Of a stretch of DNA of 64,000 nt, positions 1 to 64,000 are shown piece by piece. Position 1 is the stretch's first letter. Each line of letters opens with the position of its first letter. Where the stretch lies: contig SKCR01017759.1 in the NCBI GenBank assembly GCA_019454045.1, positions 54,526 to 118,525 on the forward strand, written 5' to 3'. Under the pieces are notes generated by a model, which was not told the origin of the DNA, made no database searches, and saw only the letters and a program-made list of their open reading frames with translations. The DNA is from Zanthoxylum bungeanum (taxonomy: Eukaryota; Streptophyta; Magnoliopsida; Sapindales; Rutaceae). The position numbers and the translations under genes are program-made.

Positions 1-240
1 TATCCTTCTATACTTTTGATTTAAGAATAGGAAAGAATGAACAAAGCTAAAAACTTCTGCTTGGGTTCAATTTTTTTTTTTAATAAGATTCCAAATTTCA
101 TGTTCTTTTCACTGCATTGGGACTGCTTGGGCTTTTGATCTTGTTACCGGCATGCTTTGGTCATATACTGCTGTCTTCTGCTCTATAAAAATTCTTAATT
201 CCAATGTAATTTATGTAACTAAATCTTTTAAAAACTGCAG

Positions 241-3200
241 GTCACTTGATGGAAAAGATTGAGTCGTTGAATTTGCTACACAGAGCTTTCAGTGTATTTT
301 TGTTTAACTCAAAATATGAGCTACTACTTCAGGTATGTCTTTACCGTTTTCCAGTGGTAAAAAGTTGTTTTTCAACAGACTTGCATTGAGTTTTGCATTT
401 ATTGACTTCTTCACGGGATGCTAGCTTGGTTCGGGACTTGGTTCAGAGACAATTTCCATGTTATTCTCTTTTTTTTCATACATAAATCCTAAGAAGCACG
501 GATATGTGAAAATTTATCACATATTGCCTTTGGATACGTATCCAAGCTTGGATATGCTTTGACATGTTAAAATACGTATCATATACGTGTTTTTAATTAT
601 TTTTTTATATTTTTATTTATTTTGAATTTCATATACTTATATGATACGTTAGAAAAGGTGATTAAAGAAGAAGAGTTTTAGATTAATTTAAACTCTTTTA
701 AATTAATATGAAAAATAAAGTTTTATTATTGGAAATAGATATCAGTTTTAAAAGTTTTATTATTAGATAGAGTTTTAGTTAAATATAAAATATGAAAAAT
801 AGAGTTTTATTATTGGAAATAGAAAATGGCATAAAAGTTATTATCAGAAAGTTACTATGAATAATTATACGTTAAATATAGAGTTTTATATTAATTTAAA
901 CTTTTTAAATAAATTTGGAAAATAGAGTTTTATTATTGAAAATCGATAATGGTATAAATTTATTATCGTAAAGTGTTACGGTGAATAATTATATGTTAAT
1001 TATAGATTTTTATACTAATTCGAACTCATTTAATTTAATTTGAAAAATATTAATTGGAAATACACTTTATTGGAAATAGATATGATGCTAAAACTATTTA
1101 TTGGAATAGATAATTGTGTTACAATGTTAATAATTTTACGTTAAAAAATTATCTTATAAAATAGTAGATAAGAGTTTTAGAAAGGAAAAACATTGTTAAA
1201 CTTAAAAACGTCTTCCGATGAAATTAATAACCGAGATCTGTGCGATGAGGAATTATCAAAATGTTACGTGTGGAAGATAAGAACAAGGTTATTTTATTTA
1301 TCATTTAGGTAGTTTAATTTAATAAAGTTATGGGATAAGCTTATTATCCTTAATTAGATAGTTAGCTTAATTAGGAGTTATCTCTATCAAATACTATCTC
1401 TTATCTTGTAATTTTTCTTATTCAAGTCATTCAGATCAATAAAATAATCATCAAAGTGATCAATTGGGTTAAAACTTATGCTGTTTCTGGGAGGCTTAGG
1501 GTACCTCGAATCACCTTAAAAGGAGTTTAGGATCCCTCGAAGTATCCTAAAAAACCCGTTACGCGCCACCGAAATTGGGCACGTAACAACTAGGTATCGG
1601 AGACAAACATGTCTGACCATCGCTTGGAATGTTTGGAGAGTGATAACCAGTGTTAAAAAAGGGGGCTAGGCTGCCCCTAGGCGCTAGGCGTCCCTATCCC
1701 ATCCCGAATATGGAGAAAATCGGTCATCTAGGCGGGTTCTAGGGGGTTCTAGGCGGGCAGGTTAAAATTAAGCGTGGAGAAGGAAAATGTATTGGGTTTC
1801 CTTATTACAACTTTGAGGACAAGGCTGTTTTAAGAGGGAAGGATTGTTATGTGTGGAAGTTAAGAACAAGAAGGTTATTTTATTTATCATTTAGGTAGTT
1901 TAATTTAATAAAGTTATGGGATAAGCTTAATTAGATAGTTAGCTTAATTAGGAGTTATCTGTATCAAATGCTCTCTCTTATCTTGTAATTTCTAATTTAA
2001 GTCATTCACATAAATAAAATAATTATCAAAGTGATCAATTGGGTTACAACTTATGTTGTTTTTAGGAGGCTCGGGGGTATCTCGAATCACCATAAAATGA
2101 GGTTAGGATCCACGAAGTATCCGAATAAAACTCGTTACGCGCAACCGAAATTGAGCACATAACACTTGGTATCAGAGAAAAACATGTCTGATCATCACCT
2201 GGAATGTTTGGAGAATGATAACCGTTCAATTAATCGTGACCAGCAAACCTTGATACAATACATGACTAGAAATTTAGGAGAATAGGGAGGCCAGTGAACG
2301 GATGATGAAACAATTTGCAGAACTAATGAATTCATTAGGGTTCAAACATTTCTTAATTAATGAGGGTGGTGGACATGGTGAGATCTCATCGACAAGGGAA
2401 CTAGGAAGGAACTATGAGTGATTCGAGACCTAAAGCCATCAACTTAGCAAGGCATGAATTTCCTTCTCCTCTTGCCTTGATCAAAACAATCGTCCTTCTT
2501 TTGAACCACCCGTACAAGAATTTCCCATTTTCTCCTACCCAATCTCATGATTTACGGTTGTTTGGAACACAAACATATCTAGTGCTACCTTCATGTCGAT
2601 CAGGCGATAGTTAGTATGCCTGGTTCCCTATCAGAATCCCTGGTGCTTCACATAAACGACTCTTATGAATTTAAAGAGCCCCTGAGAATGTTCTATGGAT
2701 TTATCAAGGGAATTAGATTTGATCGCCAAAATGGATTTAATTTGGATGAAGCTGATCTCAGAAAGTTAGAGGAGTTCCACGATGTCATTATTGCATCAGC
2801 AATAATTGGAAACTATTATAAGTATAAAGCTTTCTCAAGTGTTGCAACAATTCATCATCAACAGGTCTTGTTTGGTTCAGTTATAGCCGGATAAATCCAA
2901 GAAGAAAGTATTTAGTTTACCTTAAATTACATTCCTACAGACAAAATTCAGCGTGGAGAAGGAAAAAGTATAGGGTTTCCTTATTACAACCTTGAGGACA
3001 AGGTTGTTTAAGGAGGGAAAGATTGTTACGTGTGGAAGATAATAACAAGGTTATTTTATTTATCATTTAGGTAGTTTAATTTAATAATGTTATGGGATAA
3101 GCTTGTTATCCTTAATTAGATAGTTATCTTAATTAGAAGTTTTCTCTATCAAATGCTCTCTCTTATCTTGTAATTTTTTATTTAAGTCATTCGCATCATT

Positions 3201-6145
3201 AAAATAATCATCAAAGTGATCATTTGGGTTACAACTTATGTTGCTTCTGGTAGGCTTAGGGTACCTGGAATAACCCTAAAAAAACTCGTTACGCGCCACC
3301 GAAATTGGGCACGTAACACAAATCCACCCTGGAAATATGTTAGCAAATGCAATAAGTTAGTGTTGGTGGAAATACACAATGGCAGTGTAATTTTTATATG
3401 AAAATACATCAAGTTCTTATACTGGAGTCGGAGCTCATCCGTTGAAGATAAAACGTGTTGGAATTGAAGTATGCCTCTCAGTCACACAAACAAATTTGTA
3501 TGAAATGCAAAAGTTAGAAAGTGAAAACAATACCTATGCCATCTTCTATTTATGAAAATACTACACACGTATCCATGTATCATTTTTTTAAAAGTCGTAT
3601 CAGCATATCTGTATCGTATCGTATCCAAATTACGTTTCTATATTCGTGCTTCATAGCAGAAATCTAAATTTTCATTTCTTGGAAAAGAAAAGAAAAGAAA
3701 AAGATATTGTTTGGAAATGATTAGAATTTCAGTGTTATATGACAAAGAAGCTTAGGCTTAGGATCTGTAAAGAAATAAGACAATTCTATATTTTGGATAC
3801 ATAGAATTACAATAGATATGCTTTTATATGCTCTTATATTGGGATTACATCAAGTTAAGTATAAAAACTAAATATATTAATAACCATTATGATTACTTAA
3901 TGATTACGTAACAAAATCTTAGAGTTATGTTGAATCATAAACATATTTTTGGATGATTATGATTATGGTTCTAACAATATCTTAGGGATTTTAACACTCC
4001 CTCAAGCAGGTGTATACGTATCATATGCAGCGAGCTTGTACAAATGAAACCAATACAAGAATCATTTGAGTGTTTTAACACCATTGGAGAATGCACAACA
4101 AGAACATATGCGGTGACTTGAAAGTTATAACGCCACGAGATGACGAATGCAAATGGGAAAATGTGGAGGTTTGAATGGCTTAACATCGCTGGAAAATGCA
4201 CAATAAGAACTTATGGAAGTTTGGATGGTTTAACAACACTAAAAAATTACAGCGAGAATTTTGAAATATTCCAAAAAAAAAACCCGTTAAGTTTAAGCTA
4301 TTTCAAAACAACTCAAAACATTTAAAGAAAACTTGCTAACTCACCACCCTTGACAGAAAACCCCGAAAAGTGTCGGATGTGGAACTTGACGCAGAGAATG
4401 AACAAATGGTCAACAAGATCTGAGCATAACTCTTCGGTGTTGTCAAGATTCCTGATGAAGATGTGGCATGTGAGGCTCAAGTTCATACAGTGGCGTGTTG
4501 CCCCACACGCCAACTTGAATAATGACTCCAAAGAGAGAATCACACACAAAATCACAGAACCTAGATTGGTAGATTGGCGCTGATACATATAAAGAATTAA
4601 GACAATTCTATATTTCTGAATAATTAGAATTATAAGAGATATGACTTTATATAGACATTACATCAAGTTAATATATAAACTAAATATACTAATAACCATT
4701 AGGATTACATAACCATGTATCAATGATTACGTAATAATATCTTAGAGATATGTAGAATTATAATAATATCTTTGGATAATTATGATTATGATTCTAACAA
4801 TATCTTAGGGATCATAACAGGACTCATGGGAAAGCATATGATATGGTAGCATAGTGCTAAAACTATTGCAAGTTCAAAATTTGTTTGTGTAGGAAAATAA
4901 TTTTGAGTGAAGTTGCATCAGTATTTAAGCAAAGCATCCAAGATCAAGTGTTATAAGAATTTCCCTGCATCTCATCCTTCATTTTTATCAGGGCATTAGG
5001 CTGTCAGAATTAAAATAATTATTGGAAACAATTATAATTTTATGTCACTAATGTACTTAGAATCATTGCAAATTGCAAAGTGCTGGTTTACAAAATATGA
5101 GATTCTGGGAGTTCGTTACACCTAAAGTTACTTGATTAATTTTCATCACAAGGCAACTTTAACACTTGACTCATGGGGGCCACAACACGAGTCTTTGGGA
5201 TTATTATGCAAGGTATCAGCATTAATAGAAAGATCACAGTTTTTCTCAAGATATTTCTTGTTCACCTGAAAATTACGCAGCCAGCAATCCACCCGTTTGG
5301 ACTTGTAGTATTGCATGCACAAAATATTCCCAATTTTTTTCTTGATCTTGAGGGTTATCTTATTGTCTTATCTGGACAGCAACGTTCTGCAACAAAAGTT
5401 ACATTCCCTCTTGTGTGGACCAACACTTGCTGCAGCCATCCTCTATACCGTGAATCTGAGCTTATTGAGGAAAATGCTCTTGGTGTGTATATTTGCATCT
5501 TTTTCATTTTATTGAAAGGCTATCATTTCCTTTGGTAGCACAATTTATTCTAAACAAGGTTTTTTTTTTCTATAATTTGCTTATCAGGGGTGAGGAATGC
5601 TGCACAAAGAAAGCTTTTGGATGAGCTGGGTATTACTGCTGAAGATGTGCCAGTGGATGATTTCACTTCGCTGGGTCGCATTCTGTACAAGGCACCTTCT
5701 GATGGCAAGTGGGGAGAGCATGAACGTAATGTCTTCAACTTGATATGTTTTAGGCTTCATTTTAATGGATGTTTTATCTTAATAATCAAGTATAAATATC
5801 AATATTAGGATTAATAGGAGGCATTTAGCTTCAATTCTTGGGAAGTCTTTAAACCCATCATTTTGACTGTTATTCTCTCATTAATTTGCAGTTGACTACC
5901 TGCTCTTCATAGTCCGAGATGTTAACATGAACCCAAATCCTGATGAAGTAGCGGATGCTAAATATTTCAACCGGGAGCAGCTAAAAGATCTGTTGAGGAA
6001 AGCAGATTCTGGAGAAGAAGGTTTGAAGCTGTCTCCTTGGTTCAGACTAGTTGTGGACAATTTCTTGTTCCAGTGGTGGGACCGTCTCGAAAAAGGGACC
6101 CTCGAGGAAGTCATTGACATGAAAACCATTCACAAGTTGACCTAA
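241..6145 (+). CDS. IDI: Isopentenyl-diphosphate delta-isomerase, type I (3' part, four exons)
   Basis: The enzyme interconverts isopentenyl and dimethylallyl diphosphate, the starting units of isoprenoid synthesis. Exons read in frame: 241-332, 5380-5482, 5588-5725 and 5892-6145 (stop TAA 6143-6145), each bordered by AG and GT. They encode about 195 C-terminal residues. The catalytic cysteine region TNTCCSHP lies in the second exon and the catalytic glutamate region KWGEHE at the end of the third; both belong to the Nudix-type IDI fold. The C-terminal part is typical of plant IDI (SPWFRLVVDNF, WW, MKTIHKL). The start codon and any plastid or mitochondrial transit peptide lie left of the window. 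Codon 1 is split: 241 begins with the GT of a TGT codon. No frameshift or stop is visible, so the gene looks functional despite its transposon-filled intron. Family assignment is firm; the paralogue (IDI1 or IDI2) cannot be told. Confidence 0.93.
1262..1588 (+). repeat. LTR 1 of the three-LTR element
   Basis: The 327 bp unit has terminal inverse repeat TGTTACGTG/CACGTAACA and is followed at once by the primer-site-like sequence CTAGGTATCGGAGAC. Confidence 0.8.
1640..1780. repeat. GC-rich insertion with CTAGGCG repeats in the first internal segment
   Basis: A GC-rich patch with repeated CTAGGCG-type words interrupts the AT-rich internal segment soon after the primer site. It does not match the second internal segment, so it is probably a fragment of another repeat. 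Its family is not recognised. Confidence 0.4.
1845..2164 (+). repeat. LTR 2 (middle) of the three-LTR element
   Basis: The 320 bp unit starts TGTTATGTG and ends CACATAACA, then the primer-site sequence TTGGTATCAGAGA follows. Its small differences from LTRs 1 and 3 show it is an older or separately mutated copy. Confidence 0.8.
2165..3023 (+). pseudogene. Internal remnant of the three-LTR element
   Basis: The 0.86 kb between primer site and polypurine tract holds only short frames, the longest at 2616-2894 (92 codons, ATG start). I cannot assign the predicted peptide to a known domain; it has no zinc knuckle and no protease, RT or integrase motif. The sequence after the primer site may be a decayed gag start, but this is a guess from position. 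Confidence 0.4.
3024..3318 (+). repeat. LTR 3 of the three-LTR element
   Basis: The 295 bp unit with perfect TGTTACGTG/CACGTAACA ends is preceded by the polypurine tract AAGGAGGGAAAGAT. Confidence 0.8.
3766..4819 (-). mobile_element. Short LTR retrotransposon with about 230-bp LTRs
   Basis: Two direct repeats, about 3766-3996 and 4581-4819, share long stretches (AAGACAATTCTATAT, ACATCAAGTTAA, CAATATCTTAGGGAT) and both end TAACA. The left copy is followed by CTCCCTCAAGCAGG, the complement of a copia-like polypurine tract. The right copy is preceded by the complement of a TATCAGCGCC primer-site-like sequence. The element therefore points to the - strand. The 0.58 kb interior has only short frames and no recognised protein. 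Outer boundaries are uncertain by a few bases; the flanks GGATC and GGACT are a weak candidate target duplication. Confidence 0.65.
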
Positions 6146-6276
6146 GAAAGCCACAGACATTTGAGACATGGTATTTGAGTAGCGGTAATGTATATTACAA
6201 ATAAGTTTGAGCATGTGATGTGAGAGTTCTACAAAGATTAGCATTCAAAGTGGCTTAGTGCTAGTTTCTCTATTTG

Positions 6277-6282
6277 AATAAA
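6277..6282 (+). terminator. AATAAA poly(A) signal candidate of IDI
   Basis: A perfect AATAAA lies 132 bases after the IDI stop codon, in AT- and T-rich 3' flank. Confidence 0.5.
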
Positions 6283-6435
6283 TTTGGACATGCGAGAGCT
6301 ATGCTCAGATTAGCGTTTTGCTGTCGTCAACTTCTCCTTTTTGTATGCGTGTCTTTTATGCTATTTTATTGCCAAGTTTGTAGTAAAATGTGGCCAAGTT
6401 TGATGGAAGTTTTGTAGTTTAATCAATAGAGAATT

Positions 6436-6620
6436 AAACAGGGTTGGTGGTGTAGGATTTAGGATCTCACCTCGAGGTCATGGATTCGAATCCAGAGTGT
6501 ATCCGGAGAGTATGTTTATTGTAAGAATTTGAGACAATCAGAGATTTTACATGATCCGTTTAACCACGGAATGAGTGATTTGGTGGATAGATTTCCGAAG
6601 ATTTAAAAAGAATTGAACAG
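6436..6620 (+). repeat. Candidate tRNA-derived SINE
   Basis: A B-box-like GGATTCGAATCC (6482-6493) lies about 35 bases after an A-box-like TGGTGGTGTAGGATTT. This is the spacing and sequence of a tRNA-type polymerase III promoter, and a tRNA-unrelated tail follows. The first part cannot fold as a complete tRNA, so a SINE is more likely than a tRNA gene. The 3' end is not clear. Confidence 0.4.
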
Positions 6621-7424
6621 TGTTCGATATATATTTCTAAAATTCATGTTGGGCTTTTACTATTGTATAGATTGATTCTGTACAGTGAAGTACAGGAGAG
6701 CCCTTATTTCTTTTGCTGCTAGTCATTAAAAAACAGAAAAGGAAACTGAAAGCAACCCTTTTGTGCCACCGGTTCTCCCCTAAATTAGTAAATAGTTAAC
6801 TTTAAAAATTTGATTTAAAACAATATAATTATTAATACTGATTTCAAGTTCAATGCACATAGTATTATGTTATTTATATTATATTTTAGGTGTTCATTAA
6901 ACGCTCAAATTATTGCTTAAAGATCTTAGATTTAATTGTAAAAGTTCTAAATTAATGGTTAAATGTTTCAAATTATGATATCTTATTTAATAGCGATCGT
7001 TCCTAGTTCAAATTATGTTATTATTATTATTGTTTTCTATAAATGTTTCTTGACAGCAATAGATGTTTCTAGTTTGAGGTTAAGAAATTTTAAAATTGAA
7101 GGTGGAATTTTCAAGTGTACATAGGCATCTGTTTTTGGTTTCCAAATATTTTTTTAATTAGTCCCAAATAATTAATGGTCAAGAAACTCATTTTTTTAAA
7201 ATAATAATATTTTATTATGATGAGGAGTCTCATAATGGAAAAATGAACTTGTGCAGTTGTGCCCCGAATATATCAGAGAAAGCCATGCATATGGTTTCTA
7301 ATTGCCCCATTTTTTTTTTTTTATATTTAATTGTGGTAGTTTTTATTTTCAATGTCTCGTGTAGTCATGTTTCAAGCTATTTTTCAAGTGCATACTAAAT
7401 AGTTTCAGATTTAATAATCGAAGG
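6621..7424. other. AT-rich intergenic DNA, no feature seen
   Basis: The stretch has poly-T runs and low-complexity AT-rich DNA. I see no coding frame, RNA gene or clear repeat in it. Confidence 0.5.
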
Positions 7425-8181
7425 TGTACGGGCTAAATTTGGTCAGGGAATGAAAAGTCATTATGCCACAAGCCCACGTATTAGATAAAGTCCTAATAGA
7501 ACAAGGCTACCAACAACCTTCCGTCTACGCACGTGATTCCTCCATAGGGCCCATGAGCCTCAAACGGCCTAAAGGCTTCTAGGAGCCCACACAACCAAAA
7601 TGGTTTCCAGTAGACTACATGAGCAGTGTCTCAGTCAACATTGCCCCATACTATGTAATATCCCAGTAGACATGGCTCGCCAGTCTGCACGTGACTAATT
7701 CCTTCTTAATAAGGAAACTGAGTATTTGGATCGAGACATAACACCTACAAACACGATGGATAATCCAAATACCATAAGGATTACATATAAACCCGGATAT
7801 CTCGACACTCCTAATTCGACTCTGATTCAACTACCCTATTCTAAATAGACTTGGAATACGATTATTCCAAGGAATCTGAATCTGATTAAAAGGCTACCTA
7901 ACGACCTATAAAAGGAGGGGGGGTCCTAAGGGAAGATTCATTCAAGCTTTGACTCTCACACTCGAGTTCTCAAAGCATATATCACCCCCTAAAAATCAGT
8001 CTACCACACTCACGACAATCTACGAAGATTAAGGTAACCTCGAACCTTGCTTTTTCGTTTCTTTCCGCTCGTCTACATCACTGACTTAAGCGTCGGACTG
8101 CCTACGACACATCCACCACACTGGTGGATAGATACTCTACGCTCATTTTTATTTTTATTTTGTAGGACCGTTAGTGCCCCC
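7425..8181 (+). mobile_element. Truncated Ty3/gypsy-type LTR with promoter
   Basis: The segment has an LTR promoter layout: TATA box TATAAAAG at 7907-7914, a pyrimidine-rich leader from about 7935, then CTGACTTAAGCGTCGGACT (about 8081-8099), a motif typical of plant gypsy LTR R/U5 regions. It is cut on the right by the copia-type LTR at 8182. No matching second LTR, PBS or internal region is present. The left edge is approximate. Confidence 0.5.
7907..7914 (+). promoter_or_regulatory. TATA box of the truncated LTR
   Basis: TATAAAAG is followed by a G-rich stretch and a CT-rich leader, as in LTR and gene promoters. Confidence 0.5.
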
Positions 8182-10038
8182 TGTTGGGGTTTTGGGCGAA
8201 GGGCGCAGCGGAAGCGCGGTTGGGGCGAAATCGAAATTTTAAAACTTTTTAAATTACAGAATAAAGTATTCAATATATAATATGAATAATTAATTCATAT
8301 TTCACCTAAACCTATTTATTCGATATCAAATAACGACATAAATAGTTAAGAAACGTCGCGAAACTTTTACGGAAACTTTTTTCCGCAAAAAGACGCAAAA
8401 CACGTTTTTGACCGAACCGACTACCCAACACACATGAGGGCTGCCCAGGTCAGCCCCAATAGTGTTAGAGCAGTTCATGAGCTGCCCGAACAGTGACAAA
8501 TTCACTGTTTGGACAGACGTCTCCCGGTTGGCTCAAAAGTCACCCGGTAATGCCGTTTTTGGCCGTTTTCGCTTATTTCAACTCCGAAACACTTTCCGGA
8601 AATTGTTCCAACACCCAAAACACATCCAATACATTCATATGACATATTTTTCATCACAAAATTTCCAGTTTTTCCAGATCTAATTTTGCAACAAAAATAA
8701 TCAATTTTCATGCTTTAAATCCAACTCTTTCAATATTAATCAAATTAATCTCCACACCAATTCAAGTCACCACATATGAATCACCCAAGAATAATTCTAG
8801 GCATTATAAGAGTGGTCATAACACTCTAGAATGGCAACATATCATCAAATGATCAATTTTGATAATAATTACACTAATTCCATCCAAATCAACTTCACAC
8901 ATGCACATAAGCTTCCAATTCATCTACCAAAACCAAAAGCCCCAATTTTCATAAACAAAAGGAACCTTAGAACTATTTTAAAAATTCAAGAAAATAAGAA
9001 ACTAATTTCTAAGCTTAGGGAGTTGAAGAATTACCTTTAATCCTTATTTTCCTAAGCCTTTTTCTTGATTTTTTCTTGAATTTTCTTTCATGATTTTATC
9101 AAACAAAATTAGGGCTTTTTCTTTGATAGATTTCGGCCATGGTAGATAGATAGATGAAGAAGAAAATATTTCCTTCTTTAACGATTCGAATGCATGTGTT
9201 ATCGTTTAAACCGATTAAACAATTCGAATTAACTCACTTAATCCGATGAAGTATTATGAATAATCTGTATTATTCATATCGCGTTGCCCAAGTGCTCAAT
9301 GAGTACACTTCATATTGTGAGACTCTTTAAGTTTAGGTTTATCCGTCACGAAATCCAATTTCGTGTCCATAATTCACCAACTCATGAATTATGATGACCA
9401 CAGATAATCTCGCTAAACTTTGCAAGTCGAGGTCATTGCATACGTATAATCCCTCCGTCACAGGCTATCCATATTATACCTGAGATATAGATAAAAATAT
9501 CAAATTCGTTCGGTATAATATAGTCGACTTTTTAACTTACGATCTCTCAAAATAAAACTCGGAATTGATTTCCGAAGTTATAGGATTGACAGATCCTATC
9601 TTGATACACACAGGATATCATGAGCATGAGTCCACACCCAACGAACAAGTGGAGGACTGATCTTAATATATCGGTGATGTGACTGCCATCTAAGTGTGAA
9701 GGATAACTCATATATCCACAGTGGTATCTCAAGTCAAAGAATTACTATGCTACTCAACCGAAGAAGATTCCTATTGACGTTGGTGTATCATCTATTAGGT
9801 AATCTTCGGTGAGTCATTCAGTATTTATCAAATAAACACCTACACCTCTATACGAGTCTCCTGAGACTCATGGTTCATTAGGATAAACCATCAGACCAAG
9901 TCTGATATACGACATGTATTGTTCTCAACGGATTTTACTAACCGACCCGTGTTTATATTATGGAAAAATAAATTGCTCGTATTCATGAATCAAGCAATAT
10001 TTACGTCCGGATTGGCGCTACGAGCACCAACCCTAACA
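8182..10038 (-). mobile_element. Copia-type LTR (about 1.86 kb), 3' LTR of a truncated element
   Basis: It starts TGTTGGGGTTTT and ends CCAACCCTAACA, so the ends are inverse repeats. On the right follows ATTTCTTCCACTTGC, the complement of an AAGTGGAAGAAAT polypurine tract. It is therefore the 3' LTR of a - strand element whose interior is lost except for about 130 bp. No other copy of this LTR lies in the window. Confidence 0.7.
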
Positions 10039-10165
10039 ATTTCTTCCACTTGCTTTAGTGCTAATCCACGATATCATATACACATCTTAATGTGTATCAC
10101 ATACACATGGCCCTAAAGAACTCACTTAGGGCTCAAAGGTAGGCAACAACAAGTAAGCCCGTTAT
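10039..10165 (-). other. Residual interior of the truncated copia-type element
   Basis: About 127 bp separate the LTR end from the start of similarity to Athila copy 1 (near CCCCAAACCTACTTGAGAC). The segment begins with a polypurine-tract complement. It marks a deletion or recombination junction between two elements. Confidence 0.45.
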
Positions 10166-10273
10166 TCCCCACCCCAAACCTACTTGAGACATTATCCCCA
10201 ATGTCTAAAAAGAAGAAGAAGAGTTTAGAAGACAGTACATGGTTAGCGTGAAATTCTACATCTAAAAATAAAA

Positions 10274-10815
10274 CTAAAGGTTAAGATCCAGATTTATCCG
10301 ATGTTTCTTACCACGATCATTATCAGACCAGTTTATCTTGGAAAGGATAGGGTCAATTTGTGGTTCAAAGGCTAAAAGTTGGTCAATTAAATCATAGGCT
10401 GTTCTGGCAGTGAAGAGGATATCTTTTACAGATTTTGAAAGGAACCCATTTCTCCGAGCATCATCAAGAAACACACAAAAAATTCATAAAATCCATCAAC
10501 GTTAAACAGTCCAATTGGTTTCTGGTGTATGTTCAAGTTCGCCCAAGATAGCACTATAAAAATTTCCTCAATCGTGCCCAAGCCACCTGGTAAAACAATA
10601 AAAGCATCAGCAGAGTTAATCATTTCAAAAAGTCGCTCAGAAATACCTGGCAAGATGCATTCATCTCCGTTTGATGGTCCTATAAGATTCACCTCTACTT
10701 CCTCATTCCTCTACAGCCCTTGAAAAAACGTACCCCATTAGTCCAAGATTACCACCGCCATATACTAAGTGCATATTCCTCTCAGCCATGACTCTACCCA
10801 ATAACGAGCTTAATT
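10274..10815 (-). pseudogene. LOG-type phosphoribohydrolase, broken copy in Athila copy 1
   Basis: The translated pieces align with the open copy at 40532-41185: ERNMHLVYGGGNLGLMG (near 10790-10740), the PGGLGTIEE motif with DAFIVLPGG (about 10600), NLNIHQKPIGLFNVDGFYE, and the C-terminus ending LDLNL. Compared with copy 2, the first 35-40 codons and part of the leader are deleted, a second deletion removes the part around GSHVLGIIPKPL (between 10703 and 10692), and a one-base loss near 10470 shifts the frame. It cannot make a full enzyme. It keeps residues that copy 2 has changed (G of GLMG, P of KPIGL), so it shows the older state at those sites. Confidence 0.85.
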
Positions 10816-11017
10816 TATAGATCCTGAAAAATGGGTGAGTAATAATAGCACTAATACCTGCCAAATTACAATTATTAGCTAAAAAGTAAAATAAATCGTG
10901 AAAGTCAAAAAGTATGGATCCTGTCGAAAATAAAAGAAAATAAAAAAACAAATCACAATTATTAGTTAAAAACAAAGAGATAATAATATGTATAAGAAGT
11001 AACAGCTTGAGTGACAT

Positions 11018-11575
11018 CTATGCGTCAGGGACAAGCTTTCCATCCAATTTTTTTATAAATTGGGAAACATGGTCTTTTAAAGTTAGATTCCCGAGACTTA
11101 ATTGTTGTCTTTCTTTTCGAATCTGTGCATGTAACATGCAAATTACGTGATACAAATATCCACTGGGAAGCGTCTCAAGAGTCAATGATATGTCATCTAA
11201 AGACTCTTTACTCATGCCATCCCCAATGAATTTAATTTTATCTTCGCGGTTATTAGACATCATTCCTAAAGAATGACAATGAGTATTACATGTCATGCGA
11301 GCACATTTATAGCAAACACCTAATCTTTTAGCTATTCTTTTCTTAGCATAGGTGTTTTTTTCCTAAACCAGGCAGAAATGAAAACAAAAGAGTTAGAGGA
11401 CTCACTTGCTAATCGAACTCGTGCTTCAATTATCCAACAAATGTCATTAAGAATACCTTTGATTATCAGAAGTCTCATTCATTCAATGCGTGCCTTGTAA
11501 ACTTTCAGCAGAGAGTTTTGAGGGAGAGAAGGAAAATACTTGTGAAGATTTGTGAGAACGTAGTCTCCTGAAATG
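11018..11575 (-). pseudogene. Cysteine-motif accessory ORF of Athila, broken copy 1
   Basis: A frame of 92 codons at 11018-11296, and the shifted sequence upstream of it to about 11575, match the accessory ORF of copy 2 (41441-41983). Just upstream the conserved motif CYKCARMTCNTHCH gives C-x2-C-x4-C-x3-C plus a histidine, possibly a small zinc-binding site. The C-terminus (FIKKLDGKLVPDA) is intact here and frameshifted in copy 2. At least one stop and indels break the N-terminal part. I do not recognise the family. Confidence 0.6.
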
Positions 11576-11706
11576 TGACTTTACCTGCAAAAATTAAACA
11601 CACAAGAATTAAACACACCCAATCTCAATATATACACAAATTGCATGGGTTGCCTCCCTACTAGCGCTAAATTTAACGTCGTCAGCTAGACATGATTGCC
11701 CGAACA

Positions 11707-12700
11707 TTAGGCTGGATCTGCAAGTGTGAGACTTTCTTTTTGTCGCTCAAATGATTCACCCCAGTAGTGTTTGACACGCTGGCTGTTAACATTGAATGTA
11801 TCATTGGAGTTGGGATCATGTAACTCAATGGCTCCATATGGTAAAACTTGGGTGATTAAAAATGGACCTGACCACCGTGATTTTAGCTTTCCAGGGAAAA
11901 GTTTCAACCTTGAATTGTCTAACAACACCTGCTGCCCTGGTTCTAGTTGTCTACGCACTATTTTTCGATCATGCCATTTCTTGGTCTTTTCTTTGTACAG
12001 TTTGGCTTTCTCATAAGCCTGTAGGCAAAATTCCTCCAATTCATTCAGTTGGTGGAGCCTTTTCTCCCATGCTGCTTGTAGATCAAGGTTTAATTTCTTC
12101 AGTACCCAGTATGCTTTATGTTCAAGCTCCACAGGCATATGGCATGCTTTCCCAAACACCATTCTATATGGGGACAAACCAATGGGTGTCTTATAAACTG
12201 TCCGGTAGGCCCATAATGCGTCATCCAATTTAGTATACCAGTCTCTCCTTGTTAATCCAACGGTTCTCTCCAAGATTCTTTTGATTTCTCTATTTGAAAC
12301 TTCAACCTGTCCATTTGACTGTGGATGGTAAGTAGTGGAAACTTTATGAGTAACTCCGTATTTGGATAGGAGTGCATCAAAGTATCTGTTGCAGAAGTGT
12401 GTGCCACCATCACTGATAATTGCCCGAGGTGTTCCAAAGTGAGTGAAAATATTAATTTTAAGGAATTTTATCACCACTTTTGAGTCATTTGATGGCAGTG
12501 TTGTTGCTTCAACCCATTTAGAGACGTAGTCTACTACCACCAGAATGTACAGGTTTCCAAATGATGGAACAAAGGGTCACATAAAATCAATCCCCTATAC
12601 ATCAAATATCTCCACTTCAAGAATATTTTGAAGAGGTCTTTCATTTCTCCTCGAAATATTTCCCATTCTCTGGCACCTGTCACATTTAAGAAAAAATAAG
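11707..12700 (-). pseudogene. Athila copy 1 integrase
   Basis: The long frame 11707-12540 (277 codons) covers the integrase core and C-terminus: [10 protein letters not shown], the catalytic-site block [27 protein letters not shown] with the catalytic glutamate, and the C-terminal [16 protein letters not shown] and RVKHYW. The upstream zinc-finger part (near 12600-12700, [16 protein letters not shown] in copy 2) is present but broken. This domain order and wording are typical of the Athila lineage. The 5' context shows it was part of one gag-pol frame. Confidence 0.85.
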
Positions 12701-13099
12701 TAAGATTCTTAAAACAAGGTGGGCAAGAACAACCTGATTGTAGGACTTTAGCTGTAGTTTTATCTCCGCTGAAGTGTCCGCCGTATGGTGATGAATGACA
12801 ATGCTATAAGACACTGTTGACCTCCTCATGTGGTACACAATGTTTCAATAATTGATCAGCACAACGTTTGAATAGGTACGGTTCATCCAAGACATAGTGC
12901 TTGACTTCTTTGAAGAATTTCTTTCGTTATTGATATGTCCATTCCAACGGCCATTTCCCCGATACTATGTAGTTTACATAGTCAGCACACCAAGGGTCTT
13001 CCTACTGTTTGATGGCAAACAACTGTTCATCTGGAAAAGTTTCTTTGATTGTCAGTTCATTGCCAGTTGTTTCTCCATTCTCGAGCCTCGATAAGTGAT

Positions 13100-13565
13100 C
13101 TACCACTTGATTTTCTGTCCCTTTCCTGTCTTGGATCTCCACGTCAAATTCTTACAGCAGAAGCACCCAACGAATCAATCTGAGCCTGGCATCTTTTTTC
13201 GCGATCAGGTATTTGATTGCTAAATAATCTGTGTAGACCACCACTTTGGGGCCTAGCAGATAGGGGCAGAATTTATCAAAAGCAAACATAACTGCGAGCA
13301 ACTCCTTTTCAGTTGTTGTGTAGTTGAGTTGTGCTTTATTCAGAGTTATGCTGGAGTAGTAAATGGTGTGGAAAATTTTTGCTTTGCGTTGTCCCAAAAC
13401 TACACCTACATTAAAATCACTAGCATCGCACATCACCTTAAATGGAAGTGTCCAGTCTGGTGCTACTATAATGGAGGCAGAGACCAGCTTCTGTTTAAGA
13501 TCTGAAAAGCATTGTGGCATTCTTTTGTGAAGTTGAAAGGCACGTATTTCTCCAGGATATTTCAC
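13100..13565 (-). pseudogene. Athila copy 1 RNase H
   Basis: Recognisable blocks are [22 protein letters not shown] and [13 protein letters not shown], matching the RNase H of copy 2. The usual TDH is TDY here, so one conserved residue is lost. Frame breaks occur on both sides. Confidence 0.8.
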
Positions 13566-13574
13566 AGAGATTTA

Positions 13575-14500
13575 TCAATCTTGGAGAAGTTTTTGATAAA
13601 TCTCCTGTAAAATCCTGTATGTCCGAGAAAACTGTGAATCCCTTTTACGGATGATGGTAGAGGTAATTTTTTTTATTATCTCAATCTTTGCTTTGTCTAC
13701 CTCGATTCCCTTCTGTGAGATCTGATGTTCTAGGACAATTCCTTCCTGCACCATGAAATGGCATTTCTCACAATTGAGTACTAGGTTGATATCTTCGTAT
13801 CTTTGTAACATTTTTTCCATATTTTACAAGCAGTGGTCGAAAGAGTCTCCAAACACAGAAGAATCATCCATGAAAAACTCCATGCTTTATTCCAGCATGT
13901 CTGAAAAGATGGCCATCATGCAATGTTGAAATGTGGCAGGAGCATTGCAGAGTCCAAATGGCATACTGCGGAAAGTAAAAGTACCATACGGGCATGTAAA
14001 AGTGGTTTTCTCCTGATCTTCTGGGGTGATGGAAATCTGATTATACCCCGAGTATCCATCCAGAAAACAATAGAATTCATGTCCCACCAGTCTGTCTAAC
14101 ATCTGATCAATGAATGGTAGCGGGAAATGATCCTTCCTTGTTGCTTTGTTCAGCTTCTTGTAGTCTATGCATACTCTTCATCCAGTCACCATCCTTGTTG
14201 GAATCAGTTCATTCTTTTCATTGTGACTATAATCATTCCTTCTTTCTTGGGTACACATTACATAGGACTCACCCAAGTTCTATCAAAGATGGGGTAAATG
14301 ATGACGGCATCCAACCATTTGATAATTTCTTTCCTTACGACCTCTTTCATGATTAGATTTAGTCTTCGTTGATGCTCCACTGTGGCTTTTTACTTGTCGT
14401 TCATCAAAATTTCGTGCATGAAAAATGATGGACTAATGCCTCGAATGTCTTCTATAGTCCAGCCAATAGCTTTCTTGTGCTCGCGTAACACTGTCAACAA
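13575..14500 (-). pseudogene. Athila copy 1 reverse transcriptase
   Basis: Blocks seen: YCFLDGYSGYNQISI and FTCPYGTFTFRSMPFGLCNAPATFQ (13887-14102), the FMDD active site after an in-frame TAA (near 13885), then CEKCHFMVQEGIVLEH and the connecting domain. The FIDQMLDR junction is intact here, whereas copy 2 has a stop there. Upstream to about 14500 the N-terminal RT region (PISDNSWV- and PTRTVTRWR-like) is frame-shifted. Confidence 0.8.
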
Positions 14501-14615
14501 CTTATCTTCCTACACCATTGTTAGCGACGGAGAAATAATCACAGGTAAATCAAAAGAATTTTCCAAGTATGCATACTTGAGATGGCTCGGAAGTGGCTTT
14601 AGTTCGCTGCGGTGG

Positions 14616-14899
14616 TGTTGGACAATTATGACCCATAACGTCACTATTTGTGCAGATCATGGTGTTGTTGTACAAATTAACTATGTGACAAAGGAGATTG
14701 CACTCTTATCATTGTGATTAAATCAACTAGATATATAAATGATAGGAGGTCCCTATGATTTGTTCCTGGACGAAGAATGATATGAGACAGTATCAGTCCA
14801 CGAAGGATAAATCATTAAATATCCATAGTCAGAGTATTATCGAGAATAGACATCGATAAATACGTAAAAGACTAGTATTACACTTGTGCACGTTGTGAG
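14616..14899 (+). repeat. Element A 5' LTR, piece 1
   Basis: It begins TGTTGGACAATTATGACCC and is interrupted after GTGAG by the family B solo LTR. It continues at 16813. Confidence 0.85.
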
Positions 14900-16807
14900 T
14901 GTTGGTTTCTATTATATGTCCCAAGGAAAGATTAAGCATATGAAATACAACAATGAATATATATTAAAAGATGAAGTATGGCGGAATCATACTTACAAAG
15001 CTTTTGTGATAGAAGTGAAGAAGAAAATCTTTGAATCTCCAAGCTTCAAGTTTCGGCCAAGGGAGGAAGAAGAGTTGAAGCTCCAAGCTTTGTGTATTCC
15101 AAGATCTTTGATGGTTTCCCTATCACCTCCTTTGATCCTTCAATGTGCTAGCAAATGGAGAAAAGAAAATCAAATCTTCTTTGCCCTATTGGAAGTCACG
15201 GCATTGTGAGAGAGAGAGGAGAGTTGTATTGATCTTTGTTACAAAAATCAATTTATATTTATGCCATAATATTTATTAAATTAATAATAAACTTATGACA
15301 CAAATCATGCAATGGCTTAGAGTGTCAAACACTCAAACTCCATGCAAAACCATTGAGTGTATTTACACTATCACCATGCAATGTATTAACAATTAAATAA
15401 TGCATATAATGACATGTGTCATGTGGGCCCCACACGTTTCCAAATGAAAGTGGGCCCACGTGCACTCACGCGTTCGGGTTCGATATTTCCGAAATACCGA
15501 ACTTACGTCGCGACGTTAATTAAATCGAATTTAAATAAATAATTGCGCCTAGCGAAATTATTATTTACGTCGCTAACGAATTAATTCTAAATTAACTCGT
15601 TTGCCCGAATTAAAATCTAATTTTAATTTCGCGTCGAAATCGAATTTCGATTATTATATCGAATATAATAATTTTATCGATTAATTCTAAATTAATCTTC
15701 TCTCTCTAAATAAGGCACTTTATCCAAGATAAAGTTTCTCCGCAATTAATCCAAGATTAATTAAGTCCGAATCAAATATCATAGGTGAATCTTCAGAAGC
15801 GACCCAAGAGATCTCCAGATATGTTGGCAGTAAATACGGTCGTCGGATAATCCGAACACGTACGTACCTCGTACTACGTTCTTACCGATTCACAAGACAA
15901 GGTTGGCTTCTAGCAAAGCGCCATGCCTTCCCAATTCTCCAGAAATATTCTTACTGGAATATTAGATCTATATCAAGCGTAGTATACCATAGTATTGCGT
16001 ACATCGATCCAGTATCGGACGATCACATGTTAGGCCTGGGGCTGGAAATGTGTCTGCCCCGTACGAAACATATATCGGACATCAAGCAACTAGTCTCTTT
16101 AAATCGGACAATCCTGACCTGGTCATATTGTCCCGACGGTTGCAACCTTTTATAGAGTACTAGTTCTGTGTCCTGCGTGATCATCACCTCCATATGTCTG
16201 AAGTGATACTTCCATCTCGAACATCACATCCAGTACACTACGATTCTCGATAAATCCAGAAGAGGTGTACACAGAACCGTTAAGGTCCCCAACCACCAAA
16301 ACCAAAGTTTACCGATTGTCGCAAGTACTAGCGATGTAAGTCTCAGGTTAAGACCATATACACCTACCCTGATGCGGCCTCCCATAGACACGCAGACATA
16401 ATACCAATGGGATTCCGCGGGGTCTATCCAGAGCGAAGCTGTTTCCGTACCATCGGTAAAAACACAACCTCCTATCGCACTTGCATAAGTATCCAATACT
16501 TAAATATATGAGAACTATGCCGTTGTGCCCTCACAATGTGCACAAGCGCAATACTAGTCTATTCCGCATTATCGATGTCCGATCTCGATAATACTCCGAC
16601 TAGGGATATTTAATGATTAAACCTTTATGATTGATACTGTCTCATATCATCTCAATCCGGTATTAATCATATGGACTTTCGCCATTTTATATATCAAAGT
16701 AAATAATATTACAAAACGGCAAAAGGCAATTTCATTATCACATAGTTAATTTTATACAATAATACAATATCATTTACAAATGACGCTATGGGACATAATG
16801 CCTAACA
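14900..16807 (-). mobile_element. Solo LTR of copia family B
   Basis: This 1.9 kb unit begins TGTTGGTTTCTATTATATG and ends ATGCCTAACA. It closely matches the LTRs of element B at 52444-54387 and 60579-62493 in the same orientation. It is flanked by a perfect GTGAG duplication (14895-14899 and 16808-16812), and the host LTR sequence is continuous across it. It is thus a solo LTR left by LTR-LTR recombination, inserted in A after A had inserted in Athila. Confidence 0.92.
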
Positions 16808-16812
16808 GTGAG

Positions 16813-17272
16813 GGCACAACAACACAGTTCTCATATATTTGGGTATATGATACTCATGCAAGTGTAATAGGAGGTTGTGTTTTATCGATGGTACGGGAAA
16901 CAGCTTCGCTCTGGATAGACCCCCTCGAAATTCCATTGGTAGTATGACTATGAGTCTATGGAAGTCCGAAATCAGGGTAGGTGTATTTGGCTTAACCTGA
17001 GACTTGCACCGTTAATACTTACGACAATCAATATACTTTTTGGTTGCGGTCGTCCAGGACTTTAACAAGGTTCTTGTACGCCAATGCTGGGTATACTGAG
17101 ATAATAGTGTGTTGGGTGTGATGTCAAGCGGAAGTTCACTCCATCATAGTGGAGATGATGGTCACGTAGGATACGGACTGGTTCTCTTAAAGGCTGCAGC
17201 TAACGGGTTTTTTATACAAGGTCATGTATATCCGATTAGGAGAATAGTCAACAGACATCTACATGTGCTTCG
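16813..17272 (+). repeat. Element A 5' LTR, piece 2
   Basis: It continues piece 1 after the solo LTR and ends with CTTCG, the target duplication of element C. Confidence 0.85.
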
Positions 17273-19420
17273 TGTTGGATAATATGACCCATAGCGTCAC
17301 TATTTGTACAGATCATGGTGTTGTTGTACAAATTAACTATGTGACAAAGGAGATTGCACTCTTATCATTTGTGATTAGATCACCTTAGATATATAAATGA
17401 TGAGAGGTCCCTATGATTTGTTCCTGGACGGAGAATGATATGAGACAGTATCAGTCCACGTAGGATAAATCATTAAATATCCCTAGTCGTAGTATTATCG
17501 AGACAGGACATCGATAATGCGGAATAGGCTAGTATTGCACTTGTGCGCGTTGTGAGGGCACAACGACATAGTTCTCATATATTTAAGTATTGGATACTTA
17601 TGCAAGTGCGATAGGAGGTTGTGTTCATCACCGATGGTACGGGAAACAGCTTCGCTCTGGATAGACCCCTCGGAATCCCATTGGTATTATGACTATGTGT
17701 CTATGGGAGTCCGACATCAGGGTAGGTGTATTTGGTCTTAACCTGAGACTTGCACCGCTAATACTTACGATAATCGGTAGACTTTGGTCTTGGTGGTACA
17801 GGGCTTTAACCGGTTCTGCGTACACCACTTCTGGGTTTATCAGAGAGTCGTAGTGTATTGGGTGTGATGTCAAGACGGAAGTATCACTTCAGTCATAGTG
17901 GAGATGATGTCACGCAGGATACGGTACTAGTGCTCTTGAGTGATGCGCATCCAATCATGATATTATGACCAGGTCATGAATATCTGATTATAGAGACTAG
18001 TTACCAGACATCCGACATGTGCTTCGGACGGGGCAGACACTTATCCAGCCCCAGCCCTAGCACGTGACTATCCGATACTGGGCCGATATACACAATACTA
18101 CGGTATACTACGCTTGATACAGATCTATATATTCCTGTAAGAATATTTCTGGAGAATTGGGTAGGCATGGCGCTTTGCTAGAAGCCAACCTTGTCTTGTA
18201 AATCGGTACAAACGTAGTACGAGGTACTATAACGTGTTCGGATAGTCCGACGACCGTATTTGCTGCCAACATATCCGGAGATCTCATGGGTCGGTTCCTG
18301 AAGATTCACCGATGACGTATGACTCGCACTTTAATTAATCTGGGATTAATTCGAGAGAGAGAAAATTAATCTGGGATTAATTACAGAGATATTTTATCTG
18401 GGATAAAATATCGTTTAAAGAGAGAGAACGATTAATTTGGAATTAATCGGTAAATAATATATTCGATATATTATAAGAAATTAGATTTCGACGCGGAATT
18501 GAAATTAGATTTTAATTCGGGCGAACGAATTAATTTAGATTAATTTGTTAGCGACGTGAATAGTGAATTCGCTAGGCGTAATCATTTAATTACGACGCGA
18601 CGGAAAATTCGTTAATTTGGAATTAACGAACCCGAGCCCGAGAGTGATTGCGAGCGCATTCGCATTTCGAATTCGAGTGCGGCACGCAAGTCACATCAAG
18701 CGTCAAATCGCTAGTCGCATCAATCGTCAAATCACTTGTCACTTTGAGTGATGTGACATGACATGTTGTCACTTTATTAAAGTGGATGGATTTGATGTGA
18801 ATAGTTGATTTGAGTGGTGAAAAGCTTTTAAAAGCTTGAAATGAAATATAACATTATTTATTTCTTTTGCTTTTTGACTTTTGTATTAAAGTTATATATG
18901 TTTTTTTTATTATTACTTGGTAAATATATAAAATAAAATGTAAAAAGTTTCTCTCTCTCTCTTGCAATGAAATACGTTTTAAGGCTTTTGGAGCCAAAAA
19001 CCTCCTCTCTCTCCTCTCTCACGGTCTCCTTGGCCGATTCTCTTCCATTTTTTTTTCTGTTTTCACACAAAATGGAGAAGCTTTGGATCTTGTAGCAAGA
19101 TCTAAGTGCTAGCACACTCATGGGGAATACAAAGGTGATAGGGAAGTGATTTTGTGAGCTTGGAATATCAAAGCTTGGAGCTTTAATGGAGGTCTTCAAT
19201 GGCCGAAAATGGAGGATTTTCACACATCACAGCCCAAAAATGCGCCAACAGCAGTTCAAAAAGGGGAAAACCGAGCAGGATGAAAGAAAAAAGACTTGTG
19301 TTCTTTGCATCTCAAACCAATCATTGTGAGTATATGTTTCCGCCGCCATTATTCCTTGATGTTTCATGCGATTTCTTGCTTGTTTTGGATGATTCTTGGG
19401 ACCTAATTAGGAACTCAACA
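17273..19420 (+). repeat. Element C 5' LTR
   Basis: The 2148 bp LTR starts TGTTGGATAATATGACCC and ends GGAACTCAACA. It contains the serial hairpin array at 18333-18560 and CT-rich runs near 18950-19020. Confidence 0.9.
18333..18560. repeat. Serial three-base-loop hairpin array in element C LTR
   Basis: Consecutive inverse repeats, each with a three-base loop, follow one another: 18333-18351 (stem AATTAATC, loop TGG), 18364-18382 (same), 18388-18412 (11-bp stem GATATTTTATC, loop TGG), 18429-18449 (stem CGATTAATT, loop TGG), 18454-18474 (9-bp stem, loop TCG) and 18496-18518 (10-bp stem with one wobble, loop TAG), then weaker ones. Equivalent arrays occur at 26140-26350, 27519-27740, 33705-33930, 50170-50490 and, as the complement in family B, 15500-15760, 53055-53310 and 61190-61445. 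Confidence 0.85.
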
Positions 19421-19438
19421 ATGGTATCTTGAGCCTTG
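19421..19438 (+). other. Primer binding site of element C
   Basis: ATGGTATCTTGAGCC directly follows the 5' LTR. Its TGGTATC start matches the 3' end of initiator tRNA-Met, the usual copia primer. Confidence 0.75.
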
Positions 19439-22400
19439 AACAAGCATGAAAAAGTTAGGGTTAAAATTGGGTAAAACGAATTTGGGCATGTTTTGATGAA
19501 ATTGTTTGTTATAGTATGCTTAAATGAGTTGGAATTAATGATTGATTAGATCAATTTGAAGAAATTGTGTTTGGAACAAATTTCCCCAATTTTTTGTGTA
19601 GGCCAAAGTTGACAAAATTGGGTAAACTCAATTTGAGCATCAATTGATTAAATTGTTTAGTATAGTATGCTTGAATGAGGTTGAATTGATGTTGTGCATG
19701 ATCAATTTCATGAAATTTGGTTGGATCCATTTTTCCCCAAATTTTGGGCATGACAAATTTGGGTAAACTTGATTTTGAGCATGTTTGATGAAATTGGATG
19801 ATTTAGAATGCTTAAAGTATGTTTAATTGAGGATTGATTGGATCAATTTGTTGAAAATGAGTTTGGAACAATTTTCCCCAAATTGCTTATGTTGGCCGAA
19901 AATTGAGACCCTAATATCTTGGTGAATTTTTGTTTGTTTGATCATTGGATGACTTGAAACAAGTGGGTAATGTTGAATTGAAATTTGATTGGATTGAATT
20001 TTGATTTGGAACAATTTTCCCAAATTAAAGTGGCTTGGCCGAATTCTTAAAAATTTGAAATTCATTGTGTTTTTTTTTTCTTTTGATTTTAATTCATTGG
20101 ATAATTGAATTGATTTGGGAAATGATGATTGTGGATTCAATTGGATTGAAACCGAATCGGATTAAAAAAACCCCTAATTACCAAGACAAAAGCATGTAAA
20201 TTGGGTTTGATTTTAATAAATTGTGTTGGACACTATTTGATGTTAAAGTGCATGATTAATTAGGCTAATTGATGTTTTAGAAATATTAATTGGATAATTA
20301 ATTGTGTATTACACTTAGGTTAATTAATTATGGAATTTGGAATTTTATAAGTTAATTAATTTGGGCTTATTTTGGAAATTGGGCCTTATAGTTGTAATTG
20401 GGCTTTTGGGCTTGGTTGTACCAAGTTAGGTTTAGGCCAATTTGGTTGGATCCAATTGGGCCCAAAACCGCATCCATAAAGTCCAATTATGACTTAATGG
20501 ACCTTAATTATTTAATTGGGCCTAATGGGCCAAAATTAATTTAAAGGCTTATGGGGTAACTCCCGGATTGGATTTTGGTTATCAGTTTGACCCGAGTTGA
20601 CCAAAAGTCCACGCCTTAAGAAATTAATTAAAAGCCCATTGGACTTTAATTAAATAAACATTAGATGTTAATTGGGCTTTGAGACCCATTGCGATTAAAT
20701 TTGGAATTTAAGTCGTAAAGGTTCATTAAATAAAGTGTAATATTCAATTTGGAATTGAATAGTGAATTAGTATTAAATACATGTTAAATTGGATTTAATG
20801 TTGTAGTTTAATTTAATTCAAGAATTCGTACTTTCAGTACTTATTCGCAAAACGAGTTTGACTCGAGCAAAAATCAAATCGTTGTTTGAACATTGGATGA
20901 TCACTAATTATCAGATTAATTAATTGGATTAGATTGATTGATAACATGCTTGTATGAATACATGGTTGTGATGCATGAATAATGTATATCGGATGGATAT
21001 TAGTCGGGTGGGGCAATTTTGGAAATTGTGTAATAAATTTGATTTATTAAATTGGACCTGCGTGTCCAGCCTTATCACCTCTATACTCTTTGTATTCTCT
21101 TCTCACCTATTCCCCTCAATGTAAATGAGGTTTCTTTAGAAGTGTAGTGTAACGGGTAGAAGTAAATACATGTGCTAGCTTTGGAGAGAGAAAATGAGAG
21201 ATTTGATCTAGGATCAATGTAAAGTATCCATCCGCATATCATTATTATTTTATTTTCATACTCGCTTTATTATGTGTTTAGAATGCATGTTTAAGGGTGT
21301 ATGATGATGAGACCTTAACAAAGATAATTAAATTGGTAGCCAATTTGCACGCGAAAAACCCTCATCAAATATCATGCGTTTTTCCTTCCATTGAGTGATT
21401 CTTACTCAAGATCCGAGATTGGCATGGGTTGTTGGCCAAAGTCAAGCCCTTGTCCGTCGAAGATGTGTTTGAATCACGAAGGCTTTGTTCCATATCAGTG
21501 TCTTGTCCAAGTTGTGGTTTGTTGGCCAAAGTCAAGACCACTTCTTGTCCATCGACATTGATTACGAAGCTTTCCATGGTCAATGGGTCGCGCTTGACTG
21601 GGATCACTAGGTTTGTTGTGCCAAAGCCAAGGCTTAGTTGATTCAGAGGAAAAAGGTTAGGTAATACATTGGATGTATTGGCATATATAAGATATATGTT
21701 TAGGATTTGGATATCCGCCTACTGGATCTAGGAATTGGATGAGATCCAATTGATCTTCGAGATCTACCTAGTTAATTATCATACAATTTGTTGGCCAAAG
21801 TCAAGATTGTGTGATATTTAACGGGATCCTAGCCCACTAGGAAACACGGTTTCCCGAGTACTCGACAGAGGGTTAGAGGCTCGCCGAAAAATAGTGGGAG
21901 GCAAGAATTGAATTTGCAATACTCGTTCAATTACTCGCATACGCGCTCATTCAAATTATTTCGTCGTTAGATTAAATGTTAGTTGGACTAATATTTAAAT
22001 TGTTGTTTTTTATAATCAGTTGGACTGTATTATATTTGATTATATATAATTGGATTATATTAATCAATATTTTGAATTAATTAATTTCAGTTTACAGTTG
22101 ATTTTATAGTGGACTATAGTAATCAATGTAATTGAGGTTATTAATTTAGATTATATTTGATTATATAGTTGGACTATTATAATCATTATAATAAATAGTA
22201 CCACAAATCGTTGATAAATAGTTGGACTATTAGAATCAAGATATAAAAATGAAAGATTAGTGTTTAAGACATAATCCTGGGTGAAAATGTATTTAAACGA
22301 CTTTAATTTTCAAATTGGGAATAAATTTCAGGATGGTCCTGGAAAAATAATAAGTTTTTTATTTGATAAAATAACGTATTATGCCTAAGCCCGGAGTTAA

Positions 22401-22450
22401 GCAAATAGTAGAGCATAATCTTTGGAAGATCATGTAATGATAACTTAAGT
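19439..22450 (+). other. Element C leader between PBS and gag
   Basis: This 3 kb non-coding leader has repeated ATTGGATGATT- and TTCCCCAAATT-type words at 19440-20050, each near TTGGCCGA. From 20380 to 20700 it is dense in GGGCC and TTGGGC words. The TTGGCCAAAGTCAAG repeats lie at 21432-21805. Short frames in it do not stay in frame between elements A, B and C, so it is probably an RNA leader. Confidence 0.6.
21432..21805 (+). repeat. TTGGCCAAAGTCAAG leader repeats in element C
   Basis: Exact copies stand at 21432-21446, 21522-21536 and 21791-21805, with a degenerate one near 21615-21630. The core TTGGCCAA is self-complementary. The same set occurs in element A (30119-30493) and element B (58623-59000). 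Confidence 0.85.
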
Positions 22451-25132
22451 GCTTAATCCATTATGTTTGTCATAATTATGTTCACAGCTAGTATTAAAAT
22501 TGGATTTTAGATACTTAGTGTGGTACATAAAATATATATATTGATGTTCAGAATCTATTTTGAACAGGATACTGACTTCAATTGAGATTTATCTGCGAAT
22601 TGAAAACGGGACGAAAGTCGCTTTTTTAACCGTAGATATCTGAATTTAGGAACTACCTTCGGGTTAGTACTTAAATTTAGAAACTGTTATAATGTAGCTA
22701 GTTTGACTAGAAACATTATCTCTATATCGCGTATAACCCGCTGCGGGTGTACCTTTATATTCTAGAACACTAAAGTGTTTCATTATATAAAGATGATATT
22801 GAGATAAACACATTAGATGTGAATAACAGGATTTATATTTGAATATAAATAATATCTCAAATATATAACATGACAAATAAATAGCTCAAATGATTTGATC
22901 AGTTAAGAAACTTAATTGTGGCATAGTTGTCAGGGACACATCAAACAAGAATCGTATATCCGCACTTTTGAAGAGGGTACTAGGACTGATTTGATTCCAT
23001 TCAAATAAAGTCTACGAATCTAGTCTATTGGGCAAAGTGCCTAAAACACTATTTACTTGGTAAAAGTGTAAATGCCACCGATCTGTTAGCCCTACTTCAT
23101 AGTGAAGCAAGTGGGCCCATGTCTAGCTAGGCTAGATATGGATATGAATATTTCGTGACCTGTACGGATGTGGCATCGCGTATGGTTATGTGTTTCTTTT
23201 GAAACACAAATCGGAAACTTTTATAGTTTCAACACGAAATAGACAAATAGATCGGCTAAAGTATTAAACCGTCACGGTAAGACCGTAATGAATAATACTT
23301 AAACAATAAGTTTCTAGTATATTTGAAAGAGTAATATTCTTTCAAATAAGGACTCCTCCCGGAACACGTCAGTTTGATGGTGTGTCCGAACAGATTAACC
23401 GAATTTTGTTAGACATGATAAGGTTAATCACGAGTCGCTCTGAGCTACCATTTCCTTCGACGGATATGCTAAACAGTGCAAGAACTTATTTTGAATAAGG
23501 TTCCATAAAATCTGTTTGACAGATTACATATTAGATATGAACGGGAAAGAAACCGGGTTTCTCATTCCTGATAATTTGGGTATGCTAGGCATATGTTTGG
23601 ATGATACCAAACTAAAACCCAAATAGGATAAGTGCCAAATGTAGGTCATCCTAGGGATACCGTAAGAATTGTACTTATACACCTCACAAGAGAACAATTA
23701 GATTGTTGCTCACCATACGTTTTTCCTGATAGGAATACCGATATGCAGTGGTAAGTGGGAGGATAGTATAACTCGATGGAATCAGAGTAATACTGTTCAA
23801 GGCACTGAATCTTAATGGAACACAAATAGTTCATCAAGGATGAGACTATTACCATTAATCTTCGAATACACAAGAACGCGTAAGTCGGACAGAGTCGGAA
23901 AAACAACCTGGGGTATGGGTTTCTGATCTAACCTTATAAAGATGTGAATCTTATTGAGGAATACCAACTGACTACGTATGAGGAAGTGATACAAGATATC
24001 AACTCCCCAATTATGGCAAAGTGCCATATAATCCGAAATGGATTCCATGTATATCAACCAGTTTGGATACTAGTTGATGTACCACAAGGCATTGTGCTTA
24101 ATGGTACTTAAAAGTCTTCTAGGAAGACATACATGGATGACAACATACCAACGTATAAAGCAAGGCTTTAACGGAAAGGTATCGTTATCAACATTGTGTT
24201 GATTACGATTCAACATTTTACCTGTTGCCACGGTAAATCCATTTGGATAATGCTTGTTATTCGATCCATGATTGGATTGAAGCAAGCATTAGGTTCTTGG
24301 AATTATCGTTTTGATATAATCATAATGGTATATGATTTAATTCAAAACGAAAATGATTCTTGTGTAAATAAGAGGGTTAATGGGAGCGCACTGACAGTGG
24401 CTGTCCTATAAAATAATGATAATACGTCATTTCTTGGAAATGATATTCCCATAAAATAAATATCGGCGAAAGCTTGGCTTTCGAAATACTCTCCTAGAAA
24501 CCGTACATTGAAAAATGTACAACACCTGGTGTATCATACTCTTTGAGCATATGGATTCACAAACAGGGCAATCCGAGTGATAGTCACTGGATTAATGTTA
24601 AAACATCCATTAGTATCTTAGAGAACTAAGGATGCTGTCTTAGTCTATGGAGAAGGAGAACTTGAAGTGACTGGGATCACTGTAGCAAGTTTCCTATAAC
24701 TGATAAAGACGACTAAAAGTCGCAAACGGTACTATATAGTTTGAATAACAGAACAGTGAGCTGGAAATCTTCCGAGCAAGATTCTGTTGCCGAATAAACA
24801 AGAAATACGGATTATTGCTGCAGCTGAGGCAGCAATAGAAGCTATTTGGGTCGATAATAAATCTAATTAGATTAGATATAGTTCTGTTAGTGGCTGAGCT
24901 AGGCGTCAGCACAGACTAAGGAATTAAAGGTCTCATCGACGATCCAGATATACTTCTATATTCATCTGATTCGTTCAGATCATACATCGTGGCGATGTGA
25001 TGATCATGTAAATCGCATCGGATGATAATCATGCAAATCCGCTGACAAAACCTTTTCTCAGCAGTTTGAGCCAACCGTACATAGTTCGGGTGTTAGACAC
25101 TCGAGTGACTGGCTATGTGCCAAGTGGGAGAT
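22451..25132 (+). pseudogene. Element C gag-pol remnant
   Basis: Frames are broken throughout, but integrase and RT pieces can be matched to element B: YEYFVTF-like sequence near 23145-23195 (integrase) and GLKQALGSWNYRFD near 24265-24320 (RT, compare GLKQASRSWNQRFD in B). RNase H remnants lie near 24700-24880. Much of gag, including the zinc-knuckle region kept in element A at 31110-31520, is deleted near 22460. The remnant ends at the polypurine tract CAAGTGGGAGAT. Confidence 0.75.
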
Positions 25133-27217
25133 TGTTGGATAATATGACCCATAGCGTGACAAAGGAGATTGCACTCTTATCATTTGTGATTAAATCACCT
25201 TAGATATATAAATGATAAGAGGTCCCTATGATTTATTCCTGGACGGAGAATGATATGAGACAGTATCAGTCCACGTAGGATAAATCATTAAATATCCCTA
25301 GTCGTAGTATTATCGAGACAGGACATTGATAATGCGGAATAGGCTAGTATTGCACTTGTGCGCGTTGTGAGGGCACAACGACATAGTTCTCATATATTTA
25401 AGTATTGGATACTTATGCAAGTGCGATAGGAGGTTGTGTTTCACCGATGGTACGGGAAACAGCTTCGCTCTGGATAGACCCCTCGGAATCCCATTGGTAT
25501 TATGACTATGTGTCTATGGAGTCCGACATCAGGGTAGGTGTATTTGGTCTTAACCTGAGACTTGCACCGCTAATACTTACGATAATCGGTAGACTTTGGT
25601 CTTGGTGGTACAGGGCTTTAACCGGTTCTGCGTACACCACTTCTGGTTTTATCAAAGAGTCGTAGTGTATTGGGTGTGATGTCAAGACGGAAGTATCACT
25701 TCAGTCATAGTGGAGATGATGTCACGCAGGATACGGTACTAGTGCTCTTGAGTGATGCGCATCCAATCATGATATTATGACCAGGTCATGAATATCTGAT
25801 TATAGAGACTAGTTACCAGACATCCGACATGTGCTTCGGACGGGTAGACACTTATCCAGCCCCAGCCCTAGCACGTGACTATCCGATACTGGGCCGATAT
25901 ACACAATACTACGGTATACTACGCTTGATACAGATCTATATATTCCTGTAAGAATATTTCTGGAGAATTGGGTAGGCATGGCTTTGCTAGAAGCCAACCT
26001 TGTCTTGTAAATCGGTACAAACGTAGTACGAGGTACTTACGTGTTCGGATAGTCCGACGACCGTATTTGCTGCCAACATATCCGGAGATCTCATGGGTCG
26101 GTTCCTGAAGATTCACCGATGACGTATGACTCGCACTTTAATTAATCTGGGATTAATTCGATGAGAGAGAAAATTAATCTGGGATTAATTACGGAGATAT
26201 TTTATCTGGGATAAAATATCGTTTAAAGAGAGAGAACGATTAATTTGGAATTAATCGGTAAAATAATATATTCGATATATTATACGAAATTAGATTTCGA
26301 CGCGGAATTGAAATTAGATTTTAATTCGGGCAAACGAATTAATTTAGCATTAATTTGTTAGCGACGTGAATAGTGAATTCGCTAAGCGTAATCATTTAAT
26401 TATGACGAGACGGAAAATTCGTTAATTTGGAATAACGAACCCGAGCCCGAGAGTGATTGCGAGCGCATTCGCATTTCGAATTCGAGTGCGGCACGCAAGT
26501 CACATCAAGCGTCAAATCGCTAGTCGCATCAATCGTCAAGTCACTTGTCACTTTGAGTGATGTGACATGACATGTTGTCACTTTATAAAGTGGATGGATT
26601 GATGTGAATAGTTGATTTGAGTTGGTGAAAAGCTTTTAAAAGCTTGAAATGAATATAACATTATTATTTCTTGCTTTTTGACTTTTTGTAGTAAAAGTGA
26701 TATATGTTTTATTTTTATTTACTTGGTAAATATATAAAATAAAATTAAAAAGTTTCTCTCTCCTCTCTTGCAATGAAATACGGTTTTAAGGCTTTTGGAG
26801 CCAAAAACCTCCTCTCCTCTCTCACGGTCTCCTTGGCCGATTCTCTTCATTTTTTTTTTCTGGTTTTCACACAAAAATGGAGAAGCTTTTGATCTTGCAG
26901 CAAGATCTAAGTGCTAGCACCCTCATGGAGGAATACAAAGGTGATAGGGAAGTGATTTTGTGAGCTTGGAATATCAAAGCTTGGAGCTTTAATGGAGGTC
27001 TTCAATGGCCGAAAATGGAGGATTTTCACAGCCCAAAAATGCGCCCAACAGCAGTTCAAAAAGGGGAAAACCGAGCATGATGAAGCAAGAAAAAGACTTG
27101 TGTTCTTTGGATCTCAAACCAATCATTGTGAGTATGTGTCCGCCATTATTCCTTGATGTATTCATGCGATTTCTGCTTGTTTTGGATGATTCTTGGGACC
27201 TAATTAGGAACTCAACA
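25133..27217 (+). repeat. Element C 3' LTR
   Basis: The 2085 bp LTR is close to the 5' LTR but has small indels, among them loss of about 50 bases after GACCCATAGCGT near its start. The hairpin array begins at 26140. Confidence 0.9.
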
Positions 27218-27222
27218 CTTCG

Positions 27223-28537
27223 TACGGGGCGACACATTCCAGCCCCAGGCCTAGCACGTGATCATTCGATACTGGACACATACACGATACTACGTAACTA
27301 TCCTGATATCGATCGCGTATTCCTGTAAGCATGTTCTGGAGAATTGGGTAGGCATGTCCTTTGCTAGAAGCCAACCTTGTCTGTAAATCGGTAAAACGTA
27401 GTAATCATGTACATTACGTTTCGGATAGTCCGACAACCGAATTTACTACTGCCAACATATCCGAGGATCTCATGGGTCGCTTCCCGAAATTCATCGATGA
27501 CGTAGGACTCGCACTTTTAATTAATCTGGGATTAATTAGATGAGAGAGAAAATTAATCTGGGATTAATTACGGAGATATTTTATCTGGGATAGAATTCAT
27601 TTAAAGAGAGATAACGATTAATTTGGAATTAATCGATAAAATAATATATTTGATATATTAAAAGAAATTGGATTTCGTTGCGGAATTAAAATTGGATTTT
27701 AATTCGGGCGAATGAGTTAATTTAGAATTAATTCGATAGCGAAGTGAATAGTGATTTCGCTAGGCGTAATCATTTAATTACGTCGCAACGGAAAATTCGT
27801 TAATTTGGAATTAGCGAACCCGAGCCCGGGATTTTTTGCGAGCGCATTCGCATTTTGAATTCGAGTGCTGTACACAAGTCAAATCAAGCGTCAAATCATT
27901 AGTCACATCAAACGTCAAATCAAATGTCACTTTGAGTGATGTGACAAGTTGTCACTCGATTGAGTGATGTGAGTTGATGTGAATAGTGAAAGTGGTTGGA
28001 AAGTTAAAAGGCTTGTACATTTGACTTTTTGCAAATTGAAAAATGGTAAATGGTTAATTAGTTTTGGAAATTATAAAACCTATTTTACACTTTTCATTTT
28101 CTCTCTCTTGGCATACAGTTTTGGGAGCCAAAACACTTCACTCTATCTTCACCATTTCTTCTCTCTCTCGGCCACTGCCATTGTCTTTCCCTTCCCTGGT
28201 TTCAGCTCAAATCGTGAGCTAGGAGGAAGAAATGAATGATTTTGTTGCAAGATCAAAGTTCTAGCACACTCTAGGAGACATACCAAGGTGATAGGGTAGT
28301 GATTTCGTGAGCTTGGAATCCATTTTGGAAGCTTGGAGCTTGAAGATTTCATGGAGTCCATGGCCGAAATTTTGAAGATAAAATCAGCCCACTGCCGAGC
28401 TTCATGGAGGAGGGCAGAAATTTTTGTTCTTCGTAGCATCCAATCAGTTCTTTATGAGTATTCCACAACTCCTTTGATGTGTATTCATACTTGTTTTATT
28501 CTCGATTTCTTCATTGGGACCTTAATAGAGACCAACA
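27223..28537 (+). repeat. Element A 5' LTR, piece 3
   Basis: It continues from the second CTTCG (27218-27222) and ends AGAGACCAACA. With pieces 1 and 2 the original LTR was about 2.06 kb. It contains its own hairpin array at 27519-27740. Confidence 0.85.
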
Positions 28538-28552
28538 ATGGTATCTTGAGCC
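28538..28552 (+). other. Primer binding site of element A
   Basis: ATGGTATCTTGAGCC follows the LTR end directly, identical to that of element C. Confidence 0.75.
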
Positions 28553-31500
28553 AATATTGAGCATAAAAAAAAAATTTAGGGTTAAAATTTGGGTAAAATT
28601 GATTTTGAGCATGATTAATGAAATTGGATGAATTAGTATGCTTAAAAGTGTTTTAATTGATGATTGATTGGATCAATTTGATGAAATGTTGTTTGGAACA
28701 AATTTCCCCAAATTGTTGTGTTGGCCGAAAATACAATGAACCCTAATGTCTTGGATTTTTTGATTTTTGATCATTGGATGTGTTGGAAATCATTTGGGGA
28801 TATTGATTTAATGTTGAATTGAATTTAATGGATTGAATTTGATTTGGGCATGAAATTCCCCCTTGGCCGAGACACTTGAAGCATGTAATTGGGTTTGATT
28901 TTTGTTAAATTGTGTTGGACATGGTTTAATAATGATAAGCATGATTAATTAGGCTAATTTGATGTTTTGGAAATATTGATTTGGGTGATTAATTGTTTTA
29001 TACACTTTAGGCAATTAAATTGTAAATTGGATTTTGTAATTTAATAAAATTGGGCCTTAAAATTGGATTTGGGCTTTTAATGTTGTTATTGGGTTTATTG
29101 GGCTTGGTTGTACCAATTTGGGTTTAGGCAAAATTGGTTGGATCCAATTGGGCCCAAAATCGCTTCCATAAAGCCCAAATGCGACTTAATGGACCTTTAA
29201 AGTTTAATTGGGCCTAATGGGCCTAAATTGATTTCTGGGCTTATGGGGTAACTCCCGGATTAGACTTTGGTTATTGGGTTCGACCCAAGTTGACCAAAAG
29301 TCCACGCCTTAAGAAATTAATTAAAAGTCCATTGGACTTTAATTAAATAAACATTGGACGTTAATCGGGCTTTGAGACTCGTAACGATTAATTTGGAATT
29401 AAGTCTTAAAGGTTTATTAATAAAGTGTAATATTTAATTTGGAATTAAATAGTGAATTAGAATTAAATACAAATTGAATTGGATTTAATTATATAGTTTA
29501 ATTTAATTCGAGAATTCCTTCTTTGAGTACTTATTTCGCAAAACGAGTTTGACTCGAGCAAAATCAAATCGTTGTTTGAACATTGGATGGTCATTAATTA
29601 TCAGATTAATTAATTGGATTAGGTTGATTGATAACATGCTTGTGTGAATACATGATTGTGATGCATGAATAATGTATATCAGATGGATATTAGAAGGGTG
29701 GGGCAATTTTAGAAATTGTTGTAATAAATTTGATTTATTAATTGGACCTGCGTGTCCAGCCTTATCACCTCCATACTCTTTGTATTCTCTTCTCACCTAT
29801 TCCCCTCAATGTAAATGAGGTTTCTTTAGAAGTGTAGTGTAACGGGTATAAGTAAATACTTGTGCTAGCGAGAGAGAGAAAGTGAGAGACTTGATCTAGG
29901 ATCAATGTGTAAAGTATCCATCCGCATATCATTATCATTTATTTATACGCGCTTTATTATGTATTTAGAATGCATGTTTAAGGGTGTATGATGATGAGAC
30001 CTTAACAAATATAATAAATTGGTTGCCAATTTGCACGCGAAAAACCCTCAAACAATATTAAGCGTTTTTCCTTCCATTGAGTGATTCTCACTCAAGATCC
30101 GAGACTGGCATTGGCTTGTTGGCCAAAGTCAAGGCCTTTGTCCGTCGAGGATGTGTTTGAATCACGAAGGCTTTGTTCCATATTGGTGTCTTGTCCAAGT
30201 TGTGGTTTGTTGGCCAAAGTCAAGACCACTTCTTGTCCATCGACATTGATTACGAATCTTTCCATGGTCAATGGGTCGCGCTTAACTGGGATCACTAAGT
30301 TTGTTGTGCCAAAACCAAGGCTTAGTTGATTTAGAGGAAAAAGGTTAGGTAATACATTGGATGTATTGGCATATATAAGATATATGTTTCGGACTTGGAT
30401 GTCCCCCTACCGGATCTAGGAATTGGATTTGATCCAATCGATCTTAGAGATCTACCTAGTTAATTATCATATAATTTGTTGGCCAAAGTCAAGATTGTGT
30501 GATATTTAACGGGATCCTAGCCCACTAGGAAACACGGTTTCCCGAGTACTCGACAGAGGGTTAGAGGCTCGCCGAAAAATATTGGGAGGCAAGAATTGAA
30601 TTTGCAATATTCGTTTAATTACTTGCCATACGCGCTCAAAACAAATATCATTCGTCATATAAATTAAATGTTAGTTGGACTAATATTTAAATGTTGTTTT
30701 AATAAATAGTTGGACTATATTCAAACTATTCATTTGTAGTTGATTTTATAATTGGATTATAGTAATCAATATAATTGATTTTAATCTATTAAATTATAGT
30801 TGATTAAATAGTTGGACTACTGTAATCATTATAATGAATAGTACCTTAATCGTTGATTAAATAGTTGGACTATTAAAATCAAGATTAAAATGAAAGATTG
30901 ACATTTAAAACATAATCCTAAGGAAAATGTATTTAAATGGTTTAATTTTAAAATTGGGAATAATTTCAGGATGGTCCTGGAAAATAATAAGTTACTTTAT
31001 TTGATAAAATAACATATTAAGCCTAAGCCCAGAGTTAAGCAAACAGTAGAGCATGATCTTTGGAAGATTCATGTGATGATAACTTAAGTGCTTAATCCAT
31101 AAAGCTTGTCGCAGTAGACTCCTTAATTTCTGAATCAGAACTAAGGATTAGATCCTTAAAGTATGATAATGAAATTGAAGGATCTTCATAAATCTATGCT
31201 TAGATTTTAGAAGTACTAAATTGCAATACTAAACTCTTGGAGAGTTAATGACTATTCACAAAAGAGATAAAGTCAAAGTTTACAATAGGCTAGTAGCGCA
31301 AGGCGCACCTTATTTCGATATTCTAGAAACCCAAGGCTTGGCCAAAGGCTTCTGGAGTGTGAAGAAGGGCAAAGGCAAAGTCATTATAGTCTTCTTGGGA
31401 AGATAAAGGACATATCCCAAAATGTCTGACTAATTGTGGCAAACGGGATCGCGGAAGTGTGACTGCCGTTTGGACAAAGCAGACATGAAGGAATTGAAGA

Positions 31501-33127
31501 CGAGCAAGGCTCCGACTTCAAATATGTTTGTCAACATTATGTTCACTACTAGTATTAAAATTGGATTTTAAATACTTAGTGTGGTACATAAATATATATT
31601 GATGTTCAGAATCTGCTATGAGCAGGATAATGACATCAATAAGAGATTCATCTGCGAATTAGAAACGGGATGAAAGTCACTGTTTTAACCGTAGATACCT
31701 AAGTTTGGGAACTACCTTTCAGGTGTGTACTTAAATTAGGAAACTGTTATAATGTGACTAGTTTGACTAGAAACATTATCTCTATATCAATGTTTAACCC
31801 ACTGCGGGTGAACCTTTATATTCTAGAACACTAAAGTGTTTTATTATATAAAGATGATATTGAGATAAACACATTTGATGTGAATAACAGAATTTATATT
31901 TTGAATATAAATAAATCTCAAACGTATAAAATGACAAACAAATAGCTCAAACTGATTTGATCAGAAGAAACTAATTGTGGCATTGTTGTCTGGGACACAA
32001 TCAAACAAGACTCGTATATCCACACTTTCGAAGAGTGGGTACTAGGACTGATTTGATTCCATTCAAATAAAGTTTACAAATCTAGTTTATTGGGCAAAGT
32101 GCCTATAACACATTTACTTGGTAAATGTGCAAATGCCACATATTTGTAAGCCTTAGTTCATAGTGAAGCAAGTGGGCCCATGTCTAGCTAGGCTAGAAAT
32201 GGATATGAATATTTTGTGACCTTTACGGATATGGCATCGCGTTATGGTTATGTGTTTCTTTAGAAACATAAATCGGAAACTTTTAAAGTTTTCGATACGA
32301 AATAGACAAACAGATCGACTATAGTATTAAACCGTCACGATAAGACCGTAATGGAAAATAATTAAGCAATAAGTTTCTAACATACTTGAAAGAGTAAAGT
32401 ATTCTTTCAAATGAGGACTCCTCCCGGAACACGTCAGTTTGACGATGTGTCCGAACTGAGTAACCGAATTATGTTAGACATGATTAAGGTTAATCATGAG
32501 TCGCTCTAAGCTACCATTTCCTTCAACGGATAAGCTTTAAACAGTGCATAACTTATTTAGAATAAGGTTCCATAAAAGTCTGTTTGACAGATATCATATT
32601 AGATATGAACGGGAAAGAAACCGGGTTTCACATTCCTGAAAATTTAGGTATGCTAGGCATATGTTTGGATGATACCAAACTAGAACCCGAATAGGATAAG
32701 TGCCAATTGTAGGTTATCTTGGGGATACCAAAATATAGTACTTATACAACTCACATGAGAACAATGTAATTGTTGCTCACCATGCAGTTTTCCTAAGAGG
32801 AATACCGATATGCAGTGGTCAGTGGGAGGATAGTAAAACTCGATGAAATCAGAGTAATACTGTCCAAGGCACCGAATATTATTGGAACATAAATAGTTCA
32901 TCAAGGATGAAACTATTCCAATAATCTTCGAATACACAAGAACCACGTATGTCGGAGAGAGTCAGAAAACAACCTGGGGTATCGGTTTCTGATCTCACCT
33001 CATAAAGATGTCTATCTTATTGAGGTATACCAATTGACTACGTATGAGGAAGTGATACAATGTATCAACTCCCTATTATGACAAAGTGTCATGAATCCGA
33101 AATGGATTCCATGTATATTCAACTATG
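28553..33127 (+). pseudogene. Element A leader and decayed gag-pol, 3' part deleted
   Basis: The leader (to about 31100) parallels that of C. A gag part at 31110-31520 follows; it includes a decayed zinc-knuckle region near 31410-31470 with TGTGGCAAACGGGA, comparable to CGKRGHW of element B. Integrase remnants follow, with YFVTFTDMASRYGYV readable near 32205-32255. The interior stops near 33127 at a point equal to about 24063 in C, so most of RT and all of RNase H are gone. Confidence 0.75.
30119..30493 (+). repeat. TTGGCCAAAGTCAAG leader repeats in element A
   Basis: Exact copies lie at 30119-30133, 30210-30224 and 30479-30493, with a degenerate one near 30301-30320. The spacing is nearly that of element C. 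Confidence 0.85.
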
Positions 33128-34724
33128 TTTGCACCGCTAATACTTGTGACAATCAATATACTTTGGTTGCGGTTGTCCAGGACTTTAACAGGTTCTGTGT
33201 ACGCCAATGCTGGGTATATTGAGAATCGTAGTGTGTTGGGTGTGATGTCAAGATGGAAGTATCACTCCAGTCATAGTGAAGATGATGGTCACGTAGGATA
33301 CGGGACTGGTTCTCTTAAATGCTGCAGCTATCAGGATATTATGACAAGGTCATGTATATCCGATTATAGAGACTAGTCACCAGACATCCGACATGTGCTT
33401 CGTATGGGGCAGACACAATTCCAGCCCCAGGCCTAGCACGTGATCATTCGATACTGGACAGACATACACGATACTACGTATACTACGCCTGATATAGATC
33501 GCTTATTCCTGTAAGCATGTTTCTGGAGAATTGGGTAGGCATGGCGCTTTGCTAGAAGCCAACCTTGTCTTGTAAATCGGTAAAACGTAGTACTAGGTAC
33601 TTACGTGTTCAGATAGTCCGACGACCGAATTTACTGCCAACATATCCGAGGATCTCATGGGTCGCTTCCCGAAGATTCACCGATGACTTATGACTCGCAC
33701 TTTTAATTAATCTGGGATTAATTAGATGAGAGAGAAAATTAATCTGGGATTAATTGCAGAGATATTTTATCTGGGATAAAATATCATTTAAAGAGAGATA
33801 ATGAATAATTTGGAATTAATCGATAAAATAATATATTTGATATATTATAAGAAATTGGATTTCGACGCGGAATTAAAATTGGATTTTAATTCGGGCGAAC
33901 GAGTTAATTTAGAATTAATTCGTTAGCGATGTGAATAGTGATTTCGCTAGGCGTAATCATTTAATTACGTCGCAACGGAAAATTCGTTAATTTGGAATTA
34001 GCAAACCCGAGCCCGGGATTATTTGCGAGCGCATTCGCATTTTGAATTCGAGTGCGGCACGCAAGTCAAATCAAGCGTCAAATCATTAGTCACATCAAGC
34101 GTCAAATCAAATGTCACTTTGAGTGATGTGACAAGTTGTCACTTGATTGAGTGATGTGAGTTGATGTGAATAGTGAAAGTGGTTGGAAAGTTAAAAGGCT
34201 TGTACCTTTGACTTTTTGCAAATTGAAAAATGGTAAATGGTTAATTAATTTTGGAAATTATAAAACCTATTTTACACTTTTCATTTTCTCTCTCTTGGCA
34301 TACGATTTTGGGAGCCAAAACACTTCACTCTCTCTTCACCATTTCTTCTCTCTCTCACCCACTGCCATTGTCTTTCCCTTCACTGGTTTCACCTCAAACC
34401 GTGAGCTAGAAGGAAGAAATGAATGATTTTGTTGCAAGATCAAAGTGCTAGCACACTCTAGGAGACATACCAAGGTGATAGGGTAGTGATTTCGTGAGCT
34501 TGGAATCCTTTTTGGAAGCTTGGAGCTTGGAGATTTCATGGAGTCTATGGCCGAAATTTTGAAGATAAAATCAGCCCACTGCCGAGCTTTATAGAGGAGG
34601 GCATAAATTTTTATTCTTCGTAGCATCCAATCCGTTCTTTGTGAGTATTCCACAACTCCTTTTATGTGTATTCATACTTGTTTTATGCTTGATTTCTTCC
34701 TTGGGACCTTAATAGAGACCAACA
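33128..34724 (+). repeat. Element A 3' LTR, 5' end deleted
   Basis: It begins inside the LTR at TTTGCACCGCTAATACTTG, about 465 bp in, and runs to CCAACA at 34724, where Athila copy 1 resumes. It has its own hairpin array at about 33705-33930. Confidence 0.85.
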
Positions 34725-35410
34725 TGTGGTTCTTCAATCGAGGGCTTGATTCGCTCCTTTTTCGGTAGTTCCAAACTTTCCACCTGTGGTGTCGATCTAA
34801 AGCGTGAGGCTTCTTCAAGATAGTTGATACATTCCAAAATCTCATCATCCAGTTCTCTATCAGTCATGTTGGTGATGCATGCTTCAAGTTTGTCAGTGGA
34901 ATGTTGCATTGCATCTGTGTTCCGGATGATACTATCTATTATATCAAGTCTGAAATATTCCTCCTCCTTTTCGTCATTCGGGAATTTCATGGCTTTGAAA
35001 AAATTGAATGTTACTTCTTGGTCTGTACCCTCATGGTTAGTTCTCATTTTTGTACATCAATAATGGTTCGACTTGTAGCCAAGAATGGTCTTCCGATGAT
35101 GATGGGTATGTCTTTGTTTTCCTCCATGTCAAGGACAATAAACTATGCTGGGAAAATGAATTTGTCGACTTTGACAAGCACATCTTCAACTACACCTCTC
35201 AGAAACGTCAGCGTCCTATCAGTAAGTTGCAGTGTGACTGAGGTGGGCTTTGTTTCTCCAATTTACAATTTCCTGTAAATAGACAAAGGCGTCAAGTTAA
35301 TACTCGCACCTAAATCACATAAAGCCTTACAGAAGTAATGTTCTCCTATGGTTCAAGGGATGGTGAAACTGCCAGGATCTTTCAACTTTGAGGGAAGCTT
35401 CATGTAGGCA
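34725..35410 (-). pseudogene. Athila copy 1 protease and linker region (continuation)
   Basis: Read on the - strand it matches copy 2 at about 45012-45680: QEVTFNFFKAMKFPNDEKEEE, the PI(I/L)LGRPF-type part and the upstream protease region. Similarity ends near 35410, where unrelated DNA begins, so gag and the 5' LTR of copy 1 are missing. Confidence 0.8.
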
Positions 35411-37047
35411 TTGCATTTTTGCATATAAGGCCCGATTATGAACCTCGTACGGAGGCACTACTCTTTAAGTTGTGGAAGTCGCGGGAAACGGATGTCGGAA
35501 GGGAAAAGTCAGAAATTGATATCTTGTTGGACTAAATTCGTTTGCTTAGCTGCGGGTTCGCTCGTTGGACCTCTGTTTTAAAATTTATCCTCAGCCCAAA
35601 CCCCCGTAAGCCACACACCAAGCCCACACACCACCAAGCCACACACCAAGCCCACCAAAAAGAACCAAACCCACGCCCAAATCCCCTTAGCTCACGCCCA
35701 AGCCCATTAAAACACATCTAAAATAAAAAAATCGCACATTAAACACATGCTAAAATCACGACAAATCACCTTCCCAAATTAAAGAAATCAAATCAAATTA
35801 AATCATATAAATCACATTCCTAAATTATAAAATCAAATCAAATCCCATAAATTATATTCCTAAATCCATTTCCTAAACTAAAACATTTACCTTCCTAAAT
35901 TTGAAGAGATCCTTTCCTTATGACACACAAATTAAACATCCTCTCATAATTACACAATATTCTTTCCCTATTCACAATAGGATAACCCCAACCCTTGCCT
36001 ATAAAAAGAAGCATAAACCAACCTTTCACACCGCTGGCTCATTCATCTTACTCACGAAAAAAAAGACTTCTCTCTCTCACCTCCATCTCTCCCTCTCACT
36101 TTGATACACTCACGGCTTCAAACCTCTCCCTCTTCACTATGACTCATGACTTTCATAAATAAACCCTAATAACAGCTTTGGTTCTCTCCTTCACGGCAGC
36201 TCATCTCTCTCTTCATCTCTCTCTAAACCAACGCACACAGTAGCCATACCTCACTCCCTCTGACCTCCATTTCTCCTTTCTCTCTCGCCCACAACCAATA
36301 AACCAGAACCCTAATCTCAGCAACCAACTTACACACACATAACAGCCACACCTCTCTTGGCAGATCACTCCATCAAGCATCCCACCCCCCTGACCCACGT
36401 GCACAAACACGACACAACAGACCTCACAACCATAAACCCACCAAACTTCAACCAGCCGAAACCCTAAACAGCTCACAGCCCTCACGTAGCCAACAACCCT
36501 CTCATCAAATAGCACCTGAACCGCACCATAACAAGCCCGCAAACAGTCCCTGACCTGCACCTTAAAATACCACAAAATAGCCCTTGAAATCTACCCCAAA
36601 TTACCGCAAATTTGTCCAGAAAACTGCACCCAAATAGCGCAAACAACCAAAAATAATGACCAGAAAACAACAGCAAAAACAGAGGAAACATCAGCCCAAA
36701 ACAGCGAGGCAACGAAGGAAAACAACGAACCAGTAAATTGGAAAAGTTGCGGAGTATTAACCCTTCCGACAACCGCGTAGCGCACTTCCAAGAGACGACT
36801 TAAGAGGTTAGACCTGAAGGTACCCTTTTATTTATTCTCGCACTTTCTTTTTCTTATTATTCATTATTGTTTATTAGCATGTGTATCTTTGATTTATGTA
36901 GGTTGTGGCCATTGGATGAATGATTTTGTGTCAACTCTCGCGGTATATCGGATGGAAACTCGGATGTAAAATCCGTTGCCGATTCCGAATGGACGGTAGT
37001 GCGGTCTGCACTCGAGATACAATGCCACGTACCGCTTGAGAGACACA
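35411..37047. other. Unassigned promoter-like DNA between the Athila copies
   Basis: The segment contains a TATAAAAAG box at about 36000 followed by a long CT-rich leader (36060-36250, many CTCTCT). Next come C/A-rich DNA to 36740 and a possible intron: GTACCC at about 36820 to a TTTATGTAG acceptor near 36900. This resembles a plant gene or LTR promoter with a spliced leader on the + strand. No coding frame follows before Athila copy 2 begins, and I do not recognise the family. Long frames on the - strand here come from the biased base composition. Confidence 0.35.
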
Positions 37048-37966
37048 TGACCAACGTAAACACACACGTATAACGCAAGCGTACGTATCGTTCAAGTAGT
37101 ATAAAAAGTATCGATCCCACGAGGACTTAATACCTAAGCTATTAATTTTATGAGGTCGAATGATTACTAGTATCTAACAGGTTGTTTGATTGATTTGAAA
37201 TGGAGACGATTCTAAATTTAAAAACAAGTAAATAAAATTGTTCGAAAGTAGGTTTTAAGAAAATTCAATATTAAAAACTACCTAGGGTTGTGATTTCTTC
37301 CAATATCATTTTAAAAATGAAGTGGTTATCTTAAAGTTGGGTAATATATTGATTTATTAACCTGGAACACTAAATTATGTAAAAGCCTCTTCCGATGGTC
37401 AATTACAAATACCTAGTATAATCCAATTGAACCATATGTCTATGTCAACCAAATTACCTAGATTTATTAAGATTAAGTTCCAATTTGGCTACCCCCGCCC
37501 GACAGGTATATTCCTATCCTGTAAGGAAATCTATTAAAGGGTTATCTATCCTCAATGAAGATCGTGGGCTATTGAGTCTAAGGTCTTAAACTTAAAATCC
37601 CTATGTCTAGTTCATTTTAAGTTTCACAGTTCAATTTGTTTAATGGCCAGTTAATGAAAAAGCATTAAGATTAAGACTCAATAAATAAATCTTTATATTA
37701 CCCAAACTATAATCTAACCCCTTATAAACCGGTGATATTAGATTTCATCACAACCTTAGATAACTAACTTAGTTACAACACATAGCTAGGGCTGGTAAAA
37801 TAAAACACATAAAGTAAAAATGTCGAAAGTAAAAATGCGGTAAAGTAAAAATTGAAAAGTAAAATAAAATAAAATGAAATGCCAAGGTAAAAGGAATTAC
37901 TTTTACTATTTACTATTTTAGATATCTCCCATAAAATAATATATAAACTTGTGATAATATTACCAA

Positions 37967-38190
37967 CCAGCTATATAGGAAGTAACCTGATTAAGTCAAA
38001 TTAAGTCCAACCAGCCATTATGGCGGTAATATTTGTCCATAATCCATCCATAAAGGCGGAACCAAAATAAACCAGCCATAAAGGCAAAACCAAAATTAAA
38101 TTACCAACCGACCAATCTGGCGGTATCCTTGATTAGTCTGGTTTAAACCAGATTAAAATGAATTACCAACCGACCAATATGGCGGTATCA
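37967..38190. repeat. Six GCC mini-hairpin repeats in the Athila LTR
   Basis: Copies of a CCAACCAGCCATAWWGGCGGTA-like unit start near 37973, 38007, 38044, 38071, 38103 and 38164. Several are self-complementary, for instance GCCAT-T-ATGGC. The same series is in the other LTR at about 48413-48640. They lie downstream of the TATA box, so they would be in the transcript. Confidence 0.75.
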
Positions 38191-38472
38191 TTTTTAAGTA
38201 AAATTTTAAATAGTGAATATATTATTTTTAAGGAAGATTAATCTAAATAGTAATAGTAAAAGAATTACCTTTCACCCTAGTAGGGGGAAGTTACCTCCTC
38301 ATGGTAAATAGTAAAAACTGTAAAAAGTAAAGAAAGTAAAACACTATTATTACAAAAAGTAATTAAAATTAATTACAAAACTTAAATTAAAAGAAACTAG
38401 AGAGAGAAACTCCCTATTTACATCAAAGAAATGAGAGAGAATGGTACGACTGAAACTGAAATCTTGATCTCA

Positions 38473-38482
38473 ATTTATAGAC
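38473..38482 (-). promoter_or_regulatory. TATA box of the Athila copy 2 3' LTR
   Basis: On the - strand GTCTATAAAT stands about 85 bases downstream of the nearest CACGTG site. It is identical in the 5' LTR. Confidence 0.65.
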
Positions 38483-38497
38483 CCCGGTAGGCATCCA

Positions 38498-38534
38498 GCG
38501 TCGTGACGCCAAGGCCTTTGGCGTCGCGACGCCA
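38498..38534. promoter_or_regulatory. Long GC-rich palindrome upstream of the TATA box
   Basis: A nearly perfect inverse repeat with 17-base arms is centred on AAGGCCTT. Its right arm includes the perfect 16-base palindrome TGGCGTCGCGACGCCA (38519-38534). It lies 16-60 bases upstream of the TATA box in transcription direction and is kept in the other LTR (about 48947-48983). Confidence 0.7.
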
Positions 38535-38559
38535 GCTTCTTTTGGCATGGCTTGCTAAG

Positions 38560-38960
38560 GGCTTGACACGTGGCAATTCGGATAAGAAGATAAGGCGACA
38601 CGTGGCGAGGCGGCTAACAACTCAATTATTATGCTGACGTTGCGCTGACGTGGCGATGGCGACTGTCGGTACCATAGGATTGTGACACGTGGCACTTCAT
38701 GATTGGCTGATGATGACGTGGCAGTGAGGTGGCATGTTAAATTGGTCAACTGATGATGTGGACGCTGACGTGGAGTGACACATGGCACACGTGGCAATGG
38801 TGATTGTCGGCACCGTAGGATGATGACACATGGCACGGCGCACGTTAGTATTTCGACTGTGATGGTGACACGTGTCACGGTGCACGTTAGCAAAGTCAAA
38901 CTTCTCAATTCTGACCTGTTGACCCGACGCACATTAGCATGGCTTGGTGCACGTTAGGCG
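38560..38960 (-). promoter_or_regulatory. G-box/ABRE-like cluster in U3 of the 3' LTR
   Basis: CACGTG occurs at 38567, 38599, 38686, 38788 and 38869, mostly as ACACGTGGC. TGACGTGG-type sites lie near 38646, 38714 and 38767, and GCACGTTAG words repeat between them. ACGTGGC is the core of plant ABA-response elements bound by bZIP factors. The cluster sits about 85-390 bases upstream of the TATA box, where enhancers of LTR promoters lie. Confidence 0.7.
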
Positions 38961-39181
38961 TCGCGATGCCAAGGGCTTGCGCGTCGCGACGTGCCCAAAT
39001 TACCAAAATGCCCATTTTTCCAATTTTCACTGTTTTGTTCCAAATCACCTCCATAATGTCCTGAAACTTTATTTATCTACAAAATAACACAAAACACATC
39101 AAAATATTCACAAAGCTCAAGAAACAATACAAAATATTAGGTTAAATGAGTGGGAAATAGTGACAGTTTTACCACTCATCA

Positions 39182-39194
39182 CACCCCCAAACCT
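39182..39194 (-). other. Polypurine tract next to the Athila 3' LTR
   Basis: On the - strand AGGTTTGGGGGTG precedes the LTR start TGATGAG directly, as expected for the plus-strand primer. Confidence 0.75.
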
Positions 39195-39732
39195 AACATT
39201 TTGCTAGTCCTCGAGCAAAACACAAAATAAAATAACATAATAAAATTTAACTAAGCCACTTTCGTAGGGATCACAGTTGCATTTAGCGTATGCAACGAGC
39301 CTTTAAATCCATAGGTGTTCCTAGTGGACGAGTTGTAGTCTCGTGAGGGTTTACAACAATGATACCCACAAACATTTTACAAAAGTAAAAAGGTAGTGAA
39401 ACTAATGCACACAAAAGTAAAAAGACAAGCGAAAAGAGAATAAAGAAGTTAGTGACTAATCAGGTGAAACTTCTACTCCAAGTTACTAGTTGTTTTGTTT
39501 CATTCCAAATTACCGAATAAGTAAATTCTCCGATTATATTTACCATTCTCCATATACACAGCCAAAAAAATATTAATCAACTCATTTTTGCCCACAACAG
39601 TCACAAGTGCAGTTGATAAGAGAGTAATATTTTTGTCCTAAAGTTTTATCAGATTTCACACTTTTTTGCAGCAATTGAATAATTTTTCGAATTTTTTTCT
39701 TTGATTTTTGATTGATTTTTTTTATTTATATA

Positions 39733-39840
39733 CAATATCTTCCGTCTATGTAGCGAGTGTTGGGTCAGTGGCTCCCAAACCAGTTGGCTTTAGGGCACTA
39801 GGTGTTAAGACACCCCTACGGACTTAATTACTCAGACTTC

Positions 39841-39897
<57 letters not shown>

Positions 39898-40010
39898 CAG
39901 CATCTTTGATCCATATAGCGAGCTTTGGGCCAGTGACTCCCAAACCAGTTGGCTTTAGGGCACTAGGTGTTAAAACACCCTTACAGACTTAATAACTCGG
40001 ATATCAGATT
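39733..40010 (-). repeat. Tandem repeat pair with (AT)n in the Athila 3' untranslated region
   Basis: Two units of about 110 bp (39733-39841 and 39899-40008) share CCCAAACCAGTTGGCTTTAG and GGCACTAGGTGTTAA. Each contains a small hairpin around GGTGT and ACACC. They flank an uninterrupted AT run at 39843-39894. Tandem repeats after the last ORF are common in Athila/Tat elements. Confidence 0.8.
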
Positions 40011-40433
40011 TTTTTTTACTGCATTGCTTTTTGAGATGCTTCCTCCAATTAACTAGAGCACTGAATATTACAAACTTTTCAATTACAGTTCATGTCCGTA
40101 TATTACTATGCATGTTGATAATACCTGTCAACTGAGCATATGAAGATCCATTTTAGTTAGTTTTATGGAGAATTCACAAATTAAATAATTCAAAAGGAAA
40201 TAAATAAAAATTAACTTGTTTCGAAATAGGTTTGAGATACGTCTCAGGAGTGGAAATTCCTTACTCAGCTATCTCTTACCAATTTCACATTTTTAGTAAA
40301 AAAAAAACACAAAAACACAAAATATTTTTGTAATTTTAGAAAAATTTTCAATTTTTTTGTATTTTTCAAAAAATTTTGGACTAAGAATAAAAAAAACACA
40401 CAAATTTAAAACAAGGTAATAATCAACTAATTC

Positions 40434-40450
40434 CCTCCCCCAAACCTAAA
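40434..40450 (-). other. Second polypurine-tract-like sequence after the LOG-type gene
   Basis: On the - strand TTAGGTTTGGGGGAGGG resembles the PPT at 39182-39194 but lies 1.25 kb upstream of it. Copy 1 has the equivalent near 10170. It is about 85 bases past the LOG-type stop. Confidence 0.5.
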
Positions 40451-40531
40451 TGAGACATTGTCCCCAATGTCTTAAATAGTAGAAGAAGAGTTTAGAAGAT
40501 AATACTTGGTTAGCTGAAATTCTACAAGAAA

Positions 40532-41185
40532 TTAAAGGTTAAGATCCAGATTAACACGATGCCTCTTACCACGATCGTCCTCGGACCAATTTATCTTTGA
40601 AAGGATAGGGTCAACTTGTGGTTCATAGGCTAAGAGTTGGTCTATTAGATCCGGAGCAGTTCTGGCAGTAAAGAAGAGTTCTTTTAAAGGTTTTGACACG
40701 AACCCATTTCTCCGGGCATCATCAAGAAACACACAAAGAAAATCATAAAATCCATCAACGTTAAACAGCCCAATTAGCTTCTGGTGTATGTTCAGGTTCG
40801 TCCAAAATAGTACTATAAAAATTTCCTGCAATGTACCCAAGCCACCTGGCAAAGCAATAAAAGCATCAGCACGGTTAATCATTTCTACCAGTCGTTCAGA
40901 CATACCTGGCACGATCAGTTCCTCTTCGTTTGATGATTCAATAAGATATGCTTCTGCCAAGGGTTTTGGGATGATTCCCAAAACATGACTACCTCCTTCC
41001 TGTACGACCATTGAAACGATCCCCATTAGTCTAAGATTGCCTCCGCCATATACTAAGTGCATATTCCTTGCAGCTAAGACTCGACCCAATTCCTGTGCTG
41101 CCTCTACGTATTGTGGTTTAGTACCAACACTACTACCGTAAAACACACAGATGTTTTCAACTCGTTTTCTTGAAGTGGCTTCCAT
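40532..41185 (-). CDS. Intronless LOG-type cytokinin riboside 5'-monophosphate phosphoribohydrolase, captured by Athila
   Basis: LOG enzymes cleave ribose 5-phosphate from cytokinin nucleotides and release active free bases. The 217-codon frame (ATG start) is full length for the family and has no introns, unlike plant LOG genes. Motifs: ICVFYGSS near residue 12, VYGGGN at 45-50, the arginine of the MxxR block (R98), PGGLGTLQE at 113-121 with the catalytic-type glutamate E121, then GLFNVDGFYD. Deviations: the usual RKA after MxE is RLV, and GLMG is RLMG at residue 52. The C-terminus ends LDLNL, an LxLxL pattern like EAR motifs. It lies 255 bases past the accessory ORF and before the PPT, inside the element. 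Against copy 1, the four changes G to R, S to F, A to T and P to L are all C-to-T or G-to-A, so activity may be lost. Confidence 0.85.
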   Translation of the reverse strand: MEATSRKRVENICVFYGSSVGTKPQYVEAAQELGRVLAARNMHLVYGGGNLRLMGIVSMVVQEGGSHVLGIIPKPLAEAYLIESSNEEELIVPGMSERLVEMINRADAFIALPGGLGTLQEIFIVLFWTNLNIHQKLIGLFNVDGFYDFLCVFLDDARRNGFVSKPLKELFFTARTAPDLIDQLLAYEPQVDPILSKINWSEDDRGKRHRVNLDLNL

Positions 41186-41440
41186 GTTTTACTCTGGATG
41201 TCTTCAAAAGTGCAATGATGAGTTGAATTTATAACACCTGAAAAGGGTGAGTAAAATAATAGCACTAGTACCTGCCAAATGACAATTATTAGTTAATAGT
41301 AAAATAAATCGTGGTAGTCAAAAAGGTCTGGATCCTGTCGGAGAAAATAAAAGAAAACAACAAAACAAATCACAATTATTAGGAAAAGACAAAGAGATAT
41401 AATATTTACAAAACTTTACAACTTGATTGACGTCTATGCG
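41186..41440 (-). promoter_or_regulatory. Leader of the captured LOG-type gene with splice-acceptor-like site
   Basis: On the - strand ACTCACCCTTTTCAG followed by GTGTTATAAATTC lies about 55 bases before the LOG ATG. It is a pyrimidine-rich AG site and is also present in copy 1 (ACTCACCCATTTTTCAG). It could serve a spliced subgenomic RNA or be the relic of a host leader intron; TTATAAAT next to it could also be a TATA box. Confidence 0.4.
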
Positions 41441-41983
41441 TCAGGGACAAGCTTCCCATTCAATTTTCTTATAAATTGGCAAACAAGGTCTTTTTTTGTC
41501 AGATTCCCAAGACTTAACTGTTGTCTTTCTTTTTGAAATTGTGTATGTAATTTGCGAAAGGCTATGTGAACATATCCACTGGGGATGCGTCTCAAGAGTC
41601 GAAGATATATCATCTAAAGACTCCTTACTCAAGCCATCCCTAATGAATTTAATTTTGTCTTCACGATTATCAGACACCATTCCTAAAGAATGACAATGAG
41701 TATTGCAATTCCAACGTGCAAATTTGTAACAAACACCCATTTGCTTAGCTCTACGTTTCTTTGCATAAGTGCTTCTTCCAAAACCAGGCAGATGTGAAAT
41801 AAAAGAGTCAGAAGACTCACATACCAATCAGACTCGTGCTTCAATTACCCAACGAATGTCATTAGGAACACCATGGATTGTCAGTAACCTAATTCGTTCC
41901 AAGCGAGCTTTGTAAACTTTCATCAGAGATTTTTGAGGGAGAGAAGAAAATTGCTTGTGAAGATTTGCGAGAGCTTCTTCCAT
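41441..41983 (-). pseudogene. Cysteine-motif accessory ORF of Athila copy 2
   Basis: From the ATG at 41983 the frame reads about 50 codons, meets TGA at 41828-41830 (copy 1 has CGA there), continues in the same frame through the VCYKFARWNCNTHCH region, and loses frame after LETHPQ. In its original form it would be about 180 residues, basic in the middle (YAKKRRAKQ) with a C-x2-C-x4-C-x3-C-like motif; here the second cysteine is phenylalanine. I do not recognise the family. It occupies the place where Athila elements often carry an env-like ORF, but I see no signal peptide or membrane segment. A TTTTTGCAG acceptor-like site precedes the ATG. Confidence 0.6.
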
Positions 41984-42119
41984 CTTGAAATGTCTTAATC
42001 TGCAAAAACTAAACACACAAAATTAAATCACATAAAATCACAATATATACAAAAATTGCATGGGTTGCCTCCCTGCAAGCGCTAAGTTTAAAGTCGTCAG
42101 CTAGACGTGACTGCCTGAA

Positions 42120-43282
42120 CGTTATGCTGGATCTGAAAGTTGACACTTTTTTTTGTCGCTCAAATGATTCTCCCCAATAGTGCTTGACACGCTGACTATT
42201 AACTTTGAATGTGTTGTTGGTATTGGGATCCAGTAACTCAACCGCTCCATAAGGTAAAACCTGAGTGATCACAAATGAACCTGACCACCTAGATTTCAAA
42301 TTTTCAGGGAACAGTTTCAACCTCGAGTTGTACAATAACACCTGCTGCCTTGGTTCCAACTGTCTGTGCACTATTTTTCGGTCATGACATTTCTTTGTAT
42401 AATCTGGCATTCTCATAAGACTGTAGGCGAAATTCCTCCAATTCGTTAAGTTGGTGAAGTCTTTTCTCTCCTGCAGCCTGTGAATCAAAATTCAACTTTT
42501 CAGTGCCCAACACGCCTTGTGCTCAAGCTCAACTGAAAGATGGCACCTTTCCCAAACACCAATCGATATGGGGACATACCAATTGGTGTCTTGTAAGCTG
42601 TCCGGTAGGCCCATAATGCATCATCTAGTTTTGTTGACCAGTCCCTCCTTGTTGATCCAACGGTTCTTTCTAGGATTGTTTTGATTTCCCTGTTTGAAAC
42701 CTCAACCTGTCCATTTGACTGTGGATGGTAAGCTGTGGCAACCTTGTGAGTAACTCCATATTTGGATAGAAGTGCATCAAAGTATCTGTTGCAGAAATGC
42801 GAGCCACCATCGCTGATGATTGTACGAGGTGTTCCGAACCGAGTGAAAATGTTCTTTTTCAGGAATTTGATCACCACTTTTGAATCATTGGATGGCAATG
42901 CAATTGCTTCAACCCATTTGGAGACGTAGTCTACAGCAACCAGGATGTACATGTTTCCGAATGATGGAACAAACGGTCCCATGAAATCTATACCCCACAC
43001 ATCGAATATTTCCACTTCTAGAATGTTTTGCAATGGTCCTTCGTTTCTCCTGGAAATATTTCCCGTTCTATGGCACCTGTCACATTGAAAAGCAAAAAGA
43101 TAAGCATCTTTAAAAAGAGTGGGCCAGAACAAACCTGATTGTAGGACTTTGGCTGCAGTTTTGTTTCCGCTGAAGTGTCCGTCATATGGTGATGAATGAC
43201 AGTGCTGCAAAACACTGTTGATTTCCTCATATAGAACACATCGTCTTAATAATTGATCAGCACAGTGTTTGAACAGGTACAA
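42120..43282 (-). pseudogene. Athila copy 2 integrase
   Basis: The zinc-binding N-terminus (HHxx...[13 protein letters not shown]), core ([46 protein letters not shown]) and C-terminal chromatin-binding part ([21 protein letters not shown]) are all readable. The frame breaks between 42500 and 42488 and is open upstream for 260 codons. Catalytic aspartates and glutamate of the DDE triad are present. In both copies it is followed by GGGAGGCAACCCATGCA (- strand), a sequence common after pol in plant gypsy elements. Confidence 0.85.
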
Positions 43283-43389
43283 TCATCCCAGACCTAGTGC
43301 TTGACTTTTTTGAAGAACTTCTTCCGTTGCTGAGTTGTCCATTCCAACGGCCATTTTCCTGACACAATGTAGTTAAAATAGTCAGCATA

Positions 43390-43860
43390 CTAAGGGACTT
43401 CCTGTTGTTTCATGGCAAACAGCTGTTCATCTGGAAAATTTTCTTTGATTGATAGATCTTTGTCAGCTGTTTCTCCACTCTCAAGCCTCGATAAGTGATC
43501 TGCTACCTGGTTTTCTGTCCCTTTCCTGTCTCGAATTTCCACGTCAAATTCTTGTAGAAGAAGTATCCAACGGATCAATCTGGGTTTCGCAACTTTCTTC
43601 GTGATCAAGTATTTGATTGCTGAATGATCTGTGTAGACCACCACTTTGGCACCCAACAGATAGGAGCAGAATTTGTCAATAGCGTACACAACTGCGAGCA
43701 ACTCCTTTTCGGTGGTTGTGTAGTTGAGTTGAGCTTCATTTAGGGTTCTGCTGGAATAATAAATGGTGTGGAAAATCTTTGCTTTACGTTGTCCCAAAAC
43801 TGCACCTACAGCAAAGTCACTAGCATCGCACATCACTTCAAATGGAAGGGTCCAGTCTGG
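43390..43860 (-). pseudogene. Athila copy 2 RNase H
   Basis: The open part shows [41 protein letters not shown] and [11 protein letters not shown], a complete RNase H set of acidic residues. A frame change separates it from RT on one side and from integrase on the other. Confidence 0.85.
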
Positions 43861-43899
43861 TGCTACAATGATGGGGGCAGAGACCAGTTTCTGTTTTAA

Positions 43900-44820
43900 G
43901 ATCTCGAAAGCTTCCTAGCATTCTTTGGTGAAGTTGAAAGGCACATCCTTCTCCAGAAGATTGCATAGAGGTTTAGCAATCTTGGAAAAGTCTTTGATAA
44001 ATCTCTTGTAAAAACCTGCATGTCCAAGAAAACTACGAATACCTTTAAGTGATGTTGGTGGAGTTAGTTTTTCAATTGTCTCTATCTTTGATTTGTCTAC
44101 CTCAATCCCCTTTTGTGAGATCCGATGTCCAGAACAATGCCTTCCTGCACCATGAAGTGGCATTTCTCCCAGTTGAGTACCAAGTTTGTATATTCGCACC
44201 TTTGTAACACCTGTTCCAAATTTTACAAGCAGTGGAAAAAGAATCTCCAACACAGAAAAGTCATCCATGAATACCTCCATACTCTACTCCAGCATGTCTG
44301 AGAATATGGCCATCATGCAACACTGGAATGTGGCAGGGGCATTACATAATCGAAATGGCATCCTGCGGAAAGCAAAAGTACCATAGGGACATGTAAATGT
44401 GGTTTTCTCCTGATCTTCTGGTACGATGGCAATCTGATTGTATCCTGAATATCCGTCAAGAAAGCAATAAAATTCATGTCCCGCCAATCTGTCTAACATC
44501 TAGTCAATGAACGGTAGCGGAAAATGGTCATTTCTCATGGCTTTGTTCAGCTTCCTGTAGTCCATGAATACTCTCCATCTAGTCACCGTTCTTGTTGGGA
44601 TTAGCTCGTTCTTTTCATTGGTAACCACAATAATTCCTCCTTTCTTCGGCACACACTGCATAGGATTTACCCAACTATTGTCTGAGATGGGGTAAATGAT
44701 GCCAGCATCCAACCATTTGATGATTTCTTTCTTCACGACTTCCTTCATGATTGGATTGAGTCTCCGTTGATGTTCCACTATGGGTTTGTACTCATCGTTC
44801 ATCAGGATCTTGTGCATGAA
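43900..44820 (-). pseudogene. Athila copy 2 reverse transcriptase
   Basis: Blocks in order: KEIIKWLDAGIIYPISDNSW, CVPKKGG, WRVFMDYRKLNKA, YCFLDGYSGYNQIAI, CPYGTFAFRRMPF, then VFMDDFSV. In-frame TAG codons follow FID (44499 side; copy 1 has CAG) and MLE (about 44283; copy 1 has TAA). This DYRKLNKA...FLDGYSGYNQI pattern is the Athila signature I rely on. Confidence 0.85.
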
Positions 44821-44849
44821 AAATGATGGACTAATGCCTCGAATGTCTG

Positions 44850-45620
44850 CTATAGTCCAGCCATGGCTTTCTTGTGCTCTCGTAACACTCTCAGTAGCTT
44901 TTCTTCCTGCTCCAATGTTAGTGAAGAAGAAATAATAACAGGCAATTCAGAAGAGTTTCCAAGAAATGCATACCTGAGATGACTCGGAAGTAACTTTAGC
45001 TCCAACTGTGGTGGTTCTTCAATCGAAGGCTTGATTCGATCTTTCTTTGGCAGTTCCAAGCTTTCAACTGGTGGTGTTGCTTTGAATCGGAATGGTTTGT
45101 CAAGGTAGTTGATACATTCTAGGATTTCAGCATCTAGCTCGCTCTCAGTGATGTTGGTGATGCAAGCTTCAAGTGTATCTGTGGGATTTGGCTCAGTATT
45201 TTGAACGATACTGTCAACAACATCAACTCTGAAGCATTCTTCTTCCTTTTCATCGCTCGGGAATTTCATGGCTTTGAAAACATTAAAGGTCACTTCTTGG
45301 TCCTGCACTTTCATGGTCAGTTCTCCTTTTTGCACATCAAACACAGTTTTACCTGTAGCCAAGAATGGTCTCCCAAGAATGATAGGTATTTCTTTATCTT
45401 CTTCCATGTCAAGGATGATGAAATCTGCGGGGAGAATTAGTTTGTCTACTTTGACCTGCACATCTTCAACTACACCTCTTGGAAATGCGAGTGTTCGGTC
45501 AGCAAGTTGCAATGAAACTGAGGTAGGCATTGCTTCTCTAATCTGCAGTTTCCTGTAAATAGAAAAAAGGCATCAAGTTAACACTGGCTCCTAAATCACA
45601 TAAAGCCTTACCGATGTAAT
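44850..45620 (-). pseudogene. Athila copy 2 aspartic protease and linker
   Basis: The active-site block ALCDLGASVNLM (DLGA in place of DTGA, as in Athila) is readable near 45570-45605. It is followed by ADRTLAFPRGVVEDV and IPIILGRPFLATG in the 226-codon frame. The frame ends early at HKKAMAGL through a one-base loss; copy 1 keeps HKKAIGWTI there. Confidence 0.8.
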
Positions 45621-45739
45621 GTTCTCCAATGGTGCATGAGACAGTGAAACTACCAGGATCTTTCAACTTCGGGGGAAGTTTCCTCTGATGATGGCGCTGC
45701 ATTCTTCCGTTAATGCTACTGTTTCGTAGTCTCCCAATC

Positions 45740-47400
45740 TCTGTTTTCGTGAAAGAATGTCTTTCATGAATTTGACATAACTGGGCATTTCTTCCAAGGC
45801 TTCTGCAAATGGGATGTTGATGTGCAGCTTTTTGAAAACCTCCAGGAATCGAGCAAACTGCTTGTCCAGTTTGTTTTTCTGAAGACGCTGAGGAAAGGGT
45901 GGAGGTGGAGTGATCTGTTCTTTTTCCTATGCTTCTTTTTCCTTTTCTTCTTTTTCCTCCATCTGTTGCTCTGCTTCTTTTGGAACATCTTCAATGGTTG
46001 CCTTGATTCCAACATCTTTGTTGATTTCAGTACCATTTTTCAAGGTGATGGCCTGGCATTGCTCATTCCCTCGGTTCCTTGGATTTGGTTCTGTATTGCT
46101 GGGAAGATTTCCTGGTGGTCTGTAACTCTGAGCATTGGCTAGTTGTCCAATCTGATTCTCCAATGCTTTGATAGAAGCAGATTGGCTTTGAAATATAGCA
46201 TCATACGCTGCTTGTTGCTTTTTGAACATCTCTGCAATCCATTCTTTCATTTCTGGTGCTTTTTCAAACTCCTGGCTTTTGTTCTATTGCTGGAATTCAG
46301 GTTGTGGATAGTTCTTTTGCCCTGAATTGTTGCTCCATGAGAAATTATGATGATTTCTCCACCATGGGTTGTAGGTGTTGGAATATGGATTATTCCCCTG
46401 TCTGTTGAAATTGTTGACATAATTCACCGTCTCTTCAAGTTGGTTTAGTTCTGGTGCTCCTCCATATGGTGAACTTGTGGATCCAGTGGTAAGAGTCTCC
46501 ATGAATTTGCATATCTGATCTAGTTTGGCGTTGACTGTTGTATTGGCTCCACTTTCATAAATTCCTGCAATTCTTTGGATCATGCTCCTTTCTGTTGGCC
46601 ACAAGGAATTGTTGTTGGCCATTTCTTCGATTAGTTCCCAGGCTTGATCTTCTCCTTTCGCCATTAAATCTCCTCCAGCAGCAGCATCGATTGTGGTTCT
46701 CATTATTCCAGAAAGTCCATTATAGAATGTTTGGACTTGAAGCCATTTTGTAATCTCATGGTGAGGACATTTCCGGAGCAAATCTTTGTACCTTTCCCAA
46801 GCTTCGTAGAGAGTTTCTGATTCTTGTTGTACAAAGGATGTGATGTCCTTCCTCAGCTTTCCAGTTCTGGCTGGTGGAAAGTATTTTGCAAGAAATTTGG
46901 TGGCTTAAGTGTTCCAAGTTGTGATGGAACCTGCTGGTAGTGAATGTAGCCAAGCTTTAGCTCTTTCCTTCAAGGAGTATGGGAAAACACGCAATCTCAT
47001 TGCTTCTTCAGCTTCTCGGTTGTAATTGAAAGTGCCGCAAACTTCCAGGAAGTTGCTGATGTGGACATTAGGATCTTCAGTTGCATTTCCCCCAAACTGC
47101 ACTAACTGCTGAATCATCTAAATGCAAGTTTTGATGTCACCTACATTTACTGGTAATGGAGGAAGTACAATATAGGAAATGAGTTTGTCAACCACCGGAA
47201 TGGTTCTGTCTCGAATGGAATTGGTGGTGCAACCTCCAAAGGTTCAGGTTCCATGTTGACTAAAGCTTCTTGGCCTTCTCGCCTTTCCCTTCTCAACTGT
47301 CTGATGGTTCTTTCAATTTCCGGGTCAAGCGGTCTTAGTTCAAAGCTTCTGGTTCGTCTCATGAAGTTTCTGAGAAGCTGAAACAAAAGAAAACAAAAAA
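45740..47400 (-). pseudogene. Athila copy 2 gag
   Basis: Overlapping broken frames give an Athila-type gag: an arginine-rich start (RRTRSFELRPLD, from about 47356), DPNVHISNFLEVC, LKERAKAWLHSLPAGSI, then CPHHEITKWLQVQTFYNGL and AAAGGDLMAKGEDQAWELIEEMA (46284-46781). A glutamine-rich and acidic part follows, with NQIGQLA (45927-46250). At least five frame breaks are needed to read it through. I see no CCHC zinc knuckle, as is usual for this lineage. Confidence 0.8.
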
Positions 47401-47471
47401 AAAAAGTAAAAAGAAAATTAGATACAAGTAAAGGTATCTAACCTTAAAACTAATAGTGAAAGATAAATAAA

Positions 47472-47489
47472 TCCCCGGCAACGGTGCCA
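47472..47489 (-). other. Primer binding site of Athila copy 2 (tRNA-Asp type)
   Basis: On the - strand TGGCACCGTTGCCGGGGA begins six bases after the 5' LTR end. It differs at two positions from TGGCGCCGTCGCCGGGG, the complement of a plant tRNA-Asp 3' end, the primer used by many Athila/Tat elements. Confidence 0.85.
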
Positions 47490-48920
47490 AAAACTTGACC
47501 GGCGTAAACACACACGTGTATAACGCAAGCGTACGTATCGTTCAAGTAGTATAAAAAGTATCGATCCCACGAGGACTTAATACCTATGCTATTAATTTTA
47601 TGAGGTCAAATGATTACTAGTATCTAACAGGTTGTTTGATTGATTTGAAATGGAGACGATTCTAAATTTAAAAAAAGTAAATAAAATTGTTCGAAAGTAG
47701 GTTTTAAGAAAATTCAATATTAAAAACTACCTAGGGTTGTGATTTCTTCCAATATCATTTTAAAAATGAAGTGGTTATCTTAAAGTTGGGTAATATATTG
47801 ATTTATTAACCTGGAACACTAAATTATGTAAAAGCCTCTTCCGATGGTCAATTACAAATACCTAGTATAATCCAATTGAACCATATGTCTATGTCAACCA
47901 AATTACCTAGATTTATTAAGATTAAGTTCCAATTTGGCTACCCCCGCCCGACAGGTATATTCCTATCCTGTAAGGAAATCTATTAAAGGGTTATCTATCC
48001 TCAAGGAAGATCGTGGGCTATTGAGTCTAAGGTCTTACACTTAAAATCCCTATGTCTAGTTCATTTTAAGTTTCACAGTTCAATTTTTTTAATGGCCAGT
48101 TAATGAAAAAGCATTAAGATTAAGACTCAATAAATAAATCTTTATATTACCCAAACTATAATCTAACCCATTATAAACCGGTGATATTAGATTTCATCAC
48201 AACCCTAGATAACTAACTTAGTTACAACACATAGCTAGGGCTGGTAAAATAAAAGACATAAAGTAAAAATGTCGAAAGTAAAAATGCGGTAAAGTAAAAA
48301 TTGAAAAGTAAAATAAAATAAAATGAAATGCTAAGGTAAAAGGAATTACTTTTACTATTTACTATTTTAGATATCTCCCATAAAATAATATATAAACTTG
48401 TGATAATATTACCAACCAGCTATATAGGCGGTAACCTGATTAAGTCAAATTAAGTCCAACCAGCCATTAAGGCGGTAATATTTGTCCATAATCCAGCCAT
48501 AAAGGCGGAACCAAAATAAACCAGCCATAAGGCATAACCAAAATTAAATTACCAACCGACCAATCTGGCGGTATCCTTGAATAGTCCGGTTTAAACCAGA
48601 TTAAAATGAATTACCAACCGACCAATATGGCGGTATCCTTTTTAAGTCAAATTTTAAATAGTGAATATATTATTTTTAAGGAAGATTCATCTAAATAGTA
48701 ATAGTAAAAGAATTACCTTTCACCTTAGCAGGGGGAAGTTACCTCCTCATGGTAAATAGTAAAAACTGTAAAAAGTAAAGAAAGTAAAACACTATTATTA
48801 GAAAAAGTAATTAAAATTAATTACAAAACTTAAATTAAAAGAAACTAGAGAGAGAAACTCCCTATTTACATCAAAGAAATGAGAGAGAATGGTACGACTG
48901 AAACTGAAATCTTGAACTCA

Positions 48921-48930
48921 ATTTATAGAC
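48921..48930 (-). promoter_or_regulatory. TATA box of the Athila copy 2 5' LTR
   Basis: GTCTATAAAT on the - strand, in the same context as at 38473-38482. This copy would drive the element's own transcript. Confidence 0.65.
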
Positions 48931-49009
48931 CCCGGTAGGCATCCAGCGTCGTGACGCCAAGGCCTTTGGCGTCGCGACGCCAGCTTCTTTTGGCGTGGCT
49001 TGCTAAGGG

Positions 49010-49340
49010 CTTGACACGTGGCAATTTGGATAAGAAGATAAGGCGACACGTGGCGAGGCAGCTAACAACTCAATTATTATGCTGACGTTGCGCTGACGTG
49101 GCGATGGCGACTGTCGACACCATAGGATTGCGACACGTGGCACTTCATGATTGGCTGATGATGATATGGCGGTGAGGTGGCATGTTGACTTGGTCAACTG
49201 ATGATGTGGACGCTGAGGTGGAGTGACACATGGCACACATGGTGATGGTGATTGTCGACACCGTAGGATAATGACACGTGGCACGACGCATGTTAGCATT
49301 TCGGCTGTGATGGTGACACGTGCCACTGCGCACGTTAGCA
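49010..49340 (-). promoter_or_regulatory. G-box/ABRE-like cluster in the 5' LTR
   Basis: CACGTG occurs at 49015, 49047, 49134, 49275 and 49317. Four sites correspond to those of the 3' LTR. One site of the 3' LTR (38788) is CACATG here, and the site at 49275 is CACATG in the 3' LTR. Confidence 0.7.
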
Positions 49341-49377
49341 AAGTCAAACTTCTCAAATTCTGACCCGTTGACCCGGC

Positions 49378-51160
49378 TGTTGAGTTTCAATAAAGTCTCA
49401 AGGATCATAAATCATGCATAAACGAGTTGAATACATATCAAAGGAGGTGCGGAATAACTCACATTGATCGGTAGAGATGCAACAAAGATGAACCAAATTC
49501 GCACTTCATGTTTCTGCCTCCCTCCAAGCTCGGTTTTGGGCCTTCTTGAACTGCAGTGGACTGCACGGTGGGGGCTGTTTTGATGCTCCTAAAAATCGGC
49601 CATGAAAGACTCCATTGAAGCTCCAAGCTTCAAGCTTTCCAAGCTCACAAACTCACTTCCCTATCACCTTTGTATTCCTCCATGAGTGTGCTAGCACTTA
49701 GATCTTGCTACAAGATCAAAAGCTTCTCCATTTTGTGTGAAAAACCAGAAAAAATGAAGAAGAAAATCGGTCAAGGAGACCGTGAGAAGAGAGAAACCAT
49801 TTTGGGCTCCATTTTGCCAAAACCGTGAATGTTGAAACAAGAGAGAAAAAGTGATGCCTTTTTGTATTACCTTTCTTTTTATTTTATTTACCAAGTGAGT
49901 ATATAAAAGATATACAAAACTTTTATTAAAAAGTCAAAAGCAAAAAGCAAAAGCTTTCAATCAACTTTTCACCCATCACTTCTACTTTTACTTTAAGTCA
50001 CATCACATCACTTTAATAAAGTGACATGTTGTCAAGTCACATCACTCAAAGTGACAATTGATTTGACGCATGATGTGACTGACGCTTGATGTGACTTGCG
50101 TGCCGCGCTCGAATTCGAAATGCGAATGCGCTCGCAATCACTCTCGGGCTCGGGTTCGCTAATTCCAAATTAACGAATTTTCCGTCGCGTCGTAATTAAA
50201 TGATTACGCCTAGTGAAATCATTATTCACGTCGCTAACGAATTAATTCTAAATTAATTCATTCGCCCGAATTAAAATCCAATTTCAATTCCGCGTCGAAA
50301 TCTAATTTCGATTAATATATCGAATATATTAATTTTACCGATTAATTCCAAATTAATTGTTCTCTCTCTTTAACGATATTTTATCCGAGATAAAATATCT
50401 CCGTAATTAATCCCAGATTAATTTTCTCTCTCATCGAATTAATCCCAGATTAATTTTCTCTCTCTCTTCCAATTAATCCCAGATTAATTAAAGTGCGAGT
50501 CATACGTCATCGGTGAATCTTCAGGAAGCGACCCATGAGATCTCCGGATATGTTGGCAGTAAATACGGTCGTCGGACTATCCGAACACGTAAGTACCTCG
50601 TACTACGTTTATACCGATTTACAAGACAAGGTTGGCTTCTAGCAAAGCACCAAAGTCTATCGATTATCGTAAGTATTAGCGATGTAAGTCTCAGGTTAAG
50701 ACTATACACACCTACCTTGATTTCGGCCTCCCATAGACACATAGTCATAATACCAATGGGATTCCGAGGGGTCTATCCAGAGCGAAGCTGTTTCCCGTAC
50801 CATCGGTGAAACACAACCTCCTATCGCACTTGCATAAGTATCCAATACTTAAATATATGAGAACTATGCCGTCGTGCCCTCACAACGCGCACAAGTGCAA
50901 TACTAGCCAATTCCGCATTATCGATGTCCTGTCTCGATAATACTCTGGCTAGGGATATTTAATGATTAATCCTTCGTGGACTGATACTGTCTCATATCAT
51001 CTCAATCCAGGAACTAATCATATGGACCTCTCTTCATTTATACATCTATGGTGATCTAATCACAAATGATGAGAGTGCAATTTCCTTGTCACATAGTTAA
51101 TTTGTACAACAACACCGTGATCTGTACAAATAGTGACGCTATGGGTCATATTGTCCAACA
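49378..51160 (-). repeat. Element D 3' LTR with an internal deletion
   Basis: The 1783 bp LTR matches those of A and C as the complement. At about 50648 CTAGCAAAGC is joined directly to ACCAAAGTCTATCG, so roughly 330-370 bases present in other LTRs are missing. The hairpin array is kept at about 50170-50490. Confidence 0.85.
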
Positions 51161-52443
51161 ATCTCCCACTTGGCACATAGCCAGTCACTCAAGTGTCTCA
51201 CACCCGAACTATGTACGGTTCGCTCAAATTGCTGAGGAAAGGTTTTCGTCAGCGGATTTGCTTAATTATCGTCTGACGCGATTTACACGATCATCACATC
51301 GCCACGATGTATGATCCGAACGAATCAGATGATATAGAAGTATATATCTGGATCGTCGATGAGACCTTTAATTCCTTAGCCTGTGTTGACGCCTAGCTCA
51401 TCTGCTAAAAGAACTATATCTAATCTAATTAGATTTATTTTCGATCCAAATGGCTTCTATTGCTGCCTCAGCTGCAGCAATAATCCGCATTTGTTGTTTA
51501 TTCGGCAACAGTTATCTTGATCGGAAGATTTCCAGCTCACTGTCCCAGTGTTCAAACTTTATAGTACCACAATATTTAATTGTTTGGAAACTTGCAGCAG
51601 TGATCCCAGTCACTTCAAGTTCTCCATCTCCATAGTTTAAGACAACATCTCTCAGATACTAACAGATGTTCTTAATCTTCAATCCAGTGACTATCACTTG
51701 GATTGACCCGATTGTGACTCCATATGCTCGAAGCGTATGAGACACCAATACAAGTACATTTTAAATGTACAATTTCTAGAGAGTGTTAACAACTCCAAAT
51801 CTATCCCTGTAGATATTTATTCCTTGAATAAAGGTTGTTACTCCCCAGAATTCTACAGAGAATTTCTATGAAAGAATATCTATGAAAGCCAAGCTTTCAC
51901 CAATTGCTTTATGGGAATTTCATTGTCAGTGTGCTCTCCCATTAACCTCCTTATATACACAAGAATTATTTCGTTTTGAGTCAAATCATAAACCATTATG
52001 ATTATTCAAACGACAGTTCCAAGAACCTTATGCTTGCATTAATCCAAACATGGATCGAATAACCCGCAAACCTTGTTTGTCGGTTATACAAAATCGTCAG
52101 GATGTTGTAAGCATCCTCCAAAAGGTTTCCTTTTCAGGAAAGCGATTTTGATCTGCAACTGACACATTTCATAAAGAAATATGCAGTTATCAAAAGCATC
52201 TTCAAAATGGATTTACATGGCAACAGGTAAAAGTTTTTCATCGTAATCAACACAATGTTGATAACTCTACCTTTTCATTCAAGCCATGCTTAGTACGTTG
52301 GTATGTGCCTTTCATGTATGTCTTCCTTGAAGACTTATAAAGTACCAATAGGCACAATGCCTTATGTACATCAACTAGTATCCAAAACTTGTTGATATAC
52401 ATGGAATCCATTTTGGATCATGACACTTTGTCATAATAGGGAG
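51161..52443 (-). pseudogene. Element D pol remnant (RNase H and part of RT)
   Basis: On the - strand it follows the same course as element B's pol from its 3' end (54388 onward) but with many indels and no open frame. The sequence ends at GGGAG, where element B begins. Open frames on the + strand here are antisense to the remnant. Confidence 0.7.
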
Positions 52444-54387
52444 TGTTGGTTTCTATTATATGTCCCAAGGAAGATTAAGCATATGAAATACAACAATGAA
52501 TATATATAAAAGATGAAGTATGGCGGAATCATACTTACAAAGCTTTTGTGATGAGAAGTGATGAAGAAAATCTTTGAATCTCCAAGCTTCAAGTTTCGGC
52601 CAAGGGAGGAAGAAGAGTTGAAGCTCCAAGCTTTGTGTATTCCAAGCTCTTTGATGGTTTTCCCTATCACCTCCTTTGATCCTTCAATGTGCTAGCAAAT
52701 GGAGAAAAGAAAATCAAATCTTCTTTGCCCTAATGGAAGTCACGGCATTGTGAGAGAGAGAGGAGAGTTGTGTTTTGATCTTTGTTACAAAAAATCAATT
52801 TATATTTATGCCATAATATTTATTAAATTAATAATAAACTTATGACACAAATCATGCAATGGCTTAGAGTGTCAAACACTCAAACTCCATGCAAAACCAT
52901 TGAGTGTATTGTACACTATCACCATGCAATGTATTAACAATTAAATAATGCATATAATGACATGTGTCATGTGGGCCCCACACGTTTCCAAATGAAAGTG
53001 GGCCCACGTGCACTCACGCGTTCGGGTTCGATATTTCCGAAATACCGAACTTACGTCGCGACGTTAATTAAATCGAATTTAAATAAATAATTGCGCCTAG
53101 CGAAATTATTATTTACGTCGCTAACGAATTAATTCTAAATTAACTCGTTTGCCCGAATTAAAATCTAATTTTAATTTCGCGTCGAAATCGAATTTCGATT
53201 ATTATATCGAATATAATAATTTTATCGATTAATTCTAAATTAATCGTTCTCTCTCTAAATAAGGCACTTTATCCAAGATAAAGTTTCTCCGCAATTAATC
53301 CAAGATTAATTAAGTCCGAATCAAATATCATAGGTGAATCTTCAGGAAGCGACCCAAGAGATCTCCGGATATGTTGGCAGTAAATACGGTCGTCGGATAA
53401 TCCGAACACGTACGTACCTCGTACTACGTTCTTACCGATTCACAAGACAAGGTTGGCTTCTAGCAAAGCGCCATGCCTACCCAATTCTCCAGAAATATTC
53501 TTACTGGAATATTAGATCTATATCAAGCGTAGTATACCGTAGTATTGCGTACATCGATCCAGTATCGGACGATCACATGTTAGGCCTGGGGCTGGAAATG
53601 TGTCTGCCCCGTACGAAACATATATCGGACATCAAGCAACTAGTCTCTTTAAATCGGACAATCCTGACCTGGTCATATTGTCCCGACGGTTGCAACCTTT
53701 TATAGAGTACTAGTTCTGTGTCCTGCGTGATCATCACCTCCATATGTCTGAAGTGATACTTCCATCTCGACATCACATCCAGTACACTACGATTCTCGAT
53801 AAACCCAAAGAGGTGTACACAGAACCGGTTAAGGTCCCCAACCACCAAAACCAAAGTTTACCGATTGTCGCAAGTACTAGCGATGTAAGTCTCAGTTAAG
53901 ACATAAGACCTATATACATACCCTGATGCGGCCTCCCATAGACAACGCAGACATACTACCAATGGGATTCCGCGGGGTCTATCCAGAGCGAAGCTGTTTT
54001 CCGTACCATCGGTAAAACACAATCCTATCGCCACTCCATACGAATCCAATACATATAATGAGAACTATGCCTGTGATCGCACTTGCATAAGCTATATGGA
54101 ACTATGCGTTGTGCCCTCACAACGTGCACAAGCTAGTCTATTCCGCATTATCGATGTCCGATCTCGATAATACTCCGACTGGATATTTAATGATTAAACC
54201 TTTATGGATTGATACTGTCTCATATCATCTCAATCCGGTATTAATCATATGGACTTTCGCCATTTATATATCAAAGTAAATAATATTACAAAACGGCAAA
54301 AGGCAATTTCATTATCACATAGTTAATTTTGTACAATAATACAATATCATTTACAAACAGTGACGCTATGGGACATAATGTCTAACA
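52444..54387 (-). repeat. Element B 3' LTR
   Basis: On the - strand it starts TGTTAGACATTATGTCCC and ends CATATAATAGAAACCAACA. It includes the complement-type hairpin array at 53055-53310, for example a 9-bp CGATTAATT stem with loop CTA at 53226-53246. Confidence 0.92.
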
Positions 54388-54401
54388 ATCTCCCACTTGG
54401 C

Positions 54402-56198
54402 CTATAGCCAGTCACTCAAGCATCTAATACCCGAACTATGTATGTGTCGTTCAAAAACTTGCTGAAGAACAGCCTTCGTCAGCGGATCTGCAATGTTGTC
54501 ATCTGATGTGACCTTCTCGACCTTTACATCGCCACGATGTATAATCTCCCGAATCAGATGGTAACGTCGAAGAACATGCTTGGACCGTTGATGAGACCTT
54601 GGTTCCTTAGCCTGTGCTATAGCCCCGTTATTGTCACAATACAATGGAACGGGCTCAGCTGCTAACGGAACTACTCCTAATCCGATTAGGAACTTTCGGA
54701 TCCAAACTGCCTCCTTTGCTGCTTCAGATGCAGCGATGTACTCCGCTTCTGTTGTTGAATCGGCAACAGTATCTTGCTTGGAAGATTTCCAGCTCACTGC
54801 TCCGTTATTCAAACAAAAAATGTACCCGGATTGCGACTTGTAGTCATCCTTGTCGGTTTGGAAACTTGCATCGGTATACCCAGATACCGCAAGTTCTCCT
54901 CCTCCATAAATTAAGAAAGCATCCTTAGTTCGTTTAAGATACTTAAGGATATTCTTAACTGCTATCCAGTGACCTTCACCTGGATCGGCCTGATAGCGAC
55001 TGCACATGCTCAAAGCATATGAGACATCAGGTCGTGTACATATCATGGCATACATGATCGATCCGACTGCCGAGGCGAACGGTATCCGACTCATGTTGTC
55101 TCTCTCTTCCTGAGTCTTAGGACACATGTCCTTAGACAGAGAGGTACCACGTACCATCGGAACCAATCCCCTCTTGGATTGTTCCATGTTGAATCGCTTC
55201 AACACTTTATCAATGTATGTACTCTGGGAGAGTCCAAGCAGCTTTCTAGATCTATCCCGGTAGATCTTTATTCCAAGAATAAAGGCTGCTTCTCCCAGAT
55301 CTTTCATGGAGAATTTTAATGAAAGCCAAGCTTTCACCGACGTTAGCATGGGAATGTCATTGCCTATAAGCAATACGTCGTCGACATAAAGGACAATAAA
55401 AGTAAGTGCTCTCCCACTAACCTTCTTGTATACACAAGGGTCATCTGCGTTTTGCACGAAATCATATTCTTTTATGATCTCATCAAAACGCTGATTCCAT
55501 GACCGTGATGCTTGCTTCAATCCATAAATGGATCGATTTAACTTACAAACCTTGTTTGCAAGTCTAGGTACGATAAAACCGTCAGGCTGTTGCATATAAA
55601 CATCCTCCAAAAGGTTTCCGTTAAGGAAAGCGGTTTTAACGTCCATCTGCCATATCTCGTAATCGAAATATGCAGCTATTGCAAGCATTATCCGAATGGA
55701 TTTAATCATGGCAACGGGTGAGAAGGTTTCGTCATAATCAATACCATATTGTTGACGATACCCCTTCGCTACAAGCCTAGCTTTGTACGTTTGTACGTTG
55801 CCATCCATGTCGGTCTTCTTCTTGAAGATCCATCTGCATCCAATAGGCTTTACGCCTTCTGGTGCATCAACCAGTGTCCAAACTTGGTTGGCGTACATGG
55901 AATCCATCTCGGACTTCATGGCTTCTTGCCATAAAGCGGAATCGATATTTTGTATCGCTTCCTCATACGTAGCCGGCTCATTATCCTCAATAAGATTAAT
56001 ATCTACATGAGGTGAGATCAGGAACCCATACCTCTCAGGTACTGTTCTGACTCTCTCCGACCTACGCGGTCCTTGTGTATGTGAAGTTTGTGGTACAGAC
56101 TCATCCCGGACGGTCTGTTCTTGTTCCGTCGTTGATTCATTGCCAGGAACAGTATCACTACGATCTTCATCGAGTTCTACTTTCCTCCCACTTACCAC
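54402..56198 (-). CDS. Element B pol, third segment: reverse transcriptase and RNase H
   Basis: The 598-codon frame encodes the copia RT and RNase H. Residues 119-150 show the conserved RT start (IGCRWIFKKK, YKARLVAKGY). The first catalytic aspartate is in WQMDVKTAFLNG (about 184-195) and the active site is YVDD at 271-274. RNase H follows with GYTDASF (about 440), TTEAEYIAAS (about 482), LYCDNNGAI (about 519) and ADPLTK near 571. The frame ends 14 bases before the LTR, as usual. It is the downstream part of one polyprotein: the apparent start is only the first methionine after a frameshift near 56200-56215, where one base is lost after CATTTTTCTT. All catalytic residues appear intact. Confidence 0.9.
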   Translation of the reverse strand: MVSGRKVELDEDRSDTVPGNESTTEQEQTVRDESVPQTSHTQGPRRSERVRTVPERYGFLISPHVDINLIEDNEPATYEEAIQNIDSALWQEAMKSEMDSMYANQVWTLVDAPEGVKPIGCRWIFKKKTDMDGNVQTYKARLVAKGYRQQYGIDYDETFSPVAMIKSIRIMLAIAAYFDYEIWQMDVKTAFLNGNLLEDVYMQQPDGFIVPRLANKVCKLNRSIYGLKQASRSWNQRFDEIIKEYDFVQNADDPCVYKKVSGRALTFIVLYVDDVLLIGNDIPMLTSVKAWLSLKFSMKDLGEAAFILGIKIYRDRSRKLLGLSQSTYIDKVLKRFNMEQSKRGLVPMVRGTSLSKDMCPKTQEERDNMSRIPFASAVGSIMYAMICTRPDVSYALSMCSRYQADPGEGHWIAVKNILKYLKRTKDAFLIYGGGELAVSGYTDASFQTDKDDYKSQSGYIFCLNNGAVSWKSSKQDTVADSTTEAEYIAASEAAKEAVWIRKFLIGLGVVPLAAEPVPLYCDNNGAIAQAKEPRSHQRSKHVLRRYHLIREIIHRGDVKVEKVTSDDNIADPLTKAVLQQVFERHIHSSGIRCLSDWL

Positions 56199-56203
56199 TG
56201 CAT

Positions 56204-56752
56204 TTATAAAATCCTTCTCAAGAAAAATGCTTGTAGAGCAACAAATACTTTGTTCTCTTGTGTGTGGTGATAGAAGTAATATCCTTTGGTTTCCCTAGGA
56301 TATCCTACGAAAAGGCATTTATCAGATTTGGGTTCAAGTTTGGTACCTTCCAAACGTTTAACATATGCCCAGCATCCCCAAATCTTCAGGAAAGAGAAAC
56401 CTGGTTTCCTTCCTGTCCATATTTCATATGGAGTCTGTTCAACAGACTTCGACGGTACCTTATTCAAAATAAGTATAGCACTGTTTAATGCGTATCCCCA
56501 GAAGGATATTGGTAGCTCAGTGCGACTCATCATTGACCTTACCATGTCTAACAAGGTGCGGTTTCTCCGTTCGGACACACCGTTTAATTGCGGTGTTCCA
56601 GGAGGAGTCCACTGTGAAAGAATACCATATTCTTTCAAGTAATCTTGAAACTCATAACTTAAGTATTCGCCACCACGGTCTGACCGTAATGTCTTAATAC
56701 TCTTCCCTGTTTGTTTCTCCACTTCGTGTCGAAACTTCTTTGAATTTCTCAA
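56204..56752 (-). CDS. Element B pol, second segment: integrase core and C-terminus
   Basis: The frame of 182 codons starts inside the integrase. It holds the second catalytic aspartate in LRSDRGGEYLS and the glutamate in NGVSERRNRTLLDMVRSM. The C-terminal GKR-type region follows, including YEIWTGRKPGFSFLKIWGC and CLFVGYP. A one-base shift near 56745 separates it from the gag-protease-integrase frame, and another near 56210 from RT. It would not be made as a separate protein. Confidence 0.85.
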   Translation of the reverse strand: MRNSKKFRHEVEKQTGKSIKTLRSDRGGEYLSYEFQDYLKEYGILSQWTPPGTPQLNGVSERRNRTLLDMVRSMMSRTELPISFWGYALNSAILILNKVPSKSVEQTPYEIWTGRKPGFSFLKIWGCWAYVKRLEGTKLEPKSDKCLFVGYPRETKGYYFYHHTQENKVFVALQAFFLRRIL

Positions 56753-58358
56753 AAGTTTCCGACTTGTGTCTCATAAGATACACATAACCGTAACGAGATG
56801 CATCATCTGTGAAGGTTACGAAGTAGTGAAATCCACCTCTAGCCTGGCTAGACATGGGCCCGCATACGTCAGTATGAACGAGAGCCAACAGTTCTGTGGC
56901 ACGTTCACCTTTACCGCTAAAAGGTGATTTAGGCATTTTGCCTAAAAGACAAGATTCGCAGACGTCATATGAATTGGGATCAAATTCGTCCAAGTACCCA
57001 CTCTTCGAAAGTGTGGATATGCGAGTCTTGTTGATGTGTCCTAGACGACAATGCCACATATAAGCTTCATCTTTTAGATTACTTCTTTTGAGCCTTTTGT
57101 TTGTCATTTTAGGAGATTCATTTATATTCAAAATATAAAGACCGTTATTTGCAACAGCTGTGCAAATTTCTGCATCATTTTTATATAAATAACACCCAGT
57201 GTTTCTAAATACAAAAGTGTAACCCTGCTGGGTTAACAAGGATACAGATATAATATTCCTAGTTAAACTAGGTACAAAATAACAGTTCAAAAGTTTAAGT
57301 ACATGCCCTGAGGGCAGTTCTAAAACAAAAGTCCCTACGGCCAAAACAGCAACATGTGTTCCGTTTCCGACCCGTAGATCCATCTCCCCTGACGCCAACA
57401 CCCTGCTATCCTGCAGATCCTGCACATCAGTACAAATATGAGCACCACAACCAGAATCAAAAATCCAATTTTTAAAACTAGAAGTATTCATATTTATCTC
57501 AATAACAAACATACCAGAGGCGATAGCCTTGCCAGCCTTGATATCCTCCCTCTGCCCTTTGCCCATTCGGCAGTCACGTTTCCAGTGACCCCTCTTGCCG
57601 CAGTTGAGGCAGATGTCGCGAGATTTGTCCTTTGGCTTCCTAGAAGCCACTGTCAACTTGCCTTTGCCCTTGTTCTTGAACTTCTTCTTCCTCGCACCTC
57701 CAATTGCCTTGGGCCCAGCCCTTGGCGCATGAGAGGTCGATGCATAATGCGCCTCGCGCTTGCTCCCCTTTAGGAGTTCCTTTTCGGACTCCTTCAGCAC
57801 GGACAACAACTCTCCAAGAGTGTCGTCAGTGTCCATCAACTTATAGTTGATGATGATTTGTTTCCAAGTATCGGGTAGCGATTGTAATAGCATATCAATC
57901 GTCAGCTCTGCCTCCAAGACAATGCCCATCTTGGCTAACTCATCTATGTCAGCGATCATTTGAGTCCCGTGGGCCTCAACTGATGCGCCGTCTGTCATCC
58001 GGGAGCGGAAGAGTTTCCTTACTAGCTCGTACCTCTCCATCCGCTTGTTGGTGCGGTGGAGATCACGCAATCTTGCCATCATGTTATAGGGATCCAAGTC
58101 CCTGTTCTGGCGTCTGAAATGCTGGGTCATTGCAGCTAGCATAACTGACTGAGCTTGGTCACAATCGTCACTATGAGTCTTCCATAACTCTAGCTCCAGT
58201 GGCTCAGTGGGTTTAGGCGGGAGAGGTCTCTGAATAGTATACAGTACCCTCTCAGCCCCAAGCACTATCTTGAGGTTCATTTCCCAGTCGGCAAAGTTTG
58301 TCCCTTTGAAGACATTATCGCCCATGATTATGTCGCGGACATTACCCTTGCCAGTCAT
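56694..58358 (-). CDS. Element B gag, protease and integrase N-terminus
   Basis: The 554-codon frame starts with ATG at 58358. Gag (about 1-245) begins with a typical copia gag N-terminus (FKGTNFADWEMNLKIVL). A CCHC zinc knuckle CLNCGKRGHWKRDC lies at 250-263 after a lysine-rich stretch. The protease active site is DSG at 301-303 (WIFDSGCGAHIC). The integrase HHCC zinc site follows (H436, H441, C467, C470) and the first catalytic aspartate is in VHTDVCGP (D497). The last 12 or so residues are out of frame because of a shift near 56745. It encodes the particle protein and the N-terminal enzymes of the retroelement. Confidence 0.9.
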   Translation of the reverse strand: MTGKGNVRDIIMGDNVFKGTNFADWEMNLKIVLGAERVLYTIQRPLPPKPTEPLELELWKTHSDDCDQAQSVMLAAMTQHFRRQNRDLDPYNMMARLRDLHRTNKRMERYELVRKLFRSRMTDGASVEAHGTQMIADIDELAKMGIVLEAELTIDMLLQSLPDTWKQIIINYKLMDTDDTLGELLSVLKESEKELLKGSKREAHYASTSHAPRAGPKAIGGARKKKFKNKGKGKLTVASRKPKDKSRDICLNCGKRGHWKRDCRMGKGQREDIKAGKAIASGMFVIEINMNTSSFKNWIFDSGCGAHICTDVQDLQDSRVLASGEMDLRVGNGTHVAVLAVGTFVLELPSGHVLKLLNCYFVPSLTRNIISVSLLTQQGYTFVFRNTGCYLYKNDAEICTAVANNGLYILNINESPKMTNKRLKRSNLKDEAYMWHCRLGHINKTRISTLSKSGYLDEFDPNSYDVCESCLLGKMPKSPFSGKGERATELLALVHTDVCGPMSSQARGGFHYFVTFTDDASRYGYVYLMRHKSETFEKFKEVSTRSGETNREEY

Positions 58359-60560
58359 CTTGACAACTATAGTCCAACTATAAAGTCAACGATGTTATGG
58401 GTACAGTCAAACTGTTACAAGCAAAATAACAATATATTAGTCCAACTAATTATTAAAATATTGACGAAATAATTTTGAAAGACGCGTAAGGCTAAGTATC
58501 TGAACGAAATTGCAAATTCAATAATAGCCTCCCACTATTTTCTTCAAGTCTCTAACCCTCTGTAGAGAACTCGGGAAATCGAATTTCCTAGTGGGCTAGG
58601 ATCCCGTTAAATAACACACAACCTTGACTTTGGCCAATAAAAGCTGTATGCTATTTAACTTAGGTAGATCTCTATGATCAATTGGATCTCATCCAATTCC
58701 TAGATCCGGTTAGGTGGACATCCAAGTCCGAAACATATGTATAATGTCAATGTATCCATTACATTTTCCTAACCCTATCCTCCGAATCATCTAGGCCTTG
58801 GCTTTGGCCAAAAACAAACCTAATGATTCCAGTTAAGCGGGACCCATTGACGAGGAAAGTTTCGTAATCAATGTCATTGGACAAAAAGTGATCTTGACTT
58901 TGGCCAATAAAAATCACGATTTGGACAAGACACCGATATGCAACAAAACTCTCATGATTCAAGTACATCCTTGATTGACAAAGGTCTTGACTTTGGTCAA
59001 AAACAAACCAATGCCAACTTCGGATCTTGAACAAGAATCATTCAATGGAAGGATATTTGCTTAATATAAATTGAGGGATTTTTCGCGTAATTGGCAACCA
59101 ATTTATTTATCTTTGTTAGGTCTCATCATCATACACCCTTAAGCATGCTTCTAAAACATCATAAAGCGCGTAAAGTAAATTAATAGTGATATGCGGATGG
59201 ATATATAAACAACTTGTTCCTAGAACAAATCACTCCCTTTCCTCTCCCCGCTAGCACTATTCTACTCTTACCCAATTACATAATACAATAAGAGAAACCT
59301 CATTTACATTGAGGGGAATTAGGTGAGAAGAGAATACAAAGAGATAAAGAGATAAGGCTGGACACGCAGGTCCAATTTATTAATTCCAAATTTACAATAA
59401 TTTCTAAAATTACCATTTCCCTTCTAATATCCATCCGATATACACTATTCATTCATCACATACATATATTTTCAAACAAGACATGCTTTTTACAACCAAT
59501 CTAATCCAATTAATTAGTCTATGTTTAAGTGATCATCCAATGTTCAAACAACGGTTTGATTTTGCGCGAGTCCAACTCGATTGAGAATAAGTACATAAGG
59601 TACGAATTCGCGAATTATATCGAACTACTTATTAAATCTAATTTAATTCGTATTCAATACTAATTCAATTATTTAATTCCAAATTAAATGTTTACACTTT
59701 TAATGTGCTTTAAAGACTTAGATTCTAAATCTAATCCTATTGGGTCTCAAAGCCCAACTAACATCCAATGTTAAATTTAATTCAAGTCAAATGGGCTTTC
59801 AATTGATTTATTAAGGCTTGGGCTTTGGTCAATGTGGTCGTCAAACCCAATTACCAAGCCCAAATAAGGAATCACCCTTAAATGCCATAAAACCAATTTT
59901 AAGCCCATAAGGCCCAATTAAATTTTTAAAGCCCATTATATTATATTTGGACTTAATGGAGTGATTTAGGCCCAAATTGGATCCAATCCTTTTGGCCCAA
60001 ATCTACTTGGTCCACCCAAGCCCATTATGCCCAAATACAATATTAAAAGCCCAATTCACCAATTAAGCCCATTAATTAAATTTTAATATTCCAAACATTA
60101 AAGTCCAATTAATTAAAGTGTAAAACCAAGATTAATATATTAAACCAAATATTTCAAAAATACCCATTTAATTTATTAATCATCTATTGTTCAAAACATA
60201 TGTCCAACATTAATTTGAACAAAAATCAAGTCCATTTTCATGTCCATTATCATTCGGCCAAGTGAGAATTTTTGTGTCGATTTGTTTTTCAATCCGATTG
60301 AATTACTAATCTACGTCCCGTATACGTTTTAAGTCATCCAATGATCTTTACACAAAAAATTCCAATACATCCAATGTTCATACCCATTCGGCCAAGGTTA
60401 CATTTTTGGGGAAAAAATCATCCAATGCATTTTTCTCAAAATTGATTCCATATAACATCATTTCTATATACATGTAAGCATACTCATTAATCAAAATTCA
60501 CAAGAACATGCTTCAATCAATTTTACCCAAATTTTAACCTAAAGTATTTCATGCTTAACC
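58359..60560 (-). other. Element B leader between PBS and gag
   Basis: The 2.2 kb leader parallels those of A and C on the opposite strand: GGCCCAA-rich part at 59750-60060, hairpin-rich AT DNA, and the TTGGCCAA repeats at 58623-59000. The frame at 58759-59034 is not kept in phase in elements A and C. Confidence 0.6.
58623..59000 (-). repeat. TTGGCCAA leader repeats in element B
   Basis: Complement copies of TTGGCCAAAGTCAAG lie at 58623-58637 and 58893-58907, with one-base variants at 58797-58811 (GCC in place of GTC) and 58986-59000 (TTGACCAA). Position relative to gag matches elements A and C. Confidence 0.85.
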
Positions 60561-60578
60561 ATGGCTCCATGATACCAT
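60561..60578 (-). other. Primer binding site of element B
   Basis: On the - strand ATGGTATCATGGAGCCAT adjoins the 5' LTR. TGGTATCA matches initiator tRNA-Met; the rest differs by a two-base insertion from the usual TGGTATCAGAGCC. Confidence 0.8.
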
Positions 60579-62493
60579 TGTTGGTTTCTATTATATGTCC
60601 CAAGGAAAGATTAAGCATATGAAATACAACAATGAATATATATATTAAAGATGAAGTATGGCGGAATCATACTTACAAAGCTTTTGTGATGAGAAGTGAT
60701 GAAAAATCTTTGAATCTCCAAGCTTCAAGTTTCGGCCAAGGGAGGAAGAAGAGTTGAAGCTCCAAGCTTTGTGTATTCCAAGCTCTTTGATGGTTTCCCT
60801 ATCACCTCCTTTGATCCTTCAATGTGCTAGCAAATGGAGAAAAGAAAATCAAATCTTCTTTGCCCTAATGGAAGTCACGGCATTGTGAGAGAGAGAGGGA
60901 GAGTTGTGTTTGATTTTGTTACAAAAATCAATTTATATTTATGCCATAATTTATTAAATTAATAATAAACTTATGACACAAATCATGCAATGGCTTAGAG
61001 TGTCAAACACTCAAACTCCATGCAAAACCATTGAGTGTATTGTACACTATCACCATGCAATGTATTAACAATTAAATAATGCATATAATGACATGTGTCA
61101 TGTGGGCCCCACACGTTTCCAAATGAAAGTGGGCCCACGTGCACTCACGCGTTCGGGTTCGATATTTCCGAAATACCGAACTTACGTCGCGACGTTAATT
61201 AAATCGAATTTAAATAAATAATTGCGCCTAGCGAAATTATTATTTACGTCGCTAACGAATTAATTCTAAATTAACTCGTTTGCCCGAATTAAAATCTAAT
61301 TTTAATTTCGCGTCGAAATCGAATTTCGATTATTATATCGAATATAATAATTTTATCGATTAATTCTAAATTAATCGTTCTCTCTCTAAATAAGGCACTT
61401 TATCCAAGATAAAGTTTCTCCGCAATTAATCCAAGATTAATTAAGTCCGAATCAAATATCATAGGTGAATCTTCAGGAAGCGACCCAAGAGATCTCCGGA
61501 TATGTTGGCAGTAAATACGGTCGTCGGATAATCCGAACACGTACGTACCTCGTACTACGTTCTTACCGATTCACAAGACAAGGTTGGCTTCTAGCAAAGC
61601 GCCATGCCTACCCAATTCTCCAGAAATATTCTTATGGAATATTAGATCTATATCAAGCGTAGTATACCGTAGTATTGCGTACATCGATCCAGTATCGGAC
61701 GATCACATGTTAGGCCTGGGGCTGGATGGATGTGTGTCTGCCCCGTACGAAACATATATCGGACATCAAGCAACTAGTCTCTTTAAATCGGACAATCCTG
61801 ACCTGGTCATATTGTCCCGACGGTTGCAACCTTTTATAGAGTACTAGTTCTGTGTCCTGCGTGATCATCACCTCCATATGTCTGAAGTGATACTTCCATC
61901 TCGACATCACATCCAGTACACTACGATTCTCGATAAACCCAGAAGAGGTGTACACAGAACCGGTTAAGGTCCCCAACCACCAAAACCAAAGTTTACCGAT
62001 TGTCGCAAGTACTAGCGATGTAAGTCTCAGGTTAAGACCATATACACCTACCCTGATGCGGCCTCCCATAGACACGCAGACATACTACCAATGGGATTCC
62101 GCGGGGTCTATCCAGAGCGAAGCTGTTTTCCGTACCATCGGTAAAACACAACCTCCTATCGCACTTGCATAAGTATCCAATACTTAAATATATGAGAACT
62201 ATGCCGTTGTGCCCTCACAACGTGCACAAGCGCAATACTAGTCTATTCCGCATTATCGATGTCCGATCTCGATAATACTCCGACTAGGGATATTTAATGA
62301 TTAAACCTTTATGGATTGATACTGTCTCATATCATCTCAATCCGGTATTAATCATATGGACTTTCGCCATTTATATATCAAAGTAAATAATATTACAAAA
62401 CGGCAAAAGGCAATTTCATTATCACATAGTTAATTTTGTACAATAATACAATATCATTTACAAACAGTGACGCTATGGGACATAATGTCTAAC
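60579..62493 (-). repeat. Element B 5' LTR
   Basis: The 1915 bp LTR is very similar to 52444-54387, with scattered indels such as the one near 61636 and the extra bases near 61728. It contains the hairpin array at 61190-61445. Confidence 0.92.
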
Positions 62494-62498
62494 AGTGA

Positions 62499-63856
62499 GT
62501 CGATACCTTGTATCACTACCTATCGTAATCATTTGGGTTGTACCTTAAATATTTTAACATCTTTATGAGGTGAGATCAGAAAACCCCTACCCCAGGTTGT
62601 TTTCTGAACTCTATCCGATCTACTCAGTTCTTGTGTATTCGAAGATTATTGGTAAGTTCTCATCATTGATGCAAACTATTTGTGTTCCCTTAAGGATCTT
62701 GTGCCCCTTGAAACAGTATTACTCCGGATTTTCATCGAGTTATCACTATCCTCCCACGACCACTGCATATCGGTATCCTTCAGGAGAAACAACGCATGGT
62801 GAGCAACAATCACATTGTTCTCATGTGAGATTATAAGTACTTATACTTATGGTTTTCCCTTGGATAACCTATATTGGCACTTATCCAATTGGGTCCTAGT
62901 TTGGTATCATCCAAACCATATGCCTAGATCCCAAAATGGTCAGGAATGAGAAACCCGGTTTCTTCCCGTTTCATATCTTATATTGTAATCTGTCAAACAG
63001 ATTATTTATGTAACCTTATTCTAAATAAGTTATTGCACTATTTATCCTATCCATGAAGGAAATGGTTTTTAGCTCAGAGAGACTCATGATAGCCTTATCA
63101 TGTCTAACATGATTCGGTTAATCCGTCGGACACACCGTCACTTTGACGTGTTCCGGGAGGAGTCCTATTTGAAAGAATACTATACTCTTTCAAGTATATA
63201 AGAAACTATTGCTTAAGTATTTTCCATTACGGTCTTACCGTGACCGTGACGGTATAATAACTATACGATCTGTTTGTCTATTTCGTGTCGAAACTCTAAA
63301 AGTTTCCGATTTGTGTTCTTCAAAAGAAACACACAACCATAATGCGATGCCACATCCGTATAGGTCACGAAATATTCATATCTACATCTAGCCTAGCTAG
63401 ACATGGGCCCACTTACTTCACCATGAATAGGGCTAACAGATCGGTGGCACTACACTATTACCAAGTAAACAGTGTTTTAGGTACTTTACCTAACAAAACT
63501 AGATTCGTAGACCTTTATTTGAATAGTCAAATCAGTCCTGGTACCCACTCTTCAAAAGTGTGGATATACGAGTCTTGTATAATTGTGTCCCAGACAACAA
63601 TGCCACAAATAAGACTCTATTTGATCAAATCAATTTGAGCTATTTATTTGTCATTTTTATATGTTTTGAGATTTTTATTATATTCAAATATAATTCTGTA
63701 TTCACATCTAATGTGTTTATCTCAGTATCATCTTATATAATGAAACACTGATGTGTTCTAGAATATAAAGGTTTATCCACAATGGATTAAGCACTGATAT
63801 AGAGATAATGTCTCTAGTCAAACTAGTTACATTATAACAGTTCCTAATTTAAGTAT
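62499..63856 (-). pseudogene. Element D pol remnant (RT start, integrase, protease side)
   Basis: It continues element D after the B insertion. On the - strand the order matches element B from about 55985 to 57290, with many frameshifts. The sequence around 63350-63420 corresponds to the integrase core and 63540-63620 to the HHCC region. It is cut at 63857 by an LTR in the opposite orientation. Confidence 0.7.
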
Positions 63857-64000
63857 TGTTGGACAAAATGACCCTAGCGTCACTATTTGCACAGATCATT
63901 GTGTTGTTTGTAGCAAATTAACTATGTGACAAGGAAATTGCACTCTCATCATTTGTGATTAGATCACCATAGATATATAAATGAAGAGAGGGTCCCTATG
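63857..64000 (+). mobile_element. Start of another A/C-type copia LTR (element E), runs off the window
   Basis: TGTTGGACAAAATGACCC begins a sequence parallel to the LTR starts at 14616 and 17273, in + orientation, opposite to element D in which it lies. Only 144 bases are visible. Confidence 0.65.

Follow-up and report, generated by a model that had tools for sequence, protein, structure and literature searches.

Does a cytokinin-activating gene of the LOG type belong to a plant retrotransposon, or is it the chance passenger of a single insertion? The question is raised by a 64,000-nucleotide stretch of the Zanthoxylum bungeanum genome (hereafter, the window). An initial annotation of the letters alone had placed a 217-codon LOG-type frame between the integrase and the 3' LTR of an Athila retrotransposon, and it proposed that a host LOG transcript had been captured before two copies in the window split. 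In this study, we favor with moderate confidence the reading that LOG is an old accessory gene of a Ty3/gypsy lineage, whose product is a functional enzyme of the LOG type that benefits the element.

The element and its two accessory frames

Copy 1 in the window has an LTR pair, a primer binding site, a polypurine tract, and the domain order PR-RT-RH-INT of a Ty3/gypsy LTR retrotransposon (Table 1). The two LTRs described earlier do flank the element and are 97.0% identical across 1882 columns, with the 5' LTR truncated at its outer end. The primer binding site is of the tRNA-Asp type, which related lineages share. The lineage is probably Athila/Tat-like Ty3/gypsy; the Pfam ATHILA ORF-1 model (PF03078) was absent from scans of the gag-side frames. 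Copy 1 is decaying, and its gag-pol lies in at least 11 stop-to-stop pieces of at least 70 aa.

Table 1. Coordinates of the element features in the window
Feature	Position	Strand	Remarks
Copy 2, older, with integrase, carlavirus-type frame, and a decayed LOG	10164-14616	-	Resumes at 34726-35401 past nested insertions
3' LTR	37048-39181	-	Starts TGATGAG and ends TCA; immediately preceded by a polypurine tract at about 39182-39196
Non-coding spacer, LOG to 3' LTR	39182-40531	-	AT microsatellite; 122-bp segment present twice (83%)
LOG-type frame	40532-41185	-	217 aa, no intron; tail RHRVNLDLNL; PGGxGTxxE motif; 10 private changes at sites conserved in other copies
Leader preceding LOG	41186-41436	-	Pyrimidine-rich stretch ending CAG directly upstream of LOG in most of 20 contexts
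Carlavirus-NABP-like accessory frame	41437-41983	-	182 aa in relatives; one stop and one frameshift in window copy
Integrase	42009-43282	-	H2C2 and rve core 42500-43282 (rve E 1.6e-18); C-terminal piece 42009-42488
RNase H piece	43393-43914	-	
Protease and reverse transcriptase pieces	44287-45572	-	Several broken frames
gag pieces (Retrotrans_gag)	46287-47117	-	
Primer binding site	47473-47489	-	TGGCACCGTTGCCGGGG
5' LTR	about 47496-49375	-	Outer end missing (truncated at 49375)

The LOG frame of copy 1 is complete and intronless, and it occupies the slot between integrase and 3' LTR in the element's orientation, as first annotated. The cut-offs of PF03641 (E 8.7e-31; 107 bits, cut-off 27) and TIGR00730 (E 3.2e-45; 154 bits, cut-off 96) were passed. 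The NCBIfam NF058542 cytokinin-LOG equivalog cut-off was missed (104 vs 300 bits). Arabidopsis 2a33 was the top solved relative by sequence (E 1.6e-52) and the top PDB match of the modeled fold (mean pLDDT 83; E 3.0e-20); the tail was predicted to be disordered. The PGGxGTxxE motif was found in the window LOG and in all of 20 genome contexts. The window LOG deviates at 10 positions that are the same in 19 or more of the 20 other copies, and G52R in the GGGxxGLMG loop is among these private changes; because of them, the LOG of copy 1 may be inactive. The intactness of this frame is itself a weak sign of function: by hand arithmetic, about 1.2 lesions are expected per 654 bp at the gag-pol lesion density, and the probability of none is about 0.3.

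The stretch between LOG and integrase holds a separate frame that the initial annotation had missed and that resembles carlavirus nucleic-acid-binding proteins. The gathering scores of Pfam Carla_C4 (PF01623) and Viral_NABP (PF05515) were passed by all three relatives scanned (P0121, P0130, and P0139), and the window piece reached 25.3 bits for Carla_C4 (cut-off 20.9). The match to the carlavirus proteins is local, short, and weak (E about 1e-6 to 1e-4). No viral relative of the frame was found among 63 pattern hits in IMG/VR; a LOG search of the same database returned two distant loci (27%). The top PDB match of the carlavirus-type frame had an E value of 0.64, and its structure model (mean pLDDT 50.5) was too poor for fold comparison. 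The CAG-ending, pyrimidine-rich stretch ahead of LOG is a possible splice acceptor.

Copy number and deletion derivatives

A PF03641 search of the 3.96-Gb genome gave 47,331 first-look candidates, and all 150 of those scored matched at E <= 2.6e-33; the control family FKBP_C gave 99 candidates and 47 matches. With Arabidopsis LOG3 as the query, all 150 scored places were near full-length in a single frame, with 47-50% identity. All of these were element copies, and the host LOG genes were swamped. Once the PF03641 and LOG3 lists were united, LOG frames lay on at least 287 contigs, and LTR-like DNA was found downstream of LOG in 20/20 chosen contexts. LOG has therefore spread with the element, as had been suggested, on a scale far beyond that first envisaged.

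These counts bear on two other origins. The first, which the initial annotation had named as its own potential refutation, is a segmental duplication of one insertion adjoining a host LOG gene, other copies of the element lacking LOG. Hundreds of scored places hold full-length frames without introns, and these frames, together with the LTR-like DNA downstream of LOG in the 20 chosen contexts, speak against it. No point in its support was found, and we rejected it as exceedingly improbable. The second, a one-off transduction of a host gene of the Bs1 type, predicts one or a few copies and fails in the face of hundreds of scored full-length copies and tens of thousands of candidates.

The carlavirus-type frame was present in 17 of the 20 contexts. 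A pol-deleted form accounted for 8 of the 20: one common junction removes RT, RNase H, and the integrase core, and gag, the carlavirus-type frame, and LOG are retained. In three further contexts, the LOG-only derivatives L011, L019, and L023, LTR-like sequences flank LOG, and gag, RT, and the carlavirus-type frame are all absent. The derivatives did not form clean clades in the LOG tree, where copies were not grouped by structural form, so the 3' module may have been exchanged between copies, or the derivatives may have arisen more than once. In this tree, 10/28 inner branches were starred, and two of the loci appear in duplicate (L003 = L011, L010 = L012); L010 and L012 were labelled differently, which adds one false change. 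Both the 20 contexts and the 12 short loci come from lists ordered by LOG score, which biases LOG presence in derivatives and a low LOG pN/pS toward the accessory-gene reading.

Coding constraint and separation from host LOGs

The window pair provides a comparison that was not picked by LOG quality. Copy 2 matches copy 1 at 83% (10799-14616), 80% (10164-10802), and 79% (34726-35401) identity, and no LTR of the copy 1 kind was found beside it within the window. Its LOG is decayed, as first described: the N-terminal part is gone, and one stop and frame breaks are present. The processed, intronless LOG belongs to the element and was already present in it when the two copies split. Between the copies, LOG gave a dN of 0.148 and a dS of 0.413 (dN/dS 0.36; Fisher p 1.1e-5), the carlavirus-type frame a dN of 0.166 and a dS of 0.348 (p 0.0067), and the integrase a dN of 0.094 and a dS of 0.595. 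Both accessory frames thus look as if they had been preserved by natural selection.

Alternatively, a successful lineage may have captured LOG a single time and copied it along since without benefit, the constraint being a leftover of the host gene or an artefact of copy choice. Some observations agree with this: LOG carries a stop or frame break in 7 of the 20 contexts in our alignments, the window LOG is altered at conserved sites, and the low pN/pS of the chosen loci (0.13-0.25) is pushed down by their selection on LOG score. The constraint in the window pair is free of that selection, and the element-type LOGs of Populus, Paulownia, Reevesia, and Xanthoceras, although only 47-62% identical to one another or to the window frame in sampled pairs, are in many cases full-length with motif and tail, more than would be expected to survive unconstrained drift. 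We consider a benefit-free passenger unlikely.

The earlier proposal of a tree with host LOG proteins was followed, and a 100/100 branch split the element-type LOGs (36 rows) from 20 sampled host LOGs. The element-type LOGs often end in a basic tail with LxLxL in the last nine residues (88 of the 120 listed relatives, vs 0 of the 120 listed host LOGs). LxLxL is an EAR-type repression motif. The PGG-x-GT-xx-E string occurs in 107 of the 120 listed relatives and is near-universal where the sequence is not truncated at the motif. Populus proteins named LOGL10 group with the window LOG; since element LOGs such as these are publicly annotated as host cytokinin genes, LOG gene-family counts may be inflated.

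The tail, its predicted disorder, which would suit a docking peptide, the distance from host LOGs, and the missed equivalog cut-off would all be in keeping with a repurposed enzyme. In that case, the LOG fold would act on non-cytokinin nucleotides (e.g., immune-signal nucleotides) or serve as a nuclear adaptor through its tail, and cytokinin would not be raised. The retained motif, as in catalytic LOGs, and the top structure matches to plant and bacterial LOGs argue against such a change, which we judge quite improbable.

Proposed role and comparison with known systems

Under the accessory-gene reading, the intronless LOG frame occupies the env position, behind the carlavirus-type frame. In intact copies, a subgenomic RNA, once spliced, would encode a phosphoribohydrolase of the LOG type, which would release active cytokinin, or a different base, inside the cells that express the element. 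This release might promote the division or competence of those cells through which new copies enter the germ line, and the virus-type protein might help the element RNA escape silencing. A bolder version, which we put forward tentatively and rate as rather unlikely, is a long-carried two-gene cassette for host manipulation. The virus-type NABP would shield the RNA against silencing, and a nucleus-directed, cytokinin-activating enzyme would recruit a co-repressor of the host through its LxLxL tail. Expressing cells would divide and transmission would be favored; stripped derivatives would persist with LOG as their sole gene, copied in trans.

Should intact copies make an active LOG, a mobile element at tens of thousands of candidate places would carry a hormone-activating enzyme. 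It would then offer a direct and testable example of how a plant transposon influences the division of host cells. Its partnership with a protein of the plant-virus type would mean that plant retroelements, like retroviruses, put together accessory cassettes.

The initial annotation knew of no described LOG-bearing retrotransposon. In excerpts of PMC9289625, a YgdH (LOG) domain is reported in Ty3/gypsy consensuses of Citrus sinensis, C. clementina, and Populus trichocarpa (the last below the n5 filter), with a citation of Steinbauerova et al. (2011). LOG in gypsy elements is therefore not new. As far as literature searches went, the carlavirus-type second frame, the separation of element-type LOGs from sampled host LOGs, and the dN/dS of 0.36 are new; the basic LxLxL tail and the pol-deleted and LOG-only derivatives may be so too.

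As in the window element, the LOG-family domain of the gypsy elements in those excerpts lies inside the element; the excerpts give it as a match only and describe no second frame of the carlavirus type, no tail, no coding constraint, no derivatives, and no copy number. The elements covered in the consulted part of the review PMC7264820 share the accessory position, orientation, and many-copy presence, but the products of the window element are a host-type enzyme and a plant-virus-type protein instead of a transmembrane env-like protein. Plant LOG1/3/8 phosphoribohydrolases share the fold, length, and PGGxGTxxE with the element LOGs, which differ in their identity (36-58% in sampled pairs), own group, basic LxLxL tail, and intronless scored genome copies. 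The Phalaenopsis gypsy elements described in the excerpts of PMC9289625 carry an AlkB m6A demethylase that is active in vitro. They, too, form a lineage with a fixed host-derived enzyme, although the enzyme and the plant group differ.

The element in the window and its accessory frames

A 217-codon LOG-type frame between integrase and the 3' LTR had been proposed in the initial annotation, and it is borne out by a complete ORF that matches PF03641 (E 8.7e-31) and TIGR00730 (E 3.2e-45); its closest solved structure is Arabidopsis 2a33 (E 1.6e-52). The LTRs of this main element (copy 1) share 97.0% identity over 1882 columns (K 0.031), which corresponds to an insertion age of approximately 1.2-2.2 million years at substitution rates of 1.3e-8 and 7e-9. 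The gag-pol region of copy 1 is broken. Its LOG retains the final Glu of PGGxGTxxE and departs at 10 positions, including C16Y, G52R, E120Q, S127F, and P137L, from a consensus residue held by at least 19 of the 20 other copies. This copy would not be expected to encode a good enzyme. The second copy, likewise announced with a decayed LOG, was recovered in two parts, and its LOG is indeed decayed.

Features of the LOG-bearing elements in the window
Feature	Position	Strand	Remark
3' LTR	37048-39181		with the polypurine tract ahead of it; both beyond LOG
LOG frame	40532-41185	minus	complete ORF, 217 aa; PF03641, TIGR00730, and 2a33 matches
Carlavirus-type frame	41437-41983		between integrase and LOG; Carla_C4
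Integrase	42500-43282		5' of LOG in element order
Primer-binding site (PBS)	47473-47489
5' LTR	~47496-49375		outer end truncated
Copy 2	10164-14616, resumes 34726-35401		79-83% identical to copy 1

Approximately 20 kb of other repeats inside copy 2 (14617-34725), present in several copies of 75-99% mutual identity, form a nested insertion cluster. In the LOG-to-LTR spacer of copy 1, a 122-bp segment occurs twice (39723-39844 and 39888-40009; 83% identity), flanking an AT microsatellite. Long minus-strand frames lie at 54402-58358; one of them, 598 aa long (54402-56198), matches RVT_2, a reverse transcriptase of copia type, at E 1.1e-75 and is far better preserved than the frames of the LOG element.

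The carlavirus-type frame, a second accessory frame, is interrupted by one stop and one frameshift and scores 25.3 bits against Pfam Carla_C4 (cut-off 20.9). Three of its 49 relatives listed at E <= 0.1 were scanned with Pfam, and all three exceeded the Carla_C4 and Viral_NABP cut-offs. The match that hints at homology with carlavirus proteins is short and weak. No virus relative was found in IMG/VR and no match in PDB (best E 0.64); the structure model (pLDDT 50.5) was of no use. Silencing suppression is a possible role. Literature titles and abstract openings showed no earlier description of a retrotransposon frame of this kind.

Abundance and structural forms in the host genome

A PF03641 search of the host genome (3,956,113,105 bases, 51,709 contigs) gave 47,331 first-look candidates, which is not a true count; 150 were scored, all with E <= 2.6e-33, and three had a stop within the match. 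The same type of search with the multi-gene family FKBP_C gave only 99 candidates (all scored, 47 matching); hence, the loose first look alone does not explain the LOG number, as far as a thin, single-family control can tell. Arabidopsis LOG3 as the query yielded 58,158 candidates. All 150 scored places spanned query residues 2-8 to 205-210 in a single frame at 47-50% identity and are therefore intronless. The two scored lists have 12 contigs in common and at least 287 in union.

Twenty contexts of at most 10 kb were fetched from about every seventh of the 150 PF03641 places; two rows near contig ends were substituted, and two contexts are still cut by contig ends. LTR-like DNA lay downstream of LOG in all 20; in 13 of them it also lay upstream, as far as the fetched stretch reached. 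The carlavirus-type frame was immediately upstream of LOG in 17 contexts, and the integrase core was present in six; L015 alone had reverse transcriptase (RT) and RNase H without the integrase core. Eight contexts share one common junction at which RT, RNase H, and the integrase core are deleted, and keep gag, the carlavirus-type frame, and LOG. L011, L019, and L023 lack gag, RT, and the carlavirus-type frame and have LOG flanked by LTR-like sequences; only the 3' part is seen in L021 and in L014, which a contig end truncates. LTR pairs within contexts were 84-99% identical over 593-1774 columns, and those reaching 99% (L018, L028, L029, and others) suggest recent insertions of LOG-bearing elements.

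Among 12 further, shorter loci (L003 lies within L011, and L010 within L012), five had the carlavirus-type frame, six an integrase C-terminal remnant alone before LOG, and one neither. Together, these make 30 distinct places, of which 21 have the carlavirus-type frame and nine lack it. Since every place was located through its LOG, the frequency of LOG-free relatives cannot be read from this set. In a LOG tree built from the fetched loci, copies did not cluster by structural form; either the 3' module would have been exchanged or the forms would have arisen repeatedly. The LOG and carlavirus-type frames of L007 (C22167) and L008 (C27586) have identical match values and may represent a single insertion in two haplotypes, or a recent duplication.

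Constraint on LOG and its neighbors

Copies 1 and 2 form a pair chosen independently of LOG quality. Between them, dN and dS were 0.148 and 0.413 for LOG (182 codons aligned), 0.166 and 0.348 for the carlavirus-type frame, and 0.094 and 0.595 for integrase (Fisher test of synonymous versus non-synonymous differences, p = 1.1e-5, 0.0067, and 7e-21, respectively). Since these values include neutral decay after insertion, constraint before insertion was stronger. In the contexts, whose copies were selected by LOG score, pooled LOG pN/pS was 0.13 (seven full or near-full), 0.25 (eight pol-deleted), and 0.23 (three LOG-only), and the window LOG against these 18 gave 0.35. For frames not themselves selected, the same loci gave 0.24 (six full) and 0.39 (eight pol-deleted) for the carlavirus-type frame and 0.10 (three full) and 0.29 (seven pol-deleted) for gag. 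Stops and frameshifts were absent from 13 of 20 context LOGs in the present alignments and from five of 16 carlavirus-type frames, one of the five (L027) being the reference. Intact copies probably make an accessory LOG-type enzyme that is retained because it helps the element; cytokinin release might favor dividing or germ-line-competent cells. That LOG is a mere passenger seems unlikely, and its use as a repurposed enzyme or adaptor somewhat less likely still.

Kinship of element-type LOGs and relation to known elements

Proteins of Xanthoceras, Populus, Paulownia, and Reevesia were among the 120 LOG relatives listed of 2991. For a tree, 35 of these 120 and the window frame (36 element-type rows) were set against 20 of 120 listed host LOGs, all of LOG1/3/8 type, with labels taken solely from the search that found each row; one branch with 100/100 support separates the two sets in this unrooted tree. 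LxLxL, an EAR-type motif, occurs within the final nine residues of 88 of 120 element-type and none of 120 host relatives listed; some of the other 32 are truncated and some have close variants, e.g. LDIDLN. The tail is predicted to be disordered; a run of K and R can act as a nuclear signal. Populus P0042, P0045, and P0076 are element-type LOGs carrying the host gene name LOGL10 in public records, and such naming probably inflates LOG family counts. Xanthoceras P0018, P0024, and P0054 are proteins of 290-359 aa; LOG core stretches occur twice each in P0018 and P0024, which look like fused neighboring copies or gene-model errors.

The initial annotation knew of no LOG-bearing retrotransposon, a view that does not stand. 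PMC9289625 reports the YgdH domain, which LONELY GUY proteins contain, from consensus gypsy elements of two Citrus species and, once a filter was dropped, of Populus trichocarpa, in agreement with Steinbauerova 2011 as cited there; the class was therefore already known. Additional ORFs are reviewed in PMC7264820, and aORFs of sunflower Athila are the subject of PMC11728184. To this, the present analysis adds the anatomy and evolution of LOG-bearing elements.
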